Shown here in pieces: positions 1 to 61,364 of a stretch of 61,364 nt of DNA (positions are counted from its first letter, which is position 1; each line of letters opens with the position of its first letter). This DNA comes from Helicobacteraceae bacterium (GTDB taxonomy: Bacteria; Campylobacterota; Campylobacteria; Campylobacterales; Sulfurimonadaceae). Location: contig WTBY01000042.1 of the NCBI GenBank assembly GCA_013138865.1, forward strand, positions 1-61,364. Reading direction: 5' to 3'. A program made the position numbers and the translations under genes. The notes beneath the pieces were generated by a model. That model made no database searches, was not told the DNA's origin, and saw only the letters and a list, made by a program, of their open reading frames with translations.

Positions 1-1
1 T

Positions 2-125
2 GACTATAATAATTATAGACCTCACTCAACTTTAGGTAAATTAAGCCCTATTGAATATTTAGATAAGTATCATTTAGAGATGAATTATTCCGTTTGAACT
101 AGTATGGTTTAAGGGGAGGCTTACA
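2..125 (+). mobile_element. 3' end of an IS3-family element (transposase C-terminus plus right terminus)
   Basis: The window opens inside a reading frame (2-97) whose 31 residues include Y-N-N-Y-R-P-H-S-T-L-G and S-P-I-E-Y-L, the usual C-terminus of IS3-family OrfB integrases (rve domain). The catalytic DDE residues lie outside the window. After the stop, a GC-richer stretch ending ...GGAGGCTTACA near 125 is a plausible right inverted repeat, because IS3 elements commonly end in CA. It is not the same element as the one at the right end of the window, whose C-terminus reads F-Y-N-Q-R-R-F-H-E-T-L. The exact terminus is a guess without the left end. Confidence 0.75.
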
Positions 126-226
126 GGCTCAATTAAATTTAGAGTGAAGTTGTTAACATAGTTTACTATTTAAGTTTTAATAAATATATGTTATTATCTA
201 TGATAAATAAAACACTAGGAATGGAA

Positions 227-475
227 ATGATAGAATATGGAATTACAGAGTTACAAACACAACCATCACTTTTTAAACAGATGTCAGTTTCTAAAATTGT
301 TGATAAGAGAAAACATCAAAATTTAGGTTATTTTATATCATCAAAATATGAAGACCTTATATCAACTATTATCGAAGAAATTGAAAAAAAAGAGAGAATT
401 GATAAGCTTAAGAAGCTAAAAAATAACCAAGATTTAGAGTTCTTAGAAGCAGGTGTTGATGATGGACTTAAGTAG
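227..475 (+). CDS. Putative antitoxin of a MazEF/PemIK-type pair
   Basis: This 82-residue protein begins M-I-E-Y-G-I-T-E-L and is predicted to bind and neutralise the toxin encoded next to it. The N-terminal half resembles small Phd/RHH-type antitoxins; the C-terminal third is charged (E-K-K-E-R-I-D-K-L-K-K-L-K) and is the likely toxin-wrapping tail. The start at 227 is preferred over upstream in-frame starts because TAGGA lies 6 nt before it. The last codons overlap the toxin start by 14 nt, the translational coupling usual for type II toxin-antitoxin operons. The role rests mainly on this context; the sequence alone is weakly diagnostic. Confidence 0.7.
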   Translation: MIEYGITELQTQPSLFKQMSVSKIVDKRKHQNLGYFISSKYEDLISTIIEEIEKKERIDKLKKLKNNQDLEFLEAGVDDGLK

Positions 476-794
476 GTACGATATTGTTGGAATTAACTTA
501 AACCCTAAAAAAGGTGATGAAGTTGGAAAAGTTAGACCTTGTGTAATACTCTCAGATAATGAAGCAAATAAAATATTAGACACAATTATCGTAGTTCCAC
601 TCTCAACTCATTTAATAGATGATATGAAACCTTATAGAGTAAGGCTGAATAAAAGGGACGGACTTAGTTTCGATTCTGATATTTTAATAAACCATGTAAG
701 AACTATTTCTAGTAAAAGGGTTACATCGTTTATAGGTAAAGTCACTAAGAGTGAGTATGAATTAATTGTTGAAAATTTATGTGCTAATTTTTAA
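462..794 (+). CDS. mazF: MazF/PemK-family endoribonuclease toxin
   Basis: This 110-residue protein has the MazF/PemK layout. An N-terminal strand I-V-G-I-N-L-N-P-K-K-G-D-E-V-G-K is followed by the conserved K-V-R-P-C-V-I-L-S-D motif, a central V-V-P-L-S-T strand, and a C-terminal H-V-R-T-I-S-S-K-R segment. Family members cut single-stranded mRNA at short motifs and arrest translation; the Arg of the R-P-C/V loop and the Thr/Ser of the second motif are the usual catalytic residues and both are present. GTG, TTG and ATG codons lie upstream in frame, but ATG 462 has AGGTG at good spacing. It sits immediately downstream of an IS end, consistent with a mobile accessory module. Confidence 0.88.
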   Translation: MDLSRYDIVGINLNPKKGDEVGKVRPCVILSDNEANKILDTIIVVPLSTHLIDDMKPYRVRLNKRDGLSFDSDILINHVRTISSKRVTSFIGKVTKSEYELIVENLCANF

Positions 795-875
795 TTTAAA
801 ACCTATGCTCAATACTTTGTGTAGGTACGCATCCTATTTGGCCACTTTTTCCAGTTTGTTAGTAATTTACTTTTA

Positions 876-2960
876 CTAAATTTGGCATTTATTTTTCCTA
901 TCTTGATTTACAATTAATTCTGATATTGAATTTATATAGTTCATAAGTTCTTCTCTATCCTCTAAACTGTTTAAACTTTTTTCAATAGATAAATTGAAAC
1001 TTGGATATATATTGAATATATTTTGTAAGTCATTAGTAGCAGTAGTTTTTATCTCATTTGTTAAATCATGTTTATTTAGTTCTATTTTTATAACAGCTAT
1101 TAAATCATCACAACTTTTATCTAGCAAGGTATTAATATATATGGAACTTCCAAGGGCTTTAGCAAGGATACGGTTTTGGTCATTTACTTTTTGTCCTCTA
1201 AATCCACATGATAAAAGAATATCCCTAATTTCAACTGTAATATCTATTAAATTATAACTATATGCGCATACTGCGAGTTCAAATATAGTATCTGTAAAAT
1301 TATGCATTTCGAGTAGGTTGATTACATTTTCATCCTCTTTAATAAAAGTAAAAATAGAGATTAACCAAAGTGCATTTTTTTCAAGTTTAGAAGATAGTTT
1401 GCCATCAACTATTTCAAGGGTAGAGAGTTTCATGAGACATTTTGAAATATTACTAATAAAATTAACAAGTTGAGGAGCAACATCTGAATTATTAGTTAAT
1501 GCCAATTCAAAAAGTTCTCCATTTTCATGGCAGATACTATCAGACCATTTTTCTATATTTTCAATAATTTTTTTAGTGTATATTTTTTTATCATTTGTTA
1601 GTTCTTCATTAGATAAAGAATTTACAAACTTGATAAGTTTATCACTTACTTTGGTGTAATATGTGTTTTCAAAATAAGAATAAGAATAAGAATAAGAATA
1701 TGAAGGATGAAGAGAGGTGATTTCAGTTTTTCCAATTGTAAATAAATGTTTATTCATTTCTTCATTAATATAATTTGTATCATGTTCTTTTGAGAATAAT
1801 AATTGAATTGTTATTGTTGATAATTCGTCCAATGAACATTTAGTTATTGGTAGTAATTCTTTATCTATCATTCCCTCACAGGCTAATCTAGTAATTATGT
1901 GAGTTATTCCACCTATTTTATTACTTTCAAAATCTAGAATATCTTTCTTTGCAACATCACTTAATAATCTAATTCCACTTAGTAATACATTTGGAATATT
2001 ATGTGATATAGAATTTTCTAAACCATCAATTAAGTATTGAGAAGCTAAATTTGATGCAAATCTATCACCATGGTTATTTATATAGTTTATATTCGAGTAT
2101 ATATAATGTAATTCTTTTAAAGTTACAAAATTACTTATAATAAATCTTTCATCATTTGTTGACAAAGCATTTTGAATATTCTGTCGTATCTCTTCTAAAG
2201 TATCTTCTATTAATTTATCATTAGATGTCATCGCATCTGAAGAAGGTTCTCTACGAATAAAAGTTTTACCCTTAACTTCTATGTACTCTATGTTTATATC
2301 GATAATTGATTTTAAAGCTCTTTCTGATGTTTCATAATCATTTTGTTCTATCAACCTTCTTGAATAAGCATTACAATAAACAATTCCTTGTCTAGCAGAA
2401 TCTATCCAATAAGGATGTTGTCTAAAATACTCAAATTTGGCAATATCATTGTTATTATTCTTATTCTTAGTTTTTTTAAAAGCCTTATCCCAAGATAATA
2501 AATCCTCTCTTGTGCTTTTTACTATTGCTTCAAGTTGATAAATAGGATTAATTAATTTTAATGCTCTTGTATATGAATAAATAAAACAACACAAAATTAA
2601 CAATATAAATGTGATGGATATTTGTATCACATAAAAGATAGTAGATGTATCAGAGATAAGACTACAAATAGTAATTAGCACAGAAAGGATTACTGCCATT
2701 ATGAAAGAAGATAATAGTCTTGTATCTCTACTAATCTTTTTAAACATACCGTGAGGCAGTCGTTCATTATTTATTTGAAGTGTAAATATAATAATCGAAA
2801 ATATAATTGCAGTTGCACTTATAAATGAAGCTCCAACGCTTAAAAATAAAGAATTGAATGCTTTGACTGTTTCAGTATCTGGGATATATGTAAATAAAAG
2901 ATTAAGCCATAAAATCCCAAGAAAATATAGGATAGTATATTCAAGTAGAGGTAATTTCAT
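876..2960 (-). CDS. DUF2254-like integral membrane protein
   Basis: This 694-residue protein has four hydrophobic segments near its N-terminus (about residues 8-27, 37-63, 82-102 and 108-134), followed by a large, probably cytosolic, helical region. The second segment and following loop (S-A-T-A-I-I-F-S-I-I-I-F-T-L-Q-I then R-L-P-H-G-M-F-K) match the pattern of DUF2254 membrane proteins, whose function is unknown. A run of five Ser-Tyr pairs around residues 420-430 is encoded by a hexanucleotide repeat. The gene lies between MazF and a restriction-modification remnant, is AT-rich, and lacks the CGATCG words found in nearby core genes, so it is probably acquired. Confidence 0.6.
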   Translation of the reverse strand: MKLPLLEYTILYFLGILWLNLLFTYIPDTETVKAFNSLFLSVGASFISATAIIFSIIIFTLQINNERLPHGMFKKISRDTRLLSSFIMAVILSVLITICSLISDTSTIFYVIQISITFILLILCCFIYSYTRALKLINPIYQLEAIVKSTREDLLSWDKAFKKTKNKNNNNDIAKFEYFRQHPYWIDSARQGIVYCNAYSRRLIEQNDYETSERALKSIIDINIEYIEVKGKTFIRREPSSDAMTSNDKLIEDTLEEIRQNIQNALSTNDERFIISNFVTLKELHYIYSNINYINNHGDRFASNLASQYLIDGLENSISHNIPNVLLSGIRLLSDVAKKDILDFESNKIGGITHIITRLACEGMIDKELLPITKCSLDELSTITIQLLFSKEHDTNYINEEMNKHLFTIGKTEITSLHPSYSYSYSYSYFENTYYTKVSDKLIKFVNSLSNEELTNDKKIYTKKIIENIEKWSDSICHENGELFELALTNNSDVAPQLVNFISNISKCLMKLSTLEIVDGKLSSKLEKNALWLISIFTFIKEDENVINLLEMHNFTDTIFELAVCAYSYNLIDITVEIRDILLSCGFRGQKVNDQNRILAKALGSSIYINTLLDKSCDDLIAVIKIELNKHDLTNEIKTTATNDLQNIFNIYPSFNLSIEKSLNSLEDREELMNYINSISELIVNQDRKNKCQI
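1672..1702. repeat. Hexanucleotide tandem repeat (AATAAG)n inside the DUF2254-like gene
   Basis: About four and a half copies of AATAAG stand in tandem. On the coding (minus) strand they specify alternating Ser-Tyr. A 6-nt unit cannot change the frame, so slippage would only lengthen or shorten the Ser-Tyr run. Confidence 0.85.
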
Positions 2961-2974
2961 TTTATAATACTTTC

Positions 2975-3455
2975 CTATGCTGTCATTTTTTCATAAAGTT
3001 TAAAAAGATATTCAAGTCTATATTCATCATTTTTAAATGGTTTGTTTCGGTAGCATTTTTCTATGGCTAAATCTAATTGATTATGAGCTTCTTTTAACTC
3101 TTGTGGCATTTTATCTGGATCATACATTTGAGCTAATGTTTTCTTGAGTATCGTATGCAAGAAGGGTTTCATAATTGGTAACGATGATAAACCTAGTCTT
3201 TTGCTTTTGTGTAACTATTTCAGTTTTAAGAGTATCGATAGTACTATGTAGGTTTGTAGTAGCCTCTTTAAAAAACAACTTTTTTCTTTGTGTTAATTCG
3301 CCTTTTATCTTAAGTTGGTTTAGCTCACCTTTTTGCAGTCGTGTAGTTGTAGCCTTTGACTCACCATAGGCTAAAAGAAAGTCAAATACAAAGTACTCTT
3401 TGGTGAAATTTTTTATTAAGTTTATTATGTTGTTTTCAATTTGTGTTATTGTCAT
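2975..3455 (-). pseudogene. Internally deleted remnant of an MmeI-like (type IIL) DNA methyltransferase/restriction enzyme
   Basis: Two minus-strand frames make one broken gene. The 5' frame (3455-3120) starts M-T-I-T-Q-I-E-N-N-I and has the N-terminal region of large class I SAM-dependent DNA methyltransferases (F-D-F-L-L-A-Y-G, T-T-R-L-Q-K-G, K-K-L-F-F-K-E, R-F-I-I-V-T-N-Y-E-T-L-L-A). The 3' frame (to 2975) carries the family's C-terminus (A-Q-M-Y-D-P-D-K-M-P-Q-E-L, L-D-L-A-I-E-K-C-Y, L-F-K-L-Y-E-K-M). The frames meet near 3140-3165, so roughly a thousand central residues, including the methylase motifs, are gone and the join is out of frame. No activity is expected. Confidence 0.8.
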
Positions 3456-3483
3456 TTATTGTTCCTGAATGGCAGATTAAACT

Positions 3484-4425
3484 TTAAAATCTATTTTTAC
3501 TTCTTAGCCAAAAAAGAGCACCTGGTAATGAAGATATAATTAAAACTAGTCCATAAAGAATTGAGACTGTTATAACTTCTACTTTTGCAGCACCTACTAA
3601 CATTAAAATACCAACCATGGCACCCTCACGCACACCCCAACCTGCAAGTGAAATAGGTACGATTGTAAGAAGTATAACAGGTGGTATTGCAATTAAAAAG
3701 ACATTTAAATCTAGGTCTAAGTGAACGGCTAGTGAGAGAGCATAGATAGAGAGAATTGAGAATATATGAACTACAACTGAGACACTTAGGTGCTTAAGTA
3801 AAAGTACTTTTGATTCATAAAGTTGAGCCATTCTTTTTGAGAGTCTATAAAATAGGTTTGTAGGTGCAAATTTACTTAAAAAGTGAAAGTGTTTTATGTT
3901 CATTAAAAATATAAAACCAGCTATTCCACTCAGTGTTATGATGTTAATTAACTGAAATAACCAAACAGGAAAAGTTCCATAAAACAAAAAATTTGCAATA
4001 ATATTAAGAATAAGAAGACCAACAAGACCAACAACGCGGTCTACAAAGATCCCATAAAAAGCTTCTTTTTTTGAGTAGTCCATTTGACCTAACTCTAAGA
4101 CACGAATAGCATCACCACCAATGCTACTTGGGAGTAGTTGGTTAAAAAATGATCCTTTGAAATAGCTTTTTATATAAAAAACTATACTCTCTCTAAAGAC
4201 AAGTAAATCCATGATTAAGTACCATCTATAAGCTGCTATATAAGTACTCATAAATTGAAAAATAAGAGCTGTAAATAGATAAAATATGTTAGCATTTTCT
4301 GCAATTTTTAAGACACTGTCAAAGTTTATATAACGTGAAAGTGCGTAAAAAATTGCGATCGTAATAAGAAGTTTAATTATGTTTTTCATAAAGTGGATTC
4401 TATCTAAAGTTTTATTTAGGTTCAC
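3484..4425 (-). CDS. Lysylphosphatidylglycerol synthase transmembrane-family (flippase-like, UPF0104) protein
   Basis: This 313-residue polytopic inner-membrane protein has about eight hydrophobic segments and the conserved signatures of the family: a polar loop F-F-N-Q-L-L-P-S-S-I-G-G-D-A-I-R, D-R-V-V-G-L, and near the C-terminus P-I-S-L-A-G-W-G-V-R-E-G-A. These match the membrane half of MprF-like proteins, which lack the aminoacyl-transferase domain when encoded alone and are thought to flip or handle lipids. It overlaps the 3' end of the upstream GT39 gene by 14 nt, so the two are probably co-expressed in lipid or glycan modification. The exact substrate cannot be read from sequence. Confidence 0.82.
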   Translation of the reverse strand: MNLNKTLDRIHFMKNIIKLLITIAIFYALSRYINFDSVLKIAENANIFYLFTALIFQFMSTYIAAYRWYLIMDLLVFRESIVFYIKSYFKGSFFNQLLPSSIGGDAIRVLELGQMDYSKKEAFYGIFVDRVVGLVGLLILNIIANFLFYGTFPVWLFQLINIITLSGIAGFIFLMNIKHFHFLSKFAPTNLFYRLSKRMAQLYESKVLLLKHLSVSVVVHIFSILSIYALSLAVHLDLDLNVFLIAIPPVILLTIVPISLAGWGVREGAMVGILMLVGAAKVEVITVSILYGLVLIISSLPGALFWLRSKNRF

Positions 4426-5782
4426 TTACTCTATAAATATGAAAAGTTTTAAAAAGTTTTTCACCTTTGTAAAGTCCGTAACTATCGACTTCTTTGACAT
4501 TGTTAAAATTTGTGTTTAGTGAACTTTTTATATCTTCATAACTTAAAACTAAACCTTTTTTTAGTGGTTTTTTCCACATATCATACTGTGAAAACCTACT
4601 ATTAATTGCCAAGTTGGTTGTAGGTTGATCACTTAAATAGTAGTTAAGTAGAGCAGTTGTTGTGAGATGGTTTCCATAAAATGAGTCGTTTGACTCCCTG
4701 TGTTTCTCTAAAATAGCGATGGATTCTTTAAAACCTACCATTCGATCTTGAACATAAACAAGGTAAAACATAAAAGCAAAACGTGCAACGAGTGTTAAAG
4801 TGATCGAGAGTATTAAACCTATTTTAAAAGCTTTTTGTAGGTTGGCTTTGGAGACATAATAAGCAACTATTAGTGATGCTGAAATGTATGCAGGAGCCGC
4901 GTAATTTACTTCCATTCGTGCATATAAACTTTTGTACATAAAAAATAAGAAAGGGAGTAAATAAGCAATTAACAGTAGTTTTGCATTTTTGTTTTCACGT
5001 ATCTCTTTAGAAAAACTAGCCATTAAAGCTAAAACAAAAAAAACTGGGGTAAAGACTCCAAACTGTCCACCTAAATACTCTAAAGTGTAGTTTAGATCTA
5101 TTGTCGTGTTATCCATACCACCGTGTTGAAGTTGAAATAAAAAGCTGATCCAATCATTTTGATAGTTCCAATAGATCATAGGTGAAACAACGATCACTGC
5201 GATCACGATAGTTAAGTAGAAGTTCCTGTTTTTAAATTGATCTTTGTGCGCAAGTATAAAATAAAGTAAAATACTAAAAACTAACAGTATGGCTGTATAT
5301 TTTGAGAGCATTGCAAGACCAAGTGCTATACCTGTTAAAACATAGTAAATTGTTTTTTTATCATTTATAGCTTTAAGCGTAAAGTATAGTGAAAGTGTCC
5401 AAAAAAGTATAAGTGGAGAGTCTGGTGTTGTTATGATCATACCAGCATGAACAAGTGGAACACTAAAAAAGATTAGTAGTGCGTATGTAGCAACTTGTTT
5501 GTCAAAAAACTCATAAGCTATTTTGTAGATATAAAAAGCTGAGATACTCATACAAAATACATTTGTTAAACGTATAAAAAATTCACTTTCACTAAAAAAA
5601 GTAAAGAAATTTATAAAATAGGCTACAAGAGGAGCGTGATCGTAGTAACCACCTTGTAAGTTATTACTCCAAACCCAGTAGTATGCTTCATCTCCATGTA
5701 AAGGTATGAAAATATTATAAATAGCACTAAATAGTGCTACAACTAAAATAAGGTAAGTTGCTCTATTCTTTTCTAAAATCAT
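4412..5782 (-). CDS. ArnT/PMT-like glycosyltransferase family 39 membrane protein
   Basis: A 456-residue polytopic membrane protein. The N-terminus has the GT39/GT83 signature: a first membrane helix, then H-G-D-E-A-Y-Y-W-V-W and G-Y-Y-D-H-A-P-L-V-A-Y, whose acidic pair faces the periplasm in polyprenyl-phosphate-sugar transferases such as ArnT. About ten further hydrophobic helices and a short soluble tail follow. The start at 5782 (M-I-L-E-K-N-R) is chosen because the longer reading overlaps the divergent PAP2 gene and adds no family sequence. With the downstream flippase-like gene and the divergent lipid phosphatase, it suggests lipid A or glycan decoration; the donor sugar is unknown. Confidence 0.82.
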   Translation of the reverse strand: MILEKNRATYLILVVALFSAIYNIFIPLHGDEAYYWVWSNNLQGGYYDHAPLVAYFINFFTFFSESEFFIRLTNVFCMSISAFYIYKIAYEFFDKQVATYALLIFFSVPLVHAGMIITTPDSPLILFWTLSLYFTLKAINDKKTIYYVLTGIALGLAMLSKYTAILLVFSILLYFILAHKDQFKNRNFYLTIVIAVIVVSPMIYWNYQNDWISFLFQLQHGGMDNTTIDLNYTLEYLGGQFGVFTPVFFVLALMASFSKEIRENKNAKLLLIAYLLPFLFFMYKSLYARMEVNYAAPAYISASLIVAYYVSKANLQKAFKIGLILSITLTLVARFAFMFYLVYVQDRMVGFKESIAILEKHRESNDSFYGNHLTTTALLNYYLSDQPTTNLAINSRFSQYDMWKKPLKKGLVLSYEDIKSSLNTNFNNVKEVDSYGLYKGEKLFKTFHIYRVSEPK

Positions 5783-5823
5783 AAAATTATTATATACTTT
5801 TAAAATTAAAACTAGGGTTGTGA

Positions 5824-6483
5824 ATGTTTTTTGGTGTTTCATATAGAGTTTATGCTCTATTTTTTATAGTCTCAATAATTTTTATATTTTTTCCACAAAT
5901 AGATCTTTATATTACAGATAATTTCTATTTAGAAGAGAGTAAATTCTTCTTAAAACATGAGCTATGGGTTAAAATTCTTTATCACTCTGTTAAACCACTA
6001 CTTATAGGTACTATGGTGGTTGTTGTAGGTTTATGGATTTATAACAAAAAAACTAAAAAAACTATTTTATATATTAATGGAAAAGTAGTTTTATATTTGG
6101 TAGTAGTTTTAGCGATCGCACCGGGTCTGATCGTAAATACAATGTTAAAAGAAAATATGGGACGTTCACGCCCTGTTAACATAGTTAAATATGGTGGAGA
6201 ACAAGAGTTCACTCCTGCTTTTATTGTTGGGAATAGAATACCAAAAAATGCCTCTTTTAGCTCTGGACACGCTGCAGGAGCTTATTTTACAATTGCTCTA
6301 GCACTTCTAGCTAGGCGACATAAAAATGTTTATTTAAGCAGTGCTATAGTTTATGGTAGTGCTGTTGGACTTGGTCGTATTGCTGAGGGTGGGCACTTTT
6401 TTAGTGATGTTGTAACTTCATTCTTTATAGTCTATATAGTCTCTAAAACCACCTATTATTTTTTCTTTGAAAGAGATATTTAA
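5824..6483 (+). CDS. PAP2-family membrane phosphatase (lipid A or undecaprenyl phosphatase-like)
   Basis: This 219-residue membrane protein has all three PAP2 catalytic blocks: K-E-N-M-G-R-S-R-P (K-x6-R-P), S-F-S-S-G-H (the P-S-G-H block with Ser in place of Pro) and G-R-I-A-E-G-G-H-F-F-S-D (R-x5-H-x3-D). Five or six hydrophobic helices surround them. Family members remove phosphate from lipid phosphates at the periplasmic face, including LpxE/LpxF lipid A phosphatases and undecaprenyl-pyrophosphate phosphatases. It is divergent from the GT39 gene with a very short intergenic space, which supports a shared envelope role. LpxE, LpxF and BacA-like roles cannot be separated here. Confidence 0.85.
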   Translation: MFFGVSYRVYALFFIVSIIFIFFPQIDLYITDNFYLEESKFFLKHELWVKILYHSVKPLLIGTMVVVVGLWIYNKKTKKTILYINGKVVLYLVVVLAIAPGLIVNTMLKENMGRSRPVNIVKYGGEQEFTPAFIVGNRIPKNASFSSGHAAGAYFTIALALLARRHKNVYLSSAIVYGSAVGLGRIAEGGHFFSDVVTSFFIVYIVSKTTYYFFFERDI

Positions 6484-6544
6484 TTACTTTTGTGTTACTA
6501 TCAACTCAATTTTTTAAACTAGTTTATTTTGTAAGGGTATTTGA

Positions 6545-7309
6545 ATGGATTTAGGTACGGTAATTGGTCTTGTTTTAATAATTGGACTCCTCATGAGTGC
6601 GATGGCTATGGGTGTTGGTGTTATGGCATATATGGATGTGCCTTCAGCTCTGATCGTTATTGGTGGGTCTATGGGTGCTCTTCTTATTTCATTTAAACCT
6701 GAACAGATGAAAAGATTTGTTAAAGTTTTTATGATCGCTGTTAAACCTCCTCAAGAAAATATGCCTGAACTCATTAAAAAACTTGTTGATTTCGCAACTT
6801 CTGCTAGACGTGATGGTATATTAGCTCTAGAAAAAGCAGCTAATGACGAGACAAATGAGTTTTTAAAAAAAGGTCTTAGTATGGCTGTTGATGGTAATGA
6901 ACCTGATACTATTCGTGATCTTTTAGAGTTAGAAATAGAACAAACAACTACTAGACACGAAGGAAATGCAGCGATGTTTGCAGAGTGGGGTGGACTTGCT
7001 GGTGCTATGGGAATGATTGGTACACTTATCGGTCTTGTTGCCATGCTACTTAACATGGCTGATCCTGCGGCAATTGGTCCATCAATGGCGGTTGCACTAC
7101 TTACAACCATGTATGGTGCAATGATTGGTAATATTTTTGGACAACCTATCTCTACTATTTTAATTATTCGTCTTAAAGATGAAGCCTTGGTTACACAGAT
7201 GATCTTAGAGGGTATTATGTCTATTCAAGCGGGTGATAATCCTCGTACCCTTGAAGCAAAACTTCTTAGTTATCTTCCTCCTGCTGAACGTGTTAGTCAG
7301 TTTGAATAG
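6545..7309 (+). CDS. motA: Flagellar stator protein MotA (PomA-like)
   Basis: This 254-residue membrane protein forms the channel part of the flagellar stator with MotB. It has an N-terminal pair of helices (residues 1-50) with G-G-S-M-G-A-L, a cytosolic loop carrying charged residues for rotor contact, and a C-terminal pair with the conserved G-M-I-G-T-L-I-G-L-V-A-M-L and T-T-M-Y-G-A-M-I-G-N segments. Length and sequence resemble the short MotA/PomA class more than the 295-aa enteric MotA. A GTAAGG ribosome-binding site precedes the ATG. MotB follows 11 nt downstream, then fliP. Confidence 0.95.
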   Translation: MDLGTVIGLVLIIGLLMSAMAMGVGVMAYMDVPSALIVIGGSMGALLISFKPEQMKRFVKVFMIAVKPPQENMPELIKKLVDFATSARRDGILALEKAANDETNEFLKKGLSMAVDGNEPDTIRDLLELEIEQTTTRHEGNAAMFAEWGGLAGAMGMIGTLIGLVAMLLNMADPAAIGPSMAVALLTTMYGAMIGNIFGQPISTILIIRLKDEALVTQMILEGIMSIQAGDNPRTLEAKLLSYLPPAERVSQFE

Positions 7310-7320
7310 AGAAGTAGTTT

Positions 7321-8088
7321 ATGGCTAAGAAAAAATGTCCTGATTGTCCTGTATGTTTACCAGCTTGGCTGGCAGCTTTTGGGGATCTTATGTCACTACT
7401 TCTTTGTTTCTTTGTTCTACTCCTTTCTATGGCGACAATGGAGCCAAATAAAGTAGAAGAGGCAGCTGGATCATTTAAAGGAACTATGAGTGTTCTTGAT
7501 GGTGGTACTAATGTTGAAGTTGCTCGTCGCAAAAATGTTGAAGAGAACCCAAACTCATCTCCACATGATGATGAGACAGCAGATGTTAGAGAAGTAACAG
7601 CCGCTGTTTCTGAACTTAACGAAATGGAAGATGCTGGACAAGGTCCTATGGCACAGCTTGAAGAGAGTGAAAAAGGTTTTGTTATAAAACTACCTTCTAA
7701 ACTTCTGTTTAAAAAAGGTAGTGCAAAAATTGAGAGTGAAGATTCATTGCTATTTTTAAAACGTATAGCGCTTATTATTCAAAACTTACCTACGGGGACA
7801 ACGATTAGTGTGGGTGGTTATAGTGACAATATTCCACCAGATAAAGATTCACCATATAAAAATAATTGGGAACTCTCTTCTGCACGTGCACTCTCTGTTC
7901 TTCAAGAACTTGTTTTAGATGGTGTTAGACCTGAGCGTCTTAGTGCAGCAGCTTATGGATCATACCACCCAGTTGCTACAAACTTAACAAAAGAGGGACG
8001 TGCCAAAAACCGTCGTGTAGAGATTAAGTTTTATTCTGATGATAAACGATCAAGAAATGAAGCTAAAGAAGCTTCTGTTTTAGACTAG
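7321..8088 (+). CDS. motB: Flagellar stator protein MotB (PomB-like)
   Basis: A 255-residue stator subunit. A short N-terminus with C-P-D-C-P-V-C-L-P-A-W leads into one membrane helix containing the ion-binding Asp (F-G-D-L-M-S-L-L-L-C-F-F-V). A linker and plug region follow, then a C-terminal OmpA-like peptidoglycan-binding domain (S-V-G-G-Y-S-D-N; L-S-A-A-A-Y-G; N-R-R-V-E-I-K-F). The C-P-D-C-P-x-C-x-P N-terminus is common in PomB-type stators; whether H+ or Na+ drives it cannot be settled by inspection. The stop is one base from the fliP start. Confidence 0.95.
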   Translation: MAKKKCPDCPVCLPAWLAAFGDLMSLLLCFFVLLLSMATMEPNKVEEAAGSFKGTMSVLDGGTNVEVARRKNVEENPNSSPHDDETADVREVTAAVSELNEMEDAGQGPMAQLEESEKGFVIKLPSKLLFKKGSAKIESEDSLLFLKRIALIIQNLPTGTTISVGGYSDNIPPDKDSPYKNNWELSSARALSVLQELVLDGVRPERLSAAAYGSYHPVATNLTKEGRAKNRRVEIKFYSDDKRSRNEAKEASVLD

Positions 8089-8089
8089 T

Positions 8090-8824
8090 ATGAGAATAAT
8101 TTTAATATTTTTGGGTCTTAGTATGGCTCTTTTTGCAGTTGATGCTCCCGTTATACCTACTATGAACTTTTCGCTATCTGCACCTGATACACCTAAGCAG
8201 TTAGTTAACTCTTTAAATATAGTACTTCTTTTTACTATACTCTTTTTAGCACCTTCTATGATGTTGGTTATGACAACTTTTACACGCTTTGTTATTATTT
8301 TTGGTTTTATGCGTCAAGCACTTGGAACTCAACAAGTTCCACCAACACAGCTTCTTGTAATGCTTGCAATGATTTTAACTATTTTTATAATGGAGCCTGT
8401 TGCTCAAAAATCTTATGATAATGGAATAAAGCCATATATGGAAAAGACTATAGGTTATGAAGAGGCATTTACTAAAGCTACTGATCCATTTAAAGACTTT
8501 ATGATCAGAAATACAAGAGAGAAAGATTTAGCTCTTTTTATGCGTATAAGAAAAATGGAAAACCCTAAAACTGTTGCAGATGTTCCTCTTACTGTAGTTA
8601 TTCCTGCTTTTATAATAAGTGAGATCAAAACTGCCTTTGAGATAGGCTTTTTGCTATTCTTACCATTCTTGGTTATAGATATGGTTGTTGCTTCAATTTT
8701 AATGAGTATGGGTATGATGATGCTTCCTCCTGCTATGATCTCCGCCCCCTTTAAAATTTTAGTTTTTGTTATGATTGATGGGTGGAATCTGCTCATCGGA
8801 AATTTAATAGCGAGTATAAAATGA
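8090..8824 (+). CDS. fliP: Flagellar type III export gate protein FliP
   Basis: This 244-residue protein has a cleavable signal-like N-terminus (M-R-I-I-L-I-F-L-G-L-S-M-A-L-F-A) and the FliP core: T-R-F-V-I-I-F-G-F-M-R-Q-A-L-G-T-Q, P-P-T-Q-L-L, and the C-terminal V-V-A-S-I-L-M-S-M-G-M-M-M-L-P-P. FliP pentamers with FliQ and FliR build the export gate of the flagellar basal body. It follows motB by one base, and its stop overlaps the trmA start as ATGA, so the four genes look like one transcript. Length fits the family. Confidence 0.95.
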   Translation: MRIILIFLGLSMALFAVDAPVIPTMNFSLSAPDTPKQLVNSLNIVLLFTILFLAPSMMLVMTTFTRFVIIFGFMRQALGTQQVPPTQLLVMLAMILTIFIMEPVAQKSYDNGIKPYMEKTIGYEEAFTKATDPFKDFMIRNTREKDLALFMRIRKMENPKTVADVPLTVVIPAFIISEIKTAFEIGFLLFLPFLVIDMVVASILMSMGMMMLPPAMISAPFKILVFVMIDGWNLLIGNLIASIK

Positions 8825-9921
8825 TTTGTAAACATTTTGGTGAGTGTGGAAGTTGTGTTAATTACGTTGATGACTATGCAACGCAACTAAGTAAAAAAGT
8901 AGCTCGTATTAAAGAGCAGTTTGAGTATAAAAAAGATATTTTTGTAGCCTCTTCAAGTGATCAACATTATCGTTCACGATCGGAGTTTAAAATATGGCAT
9001 AAAGGTGATGAGATCTTTTATGCAATGAACTCTATTGAAAAAAATAAAATTGTATTTGTAGAGGAGTGTCCAAAGGTTTCACTTACTATTTCAAATATTA
9101 TGGAGCCACTTTTAAAACTTATAAAAACTAAAGAACTTGATAAAAAACTATTCTCAGTCGACTTTTTATGCGCTGATAGTGAGCTTTTAGTAACTCTTAT
9201 ATATCACAAAAAGTTGGATGAACTTTGGAGTATTAAAGCTAAAGAGTTAGCAGACGAACTTGGTATTCATATTATGGGACGTTCTCGTAAGCAAAAAGTA
9301 ATTTTGTCACAAGACTTTGTGACTCAAAAACTCCAAATTGCAGATAGAGAGTATAGTTTTAAATATATAGAGAACTCTTTTACTCAGCCAAACCCTAAAG
9401 TTAATGAAAAGATGACAACATGGGCAATGGGACAGTGTAGTGGCCTTGATGGAGATCTGCTTGAACTCTATTGTGGAGCAGGAAATTTCACTATCCCTTT
9501 TGCAACTAAATTTAATAGAGTTTTAGCAACTGAAATTTCAAAGACTTCTATAAGTGCAGCAAAAGAGAATATGAGCTTAAATGGTGTTAAGAACATAGAG
9601 TTTGTTCGTATGAGTGCTGAAGAGTTTACACAAGCACTCGACTCTGTACGTGAGTTTAGACGCATGAAAGATATAGATATTAATAGTTATGAATTAAAAA
9701 GTATTTTTGTCGATCCACCTCGTGCTGGTTTAGATGAGCAGACACTCTCTTTTGTCTCAAGGTTTGAAAATATTATATATGTTTCATGTAACCCTGATAC
9801 TTTAAAGCGAGATTTAGATATCCTAAGTGACAATTATGAGGTGTTATCTATGGCACTTTTTGATCAATTTGCTTATACTAACCATGTTGAAATGGGAATT
9901 ATGTTAAAAAGAAAGGTGTAA
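8821..9921 (+). CDS. trmA: tRNA (uracil-5-)-methyltransferase TrmA
   Basis: A 366-residue SAM-dependent enzyme that makes m5U54 in the T-loop of tRNA. Visible marks are E-L-Y-C-G-A-G-N-F-T-I-P (SAM-binding motif I), F-V-D-P-P-R-A-G-L-D (motif IV) and Y-V-S-C-N-P-D-T-L (catalytic Cys), with a C-terminal H-V-E. The N-terminal C-x5-C-x2-C residues resemble those of RumA-type enzymes, but there is no TRAM domain and the length favours TrmA. The start is ATG 8821 within the FliP stop; the longer upstream reading lies inside fliP. Confidence 0.92.
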   Translation: MICKHFGECGSCVNYVDDYATQLSKKVARIKEQFEYKKDIFVASSSDQHYRSRSEFKIWHKGDEIFYAMNSIEKNKIVFVEECPKVSLTISNIMEPLLKLIKTKELDKKLFSVDFLCADSELLVTLIYHKKLDELWSIKAKELADELGIHIMGRSRKQKVILSQDFVTQKLQIADREYSFKYIENSFTQPNPKVNEKMTTWAMGQCSGLDGDLLELYCGAGNFTIPFATKFNRVLATEISKTSISAAKENMSLNGVKNIEFVRMSAEEFTQALDSVREFRRMKDIDINSYELKSIFVDPPRAGLDEQTLSFVSRFENIIYVSCNPDTLKRDLDILSDNYEVLSMALFDQFAYTNHVEMGIMLKRKV

Positions 9922-9922
9922 A

Positions 9923-10450
9923 ATGAGAACGTTAATTATTTCTATATTTTTTGTTAGTTCTATTTATGCTGCTGGTATGGATAGTGTAATATCTGAAATT
10001 TCTCAACTTAAAGCGGACTACGCTGCATGTGTAGAGAAGTTTAGTGTTGACAATGATGTTGTAATTATAGATGATACAAAATATTTAGAAGATGAAATAG
10101 AGACATTAAAAAAAGAGATCATTTCTAAAGATGAAGAGATCTTACTACTTGAGCGTAAAAATAAAAGTTTAAGAACTGAGTTAAGTAAGAGTATTCAAAA
10201 ATCTAAAAAAGTAGTTATAAATAAAAAGTCTGAAATATTTGATCCTAGTTCATTTCGTATAAATGTAGATAGCCCAATTTATGATAAACCAAACTCTAAA
10301 GTTATAGAACATTGGCAGAGTGGACGATCATTTACATCTAACGAACGTAAAAATGGCTTTATTAAAATAACTGGTTATTTTGTTAATAAACAGTGGAAAT
10401 CAGCTAAAAAAAGTATGTGGGTTAGTGCTACATCTTGTTCTAAAAGATAG
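9923..10450 (+). CDS. Secreted coiled-coil protein with SH3-like C-terminus, function unknown
   Basis: This 175-residue protein begins with a signal peptide (M-R-T-L-I-I-S-I-F-F-V-S-S-I-Y-A). A charged coiled coil spans about residues 45-95, and a C-terminal domain (about 105-170) has the spacing of an SH3b-like fold (I-Y-D-K-P-N-S-K-V, W-Q-S-G-R-S-F, G-F-I-K-I-T-G, M-W-V-S). SH3b domains often bind cell-wall peptides, so a periplasmic role is likely. It follows trmA by one base and precedes the REC-GGDEF gene by six, so it may belong to the same transcript. The domain call is by eye. Confidence 0.6.
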   Translation: MRTLIISIFFVSSIYAAGMDSVISEISQLKADYAACVEKFSVDNDVVIIDDTKYLEDEIETLKKEIISKDEEILLLERKNKSLRTELSKSIQKSKKVVINKKSEIFDPSSFRINVDSPIYDKPNSKVIEHWQSGRSFTSNERKNGFIKITGYFVNKQWKSAKKSMWVSATSCSKR

Positions 10451-10456
10451 ACTACC

Positions 10457-11719
10457 ATGGATGAGTATTTAAAAACTGCAACTATTCTTTACGTAGAAGA
10501 TGACGAGATGGTAAGGGATAGTTTTATACGTCCTCTTCAAAGATATGCAAAAGAACTTTTTGTTGCAGTAGATGGCGAAGATGGTTTAGCTCAGTTTAAA
10601 AAATACTCTCCAGATATAGTGATCAGTGATATTAATATGCCACGTAAAAATGGTTTAGAGATGGTTAAAGATATACGAGAGATAAAGAGTGAACAGAATA
10701 TACTCTTTACTACAGCGTATAGTGATAGTGATATTTTACTAAAGGCTCTAGAGCTACAAGTTAATGGTTATTTTTTAAAACCAGTAGAAAAAGATAAATT
10801 AGTTAAAAAAATATCAACAATATCAAAAAATATTTATTTAGAAAAAGAGCATCAGAAGCAAAATAAAATTCTTCAACAAATTTTAAATAATCAATCAACA
10901 ATAGTGCTTCTTACAGATTTTGAGACTATTTCTTTTGCGTCACACTCATTTTATGAGTGTTTTAACTTAAAAAAGCTAGAAGAGTTCTTTGTTACATATA
11001 AGAGTATTTCAGATATGTTCTTATGTGCACATGGATATCTATATGCTTCTACCGCAGAAGTATTTTTAGATAAATATAACAAGAGTGATGACTTAGAACA
11101 TATTGTTTTAATAAAAGATATACATGATAAAAATAGAACTTTTAGAATTGCAATAGATAGTATTGATGATAGTAACCTTTTTATTATTGACTTAACTGAT
11201 ATTACTGAGCTTCAAAATAAACAGTTAGAAGTTGAAACAAAAGCTTATTATGACACTTTAACAGGTATTTATAATAGAGAAAAGTTTAATGAAATATTTG
11301 CATATGAACTTCATCAGACTCATCGCTATGGGGCACCTTTATCAATTGCTATATTAGATATAGACCATTTTAAAGAGTTTAATGATAAGTTTGGACATCT
11401 TATTGGTGATGAAGTATTAATAATGATGGCTAAAGAGGTAAGCTCGCATGTACGAGAAAGTGATACTTTTGCAAGATGGGGTGGCGAAGAGTTTATGTTA
11501 ATTATGACTAATACCAAAATAGAAGATGCTATTCATATTTGTAATCATTTAAGAGATGTAATTCAAAATATTATTCATGAGATAGCAGGTAGTATAACTG
11601 TTAGTTTTGGTGTGACACAAATAGTTGATACTGATACACTAAAAACATCTTTTAAAAGATCTGATGATGCTCTTTATGAAGCTAAAAATAGTGGTAGAAA
11701 TCGAGTAGAGTTTAAGTAA
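10457..11719 (+). CDS. Response regulator diguanylate cyclase (REC-PAS-like-GGDEF)
   Basis: This 420-residue cytosolic protein makes c-di-GMP under two-component control. The receiver domain (residues 8-120) has the acidic pair E-D-D, phospho-acceptor V-I-S-D-I-N-M-P and the K-P switch (F-L-K-P-V). A PAS-like middle (about 135-255) is followed by a GGDEF domain with Y-D-T-L-T-G-I-Y-N-R and the active-site loop R-W-G-G-E-E-F. R-E-S-D a few residues before the loop is the inhibitory I-site (R-x-x-D), so product feedback is expected. The neighbouring GGDEF-EAL protein could remove its product. Confidence 0.9.
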   Translation: MDEYLKTATILYVEDDEMVRDSFIRPLQRYAKELFVAVDGEDGLAQFKKYSPDIVISDINMPRKNGLEMVKDIREIKSEQNILFTTAYSDSDILLKALELQVNGYFLKPVEKDKLVKKISTISKNIYLEKEHQKQNKILQQILNNQSTIVLLTDFETISFASHSFYECFNLKKLEEFFVTYKSISDMFLCAHGYLYASTAEVFLDKYNKSDDLEHIVLIKDIHDKNRTFRIAIDSIDDSNLFIIDLTDITELQNKQLEVETKAYYDTLTGIYNREKFNEIFAYELHQTHRYGAPLSIAILDIDHFKEFNDKFGHLIGDEVLIMMAKEVSSHVRESDTFARWGGEEFMLIMTNTKIEDAIHICNHLRDVIQNIIHEIAGSITVSFGVTQIVDTDTLKTSFKRSDDALYEAKNSGRNRVEFK

Positions 11720-11721
11720 GT

Positions 11722-13932
11722 TTAGTCTGGTATTTTTACTTTACTTTTTTTCTTTTTCATTGAGAGTGGAAGGTAGATACTAAAGACTGCTCCCTCATCA
11801 TTATTAAAAACAAATAGTTTACCATCAAGACTATTTTCTATCAACATTTTTGCCATGTATAGTCCTAGTCCTGTACCATTTTTACCTTTTGTTGAGAAGT
11901 AAGGGTTGAAAATATCTTCTATATTTTTTTCAGGTATACCACCAGCATTATCTGCAATAGATATTAAAAACATATCACCATCAATAGTTGTCTCAATAGT
12001 TACTTTTTTATCAGATATATTTTTTTCATTTAAAGCATCTTTTGCATTATTTAAAATATTTAAAAGAATTTGAACAACTTCGTTAACGTAAACATATAGG
12101 TTGTAAATACTCAAAGGCTCTTTACCTTGTATTAAAGTGATGTTAGAGTTTTTAAAAGAGTGTGCTGTAAACTCTATAGCTTTATTGATAAGTGAAGAAG
12201 CACTTACTACTGCTTTCTCTTTTTCTGGTTTAAAATAGTTACGAAAGTCATCAATTGTTGTAGACATATGAGTTATAAGTTTTAAAGCTCTAGCCTCTTG
12301 AGAGTTCAAATATTGTTCATCTATCTCTTCATAAGAGTTTGCTTCTTTATAGTCTTGGACTATTATACTAAGTGCATTAAGAGGTTGTCTCCATTGGTGT
12401 GCGATCATACTTATCATTTCACCCATAGCCGCTAGTTTAGACTGTTTAGTTAGCAGTATATTTTGTTTTTTAACTTCACTAACAGCTTTTTCAATCTCTT
12501 TAATTAAAATATTTTTACTATTTATAAGTTCTGTTATATTTGTTAGTACAACTAACTCATATCTCTCTTTATCATTAAATATAGTTTTTATATTAATAGA
12601 GAATATATCATTTTTTATTTTTATTTTATACTCAATATTATTTTTATTATTTAAAAGTTTAGTCATCCAAGAGATTCTATCTTGATATTTTTGTACACCA
12701 ATATACTCTTTTGTACTTTCACCTTCAAATAGCTCTGAAATACATTTATATGAGTTTTTAAACTGATAAATAGTATGACATTTAAAATATGAGAGAAGTG
12801 AGTTATTTACAAGAAAAATTTCTTCATTATAGTAGATAAGCTGAAGTGAGCTTTGTGTGTTAAATATCTGTTCAGAAAACTGTTTTTGTAATTTTACTTT
12901 TAGTCTACTTCTGTTCAATAAAATAAAACTCACTAAAATTATAAGAGTTAATATAGTTGAAAATATGAAGTAAGCCTTGTACTCATCTACCAACTTAGGA
13001 TAGAAGGTATCTTTATTTATAGAAATTACGTAAGCTGAGTAGTTGTTAGAGTAGTTTTCTATAGGAATAAATTGAGCCTCATAATAGTTGTTGTTTACTA
13101 AAATATGTTCTCCAAATGAACTATTATTATTCATTTTTGAATAAATATTATTGCTATATTTAGAGCATACTCTATTTAAAATATATTCAAATTTATTATG
13201 TCCTTCATGACTGATGTCTATTTTTTCTTTATAAAAATTTTTGTTACAACTTGAGAGCTCATAATATTGATTTTTCTGTTCACCAAAAACTTTTTTATCG
13301 ACAAGATTTTTTCTTATTAAAAAAGTATAGTGTTGTTGATAAATTTTATTTAGGCTTTTTTCTATTCCATTAAATGATGTAGCGATCTCGACTGTACCTA
13401 AATGCTCATTTTTGTAATTTAATGGAAAAACGTATCTAAAACCATTAAAAATACGTCCCTCTTCAAAACCTTTAACAAACTTACTATTTTCGTTTGCATC
13501 TTTAACTGTTTGGCGAATAGAAAAAAGTTTATCACCAAATTTTTTAGGTTTGTGAAAACGTATAAAACTTTCACCATCTTTTAAGTGAAAATGGAATTGT
13601 CTAACACCAAATATTTTAAGATCTTGATAGCTACTATTTAGTCTTTTGAATAGCTTTTTTCGTAAAGCTATTTTTTCTTCTTTGTTTGAGCTATATATTT
13701 TTTTGTAAAGTTGTAGAGTCTCTTCATTGTTTACTAGTTGTTCAAAAGAGAGTTTAGCTAAGTTTTCAAAATTACTCAAAGCTACTTCAAGTTTATACTT
13801 AAACTCTTTAAGTTCCTTAGTTTCTTGAATCTTTAACTCTTTAGTAAAGTTAAGATAGAAAAAAGTACTTATTAAACTTATTAGTAAAATGTATAAAAAA
13901 AACCAATATTTGTATCTTGCAAGAAGCTTCAT
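11722..13932 (-). CDS. Membrane sensor histidine kinase with Cache-like periplasmic domain
   Basis: This 736-residue protein has an N-terminal membrane helix and a large periplasmic sensor (about 30-340) containing F-H-F-H-L-K-D-G-E-S-F and R-F-H-K-P-K-K-F-G-D-K-L. A second helix (about 345-365) and a PAS-like region follow. The kinase core has M-I-A-H-Q-W-R-Q-P-L-N-A-L (phospho-accepting His), an N box N-I-L-N-N-A-K-D-A-L, then D-N-A-G-G-I-P and G-T-G-L-G-L-Y-M. It lacks a receiver. It is transcribed divergently from a lone response regulator at 13997, a plausible partner. The sensor is shared with the GGDEF-EAL protein at 15509-17869. Confidence 0.88.
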   Translation of the reverse strand: MKLLARYKYWFFLYILLISLISTFFYLNFTKELKIQETKELKEFKYKLEVALSNFENLAKLSFEQLVNNEETLQLYKKIYSSNKEEKIALRKKLFKRLNSSYQDLKIFGVRQFHFHLKDGESFIRFHKPKKFGDKLFSIRQTVKDANENSKFVKGFEEGRIFNGFRYVFPLNYKNEHLGTVEIATSFNGIEKSLNKIYQQHYTFLIRKNLVDKKVFGEQKNQYYELSSCNKNFYKEKIDISHEGHNKFEYILNRVCSKYSNNIYSKMNNNSSFGEHILVNNNYYEAQFIPIENYSNNYSAYVISINKDTFYPKLVDEYKAYFIFSTILTLIILVSFILLNRSRLKVKLQKQFSEQIFNTQSSLQLIYYNEEIFLVNNSLLSYFKCHTIYQFKNSYKCISELFEGESTKEYIGVQKYQDRISWMTKLLNNKNNIEYKIKIKNDIFSINIKTIFNDKERYELVVLTNITELINSKNILIKEIEKAVSEVKKQNILLTKQSKLAAMGEMISMIAHQWRQPLNALSIIVQDYKEANSYEEIDEQYLNSQEARALKLITHMSTTIDDFRNYFKPEKEKAVVSASSLINKAIEFTAHSFKNSNITLIQGKEPLSIYNLYVYVNEVVQILLNILNNAKDALNEKNISDKKVTIETTIDGDMFLISIADNAGGIPEKNIEDIFNPYFSTKGKNGTGLGLYMAKMLIENSLDGKLFVFNNDEGAVFSIYLPLSMKKKKSKVKIPD

Positions 13933-13996
13933 GATAGGCCTTAATATCCCAAAAAGTTATATAGTAGTAGAATAGCATAGATGAATTAAATAAGGC

Positions 13997-14371
13997 TTGA
14001 ACATGAGTAAAATTAGAATAGGCATTGTAGACGATGAAGAGAAAATTTTACATATGATAGAAGAGTATCTTAAAAGTAGTGGTAAATATGAAGTAATTAT
14101 TTTTAGTGATCCACTAGAGGCACTTGAAAAGATAGATAATAGTTTTGAATTAGTTCTATGTGATGTGATGATGCCTAACCTTGGTGGTATTGATCTGTCT
14201 CGTAAACTGTTGGAAAGAGATGAAAAATTAAAAATTATTATTATGACTGCTTATTCTACTTTAGAGTCTATGTTAAAATCAAATAGAGCAGGGGCAGTTG
14301 ACTATGTTATGAAACCATTTGAGTCACTTAAAGCTTTAGAAGAAAAAATTGCTCTTACATTAAGTCTATAA
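13997..14371 (+). CDS. Single-domain response regulator (CheY-like)
   Basis: A 124-residue stand-alone receiver: acidic pair V-D-D-E-E, phospho-acceptor L-C-D-V-M-M-P, T-A-Y switch (I-M-T-A-Y-S-T-L-E) and K-P-F. There is no output domain, so it must act by protein contact or as a phosphorelay step. Its stop overlaps the next ATG by one base (TAATG), which ties it to the kinase at 14371. It is clearly paralogous to the receiver at 35881-36237; both share M-T-A-Y-S-T-L-E, R-A-G-A-x-D-Y and M-K-P-F-x-S-L. Confidence 0.92.
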   Translation: MNMSKIRIGIVDDEEKILHMIEEYLKSSGKYEVIIFSDPLEALEKIDNSFELVLCDVMMPNLGGIDLSRKLLERDEKLKIIIMTAYSTLESMLKSNRAGAVDYVMKPFESLKALEEKIALTLSL

Positions 14372-15546
14372 TGAAAGAGTCATTACAATTTTTAAAAACA
14401 ATTTTAGATGTTATACCAATTGCTATTTATGTATTAGATGAAGATTTTAAATTTCTTAACTGTAATAGTGCATTTGCTCAACAGTTAAAGCAACCTAAAG
14501 AAGAGATTATAGGTGCTTCATGGTCTAAATTTATACCTGATTATTTATCATATATATATGACAAAAAAGATAAACAAATTAGAGATGGTACAAATCAAAA
14601 ATATAGAGAAATTTTAGAGATTGATGGTTATAGAGCAAAAATTATGATTTTTCATAGAGCAGCTCTTTTTGAAAATGAGGTTTTTGATGGTTTAGTTGGC
14701 GTTATGGAAGATGTAACCTCGAAAGAGGAGTATGAATTCTATATGAGTAAAAAAATAGAGTCAACAGTTGAAGAGGTTAGAGAAAAAGAGAGAGAGTTAA
14801 GAGAAGAGGGCATACAAAAAGCTAAGTACATGGCTATTGGTAAACTCTCTGCTGGTATTACGCATGAGATCAATACTCCACTTACGTATCTTAAAGGTAA
14901 TGTTGAGATGCTTGATTTAGAAATTAACTATATGGATGATAGTGATGCCAAACATAGAATGAAACACTGCTCTAACTCTATAGTGGATGGTATTTTTAGA
15001 ATATCTAATATAATAGAGTCTATGCGTGAAGTTACTCAAAGAACAAGTGCTATTAGTGAAAAAACTGATATATACCATACTTTAGTTACCTCACTTATTT
15101 TAGTTCAACATCGTACTAAACTTTTAGCAAATGTTTATATAAATAATCATCTATTTACTCCTGATGACACTCAAGTTAAGAGTGAATTTATTTCAAAAGT
15201 ACAACAACAAAGAGTAGAACAAGCTTGGATTATTATATTAAATAATTCTCTTGATGAGTTAGAAAAATTAGAAGAGAGTAGTGATAGTTATATATATATT
15301 GATCTGAATATTGTGGATGAGAATATTGTTATTCATATACGAGATAATGCAGGTGGTATAGACGAAGAGTTACTACCAACTATTTTTGACACTTTTGTTA
15401 GTAATAAGTTTAACGGCGGATTAGGAATAGGGCTAGATATAGCTAGAAACATCATAGAAGACCAACGTGGTAGTGTGAGAGCCTATAATGATAAAAGTAA
15501 AAGCGAAGCTATTTTTGAAGTGAAACTACCTCTTTTAAAAGAGTAG
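14371..15546 (+). CDS. Cytosolic PAS-domain histidine kinase
   Basis: A 391-residue soluble kinase. The PAS domain (residues 5-125) starts I-L-D-V-I-P-I-A-I-Y-V-L-D-E-D; a short coiled coil follows. The dimerisation/phospho-acceptor helix has G-I-T-H-E-I-N-T-P-L-T-Y, and the ATP lid has D-N-A-G-G-I-D and G-L-G-I-G-L-D-I-A. The His box is the H-E-[IL]-N-T-P-L class also used by the kinase at 35143, not the H-Q-W-R-Q-P class of its other neighbours. It is translationally coupled to the receiver upstream, and its 3' end overlaps the convergent GGDEF-EAL gene by 38 nt. Confidence 0.9.
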   Translation: MKESLQFLKTILDVIPIAIYVLDEDFKFLNCNSAFAQQLKQPKEEIIGASWSKFIPDYLSYIYDKKDKQIRDGTNQKYREILEIDGYRAKIMIFHRAALFENEVFDGLVGVMEDVTSKEEYEFYMSKKIESTVEEVREKERELREEGIQKAKYMAIGKLSAGITHEINTPLTYLKGNVEMLDLEINYMDDSDAKHRMKHCSNSIVDGIFRISNIIESMREVTQRTSAISEKTDIYHTLVTSLILVQHRTKLLANVYINNHLFTPDDTQVKSEFISKVQQQRVEQAWIIILNNSLDELEKLEESSDSYIYIDLNIVDENIVIHIRDNAGGIDEELLPTIFDTFVSNKFNGGLGIGLDIARNIIEDQRGSVRAYNDKSKSEAIFEVKLPLLKE

Positions 15547-17869
15547 TTTCCATCTCTTGGGCGTTAATAGGTTTAGAATAAAAGTAGCCTTGAATATTGT
15601 TACAACCATTTTTTATTAAAAAATCTTTTTGCTCCTTTGTTTCTACCCCCTCTGCAATAAGACGTAGGTTTAAACTGTGTCCAAGTGCTATTACCGCTTT
15701 TACTATTGCTGCATCATCTTCATCTTTTGGTAGATCTTTTACAAATGACTGATCAATTTTTAGTTTGTTAATAGGTAGTTTTTTAAGGTATGACAAAGAT
15801 GAATAGCCTGTTCCAAAGTCATCTATAGCAAGCTCTATGCCTAAGTCACTAATTTGGTTTAAAACCTTTATAGCTTGTTCTGGGTTTGTCATAATTTGAC
15901 CCTCTGTTACTTCTAACTCTAGCCACTCTCGTTTGCAGTCTGTTTCACTCATAATATCTTTTAATATTTCTATGAAATTTTTTTGTTGAAGTTGTTTGAT
16001 CGCAAGGTTAATAGCTAATTTACCAGGATTTAGCCCTTTCTTATACCATTCACTCATCTGCTTCATGGCTATTTTCATAACTAACTGATCGAGTGGAATA
16101 ATTAAGCCACTCTCTTCAGCGATCGGAATAAATTTTATAGGAGATATGAGACCTTTTGTAGGGTGTTGCCATCTTACTAATGCTTCCATACCAATTAGTT
16201 TTGAGTTAAGTCCATTTACTTGAGGTTGATAGTGAACTATAAACTCTTCATTTTTAATAGCCTCTCTTAACTCATTTTCTAGTGTAACGCGCTCTACTAC
16301 CTCTTGAGTCATCTCTGGTGAATAAAATTGAGCATTATTTTTACCTGCATCTTTTGCTTTATACATTGCAATATCTGCATATTTAATAAGCTCGCTTATC
16401 TCATTTGAATCGTCATCAAATAGGCTAATTCCTATACTTACACTAATATAGTGAAGCTTATTTTCTATATTGATAGGAATTTTAAATAGGTTAATAATTT
16501 TATTTGTAGTTGCATTTACATCTAAAGAGTTATTAATATTTTCGATAATAACAACAAACTCATCACCACCTATTCTAGCTAGTGTGTCTTCTTGTGGTAT
16601 TATTTTTTTAAGTTTTAGTCCTACGCTCTTTAAAATTTTGTCACCTTCACTATGACCGTAAGAATCATTAAGATGTTTAAAATTATCTATATCTATAAGA
16701 AGAAGAGCAAATCTAGTTTTATTTTGTGTAGCTTTAGAGATGGACTCTTCTAAACGATCGTAAAATAGTGTTCTATTTGGTAGTTGTGTTAGTGTATCGT
16801 ACTGAGATAAATTGTAAAATTTCTTCTTCTCTAGTCGTAGTTCATGGTTATACAAAACAACTCTATATACAAAAAAGGCAACTATTAATAGTGAAAGAAT
16901 TATTATAATGTTTACATGATAAAAGTCATTTATCATAGTTGTCAGTTTTGTACTATCTGTATATGACACCAAATAAGCTATGACACTATTTTGTGTATTG
17001 GTTATAGGTAAAAAAGAGATTATTTTATAGATGCCATTATCTTTTTTAAATAATGAGAATGTCTCATTTTTTGACATTTTATTATGAATTATTTTTTTTA
17101 GAGGATTTACTATAGGTATTAAAACTGAGTCCATATCATTTTCATGATGAATATAGGAAAAATAATTTTCATTTTCAACACTAGTTATATAGTCATTTTT
17201 ATTATTATTTCTGTTCCATTTTCTTTTCTTGAAAACTTCTTTTTTGATAACGAAATGGCTATATATTCCATTTGTTTCATATAAGTTTTTTTGTAATACT
17301 TCAGGAGCAAAAGCTATGTCTACTGCACCAATATGTTTATGATCTTCACTAAAAAGCGGTGTTACGTTTCTAAAACTAGGTGCAGTTCTTCCATGCTCAA
17401 GTCCGCTAATAGGCTCTTTTGTCTCATTAACATAAGCAAAGCTATATTTAAACTCTCTTAAATCATCACCAAACTTACTTGGTTTATGCATCCTAAATGA
17501 TGTAACACTATTTGGCATGATAAAATGAAACTGTAACACACCTTGTTTTTGTATCCTTTTGTAGTGACTAAGTAGTCTGTTGTATAACTGATCCCGAAAC
17601 ATAGCTTGGTTATGTGGTGTTGCATCTATGAACTTTGTTAGAATATCTATTATTACTTTATCTCCATTAATCATGTCGACAGTTGCATCAGAAGTTATTT
17701 TAAAGTATTTAGTTGTAAGGTTGTAGTGGGTTCTTAGTTTATCTATTTGTTGAGTTGTTATAGTGTTTATGCGTCTGTTTTTATCAGCATTAACATATGA
17801 AAATATTAATGCGTATATAAATAGAGTAAGACATATAATAGTTAGTTTTAATATAAGCCTATTTTTCAT
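15509..17869 (-). CDS. Membrane c-di-GMP enzyme: Cache-like sensor, GGDEF and EAL domains
   Basis: This 786-residue protein has a periplasmic sensor between two membrane helices (about 8-28 and 318-340), related to the kinase at 11722 (F-R-M-H-K-P-S-K-F-G-D-D-L). The GGDEF domain has an intact R-I-G-G-D-E-F loop but P-Q-E-D where an I-site R-x-x-D would be. The EAL domain keeps M-E-A-L-V-R-W, E-L-E-V-T-E, D-D-F-G-T-G-Y-S-S, K-I-D and E-G-V-E-T, so phosphodiesterase activity is expected. All EAL catalytic residues appear present, unlike the degenerate LapD receptor, so this is more likely a turnover enzyme than the adhesin's c-di-GMP receptor. Confidence 0.9.
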   Translation of the reverse strand: MKNRLILKLTIICLTLFIYALIFSYVNADKNRRINTITTQQIDKLRTHYNLTTKYFKITSDATVDMINGDKVIIDILTKFIDATPHNQAMFRDQLYNRLLSHYKRIQKQGVLQFHFIMPNSVTSFRMHKPSKFGDDLREFKYSFAYVNETKEPISGLEHGRTAPSFRNVTPLFSEDHKHIGAVDIAFAPEVLQKNLYETNGIYSHFVIKKEVFKKRKWNRNNNKNDYITSVENENYFSYIHHENDMDSVLIPIVNPLKKIIHNKMSKNETFSLFKKDNGIYKIISFLPITNTQNSVIAYLVSYTDSTKLTTMINDFYHVNIIIILSLLIVAFFVYRVVLYNHELRLEKKKFYNLSQYDTLTQLPNRTLFYDRLEESISKATQNKTRFALLLIDIDNFKHLNDSYGHSEGDKILKSVGLKLKKIIPQEDTLARIGGDEFVVIIENINNSLDVNATTNKIINLFKIPINIENKLHYISVSIGISLFDDDSNEISELIKYADIAMYKAKDAGKNNAQFYSPEMTQEVVERVTLENELREAIKNEEFIVHYQPQVNGLNSKLIGMEALVRWQHPTKGLISPIKFIPIAEESGLIIPLDQLVMKIAMKQMSEWYKKGLNPGKLAINLAIKQLQQKNFIEILKDIMSETDCKREWLELEVTEGQIMTNPEQAIKVLNQISDLGIELAIDDFGTGYSSLSYLKKLPINKLKIDQSFVKDLPKDEDDAAIVKAVIALGHSLNLRLIAEGVETKEQKDFLIKNGCNNIQGYFYSKPINAQEMETTLLKEVVSLQK
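15522..15550. terminator. Bidirectional terminator-like hairpin at the convergent gene ends
   Basis: GAAACTACCTCTTTT pairs with AAAAGAGTAGTTTC with one bulged C, giving a 14-bp stem with A- and T-rich flanks on either strand. It lies inside the overlapping 3' coding ends of the kinase and the GGDEF-EAL gene, so it could end both transcripts. Confidence 0.6.
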
Positions 17870-17933
17870 ATGTTACTCTACCTTTTTTATATGTCCTATA
17901 TTTTATTCATAAATATTTAAATATAGCTTCTAA

Positions 17934-19184
17934 TTACCTTCTATTGTTACTACTTGATCTTGATCTGTTACTATTTTGAGAATTTTTTGGTTTTGAACGT
18001 GAATTTCCACGACCTCCACCTGTATTTATAGGCTCTGCTTTTATAGACTGATCAACTTTAAAACCATCTTCGAAAACTTTTGGAATATCTTTTTTAATAA
18101 GTTTTTCTATATTCTTAAGGTATTGAAGTTCATCAACACATACTAAAGAGATAGCTTCACCTTTATTTCCTGCACGACCTGTTCTACCAATACGGTGAAC
18201 ATAATCTTCACTGACATTTGGAAGTTCAAAGTTTACAACGTGAGGTAGTTGATCTATATCTATTCCACGTGCAGCTATATCTGTTGCTACTAAAACTCTA
18301 ACTTCACTACTTTTAAAGTCAGCTAATGCTTTTGTTCTTGCACTTTGAGACTTGTTTCCATGAATTGCAGCGGCTGTAATACCATCAGAAATAAGTTGTT
18401 TAGTTAGACGATTAGCCCCATGTTTTGTTCTTGTAAATACTAAAACTTGTTTCCAGCTACCTTTAGTAATAAGTAGGCTTAAAAGTTCACGTTTACGTTG
18501 ACAGTCAACAGGATAAACAGCTTGTTTAATAGTCTCTGCACTTGCATTTTGACGAGCAACTTCTATTAGAGTAGGGTTGTTTAGTAGTCTTTGTGATAGT
18601 TGTTTTATTTCGTCTGAGTAAGTAGCTGAAAAGAGAAGAGTTTGTCTCTTCTTTGGTAGAACAGCGATCACCTTTTTTATATCGTTTATAAAACCCATGT
18701 CTAGCATACGATCGGCTTCATCTAAAATAAGGAAGTCAACATGTTCTAGTTTTATAGTTTTTTGTGAAATATGATCAAGTAGTCTACCTGGAGTTGCGAT
18801 CACAATGTCGACACCATTACGAAGAGCATTTATTTGAGGGTTGATTTTTACACCACCAAAAATTACTGCAGCTTTATATGGTAAGTATTTACCATAAGTT
18901 TCAACACTCTCATGTACTTGAGCAGCTAACTCACGAGTAGGAGTTAAAATAAGTGCTTTTGTTGAGTGTCTTTTGTTAGATACTTTTGATCTACTTAATA
19001 ACTCTAAAAGAGGTAGTGTAAAACCTGCTGTTTTACCTGTTCCTGTTTGTGCACCTGCTAAAATATCTTTTCCATCTAAAATAACGGGGATAGATTTTTC
19101 TTGTATAGGTGTTGGTTTTGTATAACCTTGATCTTTAATTGCTTTTAAAAGTGGTTCTGAAAGTTGTAACTCTTTAAATAACAT
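17934..19184 (-). CDS. rhlE: DEAD-box RNA helicase, RhlE type
   Basis: A 416-residue ATP-dependent RNA helicase. In order: Q motif (G-Y-T-K-P-T-P-I-Q), motif I A-Q-T-G-T-G-K-T, Ia P-T-R-E-L, II D-E-A-D, III S-A-T, then the second RecA domain with R-G-I-D and motif [12 protein letters not shown]. The C-terminal tail is short and rich in Ser, Asn, Arg and Gly, usual for RhlE/CsdA-type proteins that act in ribosome assembly or mRNA turnover. Its start overlaps the upstream mini retention-module gene by 11 nt, so it may be co-translated with the adhesin locus; that linkage is unusual. Confidence 0.93.
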
Positions 19185-19851
19185 CTGTTTCCTTATTTTT
19201 TATAATATTTATATTAATGATACTAATATCAGTATCTATATTAAGTACTTTGGTATTACTATTTCCATCTATTAAGTGGTAAACATTGTAACTTGTACCA
19301 TCATCATCTGTAGTGAGTATTTTCGTGTCTACCCATTCACTAAGGTCTATCTCTATTTTATCTCCTGCGTCTCCAATGACAAATACTTCGCCATCTTCAT
19401 CTGTTAGTTCTAATGTTTGTGAATGTTCTATCTCTTCACTATTTTGTTTAGGGGTGCTTTCAAGATTTTCTTGAAGCTCGTTTGGTAGAGTTTCCTCTAT
19501 GGTACTATTACTTAGAGGTTTTATATTTTCTTGTTCTGTACTCTCTTCTTCAAAGCACTTTATATTTTTATTTATAGTTTCTTCATCAAGCGTAACTTCA
19601 CTTTTATCAAACTCATTAGTAGTTAAACAGGAGTTAAATACCATAGAGTCTTTATAACCTAATGTTAATAATTTGTCTTCTAAAGTACTAAAGTCGATTA
19701 CTGAATAAGCAGTGTTTGAACTATCAGCACTAACGTAGTCTCCACTAAATAGGTTGTCATCAACTTGTAGCTCTTTTACACTGCCATCTTCATTAGTAGC
19801 AAAAAACTTACCATTAGATATATTTGTGACAGTAGCTACTATATTTGACAT
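19174..19851 (-). CDS. Mini retention-module protein (adhesin N- and C-termini without the repeat body)
   Basis: This 225-residue acidic protein starts with the same retention module as the giant adhesin: [13 protein letters not shown] and V-K-E-L-Q-V-D-D-N in place of G-T-V-T-A-L-S-D-G-K-F-F and V-R-E-L-K-V-G-D. A Glu/Ser/Thr linker (about 85-145) follows. The C-terminal domain (about 150-210: [25 protein letters not shown]) resembles end domains of type I secreted adhesins. I see no TAAG cleavage motif. It lies 4 nt downstream of the ATP-grasp gene. It could be a non-releasable occupant of the export pore or an anchor; both are inference. Confidence 0.72.
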
Positions 19852-19855
19852 CTAG

Positions 19856-20959
19856 TTATTTTAACATTTTTTCAAAAATTGAGTGGTAAAATTCAGTCAT
19901 GTTCTCAGTATCTTCACCCTCGAATGGTAGAGGACCTGCCATCTGGTTTACTTCAAAAAACACTATTTTGCCATCTTTTGTTTTCGCAAACTCTAAACAG
20001 CCTGTATCGTAACTCATATATTTTAACATCTCTTTAGTTAGTTTTGAGCCAAACTTAAAGACATCACTATCTGTTTTTACTTCGTGCCATTTTACAGATA
20101 TATTTTTATAAATTTGAATATTCTCTTTTTCAAATACGTCTATATCTTCCGAGTTTACCCTCTGTTTAATAGAAAATACTTTTTTACTTCGTCCGTGGTT
20201 TGTAAAGTAGCATCTATATTCACGATCGATCTCATAAGCAGGAGTTATTAGTACCTCTTTGCCTTTTACTTTGTTATTTTGCATTATTTTTGTAATCTCA
20301 TCAGTTGAGCTATTTTTACTCAAGTCTTTAAAAATAACACCTTTACCTTCTTGAATACAGTCATATTTAAAGACTACCTTTTCGCCCATATTCTCTTTTA
20401 AAAAGTTTATGAATGTAGGTATTTCGTTCTGTTTTATGTTGTATGGAAGTATAAAGTCTCCAAGATACTCTTTTCTTACTTTAAACAGCTCTTTAAGTGC
20501 GTAAAACTTATTCATACAACCAGCATTTTCAGTTGTTTGCATATTTGGTTTTGCTAATTTTCCACCATTATTTACAAGTATTTGTTCTAAAATACCAAAG
20601 AATGGGTGCGACCAAGCTTCTCTCATAGAGCTAAAAATGGTATCAGTTAAGTTTATTTTAGTTACTTTATTTGCACCTACAATACTGTAGAGATCATCGT
20701 TAAAAATAAAAAGTGAGCTGTTGTACCAAAATGTTGGTTTTAGACCTTTAGTTTTAATGTAGTCTAAAAGTAGAAGTGTCTCAACTATAGGTGCCTCGTT
20801 GAACATTGTTTTTGGGTTATAATTTCTAGCGCCTGTTTTTGGGTAGTATTTCCAAACTTCATCTGCTGGTTTAAATTGTAGTTGTGAAAATGTATTAAAT
20901 TTATCGAAAACTTTACGTTGCATTATGTCTAAATTAATAATTATATTTTTATAACTCAT
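19856..20959 (-). CDS. ATP-grasp-fold ligase encoded beside the giant repeat protein
   Basis: This 367-residue protein has an N-terminal region of no clear match (residues 1-150) and a C-terminal ATP-grasp-like half. Visible marks are F-K-Y-D-C-I-Q-E-G-K-G-V (ATP-binding lysine and loop), E-V-L-I-T-P (hinge strand), D-R-E-Y-R-C-Y-F, and T-G-C-L-E-F-A-K with I-V-F-F-E-V-N-Q-M-A-G-P (Mg-binding Glu/Asn). ATP-grasp enzymes join carboxylates to amines, hydroxyls or thiols through acyl-phosphates; RimK and graspetide ligases modify Glu/Asp side chains of proteins. It is encoded directly after a protein made of Thr, Asp and Glu repeats with a Lys block, so that protein is the proposed substrate. 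No experimental role is known to me. Confidence 0.75.
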   Translation of the reverse strand: MSYKNIIINLDIMQRKVFDKFNTFSQLQFKPADEVWKYYPKTGARNYNPKTMFNEAPIVETLLLLDYIKTKGLKPTFWYNSSLFIFNDDLYSIVGANKVTKINLTDTIFSSMREAWSHPFFGILEQILVNNGGKLAKPNMQTTENAGCMNKFYALKELFKVRKEYLGDFILPYNIKQNEIPTFINFLKENMGEKVVFKYDCIQEGKGVIFKDLSKNSSTDEITKIMQNNKVKGKEVLITPAYEIDREYRCYFTNHGRSKKVFSIKQRVNSEDIDVFEKENIQIYKNISVKWHEVKTDSDVFKFGSKLTKEMLKYMSYDTGCLEFAKTKDGKIVFFEVNQMAGPLPFEGEDTENMTEFYHSIFEKMLK

Positions 20960-21029
20960 ATTGTTACTCCTGAGTGTTTATAGATGGTACCGTTGTTTGA
21001 AGGGAATTATAACTGAAAAAAATTATATC

Positions 21030-21057
21030 ATAGTAGGTATATGAAAATACCTACTAT
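21030..21057 (-). terminator. Hairpin between giant adhesin and ATP-grasp gene (terminator/attenuator)
   Basis: ATAGTAGGTAT and ATACCTACTAT form a perfect 11-bp stem with a 6-nt loop, 8 nt after the adhesin stop. On the transcribed (minus) strand a seven-T run lies about 8 nt beyond the stem, so termination is probably partial. Two TATAAT-like boxes follow on the minus strand (GATATAATTTT, GTTATAATTCC), which may give the ATP-grasp and mini-adhesin genes their own promoter. Confidence 0.7.
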
Positions 21058-21064
21058 TTAATAG

Positions 21065-24000
21065 TTACATTACGTCTAAATCGCTACTGTTACCCATGTC
21101 ATTATCAACAAGAGTTGAGTCAGCAGTTCCATCATAAGAGTCATCTTCTTGAGTAGAAGCTGGAGTGTTAGATGTGTCAGGTGTTGAAGAGTCGTCTTCA
21201 CTAGCTAGGCTAGACATATCAATGTCTTCAACATCATCATTTGAAACTAAAACATCGCCAACATCTACGCCATCAGCATCACCTGTATCAGCTCCTGCTG
21301 AGTCATCTGTAGAGTTTGCAAGTTGATCGAAATCTAAAGTCACTTCATCTGCGTCAGCAATTCCACCAACATCTTCAGGAGTGTCGTTATCAGCAACTTC
21401 AGCATTATCTGAAGCATCAACTGTATTTTCATCAACAGCGTCAACAGTCTCTTCAGGTACTTCTGCAGTAGTGTCTTCATCGGCAGTATCTTCTTCAACT
21501 GCATCGACTGTATTCTCGTCTTGAGTATTTTCATCAACAGCGTCAGCAGTCTCTTCTGGAACTTCATCAACTGTACTTTCATCAACAGTCTCTTCTGGCT
21601 CTAGATCGTTAGTTTGTTCATCAATTGTGTTCTCAGGAACTTCATCAACTGTACTCTCAGCAGTTGCAACTGTAGTAGTTACTGCGTCAGTTGTTGCTTC
21701 GTCACTTCCATCTACTGTATCTTCATCAACTGTATTTTCTGGTTCTTCATCAGTAGTACTCTCAGCAACTGTATCAACTGTGTTTTCGTCAACTGTATTT
21801 TCAGTAGTTGCATCAGCTGTATCTTCATCCGTAGTATCTTCTGTTGAACTAGGTGTATCTATGTGCGCTGGAACTTCATCAACTGTGCTTTCATCTAAAG
21901 TACTCTCGTCTACATTATCTGTAGTATCTTCATCGGTAGTATTTTCTGTAACAGCGTCAACTGTATTTTCATCTAGTGTATTTTCATCTACGCTATCAGT
22001 AGTACCTTCTGCCACTTCATCTGTTGTATCTTCATCAGTTGTATCTTCATTTTCACCATCAACAGTAGCTTCATCAGTTGTACTCTCATCACTAGCTGGA
22101 GTTGTTGTAACTTCTGCTTGTGCATCAGTTGTTTGCTCATCCATAGTTTGCTCATCAACTGCGTCAGTTGTCTGTTCATCGAGTGTATTCTCTGCTACTG
22201 TATCTGTAGTCTCTTCAGCAACTGTGTCAATTGTGCTTTCATCAACAGTATTTTCATCTTCTGCTTCAACTAACTCATTTTCTGGAGTTGTATCTTCGTC
22301 AACTCTATCAGTTGTGTCTTCTTCAACTGTGTCAACAGTTTGTTCATCATTTGTATTTTCAGCTACTTCATCAACTGTTGTTTCATCAACAGTATTTTCA
22401 GCTACTTCATTAGTTGTATCTTCTGGAACTTCAGCAACCGTACTCTCATCTGTAGTATCTTCATCACTTGCAGGTGAGTTTACTACTGAGTCAGTTGTAT
22501 CTTCATCGCTTCCATCTGTGGTATCTTCATTAGTTGTATCTTCTGCAACTAAGTCTGTTGTATCTTCATCAACTGCATTAGTTGTATCTTCATCTGTTGT
22601 CTCTTCAGCAACTGCATCATTTGTACTTTCATCTACTGTTGACTCTGGTTGTAAGTCAGTTGTATCTTCTACACTTGATGGGGTCTCAACACTTTGTGGT
22701 GTTGTATCTTCTGCAACTGCATCAACTGTACTCTCATCAACTGTATTCTCCGGTACTTCATTTGCTGTATCTTCTGGAGTTCCATCAGTTGTATCTTCAT
22801 TAGTTGTATCTTCATTTGCTGCAGGTTCATTTACTATTGCATCAACAGTCTCTTCATCAGAACCATCTGTCGTATCTTCTGAAACTGTTGCTTCTGGAAC
22901 GGTAGGAGTTGTATCTTCATCAGTTGCTGATGAGTTTACCTCTTCTGCTGTAGTATCTTCATCTACACTATCAACAGTATTTTCATCTATAGTTGATTCT
23001 GGTTGTAGCTCTGTTGTATCTTCTGGGTTTGCTTCACTAACTACAACTGCCGGAGTTGTTTGCTCATCTACAGTGTTTTCGGAATTTTCATCATTGTGTG
23101 AACTTTTGTCACTACTACCTTTACTACCTTTACTTCCTTTACTTCCTTTACTACCTTTACTACCTTTACTACCTTTACTACCTTTACTTCCTTTACTTCC
23201 TTTACTTCCTTTACTTCCTTTACTTCCTTTACTTCCTTTACTTCCTTTACTTCCTTTACTTCCCTTGCTACCTTTACTTCCCTTGCTACCTTTACTTCCA
23301 TCGCTACCTGTATCTGTTGCATTCTCAGCATTGTTATGGCTTCCTGAATTACCAGGTGCTTCTTGATCGCCATTTCCATGTCCATTATTAGCACGAGCAA
23401 CAGCATCTTGTAAACCACTTGCAAAGTTACTAGAGCCTTCTGAACCGTATGATGTTTGTTCATCAACAGTATTCTCAGCAGTTGTATCTTCTGCTACTTC
23501 TTCAACTGTATCTTCTGGAACTTCAGCATTTGTTGATTCATCAACAGTATTTTCATCTTGTTCTGGTGTTGTATCTTCACTTGTCGTATCTTCTGAATTA
23601 GCAGGAGTTGTATCTTCTGATACTTTATCTGTTGTATCTTCATCTGTTGTGTCTTCATTAACTGTTGGAGTTGTATCTTCACCAGTTGTATCTTCATCAG
23701 TTGCATCAGCTGTATCTTCACCAGTTGTATCTTCTGCTACTTCATTAGTAGTCTCTTCTGGAACTTCAGAAACTGTATTTTCACCAACAGTATCTTCAGC
23801 AACAGCGTCAGTTGTATCTTCATCAGTTGTACCCTCAGCTACGGCGTCAACCGTATCTTCTGCTACTTCACCATTTGTTGACTCATCAACTGTATTTTCA
23901 TCTTCAGCAGGAGTTGTATCTTCACTTACAGTATCTTCAGCAACTGCGTCAACTGTCTCTTCTGGAACTTCTGCACCAGTATCTTCATCAGCTGTATCTT

Positions 24001-25714
24001 CATCAACAGTTGGAGTTGTATCTTCTGCTGTTGTATCTTCAGAAGAAGCATCAGTTGTATCTTCATCATTTGTTGTTTCAGGAACTTCGTTTGCAGTCTC
24101 TTCAGGAACTTCATCAACTGTACTTTCGTCAGTAGTGTTCTCAGGTTGAGTATCTATAGTTTGCTCATCTTGAGTACTTTCTGGAACTTCATTAGCTGTA
24201 TCTTCTGGAACTTCGTCAGTTGTATTTTCAGCGTTTGTTTGCTCATCTACTTCAGCTGTTGTCTGTTCATCTTGAGTATTTTCAGGAATTTCGTTTGTAG
24301 TATCTTCAGGAACTTCGGCTGTTGTTACTTCATCACTTGTGTTCTCAGCTTGATCTGCAATAGTGTTCTCATCAACAGTGTTTTCAGGAACTTCATCAAC
24401 TGTCTCTTCACTTACTGGCTCAGTTGTATCTTCATCAACTGTTGACTCAGGAGTTTGTGCAGCTGTATCTTCATCAGTTGTACTCTCATCACTAGCCTCA
24501 GTGTTTATAAGCTCTGGAATTTCATCTACAGTTGATTCATCTGTAGTCTGTTCCTCACTTGCAGGAGTATTTACTGTTTCGTTAGTTGTATCTTCAGGAA
24601 CCTCTGCAACAGTCTCTTCTGCTTGAGTGTTTTCATCAACTAAAGGAGTTGTCTCTTCTGCCACCGCGTCAGTTGTATCTTCATCTTGTGTATCTTCATC
24701 AGTTGCATCTACAGTTGACTCGTCTGCTGTATTTTCAGGAACTTCAGCAACAGTCTCTTCTACCTCTGCATCAACAGTATCTTCATCAACAGTCTCTTCT
24801 GCATTACTTGCTACTGTATCTTCAGGAGTTGTAGCTTCATCAACTGCGTCAGTAGTCTCTTCTGGCGTACCGTCAGTTCTTTGTTCATCTACTGTATTTT
24901 CAGCAACTTCATCAGTTGTCTGCTCGTCAGTAGTATCTTCTTCAACTTGAGCAGTAGTATCTTCTTCAACTTCATCAGTAGTCTGCTCATCTTGAGTATT
25001 TTCATCACTTGCTTCAGTAGTTACTACTTCCTCAGTTGTCTCTTCTGGTATAGCATCAGTTGTCTCTTCTGGTGTAGCTGGAGTTGTATCTTCAGCTACT
25101 GTGTCTTCTGCTGCTGTTTCAGGAGCTTTAGACTGTGTTGTTTTTGCAGTCTCTTCAGGTGCTTCTGTTTGTGTTGTTTCAACTGTATCTTCAGGAGTTT
25201 CAGTTGGAATAAATTCAGGTATATCGTTTCCAGCGTCGGTTGTTTCAGTTTCAACAGTGTCATTTTCAAAACCAATATCTCTTAAGTCTGCCGCAACATC
25301 ACGTTCACTATCAACATTCTGGTCTACATCTTGAGAAACATCATCATCAGAGTTCTCTTCTTCTCCAGCTGCTGTATCTATGCTGTCCATAGCATCTACA
25401 TTACCATCGTCATTAAAGATATCTTCATTTTCAGCTATGCTATCTTCTTCTGAAAGAACATCATCTTTTTCAAAAGCAATATTTTTTAAAGAAGCATCAA
25501 AAAGGATCTCTTCAGTACCACCTAATGTAAATAGTTCACCACTCATAGAAGAAATTTCTATATTTGCTAGAGATAAATTCCCAGCATCTCCAAAAACTTG
25601 ATCATTTTCATTAATCTGATCGCCAACTTTTAACTCTCTTACTTCACCCGCACTATTTTTAACGAAAAACTTTCCATCACTTAATGCTGTTACTGTTCCG
25701 ATTACATTTGCCAT
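21065..25714 (-). CDS. Giant acidic Thr/Asp/Glu-repeat surface protein with LapA-type retention module
   Basis: This 1,549-residue protein has a retention module (residues 1-70: G-T-V-T-A-L-S-D-G-K-F-F-V, V-R-E-L-K-V-G-D), the part of LapA-type adhesins that plugs the TolC pore and holds them on the cell. T-A-A-G at about 114-117 matches the di-alanine site cut by LapG proteases. From about 150 to 1,430 it is a low-complexity array of short units such as E-D-T-T-D, E-N-T-V-D and E-V-P-E, almost free of Lys, Arg and aromatics. The array is broken near residues 770-860 by a Gly/Asn/Ser segment and about 20 S-K-G triplets. RTX nonapeptides are absent. Its own type I secretion genes lie directly upstream. 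It is probably a cell-surface polymer or biofilm adhesin. Confidence 0.85.
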   Translation of the reverse strand: MANVIGTVTALSDGKFFVKNSAGEVRELKVGDQINENDQVFGDAGNLSLANIEISSMSGELFTLGGTEEILFDASLKNIAFEKDDVLSEEDSIAENEDIFNDDGNVDAMDSIDTAAGEEENSDDDVSQDVDQNVDSERDVAADLRDIGFENDTVETETTDAGNDIPEFIPTETPEDTVETTQTEAPEETAKTTQSKAPETAAEDTVAEDTTPATPEETTDAIPEETTEEVVTTEASDENTQDEQTTDEVEEDTTAQVEEDTTDEQTTDEVAENTVDEQRTDGTPEETTDAVDEATTPEDTVASNAEETVDEDTVDAEVEETVAEVPENTADESTVDATDEDTQDEDTTDAVAEETTPLVDENTQAEETVAEVPEDTTNETVNTPASEEQTTDESTVDEIPELINTEASDESTTDEDTAAQTPESTVDEDTTEPVSEETVDEVPENTVDENTIADQAENTSDEVTTAEVPEDTTNEIPENTQDEQTTAEVDEQTNAENTTDEVPEDTANEVPESTQDEQTIDTQPENTTDESTVDEVPEETANEVPETTNDEDTTDASSEDTTAEDTTPTVDEDTADEDTGAEVPEETVDAVAEDTVSEDTTPAEDENTVDESTNGEVAEDTVDAVAEGTTDEDTTDAVAEDTVGENTVSEVPEETTNEVAEDTTGEDTADATDEDTTGEDTTPTVNEDTTDEDTTDKVSEDTTPANSEDTTSEDTTPEQDENTVDESTNAEVPEDTVEEVAEDTTAENTVDEQTSYGSEGSSNFASGLQDAVARANNGHGNGDQEAPGNSGSHNNAENATDTGSDGSKGSKGSKGSKGSKGSKGSKGSKGSKGSKGSKGSKGSKGSKGSKGSKGSKGSKGSKGSKGSSDKSSHNDENSENTVDEQTTPAVVVSEANPEDTTELQPESTIDENTVDSVDEDTTAEEVNSSATDEDTTPTVPEATVSEDTTDGSDEETVDAIVNEPAANEDTTNEDTTDGTPEDTANEVPENTVDESTVDAVAEDTTPQSVETPSSVEDTTDLQPESTVDESTNDAVAEETTDEDTTNAVDEDTTDLVAEDTTNEDTTDGSDEDTTDSVVNSPASDEDTTDESTVAEVPEDTTNEVAENTVDETTVDEVAENTNDEQTVDTVEEDTTDRVDEDTTPENELVEAEDENTVDESTIDTVAEETTDTVAENTLDEQTTDAVDEQTMDEQTTDAQAEVTTTPASDESTTDEATVDGENEDTTDEDTTDEVAEGTTDSVDENTLDENTVDAVTENTTDEDTTDNVDESTLDESTVDEVPAHIDTPSSTEDTTDEDTADATTENTVDENTVDTVAESTTDEEPENTVDEDTVDGSDEATTDAVTTTVATAESTVDEVPENTIDEQTNDLEPEETVDESTVDEVPEETADAVDENTQDENTVDAVEEDTADEDTTAEVPEETVDAVDENTVDASDNAEVADNDTPEDVGGIADADEVTLDFDQLANSTDDSAGADTGDADGVDVGDVLVSNDDVEDIDMSSLASEDDSSTPDTSNTPASTQEDDSYDGTADSTLVDNDMGNSSDLDVM
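23114..23293. repeat. 9-bp minisatellite, 20 units, encoding (Ser-Lys-Gly)20
   Basis: Twenty tandem 9-nt units, ACTACCTTT or ACTTCCTTT on the plus strand with two ACTTCCCTT and two GCTACCTTT variants at the right. They encode S-K-G triplets in the giant adhesin. The unit keeps the frame, so copy number can change without breaking the protein. The two main variants are clustered in blocks, which indicates recent slippage or unequal exchange. Confidence 0.95.
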
Positions 25715-25775
25715 AATAAACTCCTGAAATTTATCTATTTTGAGTATATTACTCTTTTTGAGAAAGTATGTCTAT

Positions 25776-25789
25776 TGTACCTGAGTACA
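25776..25789. promoter_or_regulatory. Palindrome TGTAC-N4-GTACA upstream of the giant adhesin gene
   Basis: A perfect 5+5 inverted repeat with a CTGA spacer sits in the 101-nt space between the LuxR-type regulator gene and the adhesin, about 60 nt before the adhesin ATG. An AT-rich TATACT-like box lies between it and the AGGAG ribosome-binding site. It is a candidate operator for the neighbouring regulator; binding is inferred only. Confidence 0.4.
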
Positions 25790-25815
25790 GTGTGGGGTTT
25801 AGAAGAGGTCTGAAG

Positions 25816-26412
25816 TTATTTTAAAAGTAGTACTAAAGAGAGACGATCAACAACATTTAGTTTTTCAAAAATAGAACTAATATGTGCTTTTACAGTTCTT
25901 GGAGTGATCTCTAAATTTTCAGAGATCGCTACATTTGTTAAGCCTTCTAAAATAAGTAGTGTTACTTTTTTCTCTTGAGTACTTAAGCGATCTAAAAGTT
26001 CCGCACCAGCAATATCAAGATCTCTTGTAGCACTTTTCACCATAGAAGCTGTGAGCTCTGGATATGTCCAGTACTTACCACTTTGAACAGTTTCTAAAAG
26101 TTGAGTAAGGTGAAGTTTCAACATTCTTGAGTGACCGTAAGCACGAGCACCTTTGTGTATGACACTTTTTCCTGTGGTTACATTTGGGTTTTTTTCTAAA
26201 ATGACTATATTTTTTGGAAGGTTGTTATTTTTAAAGTATTCATTTACTTCTTGTGAAACACTATCGTAATCACATAAAATAATTATTTTAGCTAGTCTAG
26301 CTTGAGCATCTTCTAACTCTTCTACAGTATTCAAAACTATGGCAGTAGTCTCTAGTTGGGCATTAATATACTCTATAGTGTTTGGGTCTTGTGAAAAAAT
26401 AACTATTCTCAT
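25816..26412 (-). CDS. CsgD/LuxR-like transcription regulator with degenerate receiver
   Basis: A 198-residue regulator. The N-terminal 120 residues have a receiver-like outline (I-V-I-F-S-Q-D-P, I-I-I-L-C-D-Y-D) but lack the normal acidic triad and C-terminal Lys-Pro, as in CsgD, so phosphorylation is unlikely. The C-terminal LuxR-type HTH has L-S-T-Q-E-K-K-V, N-V-A-I-S-E-N-L and T-V-K-A-H-I-S-S-I-F-E-K-L. It is encoded 3 nt after the HlyD gene and just before the adhesin, the position of a dedicated activator for biofilm genes. Control of the adjacent adhesin promoter is inferred. Confidence 0.82.
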   Translation of the reverse strand: MRIVIFSQDPNTIEYINAQLETTAIVLNTVEELEDAQARLAKIIILCDYDSVSQEVNEYFKNNNLPKNIVILEKNPNVTTGKSVIHKGARAYGHSRMLKLHLTQLLETVQSGKYWTYPELTASMVKSATRDLDIAGAELLDRLSTQEKKVTLLILEGLTNVAISENLEITPRTVKAHISSIFEKLNVVDRLSLVLLLK

Positions 26413-26415
26413 TCT

Positions 26416-27834
26416 CTACCTTTCTGTAAATAGATGCTCTTTAGATTTTAAAATTGGTTTTAAAATATATGCCATTATACTCTTTTCTCCAGTAACAATG
26501 TCAACACTTACTGTCATTCCTGGAATAATCTGCATAGGCTTCGATTTATGACCTATATAGTCCTTATCTGTAAGAATAAAAATTTTATAAAATGTATTAT
26601 CTTTAGCATCTGTGATCGTATCTGGTGAAATACTAACAACTTTTCCCTCAAGTCCACCATAAATTGCATAGTCATAAGCTGAAAATTTAACTTTAGCGAT
26701 CGCACCGGGGTGAATAAAAGCGATATCATTAGGTTTAATTTTAACTTCTAAGTATAGCTTGTCATCTGTTGGAACTATCTCTATTAGGTCTTGACCTGGT
26801 TTTACAACTCCACCTATTGTGTGTACATAAAGTTTTTGTACAACACCTGTAACGGGAGATGTGATCATAGTTCTACTAACTGTATCCCCAAGAGCTAAAG
26901 AGTTCTCTTTTATACGTTCAAGTTCTGCATTGATCTCATTTAACTCTTCATTGATCTCATTTTGAAATTTCAGTTTATTCTCGACTCTTTTTTCTCTAAA
27001 CTCTAAAATAGTTGAGTACTGAGAAGGTAATAAAAGTTTAGACGAGTCAAGGTCTTGCTCTGTTGCTATTGCCTCTCGTTGAAGTTTTAAAAAGTCAACT
27101 TTAGACTTTACCCCATCTTTTACCATAGGCAGAGTCATTGCTATCTCTTCATCGACTAGTGCTAGTGAGTTTTCAAGGTGTTTTACTTTTTGTTTAGTCT
27201 CTAAGTATTCATGCTTTTTTTGCTCTATCTGCTCAACTATAATACGGTCTTGAGATTTAAACTCATTTTTGTCACTATTATAGAGTTTGATCTCATTATT
27301 TTTAATTTTAATTTCTATGCTACTGTTGGCTTTTGGTGGGTTGAAAGGTTGATCGTTTGCTTCAGCAAACAGTCTCATTACTTTAACTTGAAGTTCATAT
27401 TTTTTAATTTCATTACTCTTAAAACTAGAGTCAGACTTCGAGTTTGTTAGTTTTATAAGTATTTGTCCCTTTTCAACTTTTTGACCTTGTCTTACTAAAA
27501 GCTCTTTAACAATACCGCCTTCAAGATTTTGCAAAATTTGGTTGTCACCATAAGGTATAACCTCACCATCGCCTTTTGTGATTTCGTCTATTTTAGCATA
27601 AGAAGCCCACACACTGAATACGAAAATAGATATAAGCCAGAAATAAAGGATGTTTGTTAGTCGTGAGGGAACTTCTTCTAAAATAGCTGCACTCATGCTA
27701 TTCATAAAGCTATATTCATTTTTAGTAAATGACTCTTTTTTTTGAGAAGGTTTTTTTATGCGTCTAAGTTTAAATAGTATCTTTTCGATAAGTACTTTTA
27801 AGCGCTGATAATATAGATGCTTAGTTAAAGTCAT
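26416..27834 (-). CDS. Type I secretion periplasmic adaptor (HlyD/LapC family)
   Basis: This 472-residue membrane-fusion protein has a cytosolic N-terminus, one membrane helix (about 60-80), a lipoyl half-motif (G-D-G-E-V-I-P-Y-G and L-E-G-G-I-V-K-E-L-L-V), a long coiled-coil hairpin (about 150-310), the second lipoyl half (I-T-S-P-V-T-G-V-V-Q-K-L) and a C-terminal beta-barrel domain (G-L-E-G-K-V-V-S-I-S-P-D, P-G-M-T-V-S-V-D-I-V-T-G-E-K). It links the ABC exporter to the TolC channel. It lies in the order TolC-ABC-adaptor, as in lap loci, and is probably specific for the giant adhesin. Confidence 0.93.
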   Translation of the reverse strand: MTLTKHLYYQRLKVLIEKILFKLRRIKKPSQKKESFTKNEYSFMNSMSAAILEEVPSRLTNILYFWLISIFVFSVWASYAKIDEITKGDGEVIPYGDNQILQNLEGGIVKELLVRQGQKVEKGQILIKLTNSKSDSSFKSNEIKKYELQVKVMRLFAEANDQPFNPPKANSSIEIKIKNNEIKLYNSDKNEFKSQDRIIVEQIEQKKHEYLETKQKVKHLENSLALVDEEIAMTLPMVKDGVKSKVDFLKLQREAIATEQDLDSSKLLLPSQYSTILEFREKRVENKLKFQNEINEELNEINAELERIKENSLALGDTVSRTMITSPVTGVVQKLYVHTIGGVVKPGQDLIEIVPTDDKLYLEVKIKPNDIAFIHPGAIAKVKFSAYDYAIYGGLEGKVVSISPDTITDAKDNTFYKIFILTDKDYIGHKSKPMQIIPGMTVSVDIVTGEKSIMAYILKPILKSKEHLFTER

Positions 27835-27880
27835 TACGATAAGAACTCCTAGATATTTGTTCTTAGTACCATCGACAGTT

Positions 27881-30034
27881 TTACTTTTTTTTCAACTTTA
27901 TTAGAACATCTTTTTTATCGCCATCTAGAAGTTTTTTACCCTCATGCATAACTATGACTCTATTGACAATATCAAGCAGTTGCATTTTTTGTGTAACTAT
28001 GATCACAGTTTGATCATCACAGTAACGATTTAGGTTTTTAATAAGGTTTGCTTCACTTGTTTGATCCATGTTAGAACTTGGCTCATCTAAAAGAATAAAA
28101 GGTGTTTTGAAAAGTAGAGCACGAGCTAGTGCAACACTCTGTTTTTGACCACCAGATAGTCCACCACCACGCTCGCTAATAGGCATTTCAAAACCTAATG
28201 GATGTTTTTTAATAAACTCATCTGCGCCACTAATATATGTAGCTTTTAAAATAGCACCATCACTTACATAAGATGCTCTCATGATCACGTTCTCTTTAAG
28301 TGTTCCGCGAAAGAGACTAATATCTTGGGAGAGGTAACTAATGTTTGATCTAAGTGAGGCAGGGTTTATTTGGTTTATATCAATACCATCAATTAAAATT
28401 TTACCTTCATCGGGTTCATATAGACCAAGAATTAGCTTCTCAACTGTTGTCTTTCCACTTCCCATACGTCCTATAATAGCAACTCTCTCATGAGGTTCTA
28501 TTGTAAATGAAACATCTTTAAGTGCTAGCATTTCACTACCTGGGTATCTAAATGTTACATGTTGAAACTCTATTCCACCATTTAAAATAGGGCGATCTAT
28601 AAACTCTTTTCCCTCACCACGTTCTGAAGGTAACTGCATAATACTGTCTAGTGAGGCATAAGACTGTTTTGTATCTTCTATTTGTGTTAAGAGTGAAGCA
28701 ACACCTGCCATAGGTGCAAGTGTACGTCCTGTTAATATAACGATCGCAATAAGTCCACCCATAGAGAGTTGAAAGTCTTGTATTAAATAGACACCAACTA
28801 TAATGATTAAAACTGAGTTAAGCTGAATTAAAAAGCTTATGATCGCAGGTATAGATGAAGACAAAATTCTAGCACTAAAACTTTTTGATGAGACTTCGCC
28901 AATAGCCTCTTCCCACTTGAACTGTAACTCATTTACAGTTCCAAGTGTTTTAATAGTCTCTATGTTTTGAAGTGTCTCTATTAAAATTGCACTTTTTAGT
29001 GAACTTGCTTTGTGTGAGTGTTTTATACTATTAGCTAGGTGACCACGTATACTAAATGTATAAATTAAAATAATAGCGATCGTAGTTAGTGGAACGAACA
29101 CCATAACGCCACCTAAATAGGCTATAACAAAGAGAAAAATAAAAACAAAAGGTAAGTCTATAAGTGTTGCTAAAGAAGCATTTGTTAAGAATTTTCTAAC
29201 ATTATCAAACTCTTTTATGGTGTTTGCAAAGTTACCAACTGAGCTTGGAAAGTCTTTCATTTTAAGGTTTAAGACTTTCTCGAAGATCATACTAGACATA
29301 ATAATGTCACTTTTTTTAGCCGCTGTCTCTAACATGTAGGTTCTAGTAAATTTTAAGAAGAGATCTAGCATATAGACAAGTACAACTCCGATCGCAAATG
29401 CCCAAAGTGTACCGACCGCATTATTTGGAATAACACGATCGTAAACATTCATAGTAAACAAAGGAGTAGCTAAAATGAAAATATTTATTAATACTGAAGC
29501 TACAATTACATTTTTATAGACATTTTTAGAAATTTTAAGAGTATCCCAAAACCACTGTTTTGGTTTCTCTATTAGTCCTAGATCTTTAAAAAGTGAGTTA
29601 GCAGCAAAGTTTTTTTGGAGTAAAAAACCAAAGCCTGTGTACTGATCTGCTAAGTCATCCATTGAGACTTCTATTTCTACGGCTTCTTCTGCTGGCATTA
29701 TAATTCTAACTTCAGAGCGATCAGGACTCATTGACTCTAAAATACAAGCACTTTGGTTTTTAAGAATTACAATCATAGGTAGTTGCAGAGGTGAAATATG
29801 GTGCATTGCTTTTCTAACAATAGAGCTTTTTAGACCTGCATTAGCAGCAGCACGAGAGAACATACCTCTTGAGTTATTTATAGAAAATAGTACAGGTGAT
29901 TTTGTACCAGGTTCAGTTGGTAAACCTGCTGTTAGTGACTCTTTTGTAGAGGGTTTATGAAATTTTTTTGTATATATGACTAAACACTCTAGTAGCGAGT
30001 CTGAGCTTACTTCATATAGTTCATCAACTACCAT
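27881..30034 (-). CDS. Type I secretion ABC transporter with peptidase-like N-domain (LapB type)
   Basis: A 717-residue exporter. Residues 1-140 form a C39-like domain without the catalytic Cys-His-Asp set, the non-cleaving substrate-docking form seen in LapB and HlyB. The membrane domain (about 165-450) has six helices. The ATPase has Walker A G-R-M-G-S-G-K-T-T, signature L-S-G-G-Q-K-Q-S and Walker B F-I-L-L-D-E-P-S. Such transporters move large unfolded adhesins straight across both membranes. A non-cleaving docking domain agrees with a substrate that keeps its N-terminal retention module. Confidence 0.94.
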   Translation of the reverse strand: MVVDELYEVSSDSLLECLVIYTKKFHKPSTKESLTAGLPTEPGTKSPVLFSINNSRGMFSRAAANAGLKSSIVRKAMHHISPLQLPMIVILKNQSACILESMSPDRSEVRIIMPAEEAVEIEVSMDDLADQYTGFGFLLQKNFAANSLFKDLGLIEKPKQWFWDTLKISKNVYKNVIVASVLINIFILATPLFTMNVYDRVIPNNAVGTLWAFAIGVVLVYMLDLFLKFTRTYMLETAAKKSDIIMSSMIFEKVLNLKMKDFPSSVGNFANTIKEFDNVRKFLTNASLATLIDLPFVFIFLFVIAYLGGVMVFVPLTTIAIILIYTFSIRGHLANSIKHSHKASSLKSAILIETLQNIETIKTLGTVNELQFKWEEAIGEVSSKSFSARILSSSIPAIISFLIQLNSVLIIIVGVYLIQDFQLSMGGLIAIVILTGRTLAPMAGVASLLTQIEDTKQSYASLDSIMQLPSERGEGKEFIDRPILNGGIEFQHVTFRYPGSEMLALKDVSFTIEPHERVAIIGRMGSGKTTVEKLILGLYEPDEGKILIDGIDINQINPASLRSNISYLSQDISLFRGTLKENVIMRASYVSDGAILKATYISGADEFIKKHPLGFEMPISERGGGLSGGQKQSVALARALLFKTPFILLDEPSSNMDQTSEANLIKNLNRYCDDQTVIIVTQKMQLLDIVNRVIVMHEGKKLLDGDKKDVLIKLKKK

Positions 30035-30059
30035 TTAATTCCTTTAACATTTAATTTTC

Positions 30060-32615
30060 TCATCTTTGTAAAAGCCATGCATCTGGAAATTTACTTTTAA
30101 GATCTTTTAAGAGTTTGAAACTATTTTCACTCTCTTTTACTCTTGTTACAATACTATAAATTCCTTTGTCTTCCACTATTTCTAGGTTGTTAAAGTTATA
30201 TTTTTTTGAGTTTTCTAAAAGAGTATTAATTGCGTATTCTTTGTTTGAATATGTACCAAGATAGATCACATCACCTAACTGAGTTGCTTCATCAAGTTCA
30301 TCTTTTTGTGTTGTAACTTCTTCTTCAATTTCTATTTTTGGCTCTTCTGTCTTAGTATCTGGAACTTTAGAAACCATAGTTTTTTGAACAGGAGCATTTT
30401 TTAGTAACCACGCATCAGGAAATATTTTTCTAATATTTGCTAATACCTTTGAATTATTTTCATTACCATCAACTCTACTTATCATACTAAATACACCATT
30501 GTCTTCAACGATCTCTAGGTTGTCTAAGTTAAGAGCAGTTTTATTCTTACTTAAACTTTTTAGAGCATTTGCTTTGTTACTATATGTTCCCATATAGATG
30601 GCAGCATTTAACTCTTTTTTCTCTTCTATAATATCTTCTGTATCAAGAAGCTCTTCTGTCTCAACTATCTTTTGGTCTAGGTTCTCTTTTTCTACAACTT
30701 CTTCACTTTTTGCTATTTCTAGCTCTTCTTTTGCTTCTTTTACTTTTAGAGTCTGGGTTGGAATTGCTATCTCTTTAGCTGCTACAACTGCTGCAACTGC
30801 TTTAATAGGTGCTGCTATAATATCTTCTACAAAAGATGGTGTAACAGCTCCATTACGATGCTGAAGGCTTAGCTCTTCTATTGATGGTTCTGGTCTTAAC
30901 ATTTCATCATCAAAAGCTGTCTGTTTACTCTCTTGTGCTGGTGCTACTATCGGAGTCTCTTCTTTTAAAGTCTCTTCTTCATCTATTGTGTTCTCATCTT
31001 CTATTAGAATCTCTTCTTCTTTTTCCTCTTCTTCATTTATAGTATCATCTTCAAAAGCACTATCTTCACTAAATGCTTCTTCATCTTCTTCACTTAGATC
31101 TTCTTCTTCCTCTTTTGTGCTAACAAAGTTTTCATATTTTACACGATCAGGTAGGGCATGATCGATATTAGTTTCAATATAACCATAACTGTTTATTTTG
31201 TCATCTTTTTTAGAGTTTGAAGATATATCTATATTATTTAAGATTTTATCATTATCGTAATCGTTGTTGATAGATATGGTGTCATCTGTTATATTGTTTT
31301 TTGTTTTAGATAAACCAACATTTGCTAAAGATGGATTTTCCTCTTTTAAAACTTCTATAACTAACATACCGATCGCATCTAGTATTTTGTACTTAGAGTA
31401 AAGAATTTCAAAATTTCCTTCTGCGATCTGTTTTTTGGCACTTATTAGATCATTTTGTGCTGTTAATAGATCTAGCAGTGATCTTCGTCCTAAGTCATAC
31501 TCTTTAGTGTAAAGATCAAGTGTTAAAAATGAGTACTCTTTATATTTTAGAAGATGTTTCATTTTTTCTTGTAGTTTCATGTGTGATGTATGTGCTAAAG
31601 AGATCTGCTCTATAACTTGACGTTTAAGATCATCTTGAGCTGAGATCTCTTTTTGAACTTGTGAAATTGCTTGTTGTAATTTTGCACTATCTTCTAAACC
31701 GTTAAAAAAGTTAAAAGATAAGTTTAGTTTTGCTGTAAATTCATTACTATCACCTCTGTAAGTAGCTGAAGTTTTAACTGCACTTTGTGTAACGTCAAGA
31801 TCTAGTTTAGGGTAGTAAAAACTTTTTCTCTCTTTGTAAAGAGATTGGAACATTTTAATGTTATAGCTACTTACTATAAGTGTTGGACTATGCTTAAGTG
31901 CTAAGGCAATAATTTCATCTTTAGAAGATGGCATTTTTAAGTCTATAAAAGGTATTACCATACTTTTTTCATCAATATAGCGACCTAAAACTCTATGTAG
32001 GCTATGCTTGGCATCTAAAAGGTTATTCTGAATTACTACATAGTTTGACTTAGATAGCTCTAAAGAAGCATTTACCTTGTTTACTTCTGAAAGTGTAATA
32101 TGTCCTGCGTTAAAAAGCTTTTCAACCTTTGCTGAAATATTAGTTGATATCTCTATATTTTCATAGGCGATCTCTAGTAGTTCTTTATACTGTAGCACAT
32201 CAATGTAAACTTTAGACATATTAAAAGCTACGTCATTTGTTGTCTCTATGTAGCTGTAGGCTGAAGCTGTTGTTTTAGCCTCTTCTGCATTTGTTGAGTG
32301 ACGAGTAGCAAAGCCATTGAAAATATTTTGTGTTAGTTTTAAAGAGTATTGGTAGGATTGAATATTATCTTTTTTATAGTCTGAGGAGAGACCATCAAAA
32401 CTGCCATCGGCTAGTGAACTTGTAAGATCTATTTTAGGTAAGTAACCTGATTTTGCGATCGTTACATCTTCACGTGTGTAGTTAAAGTGTTTTAAACTCT
32501 CTACAACTTTAGGGTTAGTTGCTAGAACATCTACAACACACTCTTTTAAGGTTTCGGCCTCTAAGGAGAGTTGTAATAGTAAAATATAGCTAATGACTAT
32601 AACACTCTTTTTCAA
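30060..32615 (-). CDS. TolC-family outer membrane channel with acidic linker and two SPOR-like repeats
   Basis: An 851-residue protein, about twice the usual TolC length. A signal peptide (I-S-Y-I-L-L-L-Q-L-S-L-E-A) leads into a TolC/LapE-like domain (about 25-430) with paired N-x-x-x-A/L coiled-coil repeats. From about 430 to 670 there is a very acidic Glu-rich linker. Two homologous repeats end the protein (about 675-745 and 780-851), sharing [IV]-Y-[ML]-G-T-Y-S-N-K, N-L-E-I-V-E-D and F-P-D-A-W-L-L; their size and G-T-Y-x-N-x-x-x-A pattern suggest SPOR domains, which bind denuded peptidoglycan. The linker is itself Glu/Thr-rich. The fusion would tether the adhesin channel to the wall. Confidence 0.85.
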   Translation of the reverse strand: MKKSVIVISYILLLQLSLEAETLKECVVDVLATNPKVVESLKHFNYTREDVTIAKSGYLPKIDLTSSLADGSFDGLSSDYKKDNIQSYQYSLKLTQNIFNGFATRHSTNAEEAKTTASAYSYIETTNDVAFNMSKVYIDVLQYKELLEIAYENIEISTNISAKVEKLFNAGHITLSEVNKVNASLELSKSNYVVIQNNLLDAKHSLHRVLGRYIDEKSMVIPFIDLKMPSSKDEIIALALKHSPTLIVSSYNIKMFQSLYKERKSFYYPKLDLDVTQSAVKTSATYRGDSNEFTAKLNLSFNFFNGLEDSAKLQQAISQVQKEISAQDDLKRQVIEQISLAHTSHMKLQEKMKHLLKYKEYSFLTLDLYTKEYDLGRRSLLDLLTAQNDLISAKKQIAEGNFEILYSKYKILDAIGMLVIEVLKEENPSLANVGLSKTKNNITDDTISINNDYDNDKILNNIDISSNSKKDDKINSYGYIETNIDHALPDRVKYENFVSTKEEEEDLSEEDEEAFSEDSAFEDDTINEEEEKEEEILIEDENTIDEEETLKEETPIVAPAQESKQTAFDDEMLRPEPSIEELSLQHRNGAVTPSFVEDIIAAPIKAVAAVVAAKEIAIPTQTLKVKEAKEELEIAKSEEVVEKENLDQKIVETEELLDTEDIIEEKKELNAAIYMGTYSNKANALKSLSKNKTALNLDNLEIVEDNGVFSMISRVDGNENNSKVLANIRKIFPDAWLLKNAPVQKTMVSKVPDTKTEEPKIEIEEEVTTQKDELDEATQLGDVIYLGTYSNKEYAINTLLENSKKYNFNNLEIVEDKGIYSIVTRVKESENSFKLLKDLKSKFPDAWLLQR

Positions 32616-32669
32616 TAGAGACCTTAAGTACGTAATTTAAGGTTTTAGAGCAAAATTAGTTCCAAGTTT

Positions 32670-34172
32670 TTAAATGAGTTTTTTCTTTGCAATAAGGGCT
32701 TTTTTTAATGAGGCTTTCATATTTGAATATTTATCTTCATTCTGCTCTAGTATTCTATTTTCTGATCTCATTTTTGCTTCTAGAGGAATTAGTTCATCCT
32801 CTAAAATATTATACTTAGCAATTGACTCTTTATCTATAGCTTTTGTTTTTAACTCTTCACTCTTTTCAGTTAGTTTTGAAATATTAATCTTTATATCTTC
32901 TACTTTTTCTTTGATTCTAGTTTTCTCTCCATCAGTTTTAGCTGTATAAAGAGAGTCTCCCCATGCTATTAGTGACTTTTTTGCATCAGCTAGATCTTCT
33001 ACTAGTGCTCGTTTTTTTGCTAAGTATTTTTTATGATATTCAACAGGATTTAATTTTTCAACATATAATTTTTTCATATTAACTCTAATTACAGATAGCT
33101 TTTTGTCTAGTACACGAATATTTTGAATAGCATTAACATAACTTTTAGATATTGATAGAATAGAGATAGCATTCCATCTTTTACCTTCTTCAGTTGTAAT
33201 AGAAGGAATAGAATACCTCTTACCATCAAATACAACTATATCTTCAGAGTATATTTTTAAGAGTCTTTCTATATAGATATCACGATTAACTACCTTCTCT
33301 AAAATAATATCTGCTATATATTCAAAAGTGTCACCAAAATGTTTTCTAAAAAAGTAACCAGAGAGACCTTTAAAGAACTCTTCATTATTATCAAATTGCT
33401 CTAAGAACTGCTCTGTAATAATCTCTTGAATATATGTAAAAACGTATTTATCGTAAGTGTTAAAAGTTATCTTTTTTTCTTTAAAGTAAATGTCACTAAA
33501 TCGTTGAGCAACTAAACGACAAAATTCTTTATCCTCTTCTTTAGAGAAATTTTGTTTATAAAATAGCTCTAGATCAACTTCATTAATTCCATTGTATCTA
33601 TTGGCAATACTTTTCTCTGCTTTATTTACTATAGTTTGTACTTTAGGAGTATATATTTTAATAAGTATTTGTCGTTTTTTAATTATGACAATATCTCTTT
33701 GTTTTATTTCTAGGGCTTCTCTTACTACATATTTAATTAACTCTTTTTTGTTAATTTCTTCGTTCTCAATTATATTAGCATTGTTATAAATATCTCTTCT
33801 AAGGTTACCTTGGATTGAGATAGAATCAGAATTACCTTTATAATTATATTCAACTTGATCATTATTATGGTTAATAATAGCTATTAATGTTTTCAAATTC
33901 TTGCTATCTTGTGGTTTTTTTGTGTAGCCAAAGAGTTTTATTCTAATTTCACCATCTTTCATCTGAAAGATAATGTATCCATAAGGCTCAAAAAAGTCTA
34001 CAAAAGCTTGTTTAACCTCTAGTCTGTTTTTACTATCTTTAAGATAATCAAGAGGAAATTTTTCATTAATATATGCAATAACTTCATTACTATACTTTCT
34101 AATCCATTTAAACTCTGCAGAAGGTTGCGGTAAATTTGCTTTTAAGTAAAATTTTAAACCTAGATAAATCAT
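32670..34172 (-). CDS. Unknown 500-residue cytosolic protein between SiaC and the secretion genes
   Basis: I do not recognise a family. The N-terminal 120 residues are mixed alpha/beta (Y-S-N-E-V-I-A-Y-I-N-E-K-F-P-L-D-Y; V-D-F-F-E-P-Y-G-Y-I-I-F-Q-M). A middle helical part is rich in Phe and Lys, and a C-terminal coiled coil spans about 370-490. There is no signal peptide and no membrane helix apart from a short N-terminal hydrophobic patch. The gene begins 7 nt after SiaC and ends 54 nt before TolC, so it is probably co-transcribed with both. Position suggests an effector or scaffold read by SiaC, taking the place of the diguanylate cyclase SiaD. That is inference from context. Confidence 0.7.
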   Translation of the reverse strand: MIYLGLKFYLKANLPQPSAEFKWIRKYSNEVIAYINEKFPLDYLKDSKNRLEVKQAFVDFFEPYGYIIFQMKDGEIRIKLFGYTKKPQDSKNLKTLIAIINHNNDQVEYNYKGNSDSISIQGNLRRDIYNNANIIENEEINKKELIKYVVREALEIKQRDIVIIKKRQILIKIYTPKVQTIVNKAEKSIANRYNGINEVDLELFYKQNFSKEEDKEFCRLVAQRFSDIYFKEKKITFNTYDKYVFTYIQEIITEQFLEQFDNNEEFFKGLSGYFFRKHFGDTFEYIADIILEKVVNRDIYIERLLKIYSEDIVVFDGKRYSIPSITTEEGKRWNAISILSISKSYVNAIQNIRVLDKKLSVIRVNMKKLYVEKLNPVEYHKKYLAKKRALVEDLADAKKSLIAWGDSLYTAKTDGEKTRIKEKVEDIKINISKLTEKSEELKTKAIDKESIAKYNILEDELIPLEAKMRSENRILEQNEDKYSNMKASLKKALIAKKKLI

Positions 34173-34179
34173 AAATAGC

Positions 34180-34560
34180 TTATTTAACTACAAGTTTAAT
34201 ATCAAGACCTTTAAAGTCAGCTTGAAAATCTTCACCTGTCTCTTCTGAAATATCATTCTCTTCGTCATAGATCCAGTTTGTCTCTATATCTTGCCCTGCA
34301 TCATGTGCAATCTCTAGTATGTCTAGTAGATCAAAATAGGCTTTTAAACTACTTGAATTTAAGTACTCTAAGTCAAGGTTAACTACTGTTTTATCATTTT
34401 TAGTCTCTTTAAAGTACTCTTCAACCCATTCAACAACTGGTTTATAAAATTCAAATGTATTTTCTGGGTAAGATTTACCAGCAATGCTTAGTACGTCAGT
34501 CTCAGCATTAAGGTCAATTCGAGGAGTATATTTTGTTGCTTCTATATTTAAGTTTTTCAT
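34180..34560 (-). CDS. siaC: SiaC-family regulatory phosphoprotein (DUF1987)
   Basis: A 126-residue protein matching the SiaC/DUF1987 pattern: T-P-R-I-D-L-N-A-E, L-S-I-A-G-K-S-Y-P-E-N-T, F-Y-K-P-V-V-E-W-V-E-E-Y, and L-E-Y-L-N-S-S-S-L-K with the S-S-S/T that carries the regulatory phosphosite. In Pseudomonas, SiaC phosphorylated by SiaB cannot activate the diguanylate cyclase SiaD. The start at 34560 is chosen because AAGGAC precedes it by a good distance and the longer reading overlaps SiaB. Here no siaD follows, so the output is probably different. Confidence 0.85.
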   Translation of the reverse strand: MKNLNIEATKYTPRIDLNAETDVLSIAGKSYPENTFEFYKPVVEWVEEYFKETKNDKTVVNLDLEYLNSSSLKAYFDLLDILEIAHDAGQDIETNWIYDEENDISEETGEDFQADFKGLDIKLVVK

Positions 34561-34573
34561 TTTTGTCCTTGAT

Positions 34574-35113
34574 TTATATGTATGTTTTAATATGAAAATA
34601 TATTTTACCTGAAATAGTTTCAAAGTCATACTTTAGCTTTTCACTAGATCTTTTTGCCATCTCTATAAAACCAACACCAGCACCACGTTCATGTGAGTCT
34701 TCAGCTGATCGTAGCTTTTCACGTAAAAACTTTCTTTGAGAATCTTTGTCTAGTGAGTTTATATGATCAATTTTTGATGATACTTTTGCTTGGTCTGAGT
34801 GTACAATTTCATTAGAGCTACTAACGTAGAATTTTTCTTTTTCATCATCATAACCTATTACTAAGACACCGGGACTAGTATATTTACAACCAGATTCTAT
34901 ATGCTTGTCTTTTGCATAACTCATAATGTTTTGTAACTGCTCAATTGCGATTAAAAACATATTTCTTGTTATCTTCGCATCATGCCCTTGCTCTTCTAGT
35001 TGAGACTTTGCTGTTTCAACCATAAAAGATGTTAACGACTGAGAGATCATTCCTGAGAAAGAAAATACTATACCTTCTTCTTCCATAACAGTTCTTACTC
35101 TTGAGATATCCAT
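34574..35113 (-). CDS. siaB: SiaB-family protein kinase
   Basis: This 179-residue protein matches the SiaB family (DUF6272). It begins M-D-I-S-R-V-R-T-V-M-E-E-E-G and contains F-S-G-M-I-S-Q-S-L, a GHKL-like helix N-M-F-L-I-A-I-E-Q-L-Q-N-I-M-S-Y-A-K, and the lid R-G-A-G-V-G-F-I-E-M-A-K-R-S. Known members phosphorylate SiaC on Ser/Thr. The start at 35113 has AAAGG upstream; the TTG three codons earlier has none. It is encoded just before siaC. The usual opposing phosphatase SiaA is not in the window, so input may come from the kinase and receiver genes immediately upstream. Confidence 0.87.
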   Translation of the reverse strand: MDISRVRTVMEEEGIVFSFSGMISQSLTSFMVETAKSQLEEQGHDAKITRNMFLIAIEQLQNIMSYAKDKHIESGCKYTSPGVLVIGYDDEKEKFYVSSSNEIVHSDQAKVSSKIDHINSLDKDSQRKFLREKLRSAEDSHERGAGVGFIEMAKRSSEKLKYDFETISGKIYFHIKTYI

Positions 35114-35142
35114 TAAGTACAACCTTTTTGTGGTGTTTACAT

Positions 35143-35874
35143 TTATAAAGGTAGGGTTATTTTAAACAGTGCTCCACCATTAGAATTAGTAGCACTAATT
35201 TTACCTTTATGTGCCTTAACTATATCTTTGGCTACTTTTAAACCTATACCCATTCCTCCATCTTTTCTGTCGTTAACTACATCTTGAAATAGGTGCTTTA
35301 AAACAGTGCTTCCTATGCCTAATCCATTGTCTTGAAATGATATAGTTACACTATTTATCTCATTCAAAATAGTGATCTTTAAAACTCTATCATCTACTTC
35401 AGTTACTCTTTTTAAAGCATCTAAAGCATTTAGAATAATAACTTTAAATAGTGTTTCTAGTCTATTTTTTTGTGCATTAATGACTATTTTAGGTATCTCT
35501 TTTTCAAAGTTAAGATCAAAGAGAGTATCTTGAAGTGTTATTTTAGAGATAGGTTTTGAGTGATTGTAAAGCAGAGTAAGTGAGTTTTTAAGTATCTCTA
35601 CTATGTCACTATCTTGTGGTATTTCACTATTTTCGAATGATAACTCTTTTAGTAGTTCAACTACATTTGTAATTCTATGTAGTCCATCAAGAATAGTGTT
35701 TGCATCTTCAATTAGGTAACTTTTTGTCTCTATAGAGTCATCTAGTGTCTTAATGTCACTAATTAGGAGTTCAACATTTGCTAGTGTATATGTTAATGGA
35801 GTATTAAGTTCATGTGTAACTCCACCACTAAACTTTTCAATACTTTCAAGTTCATTTAATTTGTGTTTTTTCAT
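35143..35874 (-). CDS. Short histidine kinase without sensor domain
   Basis: A 243-residue kinase core: phospho-acceptor box G-V-T-H-E-L-N-T-P-L-T-Y at residues 18-29, N-box N-A-L-D-A-L, then D-N-G-L-G-I-G and G-M-G-I-G-L-K-V-A. There is no membrane helix and no PAS domain, so it must receive its signal from a partner, perhaps the soluble chemoreceptor encoded two genes upstream. It is paralogous to the kinase core at 14371-15546; both use the H-E-[IL]-N-T-P-L box and are paired with the same type of stand-alone receiver. Confidence 0.9.
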   Translation of the reverse strand: MKKHKLNELESIEKFSGGVTHELNTPLTYTLANVELLISDIKTLDDSIETKSYLIEDANTILDGLHRITNVVELLKELSFENSEIPQDSDIVEILKNSLTLLYNHSKPISKITLQDTLFDLNFEKEIPKIVINAQKNRLETLFKVIILNALDALKRVTEVDDRVLKITILNEINSVTISFQDNGLGIGSTVLKHLFQDVVNDRKDGGMGIGLKVAKDIVKAHKGKISATNSNGGALFKITLPL

Positions 35875-35880
35875 TTAAGG

Positions 35881-36237
35881 CTATAAAACTGCTTTTATTT
35901 TTTTAGTTATTTCATCTAGTGACTTAAATGGTTTCATAATATAGTCTGTAGCACCAGCTCTTTGAGATTGTAAAACAGTCTCAAGTGTGGAGTATGCTGT
36001 CATAATTATAACTTTAGCGTTAGGATATTTTACTTTTAGTTTTGGAAGTAGCTCTAAACCATTTATTTGAGGCATCATAACATCAAGTAAAATTATTTCA
36101 GTGTCATCATTTAAGCGTTCAAGTGCTGTTAATGGGTTAGCAAATGTTTGAACCTTGTGTAGATCATTTCTTGTTAAAAAACGCTCTAATGTTGTTAATA
36201 TTTCTTGTTCATCATCTATTATTACTATTTTTGCCAT
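35881..36237 (-). CDS. Single-domain response regulator
   Basis: This 118-residue receiver has I-D-D-E-Q, phospho-acceptor L-L-D-V-M-M-P, I-M-T-A-Y-S-T-L-E and M-K-P-F. It is encoded 6 nt before the short kinase and 4 nt after the chemoreceptor, and is a close paralogue of the receiver at 13997. With no output domain it probably acts on SiaB, the kinase or the chemoreceptor. Confidence 0.92.
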   Translation of the reverse strand: MAKIVIIDDEQEILTTLERFLTRNDLHKVQTFANPLTALERLNDDTEIILLDVMMPQINGLELLPKLKVKYPNAKVIIMTAYSTLETVLQSQRAGATDYIMKPFKSLDEITKKIKAVL

Positions 36238-36241
36238 CTGT

Positions 36242-37567
36242 TTATTTCCTATTATTTTTAAATATATTTTCTGCTGCTTCTGCCATCATTACATCACTTC
36301 TCTCTTGTACGATCGCATCTAAATACTTTCCAACATCATCGCTAGCATTTTCTATTTTGTGAACTCGCTCTTCTATAATATCTTTAGAACATAGTGCTTT
36401 CCCACCTGTACACTCTGTCGCTAAAAGGTTTGCTTGATCATGAACTATAGCATGTGGCTTATCTATCTTAGAATATGAAGGCATTTTTGAGAACAGCTCT
36501 TTTCCTAGACCAGTTGTATACCATTTACCTAGCCTACACTCTGTGTGTTTAGAGCTTTGAAAATCATTTTTCTCACCAAAAATAAGTGCATATACATTAT
36601 GTTTATACATAAGGTGATCTATCTTTGCTAAAGCTACAAATATAACATCGCTAATATGTCCTACTTCGTATTGTGATCTTGAAGCATTTTGCTCAAATGA
36701 GCGGACTTTTACGTCAAGGTCAGTGATCATATCTTTTGTATTTACTACTAATGTATTAACTTCTGCTGTACTCTCATGAGCCTGAGATGTCTCTTGTTGC
36801 ATAGACTTAACAACTACGGAAATATCTTTAGTAGCAGTTTGAGTCTTTTCTGCTAATTTTCTTACCTCGTCAGCAACAACAGCAAAACCACGACCATGCT
36901 CACCAGCTCGTGCCGCTTCGATCGCAGCATTAAGTGCAAGAAGATTTGTCTGATCTGCAATATCTTGAATAAGAGTTACAACAGAAGAGATCTCTTCACT
37001 TCTAGTATTAAGTGACTGCATACCATCCATAGTATTTTGCATATGTATTTCTAGTGACTCCATAGCATCTGAAGAAGAGACTATAAGCTCTAGACCCATT
37101 TGTGCTTCATCAGCAATTACAACTGCTTCATCTTTCATTTGATGGAGCTCATCTAACATGTTTATAAAAGTACCTTGAGTATCTTTAAGTGAGTGAGTAA
37201 TTGCATCTTGATGCATCTCTAAAATAGAACTATCTCTAGTGTCTCTCATGTCACTTTTAATGATACTGTAAAGAGTATTGCCATTGTCATCTTTTAGACT
37301 ACAAACCTTACCACTACACTCATTTAAACTAATTTTATCTTCACCTTTAGCTAACTCTTTAAGTAACATGGCACTATCTTTAACCATACTCTCAGCTTTA
37401 GTATTTTGAAAAATAATTTTGTTTGAGCTATCTACTACTATTGATATCTCTTCTTGAGAAAAAGTAGCTATACCTTTGTAAAGATCACGCTCACTCTCTA
37501 GCTCTCTAACTTTACTCTCTAGCTCTTTTATTTTGTCCTCATGGACTTTGTTGTTCCCAAAAAACAT
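36242..37567 (-). CDS. Soluble methyl-accepting chemoreceptor with C-terminal CZB zinc-binding domain
   Basis: A 441-residue protein with an N-terminal coiled coil, a short PAS-like region (about 30-110), a chemoreceptor signalling tip ([31 protein letters not shown]) and a CZB domain (about 320-400) with H-N-V-Y, C-R-L-G-K-W-Y and P-H-A-I-V-H. CZB domains bind zinc through 3 His and 1 Cys and sense zinc or oxidants such as HOCl. No membrane helices are present. Its place inside a kinase-receiver-SiaB operon suggests it gates the biofilm pathway rather than swimming. Confidence 0.9.
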
Positions 37568-37570
37568 ATT

Positions 37571-38524
37571 TTAAATCTCCTCACAATATTTTTTATATTT
37601 AAATAAAAATGAAGCACCATCATTTTCATTAACTACACTCAATTCACCAGTATGCTTTTGTGCGATCTGTGAACTCATATAAAGACCTATACCAGTTCCT
37701 TTTCCTTCAGTTTTAGTTGTAACATTAGCTTTAAAAATATCTTTAATTACTGACTCAGGAATTCCACCTGCATTGTCTTGCATCTTAATAGTATTGTACT
37801 TATCACAACTAGAAATAGTGATAGTTATTTTTCTATTTTTGGTACTATTCTCAATAAATGCATCTTTTGAGTTATTTATTATGTTTATTATTAAATGTTT
37901 GAACTCGTTTTCACTTCCAAAAAGTGTAAAGTCTTTTTCTGTATTTAACTCTAAGTTTATACTGTTTTTTATAAATTCATCTTTAACTAGAAGAAAAACT
38001 TTTTTAACCATACTCTCAATAGAGAATATTTCTGGATCTTTTGCTGGTCTAAAAAATGTTCTAAATTCATCAAGTGTATTCACCATATGATCTATTTGAG
38101 TTTTAACATCGTCTTGAAGCTTTTGAACATACTCTTCATTTATAAGACCATCTTCAAGATCGTAGCTCATCATTTGAACTTGCATACTTATAACACCGAT
38201 CGGTTGTTTCCACTGGTGTGCTACAGCGTCCATCATTTCACCCATAGAAGCTAGTCGAGCTTGTTGAAGAAGCATTTTTTCTTTCTCTTCTCGTTTTTTG
38301 ATCTCATCTTCAACTTTAAGTTCTAAGTTCTTTTTATGATCATCTAGCTCTTCATTTAGGTTAATCAACTTTAGTTGCTGTTTATCACTATGAAGCATGA
38401 TCTTCTCTAAACGTTTTGATTTTCTTTTATAATCTTCTAATAGTTTTGATATATTTTTTTCTAACAATACATAGTCAGAGTCTAAAAAGTTTTCTATATA
38501 TTCTACTAGGTTATCTTTAGGCAT
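37571..38524 (-). CDS. Cytosolic histidine kinase (H-Q-W-K-Q-P type)
   Basis: This 317-residue kinase has an N-terminal coiled coil (about 20-85) and a core with M-G-E-M-M-D-A-V-A-H-Q-W-K-Q-P-I-G-V, N-box N-I-I-N-N-S-K-D-A-F, D-N-A-G-G-I-P and G-T-G-I-G-L-Y-M. No membrane segment or clear sensor is visible. It is the first gene of the minus-strand run and is separated by 3 nt from the chemoreceptor gene. The H-Q-W-[RK]-Q-P box is the class common in Campylobacterota and is also used at 11722. Confidence 0.9.
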   Translation of the reverse strand: MPKDNLVEYIENFLDSDYVLLEKNISKLLEDYKRKSKRLEKIMLHSDKQQLKLINLNEELDDHKKNLELKVEDEIKKREEKEKMLLQQARLASMGEMMDAVAHQWKQPIGVISMQVQMMSYDLEDGLINEEYVQKLQDDVKTQIDHMVNTLDEFRTFFRPAKDPEIFSIESMVKKVFLLVKDEFIKNSINLELNTEKDFTLFGSENEFKHLIINIINNSKDAFIENSTKNRKITITISSCDKYNTIKMQDNAGGIPESVIKDIFKANVTTKTEGKGTGIGLYMSSQIAQKHTGELSVVNENDGASFLFKYKKYCEEI

Positions 38525-38697
38525 AATTATAAAATTTCCTTAAATTAAAAAGATTAAGTTTTTTCGAAAAACTACTATACTATTTTATCCTTATGTTAAA
38601 GTTGAATTAATATATTTTAGAATAGTTCTCTCTATTGATTTTAAGATTAATTAGCTAAAATAAAGGAATTATTTAAAAGTTTTATAATGGAGAAGTT
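38525..38697. promoter_or_regulatory. Divergent promoter region starting the biofilm/secretion locus
   Basis: This 173-nt AT-rich space separates two divergent transcripts. On the minus strand a TATAGT box (plus ACTATA near 38574) could serve the kinase-to-adhesin run. On the plus strand TAAAAT in GCTAAAATAAAGG could serve the YfgM-like gene. AAGTTTTTTCGAAAAACT near 38557 is a near-perfect inverted repeat and may be an operator. Confidence 0.4.
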
Positions 38698-39294
38698 GTG
38701 AGTTTAAAAGAAAATATAGATATGGTTAAAGATGAGTTAAATAGCGAAGAGAAGCTATTTGAAAATTCAGTAAAGTTTGAGTATTTTGTTAAAAAATATA
38801 AAAATATTATGATCGCGAGTGGAGTTGTTATAGCTTTAGCAGTAGGTGGGAATACTTTTTTAGATATGCAAGAGGCTAAACGTGTAACAAAAGCTAATGA
38901 AATATTTTTAAAGCTGCAACAAACACCAAATGACAAACAGTTAGAGTCTGAATTAAAAAGTACAGATGAAACACTATTTAACGCTTACGCACTTTCAAAT
39001 GCTATAGCAAATAGTGATATTGTTGAACTGAATAAACTAGCTACTTCAAAGAGCTCTATTATTTCAGACTTAGCAACTTACCAAAGTGCATCAATAAGTA
39101 AAAAATTAGCTTCTTTAGAGAGTTATACTCTATCTCAAAATGCTATTTATAAAGATTTAGCGATTGTGGAAATTGCTGTTCTTCTTATAAAAGAGGGAAA
39201 AGTTAAAGAGGCTCATGAAAAGTTGAAAAAGATACAAGCTGATAGTGCAATGTACCAAATAGCACGTACTCTTCTTCACTATAAAGTCGCATAG
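38698..39294 (+). CDS. YfgM-like single-pass membrane protein with TPR-like periplasmic domain
   Basis: This 198-residue protein has a cytosolic N-terminus, one membrane helix (about 38-56, I-M-I-A-S-G-V-V-I-A-L-A-V-G-G) and an Ala/Leu-rich helical periplasmic part with TPR-like pairs ending Y-Q-I-A-R-T-L-L-H-Y-K. The layout matches YfgM, which links the Sec translocon to periplasmic chaperones and is often encoded next to BamB, as here. A GTG start is used with GGAGAAG upstream. The stop abuts the next gene. Confidence 0.7.
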   Translation: MSLKENIDMVKDELNSEEKLFENSVKFEYFVKKYKNIMIASGVVIALAVGGNTFLDMQEAKRVTKANEIFLKLQQTPNDKQLESELKSTDETLFNAYALSNAIANSDIVELNKLATSKSSIISDLATYQSASISKKLASLESYTLSQNAIYKDLAIVEIAVLLIKEGKVKEAHEKLKKIQADSAMYQIARTLLHYKVA

Positions 39295-40293
39295 ATGAAC
39301 AGAGTCTATCTTCTAATTTTAAGTATAACACTTTTTGTTTTTAGTGGTTGTAGTACAAAAGAGTACTATAAGCCTAAAGATGTTTCTGGAACTTGGGAAA
39401 AAAAAGGTTCACTTAATCAGTCTATAATTGATGTTGCTCAAAATGGAGCTACACTTGAAGATCGTAAACTAATTATAAAAGATATTTTTTCAGACTACCA
39501 TGTGCCTGAAAATTACCGTTTTATAAATGAGAGCAATGGTTATATTATATGTTCAGACATTAATGGTAAAACTATTCTTCATCCAATGGATAAAAATTTA
39601 GAAGATATAGAAGTAGACCTTAAAAAAACAGTTGCAACAGCTTCACTTGATCGTGATATGTTAGCTATAGTTTTTGCTTCAAATGCAACTGCACTATATT
39701 CACTTAGTCAAAAAAAGCTTATTTTTAAAGAGAGTGGTGGTGATGTAATTGCGATCGATACTCGTATGGCTCAGCCTTACTTTTTTAATGATCTAGTTAT
39801 TTTTCCTACACTTGATGGTAAAGCTGACATCGTAAATTCAAAAACACTTAAACTACTAAGATCGATCACTTTAGGTGAACAAGAGTACTTTGATAACGTT
39901 ATTTATTATAAAATGTTAAATGATATTATGATCGTATCAACATCGTACAACATACTCTCATTTGGTACAAAAGAGTTTCGTGAGAGTTATGACATTAGAG
40001 ATGTGATCTATAATGAGAACGGTGTTTGGATTACAACTAAGCAGGGTGAAGTTATAGCTATGACACCAAGTTTAGAGTTGATCGCAAAACAGAAGTTTCC
40101 ATTTGCTCACTTTTTAGGTCTTTTAGTTGACGATGATAAAGTATACGCAATAGAGAAAGAGGGTTATTTGATCGAGCTAGACCATGATCTTAAAAACTTT
40201 AAAGTTTATGACGCACCAGTAGGTTCGGGTTACGTATTTACAAGTGACACAGTATTCTTTAACGATGATAACTACATAAATACAGAGAAATAG
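39295..40293 (+). CDS. bamB: BamB-like outer membrane lipoprotein (beta-propeller)
   Basis: A 332-residue lipoprotein: signal peptide with lipobox V-F-S-G-C, then repeated beta-strand units containing paired hydrophobic and Gly/Asp turns (G-D-V-I-A-I-D-T, N-D-L-V-I-F-P-T-L-D-G-K-A-D-I-V, N-G-V-W-I-T-T-K-Q-G-E-V-I-A). The pattern fits a PQQ-like beta-propeller as in BamB, the scaffold of the outer membrane protein assembly complex. Sequence conservation is low, so the BamB call leans on the lipobox, the strand pattern and the YfgM-like neighbour. Confidence 0.68.
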   Translation: MNRVYLLILSITLFVFSGCSTKEYYKPKDVSGTWEKKGSLNQSIIDVAQNGATLEDRKLIIKDIFSDYHVPENYRFINESNGYIICSDINGKTILHPMDKNLEDIEVDLKKTVATASLDRDMLAIVFASNATALYSLSQKKLIFKESGGDVIAIDTRMAQPYFFNDLVIFPTLDGKADIVNSKTLKLLRSITLGEQEYFDNVIYYKMLNDIMIVSTSYNILSFGTKEFRESYDIRDVIYNENGVWITTKQGEVIAMTPSLELIAKQKFPFAHFLGLLVDDDKVYAIEKEGYLIELDHDLKNFKVYDAPVGSGYVFTSDTVFFNDDNYINTEK

Positions 40294-41117
40294 TGTCACC
40301 AGAGCTTGAAGCTTTTCATGAGTACATAGTAGTCACAAAAGCACTCTCAGCCTCTTCGGTTGAGGCTTATATGAGCGACCTATCACTGTTAGAAGAAGAA
40401 CTTAAAAAAAATGTTATCAATTTTAACAACGAAGAAATTTTTAAAACTCTAGGTAAAATAGAGAATAAACGTACACTCAATAGAAAACTATCTTCACTTA
40501 ACGCTTTTTTTGACTTCTGCTATAAGAGTTACCACACACAGAGTACAAAGTTTGAACTCTCAAAAATACCTAAAAATTTACCTAAATTTCTAAGTTACGA
40601 ACATATTAATGACTCTTTAAAACTTATTGATCAAAGCACTATTTACGGACTAAGAGACTATGCACTTATACTTTTTTTATATGCAACAGGTTTGCGTGTA
40701 AGTGAGTGTTTGAGTGTTAGACGTGATGACTTTGAGGGCGAATGGTTAAGAGTACGTTTTGGAAAAGGTGAAAAAGAGCGTTACGTTCCGATCGCAAAAC
40801 CTGCACTTAATGCTATACAGTTATATTTAAACGAGAGAGATAGCGATAGTGAGCTTATTTGGCTTAACTATAAGGGAAAAACTTTGAGTAGAATTTCAGC
40901 ATTTAAAATTACTCAAAAATACTTAAATGTTTCGCCACATGTTCTTCGTCACTCTTATGCAACTGCACTTATTTTGGGTGGAGCAGATTTGCGAGTAGTT
41001 CAAGAGTTGTTAGGGCACGCTTCACTATTAACTACACAAGTTTATACTCACCTACAAAAGCAAAACTTACAAGAGACAGTTGTTAACTATCACCCTATGT
41101 CAAAAGAAAAGATATAA
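40293..41117 (+). CDS. xerH: Tyrosine recombinase, XerH-like
   Basis: This 274-residue recombinase has an N-terminal SAM-like core-binding domain and a catalytic domain with Arg in T-G-L-R-V-S-E, a Lys in the beta-hairpin G-K-G-E-K-E-R, H-V-L-R-H-S-Y-A, L-G-H-A-S and the nucleophile Tyr in T-T-Q-V-Y-T-H-L. Campylobacterota use a single XerH to resolve chromosome dimers at difH. The GTG start overlaps the BamB stop by one base. No dif-like site was recognised nearby. Confidence 0.88.
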   Translation: MSPELEAFHEYIVVTKALSASSVEAYMSDLSLLEEELKKNVINFNNEEIFKTLGKIENKRTLNRKLSSLNAFFDFCYKSYHTQSTKFELSKIPKNLPKFLSYEHINDSLKLIDQSTIYGLRDYALILFLYATGLRVSECLSVRRDDFEGEWLRVRFGKGEKERYVPIAKPALNAIQLYLNERDSDSELIWLNYKGKTLSRISAFKITQKYLNVSPHVLRHSYATALILGGADLRVVQELLGHASLLTTQVYTHLQKQNLQETVVNYHPMSKEKI

Positions 41118-41860
41118 TGCCTTATGAACTAACATTTTTAGGTGCGTTAATAGGACTCCTCGCAGGTTTCTTTGGAATAGGTGGTGGACTTATTTTAATA
41201 CCCTCACTTCTTTTTTTAGGGTTTGATATGAAGAGTGCTGTTGGTATCTCTGTAATTCAAATGGTTTTTACATCTTTTTATGGAAGTTATTTGAACTTTA
41301 AAAAAGGAACGTTAGATGTAAAGCTTGTTTTAGTTATAGGTGTAGGTGGAATGGTTGGGGCACAAAGTAGTGGTTTTATACTATCCTTTTTAAGTGCTAT
41401 GGCTTTAGAGATAATATTTTTATTTTTTGTTATTTTTGCTTTTTATAGGTTAGCTTTTAGTAAAATTATTGACTCATCTACAACAAGAGAAGTTAGTGTA
41501 CCTTTGCTCTTTATAATAGGTGCTGGTATTGGTGCATTCTCTATTAGTATGGGAGTAGGTGGCTCTATTTTACTTGTTCCAATACTTGTAAGCTTTTTAC
41601 ATGTACCACTAAAAAAAGCTATAAGTGCGGGTCTGTTCTTTGTACTTTTTGCATCTAGTTCTGGTTTAATAAGTTTAAGCTACAATACTACCCTAGATTT
41701 TTTAAGTGGAGTAACCATAGGTATAGGCTCTTTAGTTGGAGTTTATATAGGTATTCACTATAAAGACAGAGTTGAAGAGAGATTGCAAAAGAAGCTACTA
41801 TTATTTATGTATATAGTAGTGTCAGTTTATATATTTACAAGGTTATTTATAAATGGGTAG
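41117..41860 (+). CDS. TauE/SafE-family sulfite/organosulfonate exporter-like membrane protein
   Basis: This 247-residue polytopic protein has about eight helices in two halves. Each half begins with a Gly-rich G-x-G-G-G or G-V-G-G-S motif (F-F-G-I-G-G-G-L-I-L-I-P; I-S-M-G-V-G-G-S-I-L-L-V-P), the hallmark of TauE/SafE anion exporters. The transported anion cannot be predicted. It is encoded one base after xerH and overlaps the Fic gene by 8 nt. Confidence 0.88.
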   Translation: MPYELTFLGALIGLLAGFFGIGGGLILIPSLLFLGFDMKSAVGISVIQMVFTSFYGSYLNFKKGTLDVKLVLVIGVGGMVGAQSSGFILSFLSAMALEIIFLFFVIFAFYRLAFSKIIDSSTTREVSVPLLFIIGAGIGAFSISMGVGGSILLVPILVSFLHVPLKKAISAGLFFVLFASSSGLISLSYNTTLDFLSGVTIGIGSLVGVYIGIHYKDRVEERLQKKLLLFMYIVVSVYIFTRLFING

Positions 41861-42812
41861 TTACAAACCACCATATACTATTACTTCTAAGATGTTGTCA
41901 CTCTCTACTTCTATAGGAGAAGAGTTAACAAAACTTGAGTTCGGTGCAGATAAAATAATAACTCCTCTGCTTCGTAAAAAAAATCGTATTAAAACTTTAG
42001 CTGGTACTTTAGAGATAGAGGGTAATTTTATGGGAGAAGAGAAAATTACTGCAATGCTAGATGGAAAAAGGGTTTTAGGTACTTACCAAGAGGTGCTTGA
42101 GGTAGAAGGAGTTATAAATGCTTATAAAGAGTTTGAAAATTACAACTATAATAGTTTAGATGATTTACTAAAAGCACATAAACTATTAATGAGTGATATC
42201 TTAACTACTGCTGGAAGTTTTAGGGGTGTAAATGTTGGTGTAGGTAGTAAAGATGGTGTAACTCATGTAGCTCCTCCTTATGGTGTAGTTCCTGATTTAA
42301 TGATAGACCTGTTCGAGTGGCTTAAAAATAGTGATGAACATATACTTATAAAATCATGTGTGTTTCATTATGAGTTTGAATTTATACACCCTTTTTCTGA
42401 TGGTAATGGTAGAATTGGAAGACTTTGGCAAAGTATAATTTTATATCATTGGAGAAAAGTTTTTAATGCAATACCAACAGAAAGTATTATAAGAGATAAT
42501 CAAAATAGGTACTATAAAGCTTTAGAAGATTCATGTAGTTTAGGGGAGTGCACACCATTTATTGAGTTTATGCTTGAAGTTATATTAGTAACCATAAAAA
42601 GTTCGGTAAAAAGTTCGGTAAATACAGAAGATAAAGTTTTAGAATATATAAAGAAAAAACCTAAAATAACAATTAGAGAATTATCAGAACTTCTATATTT
42701 AACAACAAGAGCTATTGAAAAACAGATAGCAAATCTTAAAAAAGAGAATATATTACGAAGAGTTGGTAGTGCTAGAAAAGGCTACTGGGAGATTTTAGAT
42801 GAAAACAGATAA
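41853..42812 (+). CDS. Fic-domain AMP transferase with inhibitory motif and winged-helix C-terminus
   Basis: A 319-residue protein with the Fic active site H-P-F-S-D-G-N-G-R-I-G-R (residues 183-194), which transfers AMP or related groups to protein hydroxyls. T-L-E-I-E-G near residue 53 fits the class II inhibitory motif [S/T]-x3-E-[G/N], so it is probably autoinhibited. The C-terminal 65 residues form a winged helix (I-T-I-R-E-L-S-E-L-L-Y-L-T-T-R-A-I-E-K-Q-I). The target is unknown. It overlaps the TauE/SafE gene and lies just before uvrA. Confidence 0.9.
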   Translation: MGSYKPPYTITSKMLSLSTSIGEELTKLEFGADKIITPLLRKKNRIKTLAGTLEIEGNFMGEEKITAMLDGKRVLGTYQEVLEVEGVINAYKEFENYNYNSLDDLLKAHKLLMSDILTTAGSFRGVNVGVGSKDGVTHVAPPYGVVPDLMIDLFEWLKNSDEHILIKSCVFHYEFEFIHPFSDGNGRIGRLWQSIILYHWRKVFNAIPTESIIRDNQNRYYKALEDSCSLGECTPFIEFMLEVILVTIKSSVKSSVNTEDKVLEYIKKKPKITIRELSELLYLTTRAIEKQIANLKKENILRRVGSARKGYWEILDENR

Positions 42813-42838
42813 ACTAGAAATTATAAAGGTAAAAATAG

Positions 42839-45655
42839 ATGGATAAAATAAAAATTATTGGTGCTCGTGAAAACAATTTAAAAAATATAGATTTAGAGAT
42901 CCCCAAAAATGCACTTGTAGTCTGTACAGGGCTTAGTGGAAGTGGAAAGTCAACGTTAGCTTTTGACACGCTTTATGCAGAGGGACAACGTCGTTATATG
43001 GAGTCACTCTCATCTTACGCTCGTCAGTTTCTTGATCGTGTTGGAAAGCCTGATGTTGATAAGATCGAGGGTTTAACTCCTGCGATCGCAATTGATCAAA
43101 AAACTACTTCAAAAAATCCACGCTCAACAGTAGGAACGATCACAGAGATTTATGACTACTTACGTCTTTTATATGCTCGTATAGGTGTTCAACACTGTCA
43201 CAAGTGTAAAAAAGAGATCTCACAAATGAGCGCGCAAGACATTATAAACGAAGTTTCAAAACTTCCAAGTGGTGCAAAAGTTGTAATTCTTGCACCGCTT
43301 GTAAGAGAGAAAAAAGGCAGCTTTGCAGATATGATTGAGTCTCTTCGTAATAAAGGTTACGTAAGAGCTATGATCGATGGTGTTATGGTTAGACTAGACG
43401 AAGAATTTGAACTCTCAAAAACTAAAAAACATACGATCAAGGTTGTGATCGATCGAATAGTTATTAAAGACGATAACCGCGATCGTATAGCTAGTGATGT
43501 TGAAAAAGCTTTAAAAGAGAGTTATGGAGAGCTTGAGTTAGACATTATTAACCATGAAGAGGTTGATTGTGCACACCAAATTCACTACTCTGAACATAAT
43601 GCTTGTTTTGACTGTAAAGTTAGTTTTGACCCATTAGAACCACTTAGTTTCTCTTTCAACTCTCCAAAAGGTGCATGTCAAGAGTGTGATGGTTTAGGTC
43701 TTCGCTACGCACTTGATCATGACAAAATTATAAATGGCGATGCTTGTGTAGAAGAGGGTGCTGTTAAGATCCTTTATGGTTTTAATAAAGGTTACTACTT
43801 TACGTTTTTAAAGGGCTTTTGTAAAGCCAATAAAATCAACCAAAAAATACCTTTTAGTGAACTTGAAGATCATGAGAAAAAAGCTATTCTTCATGGTGGG
43901 ATCGAAGAGATTACGTTTGATTGGAAAAGCCACCCTGTTACTCGTGTTTGGCCAGGGGTTATTAAAATTGCTTACGATATGTTCAAAGATGACAAAGAAT
44001 TAGCAGACTATATGAGTGAAAAAGTGTGTAATATTTGTGACTCTTATAGGCTTAAACGTGAGTCTTTAGCTGTTGACGTTGCAGGAAAGAAGATCCATGA
44101 AGTGATCCAAATTCCTATTGAGAAGAGTTATAAATGGTTTGCAGATGAAAAAAACTTTTCTCACTTAAGTTCTAAAGATACGCAGATTGCAAAGCCTATT
44201 TTAAATGAGATCAGAGAGAGACTATTTTTTCTTTATGATGTTGGTTTAGGTTACATTACTCTTAGCAGAGATGCTAGAACGATCAGTGGTGGAGAAGCTC
44301 AAAGAATTAGAATAGCCTCTCAGATTGGTAGTGGACTAACAGGTGTTCTTTATGTTTTAGATGAGCCAAGCATTGGTCTACATGAGCGTGATACTATGAA
44401 GCTGATTAGAACTCTTAGATCTCTTCAAGAAAAAGGTAACTCTGTGATCGTGGTTGAGCATGACAAAGAGACTATAGAACATGCTGACTTTATAATCGAT
44501 ATTGGTCCAGGTGCTGGTAAGTATGGTGGTGAGGTTGTTTTTGCTGGAACACTAGAAGAGATGAAAAAAACCGACACGTTAACTGCTCAGTATTTAAGTA
44601 ATAGAAAACAGATCGAGTACTTCTACAGACGTCCTCAAGAGAGCTGGTTAGAGATCAAAAATGTAACTCTAAACAACATTAACGCGCTTAGCGTTAAACT
44701 TCCTCTTAAAAACTTTGTTTGTGTAACTGGTGTGAGTGGTAGTGGTAAAAGTTCACTTATTCTACAAACACTTCTTCCAACTGCTCGTGAGATGTTAAAC
44801 CATGCTAGAAAAGTTAAAAAAATAGCAGGTGTTGAAATTAATGGTTTAGAGATGCTTGACAAAGTGATCTACTTAGACCAAAGCCCGATCGGACGAACTC
44901 CGAGATCAAACCCTGCAACATATACAGGTGTTATGGATGAGATCAGAAACCTATTTTCTCAAACAAAAGAGGCAAAACTTCGTGGTTATACAACTTCACG
45001 CTTTAGCTTCAACGTAAAGGGTGGTAGGTGTGAGAAGTGTCAAGGTGAGGGTGAGATCAAGATCGAGATGCACTTTTTACCGGACATTCAAGTAAAGTGT
45101 GACTCTTGTAAAGGTAAACGCTATAACCAACAGAGTTTAGAGGTTGAGTACAAAGGTAAAAGCATTGCAGATGTTTTAGGTATGAGTGTTGAAGAAGCAT
45201 TCAAATTCTTCGAGCCGATCCCTAAAATAAATATAAAACTAAAAACACTAGTAGATGTTGGACTAGGTTATATAACGCTAGGACAAAATGCAGTTACTCT
45301 AAGTGGTGGAGAAGCACAACGTATAAAGCTCTCAAAAGAGTTAAGTAGACGTGACACAGGAAAAACTCTCTACATACTAGATGAGCCAACAACAGGACTT
45401 CACTTTGCAGACGTTGACAGACTTACTAAAGTTCTACACAACTTCGTAGAGTTAGGTAACTCAGTCTTAGTGATCGAGCACAACCTAGACATGGTTAAAA
45501 ATGCTGACTACATTATAGACATGGGACCAGAAGGTGGTTCAGGTGGTGGAGAGATCATAGCAGAAGGAACACCAGAAGAGTTAGTAGCAACATGCGAAGA
45601 CTCTAGAAGCTATACGTCTAAGTATTTGAAAAAAGAGTTGGCGCTTCATAAATAG
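42839..45655 (+). CDS. uvrA: Excinuclease ABC subunit A
   Basis: This 938-residue protein has two ABC ATPase modules with Walker A G-L-S-G-S-G-K-S-T and G-V-S-G-S-G-K-S-S, two signature motifs S-G-G-E-A-Q-R-I, and Walker B V-L-D-E-P-S-I-G-L and I-L-D-E-P-T-T-G-L. Zinc modules are C-H-K-C, C-x2-C (C-Q-E-C-D-G) and C-E-K-C-x-G-E-G-x-I. UvrA finds bulky DNA lesions and loads UvrB in nucleotide excision repair. Length and motif order are normal. Codon use is core-like, with several CGATCG words. Confidence 0.97.
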   Translation: MDKIKIIGARENNLKNIDLEIPKNALVVCTGLSGSGKSTLAFDTLYAEGQRRYMESLSSYARQFLDRVGKPDVDKIEGLTPAIAIDQKTTSKNPRSTVGTITEIYDYLRLLYARIGVQHCHKCKKEISQMSAQDIINEVSKLPSGAKVVILAPLVREKKGSFADMIESLRNKGYVRAMIDGVMVRLDEEFELSKTKKHTIKVVIDRIVIKDDNRDRIASDVEKALKESYGELELDIINHEEVDCAHQIHYSEHNACFDCKVSFDPLEPLSFSFNSPKGACQECDGLGLRYALDHDKIINGDACVEEGAVKILYGFNKGYYFTFLKGFCKANKINQKIPFSELEDHEKKAILHGGIEEITFDWKSHPVTRVWPGVIKIAYDMFKDDKELADYMSEKVCNICDSYRLKRESLAVDVAGKKIHEVIQIPIEKSYKWFADEKNFSHLSSKDTQIAKPILNEIRERLFFLYDVGLGYITLSRDARTISGGEAQRIRIASQIGSGLTGVLYVLDEPSIGLHERDTMKLIRTLRSLQEKGNSVIVVEHDKETIEHADFIIDIGPGAGKYGGEVVFAGTLEEMKKTDTLTAQYLSNRKQIEYFYRRPQESWLEIKNVTLNNINALSVKLPLKNFVCVTGVSGSGKSSLILQTLLPTAREMLNHARKVKKIAGVEINGLEMLDKVIYLDQSPIGRTPRSNPATYTGVMDEIRNLFSQTKEAKLRGYTTSRFSFNVKGGRCEKCQGEGEIKIEMHFLPDIQVKCDSCKGKRYNQQSLEVEYKGKSIADVLGMSVEEAFKFFEPIPKINIKLKTLVDVGLGYITLGQNAVTLSGGEAQRIKLSKELSRRDTGKTLYILDEPTTGLHFADVDRLTKVLHNFVELGNSVLVIEHNLDMVKNADYIIDMGPEGGSGGGEIIAEGTPEELVATCEDSRSYTSKYLKKELALHK

Positions 45656-45768
45656 GGTATAATATTTTCTAATAAATTTAAGTCCTTATTTATAGGGCTT
45701 TAAAAGGCTGGAATATGTGTCAAACTATAAGCATAAACCAACCAACACAACATAAATTTGGAGATAAA

Positions 45769-46388
45769 ATGAGAAAAGCACTAATAAACTTCACTAAAAT
45801 TAAAGACAATGAACTATCAGAACTAGCAAAATTTTTAAATAAAGAACTAAAAAAGTTGAAGAAGTAAATATTGGTAAAATAAATTATACTTATTTAGTTA
45901 ATAGATATCTGGATGATCATGCTGGAGAGTTAAATGAACAGTTAAACTCTTTTAAAAAACTTTCTTTGAAAGAGACTATTGAGTGTGAAACAACAATAAA
46001 AATATCTTCACATCAGTATCGTTTGGATAAAGATGCTATGAAAAAAAGTAATAAAAAGTTACAAGTTCATATAGAAGAGATAAGAAATTGTAAAGATTTT
46101 GAATGTATATACGTACTAATAAGTAAATATACTGAAAAAATAAAAGGTTTAGGTTCTCTTTATTATTATGATGTATCGCTTAGAATAGGTTGGTATTTGA
46201 ATATTTTACCAGATAAAGTTCATCTGCATGCAGGTGCATTAGAAGGTGCAAAAATGATTGATAAGAAGTTTAAATTTGGTGCTTATAAAAAAACTGATTT
46301 TCCTTATGAGTTGTACAATAAACTAAAGCCTTATCAAATAGAAGCATTTTTATGTCTATGTATGAAGCATACTAAGAGTAAATGTTAA
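45769..46388 (+). pseudogene. Small HhH-like protein gene with an internal -1 frameshift
   Basis: Two frames read as one protein if the ribosome or the sequence shifts -1 at A AAA AAG (45849-45855). The first frame gives M-R-K-A-L-I-N-F-T-K...E-L-A-K-F-L-N-K-E-L-K-K. The second continues V-E-E-V-N-I-G-K-I-N-Y-T-Y-L-V-N and runs to C-L-C-M-K-H-T-K. The joined product would be 206 aa. The motif I-K-G-L-G-S-L-Y-Y-Y-D-V-S-L-R-I-G with H-L-H-A-G resembles uncharacterised helix-hairpin-helix proteins of plasmids and islands. GGAG precedes ATG 45769; an in-frame ATG at 45715 is also possible. It may be a broken gene, a sequencing error or programmed frameshifting. Confidence 0.65.
45849..45855 (+). 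other. Slippery heptamer A AAA AAG at the frame junction
   Basis: In the upstream frame the codons read CTA AAA AAG TTG, so the heptamer has the X-XXY-YYZ phase of the classic -1 slippery site used in dnaX. Slipping back one base continues directly into the long downstream frame. No strong downstream stem was found by eye. Confidence 0.6.
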
Positions 46389-46407
46389 GAGTTTAAAAAC
46401 TTTTCGC

Positions 46408-46413
46408 TATAAT
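46408..46413 (+). promoter_or_regulatory. TATAAT box for a putative antisense RNA (copy 1)
   Basis: TTCGCTATAATTTCAC faces into the 3' end of the minus-strand peptide mRNA; a transcript from about 46420 would be complementary to its terminator and coding end. The box and flanks are identical in copy 2. Confidence 0.6.
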
Positions 46414-46430
46414 TTCACTAGTTGGGACAA

Positions 46431-46457
46431 AAACGAAGAGCTACGAACTCTTCGTTT
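46431..46457 (-). terminator. Rho-independent terminator of the small peptide mRNA (copy 1)
   Basis: AAACGAAGAG and CTCTTCGTTT form a perfect 10-bp stem with a 7-nt loop. On the minus strand five T residues follow at once (TTTTTGTCCC). The plus strand also has a T-rich tail (GGCTTTT), so it may end both RNAs. Confidence 0.8.
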
Positions 46458-46463
46458 AGGCTT

Positions 46464-46523
46464 TTAATAGACTTTCACTTCCAAAAGAAGTAAAAGAATA
46501 ACAATTATCGTGTAGTGATGCAT
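46464..46523 (-). CDS. 19-aa hydrophobic peptide, Ibs/AapA-like type I toxin (copy 1)
   Basis: The peptide reads M-H-H-Y-T-I-I-V-I-L-L-L-L-L-E-V-K-V-Y. Its run of Ile, Val and Leu with an aromatic end resembles E. coli Ibs toxins, which insert into the inner membrane. The AAAGGA ribosome-binding site is buried in a CCTTT-AAC-AAAGG hairpin just upstream. A leader segment UGGGACA could pair with UGUCCCA at the mRNA 3' end, the long-range pairing that silences AapA mRNAs in Helicobacter. A minus-strand TATACT box lies near 46616-46611. Two conserved copies support coding; toxicity is inferred. Confidence 0.65.
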   Translation of the reverse strand: MHHYTIIVILLLLLEVKVY

Positions 46524-46707
46524 TGTTATATCCTTTGTTAAAGGCTGACCCTGTCCCACCTTCTCCTTCACAACATAACCAAAACACTCTAATCGCCAAC
46601 TAGGTGAGGTAGTATAACTATAAAAATACTATCAACTTAAAAATATGTCAGTATGCAATATATTCTTTCGCTATAATCATGAAATAATTTTAAAGTAGGA
46701 TGTATAA

Positions 46708-47157
46708 ATGTTTAAAGTAGTATTAGGTTTTATGTTTGTTTTGGGTGTTGCATTTGCTGCTGATATATTTCAGAGTGTTCCTAAAGACAGAGCTGAGCTT
46801 ATTCAAAAAGGTGCAAATAAAGAAGCATGCAATATGTGTGGAATGGACTTAGTTCGTTTTTATAAAACAAGTCATGCACATGGAAACAAACAGTTTTGCT
46901 CGATCCACTGTCTTGCACAATCAAGTAACTACTATGTTCCACTCTCTCCAAAAGTTGTTGATGTAACTTCACTTAAACTCATAAAAGCTAAAGATGCTTT
47001 TTATGTTGTTGGTTCTAAAGAGTGGGGAACTATGAGTAGAGTAAGTAAATATGCTTTTAAAGAAGAAGGTGATGCTAAAGCTTTTCAAAAAGCTAAGGGT
47101 GGAGAGCTTATGAGCTTTGAAGAAGCTTACAAAGTTGCACTTAAAGACTCTTTTTAA
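46708..47157 (+). CDS. nosL: NosL-family copper-binding protein
   Basis: A 149-residue exported protein with a signal peptide (V-V-L-G-F-M-F-V-L-G-V-A-F-A) and a NosL domain: C-N-M-C-G-M-D-L with downstream H-A-H and C-S-I-H-C-L-A. NosL delivers copper to nitrous oxide reductase in nos clusters. No nosZ lies in the window, so this may be one of the stand-alone NosL-like copper proteins frequent in Campylobacterota. The next gene starts 16 nt later but belongs to a secretion system. Confidence 0.82.
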   Translation: MFKVVLGFMFVLGVAFAADIFQSVPKDRAELIQKGANKEACNMCGMDLVRFYKTSHAHGNKQFCSIHCLAQSSNYYVPLSPKVVDVTSLKLIKAKDAFYVVGSKEWGTMSRVSKYAFKEEGDAKAFQKAKGGELMSFEEAYKVALKDSF

Positions 47158-47172
47158 GAGTAGTGATATAGA

Positions 47173-48096
47173 GTGCAAAAAAAAGGTATAGCTCTTCTTG
47201 TAACACTTTTTTTCATAACTGCTATCATGGCGATAGTTGGAGTGAGTATGCACTACTACAACAAAGCAAGCTCTAACGTAGCGGAGTCACACCTTATAGT
47301 TCAAGGTGACGCTATTATGAGTGATGTTATAACCTTCTTGCAAAATTCCGAAGATGTTAAAAGTGTAAGTGACGCTGAGTCTTTACAACTCTTTTTAAGT
47401 ACAAGTTCACTTATACCTATTCAAAAAGATTCTCTTAGTTTAGTAGTTATGATTCAGAGTGCTTCTGATCGCTTTAACATAAATGATCTGAAAAATTTTA
47501 ATGAAGATCTAAACATAGAGTTTGAAGAGTACCTAGTTAAACAAGGTGTATCAGATCCGCTCTTTTTTATGGATCTACTTCGTGATAGCATGAGTGGAGT
47601 TAAAGAGAATTACTTAAGTGAACTGTTTGTTGATAAGCCTACACTATACAAGGAGCGTCTCACTTCACAAGAGCATTTAGACGAAATTTTAGACTTCTAT
47701 GTTATGCGACGTTATGAGAACAGTGTAAAAACTATACCTTGGAGTGAAGCTGTTACTTTTAATGAGACAAACTCAACTTTTATAGATCCCAATTACATGC
47801 CAATAGAGGTATGGAAAATGCTAATACCTAGACTAAGTACTATAGAGACTCAGATGATAGTAGATAATGAAGAGTTGTTTAAAGATGATCAAGAGCTTTT
47901 AGATATAGGTTTAAGTGAGCAAGAAGTAGCTAAACTGCATAAGTTTAACCTCACTTACTTTTCGCCTATAGTTAGGGTTATTTTAAAGGTTAGTAAGGGT
48001 GAGAGAACTTTAAATATAGAGTTTCAGTACAACCTACAAACCTCGCAAGTATATAAAAAAACAGTGAAAGGAAGTATATTTGAATTTAACATTTAA
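47173..48096 (+). CDS. gspK: Type II secretion minor pseudopilin GspK-like
   Basis: This 307-residue protein starts M-Q-K-K-G-I-A-L-L-V-T-L-F-F-I-T-A-I-M with a prepilin-like hydrophobic helix in which Ile replaces the usual Phe and the Glu+5 is absent, as expected for GspK, the tip pseudopilin. The periplasmic body has D-R-F-N-I-N-D-L-K, typical of the GspK core. A GTG start is used. It heads a run of GspK-L-M-N-C-like genes with overlapping ends. Confidence 0.82.
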   Translation: MQKKGIALLVTLFFITAIMAIVGVSMHYYNKASSNVAESHLIVQGDAIMSDVITFLQNSEDVKSVSDAESLQLFLSTSSLIPIQKDSLSLVVMIQSASDRFNINDLKNFNEDLNIEFEEYLVKQGVSDPLFFMDLLRDSMSGVKENYLSELFVDKPTLYKERLTSQEHLDEILDFYVMRRYENSVKTIPWSEAVTFNETNSTFIDPNYMPIEVWKMLIPRLSTIETQMIVDNEELFKDDQELLDIGLSEQEVAKLHKFNLTYFSPIVRVILKVSKGERTLNIEFQYNLQTSQVYKKTVKGSIFEFNI

Positions 48097-49021
48097 AAGA
48101 GATAAAAGAGTTCTTTTTGTTGATCATAATGATACTCCTTTCATTTTACTAGATAGTGAAAAAGTAAATATAATTCTTTCACCCTCATTTTACTGGGTAC
48201 AAAAAGTAACTCTCCCTGTAAAATACCTATACGAAGTAAACAAACTTCTACCTGCTCTTTTTGACGACTTACTAGCTGATGATGATAGCGAATACAGTTA
48301 TGAAGCATATAAAAAAGATGACTACTATATGGCATTTGCATATAAAGAGAGTGTTATAAAAGAGGCTTTGGCTAAAAAGAATATACCTCTTGATAATATA
48401 GACAAGATTTACTTTGCACAGAGTGAGTTTAGCGAAATAGATAGTGCGTTAAGTATAGACTCTCAAAGTGTGTTAATACTAAAAGATGAGTTAGTTATTA
48501 AGCTTCCACTTATAATGGTTGAAACATATAAAGAGTTAGACCTACAAAAGTTTAAACTATCTTCACATAACATAGCGATCGCAAAGTATAACAACATAAT
48601 AGACCCTAAGGTTTTAAAAACTACGTTTGCTTTGGCTCTAGCTTTGATCGTTATTCTCTCGATAGAGTTATTTGTAAAGAGTAGCTCGCTAAATTCTTTA
48701 GAAGATATAGAGAGCTCTATATATAAAAAAGCATCTCTCTCTTCATCATCAAGACAAAATAATTCCATATATAAACAACTAAACAAAACGTATAAAGAAC
48801 AGAGCTCTTTACGAGAAGCAATGAAGTTAGTTTTAAAGCAACAACTAAAAAATGATGAGGTTATAAAATATATAGAAGTTGTAGCCTCTCACTTAAAAGT
48901 AGAGTTTTTTATAAGAAATAAAAGCTCGCTAAATGAGCTTCTATCTAAACTACGATCGCATGGTTATAAAGTAGCTACATATTATAAAAACCAAAAACTA
49001 CAGTTGGATATTAAGCTATGA
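48080..49021 (+). CDS. gspL: GspL/PilM-like inner-membrane assembly protein
   Basis: This 313-residue protein has a cytosolic actin-like N-terminal region (about 1-190; V-L-F-V-D-H-N-D-T-P-F), one membrane helix (about 192-208) and a small periplasmic ferredoxin-like domain (E-V-V-A-S-H-L-K-V-E-F-F-I). This is the GspL layout. It uses a TTG start overlapping gspK by 17 nt. Identity rests on architecture and order, since sequence is divergent. Confidence 0.7.
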   Translation: MNLTFKRDKRVLFVDHNDTPFILLDSEKVNIILSPSFYWVQKVTLPVKYLYEVNKLLPALFDDLLADDDSEYSYEAYKKDDYYMAFAYKESVIKEALAKKNIPLDNIDKIYFAQSEFSEIDSALSIDSQSVLILKDELVIKLPLIMVETYKELDLQKFKLSSHNIAIAKYNNIIDPKVLKTTFALALALIVILSIELFVKSSSLNSLEDIESSIYKKASLSSSSRQNNSIYKQLNKTYKEQSSLREAMKLVLKQQLKNDEVIKYIEVVASHLKVEFFIRNKSSLNELLSKLRSHGYKVATYYKNQKLQLDIKL

Positions 49022-49425
49022 AGTTTATAAACCCTCTATATATTCTTCTCACACTTATGGTTGTTGTAATTACTCTAGTTATTAATTTAAATGTTATTAG
49101 CAGTGAGAGTAAGTCACTTCAAAGCGCTATTGAGAGTAAGAGTAAAATAGCTTCTAGTGTAGTTTCACTAAAGAGAGAGTGGGACAATAGATCTAAAAGT
49201 AAAAATGAGTTAAACACTCTTCTTAACTCAAACCAACTAAGAGATGTTCTTTTTAAAGTCGACCGTGGATCTTCTATCTACTCTATAACAACAAAGAGTA
49301 TGAATAAAGATGAGTTAAACTACCTTTTAAATAGAGTCTTAAATAGTGCACTAGTTGTTAAAACGTTGAGAATTAAGAGTATGAGCAAGTATAGTGCTTC
49401 ACTGATTTTAAAGGTAGAGCTATGA
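49018..49425 (+). CDS. gspM: GspM-like bitopic protein
   Basis: This 135-residue protein has one N-terminal membrane helix (residues 5-25), a coiled-coil-like stretch and a small periplasmic alpha/beta domain. Size, topology and the place directly after the GspL-like gene (4-nt overlap) match GspM, which dimerises with GspL. There is no distinctive motif. Confidence 0.6.
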   Translation: MKFINPLYILLTLMVVVITLVINLNVISSESKSLQSAIESKSKIASSVVSLKREWDNRSKSKNELNTLLNSNQLRDVLFKVDRGSSIYSITTKSMNKDELNYLLNRVLNSALVVKTLRIKSMSKYSASLILKVEL

Positions 49426-49955
49426 TAGCTAGACTTAGAAACACTCTTCTTTATTTACTACTTTTTATAGCCATGCTTATAGTGTTCATGCCTAAAGTAA
49501 ACCTCTACTACCTTTTAGAAAAAGAGTTAAGTGCTAAGGGTGTTGTAATAAGTAGTGAGAACTTAAGCGATCGCTTCTTTAGTTTAAACATAAAAGATGC
49601 AACTATTTATGTGAAGCAGATAAAAAGTGCTAAAGTAGCTAATGTCAATATAACTACGCTACTTTTTTACAACTACATAGAGTTTGATAATATAGAGTTA
49701 TCTCAAAGCTTTGAGGATATGCTACCTACTAAAATTAAAAATGTAAAAATACTTTACTCAGTTTTAAACCCTCTAAATATTACAGCTACCTCTATAGGTG
49801 AGTTTGGAGAGGCTAGTGCAGTTATATCTCTTGAAAAAAGAGTTGTATTCGTAACTATAAAAGCATCGAAACGCCTTGTAGATAAATACAGCAAAATTTT
49901 ACGTCCACTCAAAACTGATGGTAAAGGAAGTTATACGTATGAATATAATTTCTAA
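49422..49955 (+). CDS. gspN: GspN-like protein
   Basis: This 177-residue protein has an N-terminal membrane helix (L-L-Y-L-L-L-F-I-A-M-L-I-V-F-M) and a beta-rich periplasmic domain with N-L-S-D-R-F-F-S-L-N-I-K-D-A, the pattern of GspN. It overlaps its neighbours on both sides. GspN is an optional part of type II systems with unclear role. Confidence 0.65.
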   Translation: MIARLRNTLLYLLLFIAMLIVFMPKVNLYYLLEKELSAKGVVISSENLSDRFFSLNIKDATIYVKQIKSAKVANVNITTLLFYNYIEFDNIELSQSFEDMLPTKIKNVKILYSVLNPLNITATSIGEFGEASAVISLEKRVVFVTIKASKRLVDKYSKILRPLKTDGKGSYTYEYNF

Positions 49956-50799
49956 AAGTAACTTACTAAAAATTGCCATTAGAATAGGCTATATAGCTAT
50001 GTTTGCAAAAATACTCTCTCTTGTAGCAACTTTTTACCTACCAAAGAGTGGTTTTGATTTTAATGAAAAAATATCTTTTGCACCAGAGTATGCTCGATAT
50101 AGTGTCTCAAACATACTCACAGAAAAAGAAGTAGTTAAAGAGGTTGTTGAAGTGGCAGTAGTTGAAACTGTTATAGAGACTCCTTTAACAAATATTTCAG
50201 ATATTATTTTAAAAGGTATCTATAAAACTGACAGCGGAGGCTACATTATAGTAGTCCTTAAAAGTGACACTAGTTCTGCGATCCTCTCTGTAAATGACTC
50301 TTTCAATAGCTACAAACTTCTTGAAATAAAAACATATAGTGCTATTTTTGAACGTAATGGAAAAAAATATGTTCTCTACATGGCTAACCATACTGCAGAT
50401 GAGGTAGAAGAGCTTCCAGTTAAAAAAAAGGATCTAAAAAAACGATCTATACAAAGAAGACAAAAGCCAACAGTTAGTTTAAAAGAGAGAGTAATAAAAA
50501 GAAGAGATATTAAACAGTACACTAAAAACTTCAACCAAATATGGAATGACATAAGAATAGACGATTATGTTGTAAATGGGAAACTAGCAGGTTTTAAAGT
50601 TATAAAAATGAAGCCTATGACTATTTTTACACAACTAGGACTTAAAAAAGGTGACATTATAAAAAAGGTGAATAACCAAGCGTTAAAATCTTACGCAGAT
50701 GCTTTTAATATGTACGAAAAAATAAATAAGTTAGACGCACTAAAAATAACAGTACTTAGAAATGGCAGTGAAACGGACCTGCTTTATGACATAAAATAA
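49939..50799 (+). CDS. gspC: GspC-like protein with PDZ domain
   Basis: This 286-residue protein has one membrane helix (about 10-30), a homology region (about 85-150; I-I-L-K-G-I-Y-K-T-D-S-G-G-Y-I-I-V), a basic linker and a C-terminal PDZ domain (F-T-Q-L-G-L-K-K-G-D-I-I-K-K-V-N). GspC links the inner-membrane platform to the secretin and may select substrates. ATG 49939 has AAGGAAG at good spacing. Genes D, E and F are not in the window. Confidence 0.78.
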   Translation: MNIISKSNLLKIAIRIGYIAMFAKILSLVATFYLPKSGFDFNEKISFAPEYARYSVSNILTEKEVVKEVVEVAVVETVIETPLTNISDIILKGIYKTDSGGYIIVVLKSDTSSAILSVNDSFNSYKLLEIKTYSAIFERNGKKYVLYMANHTADEVEELPVKKKDLKKRSIQRRQKPTVSLKERVIKRRDIKQYTKNFNQIWNDIRIDDYVVNGKLAGFKVIKMKPMTIFTQLGLKKGDIIKKVNNQALKSYADAFNMYEKINKLDALKITVLRNGSETDLLYDIK

Positions 50800-50809
50800 A
50801 AGGAACATT

Positions 50810-51223
50810 ATGATCTCTTTAGCATTAACAATTTTAAAACTACTACCACAAGAACAAGGTGAAAATATAGCGCTCTTAAGTGAGAACGAGTTCTTAGTTG
50901 AGTTAGTAAGTGAGTTTTGTAGTGAGTTCAACGCAAACATAACTCTTTTAGACTCTACAAGTGTTCAAAAACCTCTAGGAAATGAACGCTTTGAGTCTAT
51001 GATCTTTGATGATTCAGACGATATTTTTGAAAATGTAAAAACTATAAAAAGTATAAAAAATGCTCTACAAAAAAATAGAACTATGATCATTATTAGTAAA
51101 ACTCTAAACTCTTTTGATCTTGAAGCTAAACTAGATGAGTATGGTTTTAGTAACTTTAGTACAATAGAGCACGATGGTTATAATATAAATGTAGTTAAGA
51201 AGTGGTTTACTAATGCTCAATAG
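50810..51223 (+). CDS. Unknown 137-residue cytosolic protein after gspC
   Basis: No family is recognised. The first 40 residues are helical (L-T-I-L-K-L-L-P-Q-E-Q-G-E-N), and the rest alternates strand and helix with T-M-I-I-I-S-K-T-L, like a small Rossmann or receiver-like fold without catalytic residues. It lacks a signal peptide. It sits 10 nt after the GspC-like gene and 12 nt before the Na/Pi cotransporter, so it is probably co-transcribed. Confidence 0.65.
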   Translation: MISLALTILKLLPQEQGENIALLSENEFLVELVSEFCSEFNANITLLDSTSVQKPLGNERFESMIFDDSDDIFENVKTIKSIKNALQKNRTMIIISKTLNSFDLEAKLDEYGFSNFSTIEHDGYNINVVKKWFTNAQ

Positions 51224-51235
51224 AGCAAAAAAATA

Positions 51236-52993
51236 GTGTTCAAAAAATCACTATACCCACTCTTTTTACTTCTAGTAGCTTACTTACTTTTTTCTAGCAG
51301 TGACACACAAACTATCATTTCAGGTATTGCTATTTTTTTAATTGGAATGGTTTTTATGGAAGACGGTTTTAAACTCTTTAGTGGAGGCATACTAGAAAGA
51401 GTATTAACTAATAGCACAAAAACTGTACCTAAAGCTATTGGAACAGGTTTCTTAGCTACAGCAATAGTTCAAAGTTCATCTCTGCTTACCATTATAGTTA
51501 TATCTTTTTTAAGTGCTGAACTTATAACTTTGAGTGGTGCAATAGGTGTTATTTTTGGATCTAATATAGGCACAACAACTACCGCTTGGATAGTTTCATC
51601 TTTTGGTGTAAAAATTAAGATCGCTCACTACGCTATGCCTATGCTTATTTTTGGTGTTATTCTTCGTTTTAATAAGGCTAGTTCATATAGAGGTTTAGGA
51701 AATATTTTAGTTGGACTAGGGTTTGTTTTTTTAGGCATTGGTTACATGAAAGAGGGCTTTGAAAGTATGAAAGCTGGACTTGATTTAGCTCAGTTTGCTA
51801 TGGGCGGTTACCTTGGTGTATTTGTCTATATTTTAATAGGTGCGATCGCAACTGTTATAATTCAGTCAAGTAGTGCAACTATGGCTCTGATCATAACAGC
51901 TCTCGCAACTGGACAGATCGAATATGTAAATGCATTAGCACTTGCGATCGGAGCTAATATAGGAACAACAGTTACCGCGATCATAGGCTCACTCTCATCT
52001 AATGAAAATGGAAAAAGGTTAGCAGTTGCACATCTGATTTTTAATGTTGCTACGGCCTTAATAGCTATTGTTTTTTTATATCAATTAGCTTATAGCGTAG
52101 ATATTATAAGCTCTTATGTAGGAATAGATGAAAAAGACTACGCGATGAAATTAGCACTTTTTCACACTATTTTTAATGTTATAGGAGTATTAGCCGTTGC
52201 ACCATTTACCTCTAAGCTTGTAGTTTTTTTACAGAGGCTATTTGTAAGTGTTAAAGAAGATGTACTAAAAGCAAAATATTTAGACAACGTTGTTATAGAA
52301 GTTCCACAAGCCGCTATAAAGCTTATTCATAAAGAGGTTGTTCACCTTTATGATAACTCAACAGAGGTACTCTCTCATGCACTCTCACTTCATAGACATA
52401 AGTACCTTGGTATGGGTGAAAAAATTGGCTCTATTGTTGAGACTTCTATTAAGCCGATAGATACTAATATAGATCATTTTTATGAGATGAAAATTAAGTC
52501 ACTCTATAGTGAGATCATAAACTACTCTACGATCGCACAAGATCATATGAATAGTGAACAAAATATTCAAATATACTCTTTAAAAGTGGCTTGTAGAGAT
52601 ATAGTAGAAGCGATCAAAGATGTAAAAGAGTTGCAAAAAAATATAAATAGATTTATGAACTCTAATAATGCAGATATAAAAATTGAGTACAACCATATAC
52701 GAGAAGAGATAGTGAAGACTTTGGATGGAATAAACTCTCTTAGATATAAGAGAAGTGAGTTCGATGTTTTAGCTAATATAAAAATTTTAGAGCAAAATCT
52801 TGATAAGTTAGATATGATGGGAAATGGTAGAATTGATCACCTAATCAGAGAGAATAAAATAGATCCTAAAATGGCAACTTCACTAATAAACGATAGTGCA
52901 TTTGCATATGATATGTCAAAAAAACTTATAAATGTAGCAACAATTTTATGGATCAAAGATGAAGACATTAGAGAACTAGGAGAAGAGTCATGA
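51236..52993 (+). CDS. Na/Pi cotransporter family protein with PhoU-like C-terminus
   Basis: This 585-residue protein has two homologous membrane halves carrying the family's Q-S-S motifs (A-T-A-I-V-Q-S-S-S-L; T-V-I-I-Q-S-S-S-A-T) and G-S-N-I-G-T-T / G-A-N-I-G-T-T. A C-terminal helical PhoU-like region (about 350-575) follows. Family members move phosphate with Na+. It uses a GTG start and overlaps the next small gene by 4 nt. Confidence 0.9.
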   Translation: MFKKSLYPLFLLLVAYLLFSSSDTQTIISGIAIFLIGMVFMEDGFKLFSGGILERVLTNSTKTVPKAIGTGFLATAIVQSSSLLTIIVISFLSAELITLSGAIGVIFGSNIGTTTTAWIVSSFGVKIKIAHYAMPMLIFGVILRFNKASSYRGLGNILVGLGFVFLGIGYMKEGFESMKAGLDLAQFAMGGYLGVFVYILIGAIATVIIQSSSATMALIITALATGQIEYVNALALAIGANIGTTVTAIIGSLSSNENGKRLAVAHLIFNVATALIAIVFLYQLAYSVDIISSYVGIDEKDYAMKLALFHTIFNVIGVLAVAPFTSKLVVFLQRLFVSVKEDVLKAKYLDNVVIEVPQAAIKLIHKEVVHLYDNSTEVLSHALSLHRHKYLGMGEKIGSIVETSIKPIDTNIDHFYEMKIKSLYSEIINYSTIAQDHMNSEQNIQIYSLKVACRDIVEAIKDVKELQKNINRFMNSNNADIKIEYNHIREEIVKTLDGINSLRYKRSEFDVLANIKILEQNLDKLDMMGNGRIDHLIRENKIDPKMATSLINDSAFAYDMSKKLINVATILWIKDEDIRELGEES

Positions 52994-53211
52994 AATTAGA
53001 GAAACTATTTCAAAAAATAGGAAACTATTTTGATGATATTAGAAATAAAGAAGATCAAGATAGTGAAAAAAAAGAGAAGTTAAAAGAGGCGTTAGCAAAG
53101 AAAATAGCTTTAAAAATTAAAAGAATTAAAATTGCAAAGAGTAGAGACAAAAAAGAGATCTTAAAAAAAGAGCTAAAAATTTTAAAGCAACTTCAAGAGA
53201 ATATAGAGTGA
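52990..53211 (+). CDS. Small Lys/Glu-rich coiled-coil protein
   Basis: This 73-residue protein is almost wholly helical and strongly charged (E-K-K-E-K-L-K-E-A-L-A-K-K-I-A-L-K-I-K-R). No family is recognised. The start overlaps the cotransporter stop by 4 nt (ATGA), so it is translationally coupled and may be an accessory of that transporter. Confidence 0.65.
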   Translation: MKLEKLFQKIGNYFDDIRNKEDQDSEKKEKLKEALAKKIALKIKRIKIAKSRDKKEILKKELKILKQLQENIE

Positions 53212-53253
53212 GTTATAAAAAAGTTCACGCGTTAGTGTTTAATTATTTTATGT

Positions 53254-53259
53254 TATAAT
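53254..53259 (+). promoter_or_regulatory. TATAAT promoter before the CCTA repeat
   Basis: TGTTATAATATTTTC gives a good -10 box; the transcript would start near 53266, 30 nt before a ribosome-binding site (TAAGG) and ATG 53295. Confidence 0.55.
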
Positions 53260-53294
53260 ATTTTCAAGTAAAATTAAAAACTAAGGTAGGCTTA

Positions 53295-53384
53295 ATGTCA
53301 CAAATGTCACGCTTTGCCTACCTACCTACCTACCTACCTACCTACCTACCTACCTACCTACCTACCTACCTACCTACCTACTAA
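53295..53384 (+). CDS. Small reading frame spanning the (CCTA)16 tract
   Basis: ATG 53295 reads M-S-Q-M-S-R-F-A then repeated Tyr-Leu-Pro-Thr and stops just after the tract, 29 residues. TAAGG lies 8-9 nt before the ATG and a TATAAT box farther upstream. Losing one repeat unit would extend the peptide by about 19 residues to a stop near 53440; gaining one gives an early stop. Expression is unproven; it may be a leader peptide. Confidence 0.35.
   Translation: MSQMSRFAYLPTYLPTYLPTYLPTYLPTY
53317..53380. repeat. Tetranucleotide tract (CCTA)16
   Basis: Sixteen perfect tandem CCTA units. Perfect tetranucleotide tracts of this length usually vary by slippage and often switch genes on and off. The tract begins at the right arm of a stem: AGGTAGGC (53284-53291) can pair with GCCTACCT at its start. 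The minus strand carries TAG in every frame, so only the plus strand could be coding. Confidence 0.97.
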
Positions 53385-53464
53385 ACTAAGCTTAACTACT
53401 ACTAAAAAATCACACTTTAAAGACAAAGACCCTCCATAAAACTCTAATCATTACTAATGTATAT

Positions 53465-53662
53465 ATAGTTTGTTTCAAAGAAGATGAGCTTTAGAGCAAA
53501 GTATATGTTCTTTGCTCTAAAACATACCTTCTTTACTCTAAAGTACATGTGGAATGCTCCAAAGAACATATACTTTAGGACAAACCATACATACTTTACT
53601 CTAAAACATACATGTATTGCTCCAAAATAGATCTTCTTTGAAGCAAAGAACATATGAAAAAG
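53465..53662. repeat. Degenerate ~21-nt tandem repeats upstream of the FN3 gene
   Basis: About eight imperfect units with a shared core near TTGCTCTAAAACATACAT occur in this otherwise gene-free stretch (CTTTGCTCTAAAACATAC, CTTTACTCTAAAGTACATG, TGCTCCAAAGAACATA, TTTACTCTAAAACATACATG, TTGCTCCAAAATAGATC). On the minus strand they would encode heptapeptides such as K-Y-M-F-F-G-A, but the frame enters a real gene on the other strand. They may be protein-binding iterons or repeat debris. Confidence 0.75.
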
Positions 53663-53681
53663 AACAAAACAAAGGAAAATT

Positions 53682-54320
53682 ATGTCAAAACTAAAAGTTA
53701 AAATATCGTTTAAACACCTAAATGAGGGAACTCTCGCAGAATTTGCTACAAGCGTATGTGACAAAATGCAAAATAACTCTCACTTTAAAACACCAACACC
53801 TCCGATCAAAGAGGTTCAAAAAGCGACTGATGCTTACTCTTCGTCTCACACGATCGCAAAAGAGGTAACAACAAAAGAGAACACAGCGATCAAAAACGAA
53901 AAGAAAGCAGAACTAACAGATCTACTAAGTGCCTTAGCAGGTTACGTAAACCTAGCTTCAAAAGGTAACGAAGTAGCACTAGAAAGCTCAGGCTTCGAGA
54001 TGGCTTCAAGCTCATCAGCTCCGATCGGAGTTTTAGACGCACCAGCAGAGATCCACGCAAAAGATGGTAACAACTCAGGAGAGATCGAGATCAGTTTCAG
54101 CAAAGTTGCAAAAGCGACTTCGTACATTATTCTTTTTACAAAAGATGCAGACCAAGAGAACGCAAAATGGGACGCGAAGTTAGTTACAAAAACTAAAAAC
54201 TTAGTAACAGGTTTAGAAGAGGGTGTTAAGTACTTTTTTAAAGTATGTGCAACGAGTGCAAAAAGCTCAGAGCTAGATCGTTACAACTACACAGATGTAG
54301 TTAGTCGTATTTCGCAGTAA
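53682..54320 (+). CDS. Cytosolic protein with C-terminal fibronectin type III domain
   Basis: A 212-residue protein. The first 110 residues are polar and helical (L-T-D-L-L-S-A-L-A-G-Y-V-N-L-A). The C-terminal 95 residues have FN3 strand spacing (A-P-A-E-I-H-A-K-D-G, G-E-I-E-I-S-F-S-K-V, A-T-S-Y-I-I-L-F-T, L-E-E-G-V-K-Y-F-F-K-V). There is no signal peptide, so export would need another route. AAAGGAAAA precedes the ATG. Codon use is like the core genes, with CGATCG words, unlike the two genes after it. Confidence 0.7.
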   Translation: MSKLKVKISFKHLNEGTLAEFATSVCDKMQNNSHFKTPTPPIKEVQKATDAYSSSHTIAKEVTTKENTAIKNEKKAELTDLLSALAGYVNLASKGNEVALESSGFEMASSSSAPIGVLDAPAEIHAKDGNNSGEIEISFSKVAKATSYIILFTKDADQENAKWDAKLVTKTKNLVTGLEEGVKYFFKVCATSAKSSELDRYNYTDVVSRISQ

Positions 54321-54364
54321 CTGCGTTGTATTAATATAAATCAATATAAAAAAGGAAAATAACA

Positions 54365-55201
54365 ATGACTGATCAAGAACAAAATGAACTTTTCAATGAA
54401 GGGTCTTATAGTAGTTTAAATTTTTTACACAATTGTACTAATGAGGAATTAGCACCTTTGGTTAAAATTCTTTCTGAGAGTAAAACTTCAGGTTTAAATA
54501 AAAATACAGACTATAAAGAACACACACCAAATCATACAAAATATGTTGATGCAATAATTGATGATTATGAAAAATTTGGTGGTAATTCTATTGCAAATAC
54601 ATTTAGGGGATATGGTGTCGGATATACTGAAATATTAAAGGATGTTTGTAAACAGATGAAAGTAAACTTTCAAAAAGATAGCTCAATAGATATGATGGAA
54701 TTAGCTTTACTTACGAAGATAACAGAAGAAGCTATAGACAAAATGTCACCTGAAGAGTTAAAAGAGTTTGCAATTGGTATTGATCCAAGTACAACTAACT
54801 TTTCAAAACAAGCAGTTACCATTTTGGCAGGACAAGCAATAAGGTCAGCAGGCTTTAAAGCTTACCTATTTTTAACAAAAATGATTTATATTATTGGTAC
54901 TAAAATTTTAGGAAAAGCTGTACCTTTTGTTGTATATCAAACATCTGCAAAATGGGTAGGTGCATTCGCTGGTCCAGTAGGAATAGCTTTAACAGCAGCT
55001 TGGACTGTTGTAGATATAGCTGGTCCTGCGTATAGAGTGACAATACCCTCAACTATTTATATTGCTGCATTGAGACAAGCAAAAAAGTATGAAGCTATGC
55101 ATACTGAATGTCCAAAATGTAAAACGATGAATGAAAAAAGTATTAAATTTTGTCCAGAATGTGGTACACCACTTGGTAATAATAAGTTACTTAGCAGTTA
55201 A
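54365..55201 (+). CDS. YaaW-like protein with hydrophobic centre and C-terminal zinc ribbon
   Basis: This 278-residue protein has a helical N-terminal half (about 1-130; L-K-D-V-C-K-Q-M-K-V) resembling the YaaW/UPF0174 family. Two or three hydrophobic stretches (about 175-225; F-V-V-Y-Q-T-S-A-K-W-V-G-A-F-A-G-P-V-G-I-A) could enter a membrane. The C-terminal zinc ribbon is C-P-K-C-x10-C-P-E-C. YaaW itself has unknown function. It is AT-rich, free of CGATCG words and paired with a PIN protein, which suggests an acquired two-gene cassette. Confidence 0.65.
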   Translation: MTDQEQNELFNEGSYSSLNFLHNCTNEELAPLVKILSESKTSGLNKNTDYKEHTPNHTKYVDAIIDDYEKFGGNSIANTFRGYGVGYTEILKDVCKQMKVNFQKDSSIDMMELALLTKITEEAIDKMSPEELKEFAIGIDPSTTNFSKQAVTILAGQAIRSAGFKAYLFLTKMIYIIGTKILGKAVPFVVYQTSAKWVGAFAGPVGIALTAAWTVVDIAGPAYRVTIPSTIYIAALRQAKKYEAMHTECPKCKTMNEKSIKFCPECGTPLGNNKLLSS

Positions 55202-55276
55202 AAATTTATCTGCACTATTAAATATAGTGTAGATAAAATAATGTTTATAATTGATATAAGGAAAGGGATAGGTAAA

Positions 55277-55942
55277 ATGACAAACTTTACAGATAAAAAA
55301 GTATATTTTGATACTAATATACTGATGGATGAACAATTTACTTCATTAATGAATAGTTTTATAAATAATAATATTAAAATTAATATTATTATGCCAAAAG
55401 TTCAATATGATGAAATTTATAATTTAAGACAGAATAGTAATGAAGCAAAATCATATAAGGCAAGGACTGCTTTTAATGCTATAGAAAAATTGTTAGATCA
55501 TAATATTATATGTATTGAAGGTTTAAATAAAAAACAAAAAAAAGAAGCTTATGCTGACCCTGAATTTATAAAAATGATTATTTTAGATATTAAGAATAAT
55601 CAAAATGTGATCTTTCTTACAGAAGATATTGATTTAAGAATTAGATTAAAAGGCTTAGTTAAAGAATTTCAAGTGGATATGAGTAAATTAGAAATTTATT
55701 CTTTAAAGGATTTTCCTTATTATAAAAAAATGCAAGAAGATGCTATTACTGAGATGGAAAAAAGATATGCAGAAGAAGATGAGATATATAGAAAATTAGA
55801 AGAAGATACAACTGCAGAAGCTAACAGAGCATATGAAGAAAAAAGAAAAAAAGAGGAAGAGAATGACAATGGATCTTTATTAGAGTTAGTAGGTATGGGT
55901 GTTGTAGGAGCAATAGCATTGTATCATGCATTTACATCATAG
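55277..55942 (+). CDS. PIN-domain ribonuclease-like protein with C-terminal hydrophobic tail
   Basis: This 221-residue protein opens with the PIN signature V-Y-F-D-T-N-I-L-M-D, continues with I-I-M-P-K-V-Q-Y-D-E-I, and has F-L-T-E-D-I-D-L-R, giving the acidic residues of a PIN active site. A charged coiled coil (about 145-200) leads to a short hydrophobic tail (L-V-G-M-G-V-V-G-A-I-A-L-Y), so it may be membrane-tethered. ATG 55277 is chosen because AAGGAAAGGG lies upstream. No antitoxin-like gene is adjacent. Confidence 0.78.
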   Translation: MTNFTDKKVYFDTNILMDEQFTSLMNSFINNNIKINIIMPKVQYDEIYNLRQNSNEAKSYKARTAFNAIEKLLDHNIICIEGLNKKQKKEAYADPEFIKMIILDIKNNQNVIFLTEDIDLRIRLKGLVKEFQVDMSKLEIYSLKDFPYYKKMQEDAITEMEKRYAEEDEIYRKLEEDTTAEANRAYEEKRKKEEENDNGSLLELVGMGVVGAIALYHAFTS

Positions 55943-56001
55943 AAATTTATTTGTTTATTTCATTACTTAAATGGGCATGTAAAATAGCACCACCAAATAA
56001 A

Positions 56002-56130
56002 ATGCAAATGATGTATCTTTTACGCTCTCAAAATGCTTGGAGTGAGGGAGTCTATAAAATTGACATATATTCACCATCAAACAAGCTAGAGAAGTTATAC
56101 ACTAGTACTTATAGTGTATATAAAAAATAA
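56002..56130 (+). CDS. Small reading frame or gene remnant, 42 aa
   Basis: ATG 56002 reads M-Q-M-M-Y-L-L-R-S-Q-N-A-W-S-E-G-V-Y-K-I-D-I-Y and ends Y-S-V-Y-K-K. The frame stays open upstream to about 55949. The balanced amino-acid content suggests a real C-terminal fragment of a lost gene. No ribosome-binding site is evident and no family is recognised. Confidence 0.3.
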   Translation: MQMMYLLRSQNAWSEGVYKIDIYSPSNKLEKLYTSTYSVYKK

Positions 56131-56172
56131 TTTTTTATATTTTCTTTTTTGGTGTATAGCAAATAACTTCGC

Positions 56173-56178
56173 TATAAT
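56173..56178 (+). promoter_or_regulatory. TATAAT box for a putative antisense RNA (copy 2)
   Basis: Identical TTCGCTATAATTTCACTAG context to copy 1, firing into the 3' end of the minus-strand peptide mRNA. Confidence 0.6.
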
Positions 56179-56195
56179 TTCACTAGTTGGGACAA

Positions 56196-56222
56196 AAACG
56201 AAGAGCTACGAACTCTTCGTTT
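56196..56222 (-). terminator. Terminator of the small peptide mRNA (copy 2)
   Basis: The same perfect 10-bp stem (AAACGAAGAG / CTCTTCGTTT) and minus-strand T run as in copy 1. Confidence 0.8.
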
Positions 56223-56228
56223 AGGCTT

Positions 56229-56288
56229 TTAATAGACTTTTGGTGCTAATAGCACTAAAAGGATAACAATCATTATGAGTTGATGCAT
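56229..56288 (-). CDS. 19-aa hydrophobic peptide, Ibs/AapA-like type I toxin (copy 2)
   Basis: The peptide reads M-H-Q-L-I-M-I-V-I-L-L-V-L-L-A-P-K-V-Y. It keeps the length, the M-H start, the I-V-I-L-L core and the K-V-Y end of copy 1 while seven positions differ, and reading stays open; this pattern supports selection on the peptide. The leader, the hidden ribosome-binding site (CCTTTGTTAAAGG on plus, 56299-56311) and the TATACT promoter box are the same. Confidence 0.65.
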   Translation of the reverse strand: MHQLIMIVILLVLLAPKVY

Positions 56289-56523
56289 GTTGCTATCTCC
56301 TTTGTTAAAGGCTGACCCTGTCCCACCTTCTCCTTCACAACATAACCAAAACACTCTAATCGCCAACTAGGTGTGATAGTATAATCAATTTCTTAGAAAA
56401 GCTAAAAAATATGGCACTTTGTCATATTATTAAAAAAGTAGTTAAACTCTTTGGCTATAATCATAAAAATATATGACTCATCTTTAAAGGCTAAACTATG
56501 ATCAGAGTAAGTAAAACATTAAT

Positions 56524-58239
56524 ATGAGTTATAAAAAAGCAGACTTTTTACCAACAACTGAACAAGAGATGAAAAAGCTAGGTTGGAAACAGTGTGACGT
56601 TATTTTAGTAAGTGGCGATAGCTATATTGACTCACCTTTTATAGGTGTAGCCGTGATCGGTCGTTTGTTGGAGAGTATGGGTTACAAGGTCGGTATGATC
56701 GGACAACCTGACATAGAGAGTGACAAAGATATAAAACGCCTTGGTGAACCTCGTCTTTTTTGGGGTGTTAGTGGTGGTAGTGTTGACTCTATGGTTTCAA
56801 ACTACACAGCAACTAAAAAATTCAGAAACTCAGACGACTACACACCTGGTGGAAAAAACACCAAACGCCCAGATCGAGCGGCTTTAGTCTACTCAAACCT
56901 TATTCGCCGGTTTTTTAAAAACACAGTTCCGATCGTCCTCGGTGGTATAGAGGCTAGTTTAAGAAGAACAAGTCACTACGACTACTGGTCAAACAAAATG
57001 AGAAAACCGATCCTCTTCGATGCAAAAGCAGACATTTTAGTTTATGGAATGGGAGAGATGGCAGTTCGTGAACTGGTAACTGCACTAGCCAATGAGACAG
57101 AGTGGAAAGACATACGAGGGATCTGCTACATCTCAAAAGAGCCAAAAGAGAGCTATTTACAACTTCCTGATCATGACGCTATTTTAAAAGACAAAGAGAA
57201 GTACATAGACCTGTTTGATGACTTTTATGATAACAACGACCCTATAAGTGCAAGAGGTTTATGTCAAAAAATAGATGCAAGGTACATGATCCAAAACCCA
57301 CCAGCAGACTATTTAAATGAAGATGAAATGGACGAAATTTCAGCACTTCCTTTTCAACTATCACAACACCCATTTTATGAGAAAGATGGAAAAGTTAAAT
57401 GTTTAGAGACTATACAGTTCTCGATCATGACACACCAAGGTTGTTGGGGTGAGTGTAACTTCTGTGCGATCGGAGTTCATCAAGGTAGAACGATCAGAAC
57501 TAGAAGTGAAAAATCGATCCTAGCAGAAGCAGAGCGTTTTAACGATCACAAAGACTATAAGGGCATCATAAGTGACGTAGGTGGACCAACTGCAAATATG
57601 TACGGCTATGAGTGTGACAAAAAGCTCAAAGCAGGAACATGTGCAGATAAGCGTTGTGTCGATGTTGATAGACTTTGTAAAGTTATGAGCGTAAACCACT
57701 CAAGAAACATTAACCTACTAAAACAAGTACGTGAAGTCAAAGGTGTAAGAAAAGCTTTTGTAGCTTCTGGTGTAAGGTATGACCTTATAACTGAAGACAA
57801 ACAACACGGCTATAGCTACCTAAAAGAGTTAGTTAAATACCATATATCTGGACAGATGAAAGTTGCTCCTGAGCATACCCAAGATCGAGTCTTAGAGCTT
57901 ATGGGAAAACCTGGTAAAAAGTCGCTTGTAGAGTTTAAACATATGTATGACAAACTAAACAAGGAAGAGGGCAAAAAACAGTTCTTAACTTACTACTTGA
58001 TCGCAGCTCACCCAGGTTGTACTGAGAAAGATATGCATGAACTTAAACGCTTCACAACAAACGAGCTGAAAATGAACCCAGAACAAGCCCAAGTTTTTAC
58101 ACCAACACCCTCAACCTACTCAGCAGTCATGTACTACACAGAGTTAGATCCAGAATCACGAGAGAAGATCTTTGTTGAGAAAGACACTTCACGAAAAGAG
58201 AAACAAAAAGCTATTGTTGTTAAGAAGAACTACCGCTAG
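56524..58239 (+). CDS. ygiQ: YgiQ-family radical SAM protein
   Basis: This 571-residue protein has a B12-binding-like N-terminal part (D-V-I-L-V-S-G-D-S-Y-I-D), then the radical SAM cluster motif C-W-G-E-C-N-F-C (Cys spacing x3, x2) around residues 304-311, and the family C-terminal segments A-P-E-H-T and F-T-P-T-P-S-T. YgiQ-type proteins are widespread and of unsettled function. Length and motifs are normal, and CGATCG words are frequent, so this is core DNA. It converges with the metalloprotease gene, with only one base between stops. Confidence 0.93.
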   Translation: MSYKKADFLPTTEQEMKKLGWKQCDVILVSGDSYIDSPFIGVAVIGRLLESMGYKVGMIGQPDIESDKDIKRLGEPRLFWGVSGGSVDSMVSNYTATKKFRNSDDYTPGGKNTKRPDRAALVYSNLIRRFFKNTVPIVLGGIEASLRRTSHYDYWSNKMRKPILFDAKADILVYGMGEMAVRELVTALANETEWKDIRGICYISKEPKESYLQLPDHDAILKDKEKYIDLFDDFYDNNDPISARGLCQKIDARYMIQNPPADYLNEDEMDEISALPFQLSQHPFYEKDGKVKCLETIQFSIMTHQGCWGECNFCAIGVHQGRTIRTRSEKSILAEAERFNDHKDYKGIISDVGGPTANMYGYECDKKLKAGTCADKRCVDVDRLCKVMSVNHSRNINLLKQVREVKGVRKAFVASGVRYDLITEDKQHGYSYLKELVKYHISGQMKVAPEHTQDRVLELMGKPGKKSLVEFKHMYDKLNKEEGKKQFLTYYLIAAHPGCTEKDMHELKRFTTNELKMNPEQAQVFTPTPSTYSAVMYYTELDPESREKIFVEKDTSRKEKQKAIVVKKNYR

Positions 58240-58240
58240 A

Positions 58241-59186
58241 CTATTTAAAAAAATCTTTTTGAAAACTAATAATATCTTCATAAGTTAACTCTAAGTTATT
58301 GATTTGTCTCTCTTGTAATAACGGGTTCATTAATGCGCCACTCTCATTAATATGCTCTACTCCAACTAAGTGAGCGATCTCATGAGCAAGTATCGCTTTT
58401 AGTTGATTTAAATCACCATCAAAACCATATATCTCTATTTTTTCCATCTGGGAGTGATACGTTTTTTCAGTATGCTTTTTACCATCTTTATAGTAGGTTT
58501 TGGTAGTGGTTATATCTTTCCCAATAGCTTTACCTTTAACTTCTTGAAAACCTTTTGAGAGGCTTTCTATTCTTCTTGAAAGAGTGTTTTGTCTGTTAAT
58601 TAAACTATTGTAGCTTTTGATCTCTTTTTGAAATTTTTTTACTCGTTTGTTGTGGTAAGTTTGATTTTTATTAAAAAGTTTTCTAGCTCTATTAACAATA
58701 CTTTGCTCTTTTGAAATATGCTCCTTAGCACTTTTGTATTCACTATGAGTAAATGATTTAGAAATTTTATTTGTTTTTTTAATGTAATCGTTTAAACTTC
58801 CTACTAAGTTATTTAAAGCTGTTAGTTCTATCTCTAATAGTGTGTTACTCTCTTCTATTTTAGAGCGTTCCAACTCTAGCTTTTTGTCTAACTTAGCAGT
58901 TTTAGATTGCAGACTGTTTAGCTTTTTTATGTTGCTGTTTATTTTTCTTTTTTTATAAGAGGCTTGTTTGTAGATGATGTCAATAGGCTTACCATTTTCA
59001 GCGTACTCAAAAACATTAAAACCTAGTTGTGACTCAAACTGATACTCTATATCTTGTAAAACATTCATTAGTTGAGTACGAGTTAAAATATCTTTATACC
59101 GATCGTCTATCTTTCCTACTTTTACGTTTTGAGGTTGAGCGAATAAAGAAGTAATAAAAAAGAGCAGTAAAATAAAATGTTTAATT
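58241..59186 (-). CDS. Secreted metzincin-like metalloprotease, apparent ATT start
   Basis: A 314-residue protein if read from ATT 59186. That start gives M-K-H-F-I-L-L-L-F-F-I-T-S-L-F-A, a complete signal peptide, with AAAGGA about 7 nt upstream; the first ATG (59068) would remove it. A long coiled coil spans about 80-230. The C-terminal catalytic part has A-H-E-I-A-H-L-V-G-V-E-H (H-E-x2-H-x2-G-x2-H zinc site) and a Met-turn-like G-A-L-M-N-P-L. The fold suggests a matrixin-type periplasmic or secreted protease; the coiled coil is unusual for that group. Confidence 0.75.
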
Positions 59187-59444
59187 GGTGGTTCCTTTTA
59201 GTAAATAAATCGAGTCCGTTTGTATGATAATATCATAAGAGAGTAAATACTATAATGTCCTCCTATATCAAGACCACTTAATCTAACATTTAGAATAAGA
59301 ATATTGCATTAAATGGTTTGTTTTTCTGGGGACGTTATATCATATGTTATAATATCCCCTAAAATTCAAGAAACTTATTAAGTAGTATTTATTTCTTAAA
59401 GGTTGATATATTCACAAAATAAATAGAAATACTAGAAGGAAATA
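59187..59444. promoter_or_regulatory. Intergenic promoter region between protease and methyltransferase
   Basis: AT-rich space with divergent genes. A TATAAT box at 59348-59353 (ATGTTATAATATCCC) probably serves the methyltransferase, with AGAAGGAAA before its ATG. TATGATAATATCATA near 59221 is an inverted repeat of unknown role. Confidence 0.4.
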
Positions 59445-60083
59445 ATGAAAATAGTAATTGACATCATAGAGGATTATATCTTAAAAAAGTACCCAAAAGT
59501 ACTTGATATTTTTCTATTAGATCAAACAACTAAGCAAAATATTTTCTGGGCTACTGACAACTATCAACATCTCGGCGACAATTTTCAATTCTCGTCTCCA
59601 ATAAATACTGAATCAATAACAGAATCGAATAATAAAGTCATAATGCCCAGAGTATTAAAGAACAAAATACTTCAGAAAACGAGAATTAAAGAGATGGCAG
59701 AAGTTTACACGCCTTCTTGGGTGTGTAATGAGCAGATCAACTCTATCGACAACTCTTGGTTTAACAGAACAAATGTATTCAATAAACAAATTGTTTCAGA
59801 TAATGGTAGTATCACATGGAAAGTCAACAAAAATAAAATAAAATTTCCCAAAGATAAGACATGGAGAAACTATGTAAATGATATTAGACTTGAAGTATCA
59901 TGCGGAGAAGCACCATATTTAACTAGTAGATATGATACTACAACTGGAAAATATATACCCGTAATTAATAGAATTGGATTTTTGGATAGAAAGCTACGTA
60001 TAATAAGTGAAAATATAAAAACTAAAAAAAGCTGGTTAACTATACTACCCCAAGAAAATCAAACAACTTTATTGAAAGTTTAA
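59445..60083 (+). pseudogene. N-terminal part of a DNA adenine methyltransferase, cut by an IS3 element
   Basis: The first 199 residues match type II restriction-modification methyltransferases (subunit M type): A-E-V-Y-T-P-S-W-V-C-N-E-Q, F-P-K-D-K-T-W-R-N-Y-V, L-E-V-S-C-G-E-A-P-Y-L-T-S-R-Y-D and I-G-F-L-D-R-K-L-R. After S-W-L-T (near 60041) the sequence departs from the family and stops 13 residues later, where IS DNA begins. The N-P-P-Y motif and the rest of the catalytic domain are missing. Any remainder would lie beyond the right edge. Confidence 0.8.
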
Positions 60084-61364
60084 TTCTCAAAAGAGTAAAA
60101 TTAAACAATAAAAAGTGAGGGTAGAGATATGAGTAGAAAGATGACCAAGTTTTCAACACAACTAAAAACGAAATTAGTATTAGAAGTTCTACGAGAAGAG
60201 AAAACTCTAAACGAGATAGCAAGTGCAAATAATATAAATCCAAAAAACTTGCAGAACTGGAAGAAGTTATTTTTAGAAAATGCAGAAGTAGCTATGGAGC
60301 CTGGCAAAGCTGTTAAAGAATATAAAGATGAAGTTGCAAAACTTCAGGTAGAAGTTGATGACTATGCTAAGATAGTTGGGCAATTAACAAAGGAGAACAA
60401 CTGGATGCAGGGAAAGTTAAGCAGCTTGGACTCTAGCTATAAAAAAGAGTTAATTGATAGAACTGAGGATAAAGTATTGTCAGTTGTAAATCAATGTAGT
60501 CTTATCAACTACAACAGAAGTAATTTGTTTTATGCACCAATGATAAATCCTGCTAAAGATGCAATCAAAAAGCACATAGAAAAAGTATTTGAAGAGATAC
60601 CAAGCTATGGCTATATGAAAGTATATCATCAACTGCTTGAAGATGGTTTCAGCATTAGTCCTAACACGGTACTGGCATATCGTAAAGAGCTGGGACTACG
60701 GGCTATTTTAGCTGTAAGAGCACCAAATACTAGCTGGGCTAATATTCAACATCCTAAACACTCATACAAGCTTAGAGGCTTAGATATAGTGCGAGCTAAC
60801 CAAGTCTGGAGTACAGATATAACATACATCAAAATTAAAGGTGGCATGGTCTATATGGCTGCAATAATTGATTGGTATTCTAAAGCTATTCTATCATGGA
60901 GAATATCTAACACAATGGATACAGACTTAGTTATGGGTGTTCTAAATGAAGCACTCTCACTCTATGGTAAGCCTGAAATATTTAATACGGATCAAGGGTC
61001 TCAATATACAAGCTACATTCATACTCAAACTTTAAAAGATAATGACATAATTATCTCTATGGATGGCAAAGGTAGAGCTACTGATAATATCGCCATTGAA
61101 AGATTCTGGAGAAGTGCTAAAGTTGAAAAGATATATCTACATGAATATGAGAGAGTATCAGTTCTAAAAAGTGATGTAAAAGATTATATAGAATTTTACA
61201 ATCAAAGAAGATTTCATGAGACATTAGATTATAAAAAACCTATGAATGTTTATTATGATAGTTTAAAAATTAATGAGGAAAATTATACTAATTCTAGTGA
61301 AAATGTAGCATATGGTAACAGGTGTTTAGGGAATTAGATTTTTGAAAAAGTTGTCTTGACAATT
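60042..61364 (+). mobile_element. IS3-family insertion sequence, right end at or beyond the window edge
   Basis: The element begins about where the methyltransferase reading departs from its family (near 60042). TCAAACAACTTTATTGAAAG near 60059 is an imperfect inverted match to the right end, whose reverse complement reads TCAAGACAACTTTTTCAAAA. The window stops 27 nt after the transposase stop, so the right terminus may be cut off. Confidence 0.7.
60129..61337 (+). CDS. IS3-family transposase (single fused reading frame)
   Basis: This 402-residue transposase has an N-terminal helix-turn-helix (T-L-N-E-I-A-S-A-N-N-I-N-P-K-N-L-Q-N-W), a leucine-zipper-like coiled coil (about 55-105), an HTH_21 segment (S-Y-G-Y-M-K-V-Y) and an rve domain with catalytic D in W-S-T-D-I-T-Y, D in F-N-T-D-Q-G-S-Q-Y and E in I-E-R-F-W-R-S-A-K. 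OrfA and OrfB are fused in one frame, so no programmed frameshift is needed. All DDE residues are present and the element looks active. Confidence 0.93.
   Translation: MSRKMTKFSTQLKTKLVLEVLREEKTLNEIASANNINPKNLQNWKKLFLENAEVAMEPGKAVKEYKDEVAKLQVEVDDYAKIVGQLTKENNWMQGKLSSLDSSYKKELIDRTEDKVLSVVNQCSLINYNRSNLFYAPMINPAKDAIKKHIEKVFEEIPSYGYMKVYHQLLEDGFSISPNTVLAYRKELGLRAILAVRAPNTSWANIQHPKHSYKLRGLDIVRANQVWSTDITYIKIKGGMVYMAAIIDWYSKAILSWRISNTMDTDLVMGVLNEALSLYGKPEIFNTDQGSQYTSYIHTQTLKDNDIIISMDGKGRATDNIAIERFWRSAKVEKIYLHEYERVSVLKSDVKDYIEFYNQRRFHETLDYKKPMNVYYDSLKINEENYTNSSENVAYGNRCLGN

Follow-up and report, generated by a model that had tools for sequence, protein, structure and literature searches.

A SiaB-SiaC partner switch in a type I secretion operon and its candidate histidine kinase effector

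Background

What does a SiaB-SiaC pair act upon where neither the phosphatase SiaA nor the cyclase SiaD is encoded beside it, and what would then dephosphorylate SiaC? These questions are raised by a locus of a Helicobacteraceae bacterium lying on a stretch of 61,364 nucleotides (the window), which constitutes the whole of one contig (C12) of a 3.03-Mb genome in 82 contigs. To our knowledge, SiaC is known only as the activator of one cyclase. In describing the structure of the SiaC-SiaD complex, its authors put forward DUF1987 proteins as modulators of adjacent proteins and named no other target (PMC8457831).

Operon layout and identity of the SiaB and SiaC proteins

The siaB-siaC pair is embedded in a minus-strand block of ten same-strand genes (38524-26416) separated by gaps of 3-54 nt, which code in order for HK1, an MCP-CZB protein, a receiver, HK2, SiaB, SiaC, P500, TolC, an LssB-type permease and HlyD (Table 1). 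A gene for a LuxR-type regulator follows 3 nt past the last of these and that for a repetitive 1549-aa protein another 101 nt on, while a scan from 39500 to 24500 found no terminator-like sites on the minus strand. A preliminary description of this DNA had reported a siaB-siaC pair placed after a kinase and a receiver and before a 500-aa protein and a secretion system. The Pfam and NCBIfam models confirm the pair, the layout stands with the secretion system being of type I, and the operon begins two genes upstream of the set then described, with HK1 and the MCP-CZB protein.

Table 1. Genes of the operon and of the stretch directly following it
Feature	Position	Strand	Basis or remark
HK1, histidine kinase with an N-terminal helical stalk as its only input element	37571..38524	-	Pfam HisKA/HATPase
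Soluble chemoreceptor-like protein with C-terminal zinc-binding CZB domain (MCP-CZB)	36242..37567	-	MCPsignal 4.5e-38, CZB 1.5e-13
Stand-alone receiver (REC), 118 aa, D-D-K residues present	35881..36237	-	Response_reg 4.7e-26
HK2, sensorless HisKA/HATPase histidine kinase without the stalk motif	35143..35874	-	HATPase_c 2.8e-14, HisKA 8.7e-6
SiaB-family serine/threonine kinase, 179 aa	34574..35113	-	PF19788 1.2e-33, NF038262 above cut-off
SiaC, 126 aa	34180..34560	-	PF09345 3e-41; aligned to 6k4f/6kko
P500, 500 aa, C-terminal helical hairpins	32670..34172	-	Conserved, without assigned family
TolC-type outer membrane protein with long C-terminal extension	30060..32615	-	TIGR01844 1.9e-74
LssB-type type I secretion permease/ATPase	27881..30034	-	TIGR03375 837 bits, cut-off 693
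HlyD-type adaptor of the secretion system, without stalk	26416..27834	-	HlyD_3 1.3e-18
LuxR-type regulator, right after HlyD	25816..26412	-	GerE 1.6e-14; 3-nt gap
1549-aa repetitive protein, candidate secreted substrate	21065..25714	-	Pfam: collagen-like repeat only

In addition to its Pfam match, SiaC aligns with the solved SiaC of Pseudomonas aeruginosa at an E-value of 1.3e-22, with N-S-S standing for the N67-T68-S69 site of that protein and S69 in YLNSSSLKA as the phospho-site equivalent of its T68 (YLNTSS of 6k4f). The open reading frame spans 34180-34629 on the minus strand, and its actual start codon is the ATG at 34560, downstream of an AAGGA site. That of SiaB spans 34574-35122 on the same strand with the ATG at 35113 as the likely start; its product scores 137 bits against the NCBIfam SiaB_fam_kinase model NF038262 (cut-off 85) and falls short of the narrower SiaB equivalog NF038264 (74 versus the 225 needed). 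As the SiaC tree is poorly resolved, we relied in its place on the identity of SiaB and SiaC, and among 79 fetched loci the closest SiaB (76%) and SiaC (68%) both occur in a single locus, L150 of Sulfurimonas sp. SAG-AH-194-I05. Sulfurimonas, Sulfuricurvum and Thiovulum are among the fetched relatives with a name, which points to an origin of the window in the Sulfurimonadaceae. The gene order there is SBP/PAS/SpoIIE phosphatase, receiver, siaB, siaC, stalk HD-GYP, a 140-aa gene, a second siaC and P500. This operon thus shares P500 with that of the window but differs from it in that SiaA and a receiver adjoin, in that its effector is the stalk HD-GYP protein, and in having neither a histidine kinase nor secretion genes. 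Its 140-aa gene (11198-11620) has no family assignment.

A SiaC-docking motif on the stalk of HK1

At residues 38-50 of its N-terminal stalk (RLEKIMLHSDKQQ) HK1 displays the SiaC-docking motif that is present twice in SiaD (RLERIARISDGFQ and RLEKVARISDRYQ, the latter being that of 7e6g_A), and these residues match the docking-stalk pattern R-x-x-K-I-x-x-x-S-D-[KR]-x-Q. In the SiaC-SiaD structure T68 of SiaC contacts S82 and Q86 of SiaD, and adjacent SiaC residues contact D83 (PMC8457831). Of the SiaD contact residues, R74, K77, S82, D83 and Q86 are retained in HK1, V78 and R84 are conservatively replaced by I and K, and R80, I81, Y85, M88, R90 and D91 are changed; R103 of SiaC, the partner of D91, is an isoleucine in the window SiaC. 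The catalytic motifs of HK1 are intact (phospho-acceptor H103, N-box from 217, G1 from 250, G2 from 276) and no domain lies ahead of the stalk. Furthermore, an AlphaFold model (pTM 0.56) presents residues 18-124 as a single helix spanning both the motif and H103, with a pLDDT of 85-91 near the motif. Given the lack of a preceding domain and the single helix running to H103, SiaC docking would, as on SiaD, act on the coiled coil that leads into the catalytic dimer.

The stalk-family HMM recovers HK1 from its own genome at 3e-21, HK1 itself being among the rows of the model. With a profile from the two SiaD motifs alone HK1 is the top match in the window at an E-value of only 1.9, so that the relationship to SiaD rests on intermediates, and a phmmer search with a single stalk did not recover SiaD. 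As the SiaD-only profile is too short and phmmer missed it, the link was made via the SiaD residues published with the structure and the family alignment. The query used to go from the stalks to SiaD combined the published contact residues with filler from stalks of this genome, and its E-value therefore cannot count as independent support, unlike the SiaD sequence as printed.

The closest relative of HK1 (60.5%, L215) is encoded by the last gene of a siaA-RR-siaB-siaC-HD-GYP operon, and the kinases nearest to it are located in siaABC loci or retain the stalk. Stalk kinases of siaABC operons (L215, L188, L118/L205, L122, L193, L196, L228 and others) are 43-60% identical to HK1 and bear an intact motif beside siaC, as in L188 with its order SpoIIE-kinase-receiver-siaC-HD-GYP-siaB; unlike the window operon, most of these loci keep siaA, and none was seen to be followed by a type I secretion system.

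Linkage of the stalk to siaC across genomes

Four stalks were recognized by eye in siaC loci of this genome, on HK1, a CheA-like protein (C17), an HD-GYP protein (C76) and an HlyD protein (C3). When 120 further genomes of the family were searched with a profile built from these four, 13 matches fell below 1e-5; every one of the 13 has a siaC gene no more than 1.7 kb away (~0.03 expected by chance), and they sit on HD-GYP, histidine kinase, CheA-like and GGDEF proteins. Across the 77 named siaC loci, 70 of the 72 stalk matches are near siaC as against 30 expected, and a stalk protein lies no more than 3 kb from siaC in 62 loci, the effectors being HD-GYP proteins (44), histidine kinases (15), CheA-like (6), GGDEF (3) and unclassified (2) proteins. 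The commonest stalk protein adjoining siaC in Campylobacterota (L150-L228, L110-L127) is of the HD-GYP (HD_5) type. In an alignment of 25 diverse stalks, including that of SiaD, the D and Q are invariant, and in 11 siaC-linked kinases S-D-Q-Q matches the catalytic residues in invariance.

HK1-family kinases also exist without SiaC in three genomes, and the motif Q is retained in none of these three kinases (H, R and R in its place) versus 19 of 21 siaC-linked ones, in a comparison of small numbers, with a completeness of only 81-89% for two of the three genomes without SiaC. In the two loci whose linked kinase lacks the Q (L110 and L152), the operon encodes another stalk effector, and that one is intact. 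The PAS-HlyD proteins of three SiaC-less genomes begin at the PAS domain, without the stalk seen on the C3 HlyD.

The genome at hand encodes five stalk proteins, namely HK1 and four others including an orphan HD-GYP protein on C33, and six copies of SiaC, that of the window included. Consequently, the specificity of the HK1-SiaC pairing is assumed from gene order, the two genes belonging to the same operon at a distance of 3 kb. This multiplicity would also accommodate a scenario in which the real partner of the window SiaC is the C33 protein or one of the HD-GYP, CheA-like and HlyD stalk proteins of the other siaC loci, the stalk of HK1 being a relic or serving another SiaC. The C33 protein does resemble the HD-GYP protein that follows siaBC in L150, but its motifs lack the Q (G-D-R-E-F and S-D-N-Q-G), whereas the motif of HK1 is intact and shares an operon with SiaC; we accordingly regard such a partner as rather unlikely. 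The C33 gene (L268, 727-1644) stands as an orphan coding for two degenerate copies of the docking motif. Elsewhere, on C52 (L026, 10045-10926), a lone siaC is followed by a CheY-like receiver, with siaA, siaB and a stalk protein absent nearby.

A candidate SiaA in trans

No SpoIIE/PP2C gene was found on the 61-kb contig, and a search of the whole genome found no SiaD-type docking stalk on a GGDEF protein, the matches being HK1, CheA-like, HD-GYP and HlyD proteins. Hence, the earlier statement that SiaA and SiaD are lacking holds for the operon and the contig and, as to a stalk GGDEF protein, for the genome, but not for siaA-type SpoIIE phosphatases, which are encoded elsewhere. The search for PP2C genes elsewhere in the genome, which had been proposed alongside that statement, found ten SpoIIE phosphatase genes, three of them adjoining other siaC genes, so there are candidates for SiaA in trans. 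The L150 SpoIIE domain is most similar to the siaC-unlinked copies on C65 and C41 (70% each), a placement with moderate tree support (88-92 SH-aLRT); the C77 phosphatase was dismissed as its closest counterpart at 63.5%. The siaA-type gene on C65 is followed by that for a 128-aa receiver, and this protein gives the top match to the receiver of L150 (44.5%, 4e-38; next 2e-24). This pair matches the siaA-receiver pair that directly precedes siaB-siaC in L150, and in light of this resemblance the siaA-receiver and siaB-siaC halves appear to be located apart in this genome. A comparable situation is seen for siaC loci with no SpoIIE gene in the fetched stretch (L193, L196, L223, L186), whose genomes encode two to five SpoIIE proteins each. 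We propose that SiaA is probably supplied in trans.

The preliminary description had instead posited that the receiver and HK2 feed SiaB and SiaC, with a His-Asp relay replacing the SiaA phosphatase. About 14 of the named loci have a receiver gene immediately between siaA and siaB, which makes receivers part of the input side in some siaABC operons, and HptB-HsbR-HsbA offers a known case of a partner switch fed by a His-Asp relay (PMC5085249, PMC6482189). However, those receivers accompany SiaA and do not replace it, and the operon receiver and HK2 are closest not to the siaA-siaB receiver family but to an unlinked pair in the window, the receiver being 47% identical to that at 13997-14371 and HK2 34% to its nearest relative, the window kinase at 14371-15546. 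Together with the siaA-receiver pair of the right lineage on C65, the SpoIIE proteins in trans of other siaA-less loci and the docking stalk on HK1, this renders a relay acting as input improbable. Rather, the docking motif of HK1 and the location of its kinase family beside siaABC make it more likely that the His-Asp relay operates downstream of SiaC. The P. aeruginosa HptB-HsbR-HsbA-HsbD system (PMC5085249) similarly joins His-Asp signalling to a partner switch and an output protein, but its relay lies upstream of the phosphatase and HsbA is a STAS protein rather than SiaC, whereas the window kinase is proposed to be downstream. The unlinked 13997-15546 genes form a receiver and PAS-kinase pair, whose neighbours encode GGDEF and GGDEF-EAL proteins.

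A possible link to adhesin export

The genome encodes two LssB-type permeases that score above the TIGR03375 cut-off, one on C12 and one on C3, and each belongs to an operon that includes siaB-siaC (chance ~0.001 if siaC positions were random). On C12 the permease is accompanied by the HlyD_3 and TIGR01844 TolC proteins that complete an LssB-type system. On C3 (L024, 4598-15030) the order is repeat protein, REC-PAS-SpoIIE-SiaB fusion, siaC, tolC, permease and stalk-PAS-HlyD; the HlyD subunit bears the docking stalk with GDRQH at the S-D-x-x-Q site, and this departure at the critical site makes docking there doubtful. A further locus on C76 (L027, 6828-13388) codes for SiaC, two SiaB proteins, a LapD-like protein, a LapG-like protease and a LapD-SiaB fusion with LapD_MoxY_N, GGDEF, EAL and DUF6272 domains, the SiaB kinase domain being C-terminal.

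Based on the exporters found with siaBC on C12 and C3 and the Lap-like genes on C76, we suggest that adhesin export or retention is the most likely physiological output, the link to secretion being plausible. The preliminary description had favoured secretion or the 500-aa protein over c-di-GMP synthesis as the output; the lack of a SiaD-type cyclase and the association of both LssB exporters with siaB-siaC agree with an output other than that cyclase and with a plausible link to secretion. LapA/LapD/LapG-type systems (PMC3032545) are comparable in pairing an LssB/LapB-type exporter with a large repetitive protein, and LapD-LapG-like genes accompany siaB-siaC on C76, but Lap control operates by c-di-GMP and protease-dependent retention, whereas the window operon adds a kinase and a partner switch. 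Apparent type I secretion neighbours in L170 and L171 proved on inspection to be other genes. The 1549-aa protein resembles in its N-terminus the repeat protein adjoining the C3 exporter; it contains DEDTT-type repeats and a GSK-rich stretch, and the large antisense open frames over its gene look like composition artefacts. By eye, the C-terminal extension of the TolC protein is acidic, about 400 aa long, and has two SPOR-like repeats.

Proposed mechanism and wider implications

The sequences themselves show which genes are present and how the operon is arranged, that the docking motif occurs and is linked to siaC across genomes, and that relatives of the siaA-receiver pair exist in trans. These observations support the view, already advanced in the preliminary description, that the pair has been rewired to an output other than a SiaD-type cyclase. 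On these grounds we consider it reasonably likely that the locus encodes a SiaB-SiaC partner switch with HK1 as effector, SiaA in trans and an output on type I secretion and adhesin genes. By homology, SiaB would phosphorylate SiaC at S69, and phospho-SiaC would be unable to dock; the phosphate would be removed by a SpoIIE/PP2C protein encoded elsewhere, most likely that of the C65 siaA-receiver pair (or of C41 or C77). Unphosphorylated SiaC is predicted to bind HK1 at its N-terminal stalk by way of the S-D-x-x-Q contacts used on SiaD, and docking would alter the coiled coil entering the H103 helix, thereby setting, in one direction or the other, the kinase/phosphatase balance of HK1. HK1 might then hand its phosphate to a receiver, plausibly that of the operon, and the pathway may thus control the type I secretion and adhesin genes of the same operon. 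The order would be signal, SiaA in trans against SiaB, SiaC, HK1, receiver and output, with every step past SiaC being conjectural.

The SiaABCD system of P. aeruginosa (PMC7647112, PMC8457831) is alike in its SiaB kinase, in SiaC as a phospho-switch with an N-[T/S]-S site, in the S-D-x-x-Q coiled stalk as the dock for SiaC and in an effector devoid of other sensory domains. It differs in that the effector in the window is a histidine kinase rather than a GGDEF cyclase, siaA is outside the operon, and the operon runs into a type I secretion system. Much more tentatively, the SiaC switch could be a general plug-in, whose stalk has been grafted on cyclases, HD-GYP proteins, histidine kinases, CheA-like proteins and HlyD, with serine phosphorylation gating adhesin export; within this speculative extension the C3 HlyD, with its GDRQH site, is the least certain part. 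A readable docking motif would make SiaC effectors predictable across hundreds of genomes, and it predicts two-component kinases and HD-GYP proteins as targets, the latter with an expected effect on c-di-GMP opposite to that of SiaD. It would also account for "sensorless" kinases, the sensor being a separate protein, and would connect serine-phosphorylation switches to adhesin export.

The P500 family

P500 has no Pfam or NCBIfam family, eight homologues gave no consistent Pfam match, and its AlphaFold model (pLDDT 82) has no significant fold match in the PDB; the matches among solved sequences were rejected as coiled-coil chance matches. It is found in 48 of 121 genomes of the family. P500 adjoins the 3' side of siaC in the window, on C77, in L150 (the second siaC), L206 and L207, is part of the siaC operon also in L156, L164, L181 and L191, and thus recurs beside SiaC without being confined to such a position. 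The copy in the window is most similar to a paralogue on C59 (45%) and then to copies mostly from SiaC-less genomes (38-41%), as against about 34% to siaC-linked copies. Although this recurrence and its long C-terminal helical hairpins make it a weak effector candidate, the docking motif is absent from P500, and most members of its family lie away from siaC, in SiaC-less genomes, so that a role as the SiaC effector appears very unlikely; the earlier proposal of the 500-aa protein as output has weak support in its recurrence beside siaC. On C77 (L025, 7556-14225) a siaC-P500 pair without siaB is convergent to the gene for a SpoIIE protein of 1567 aa that contains several solute-binding domains.
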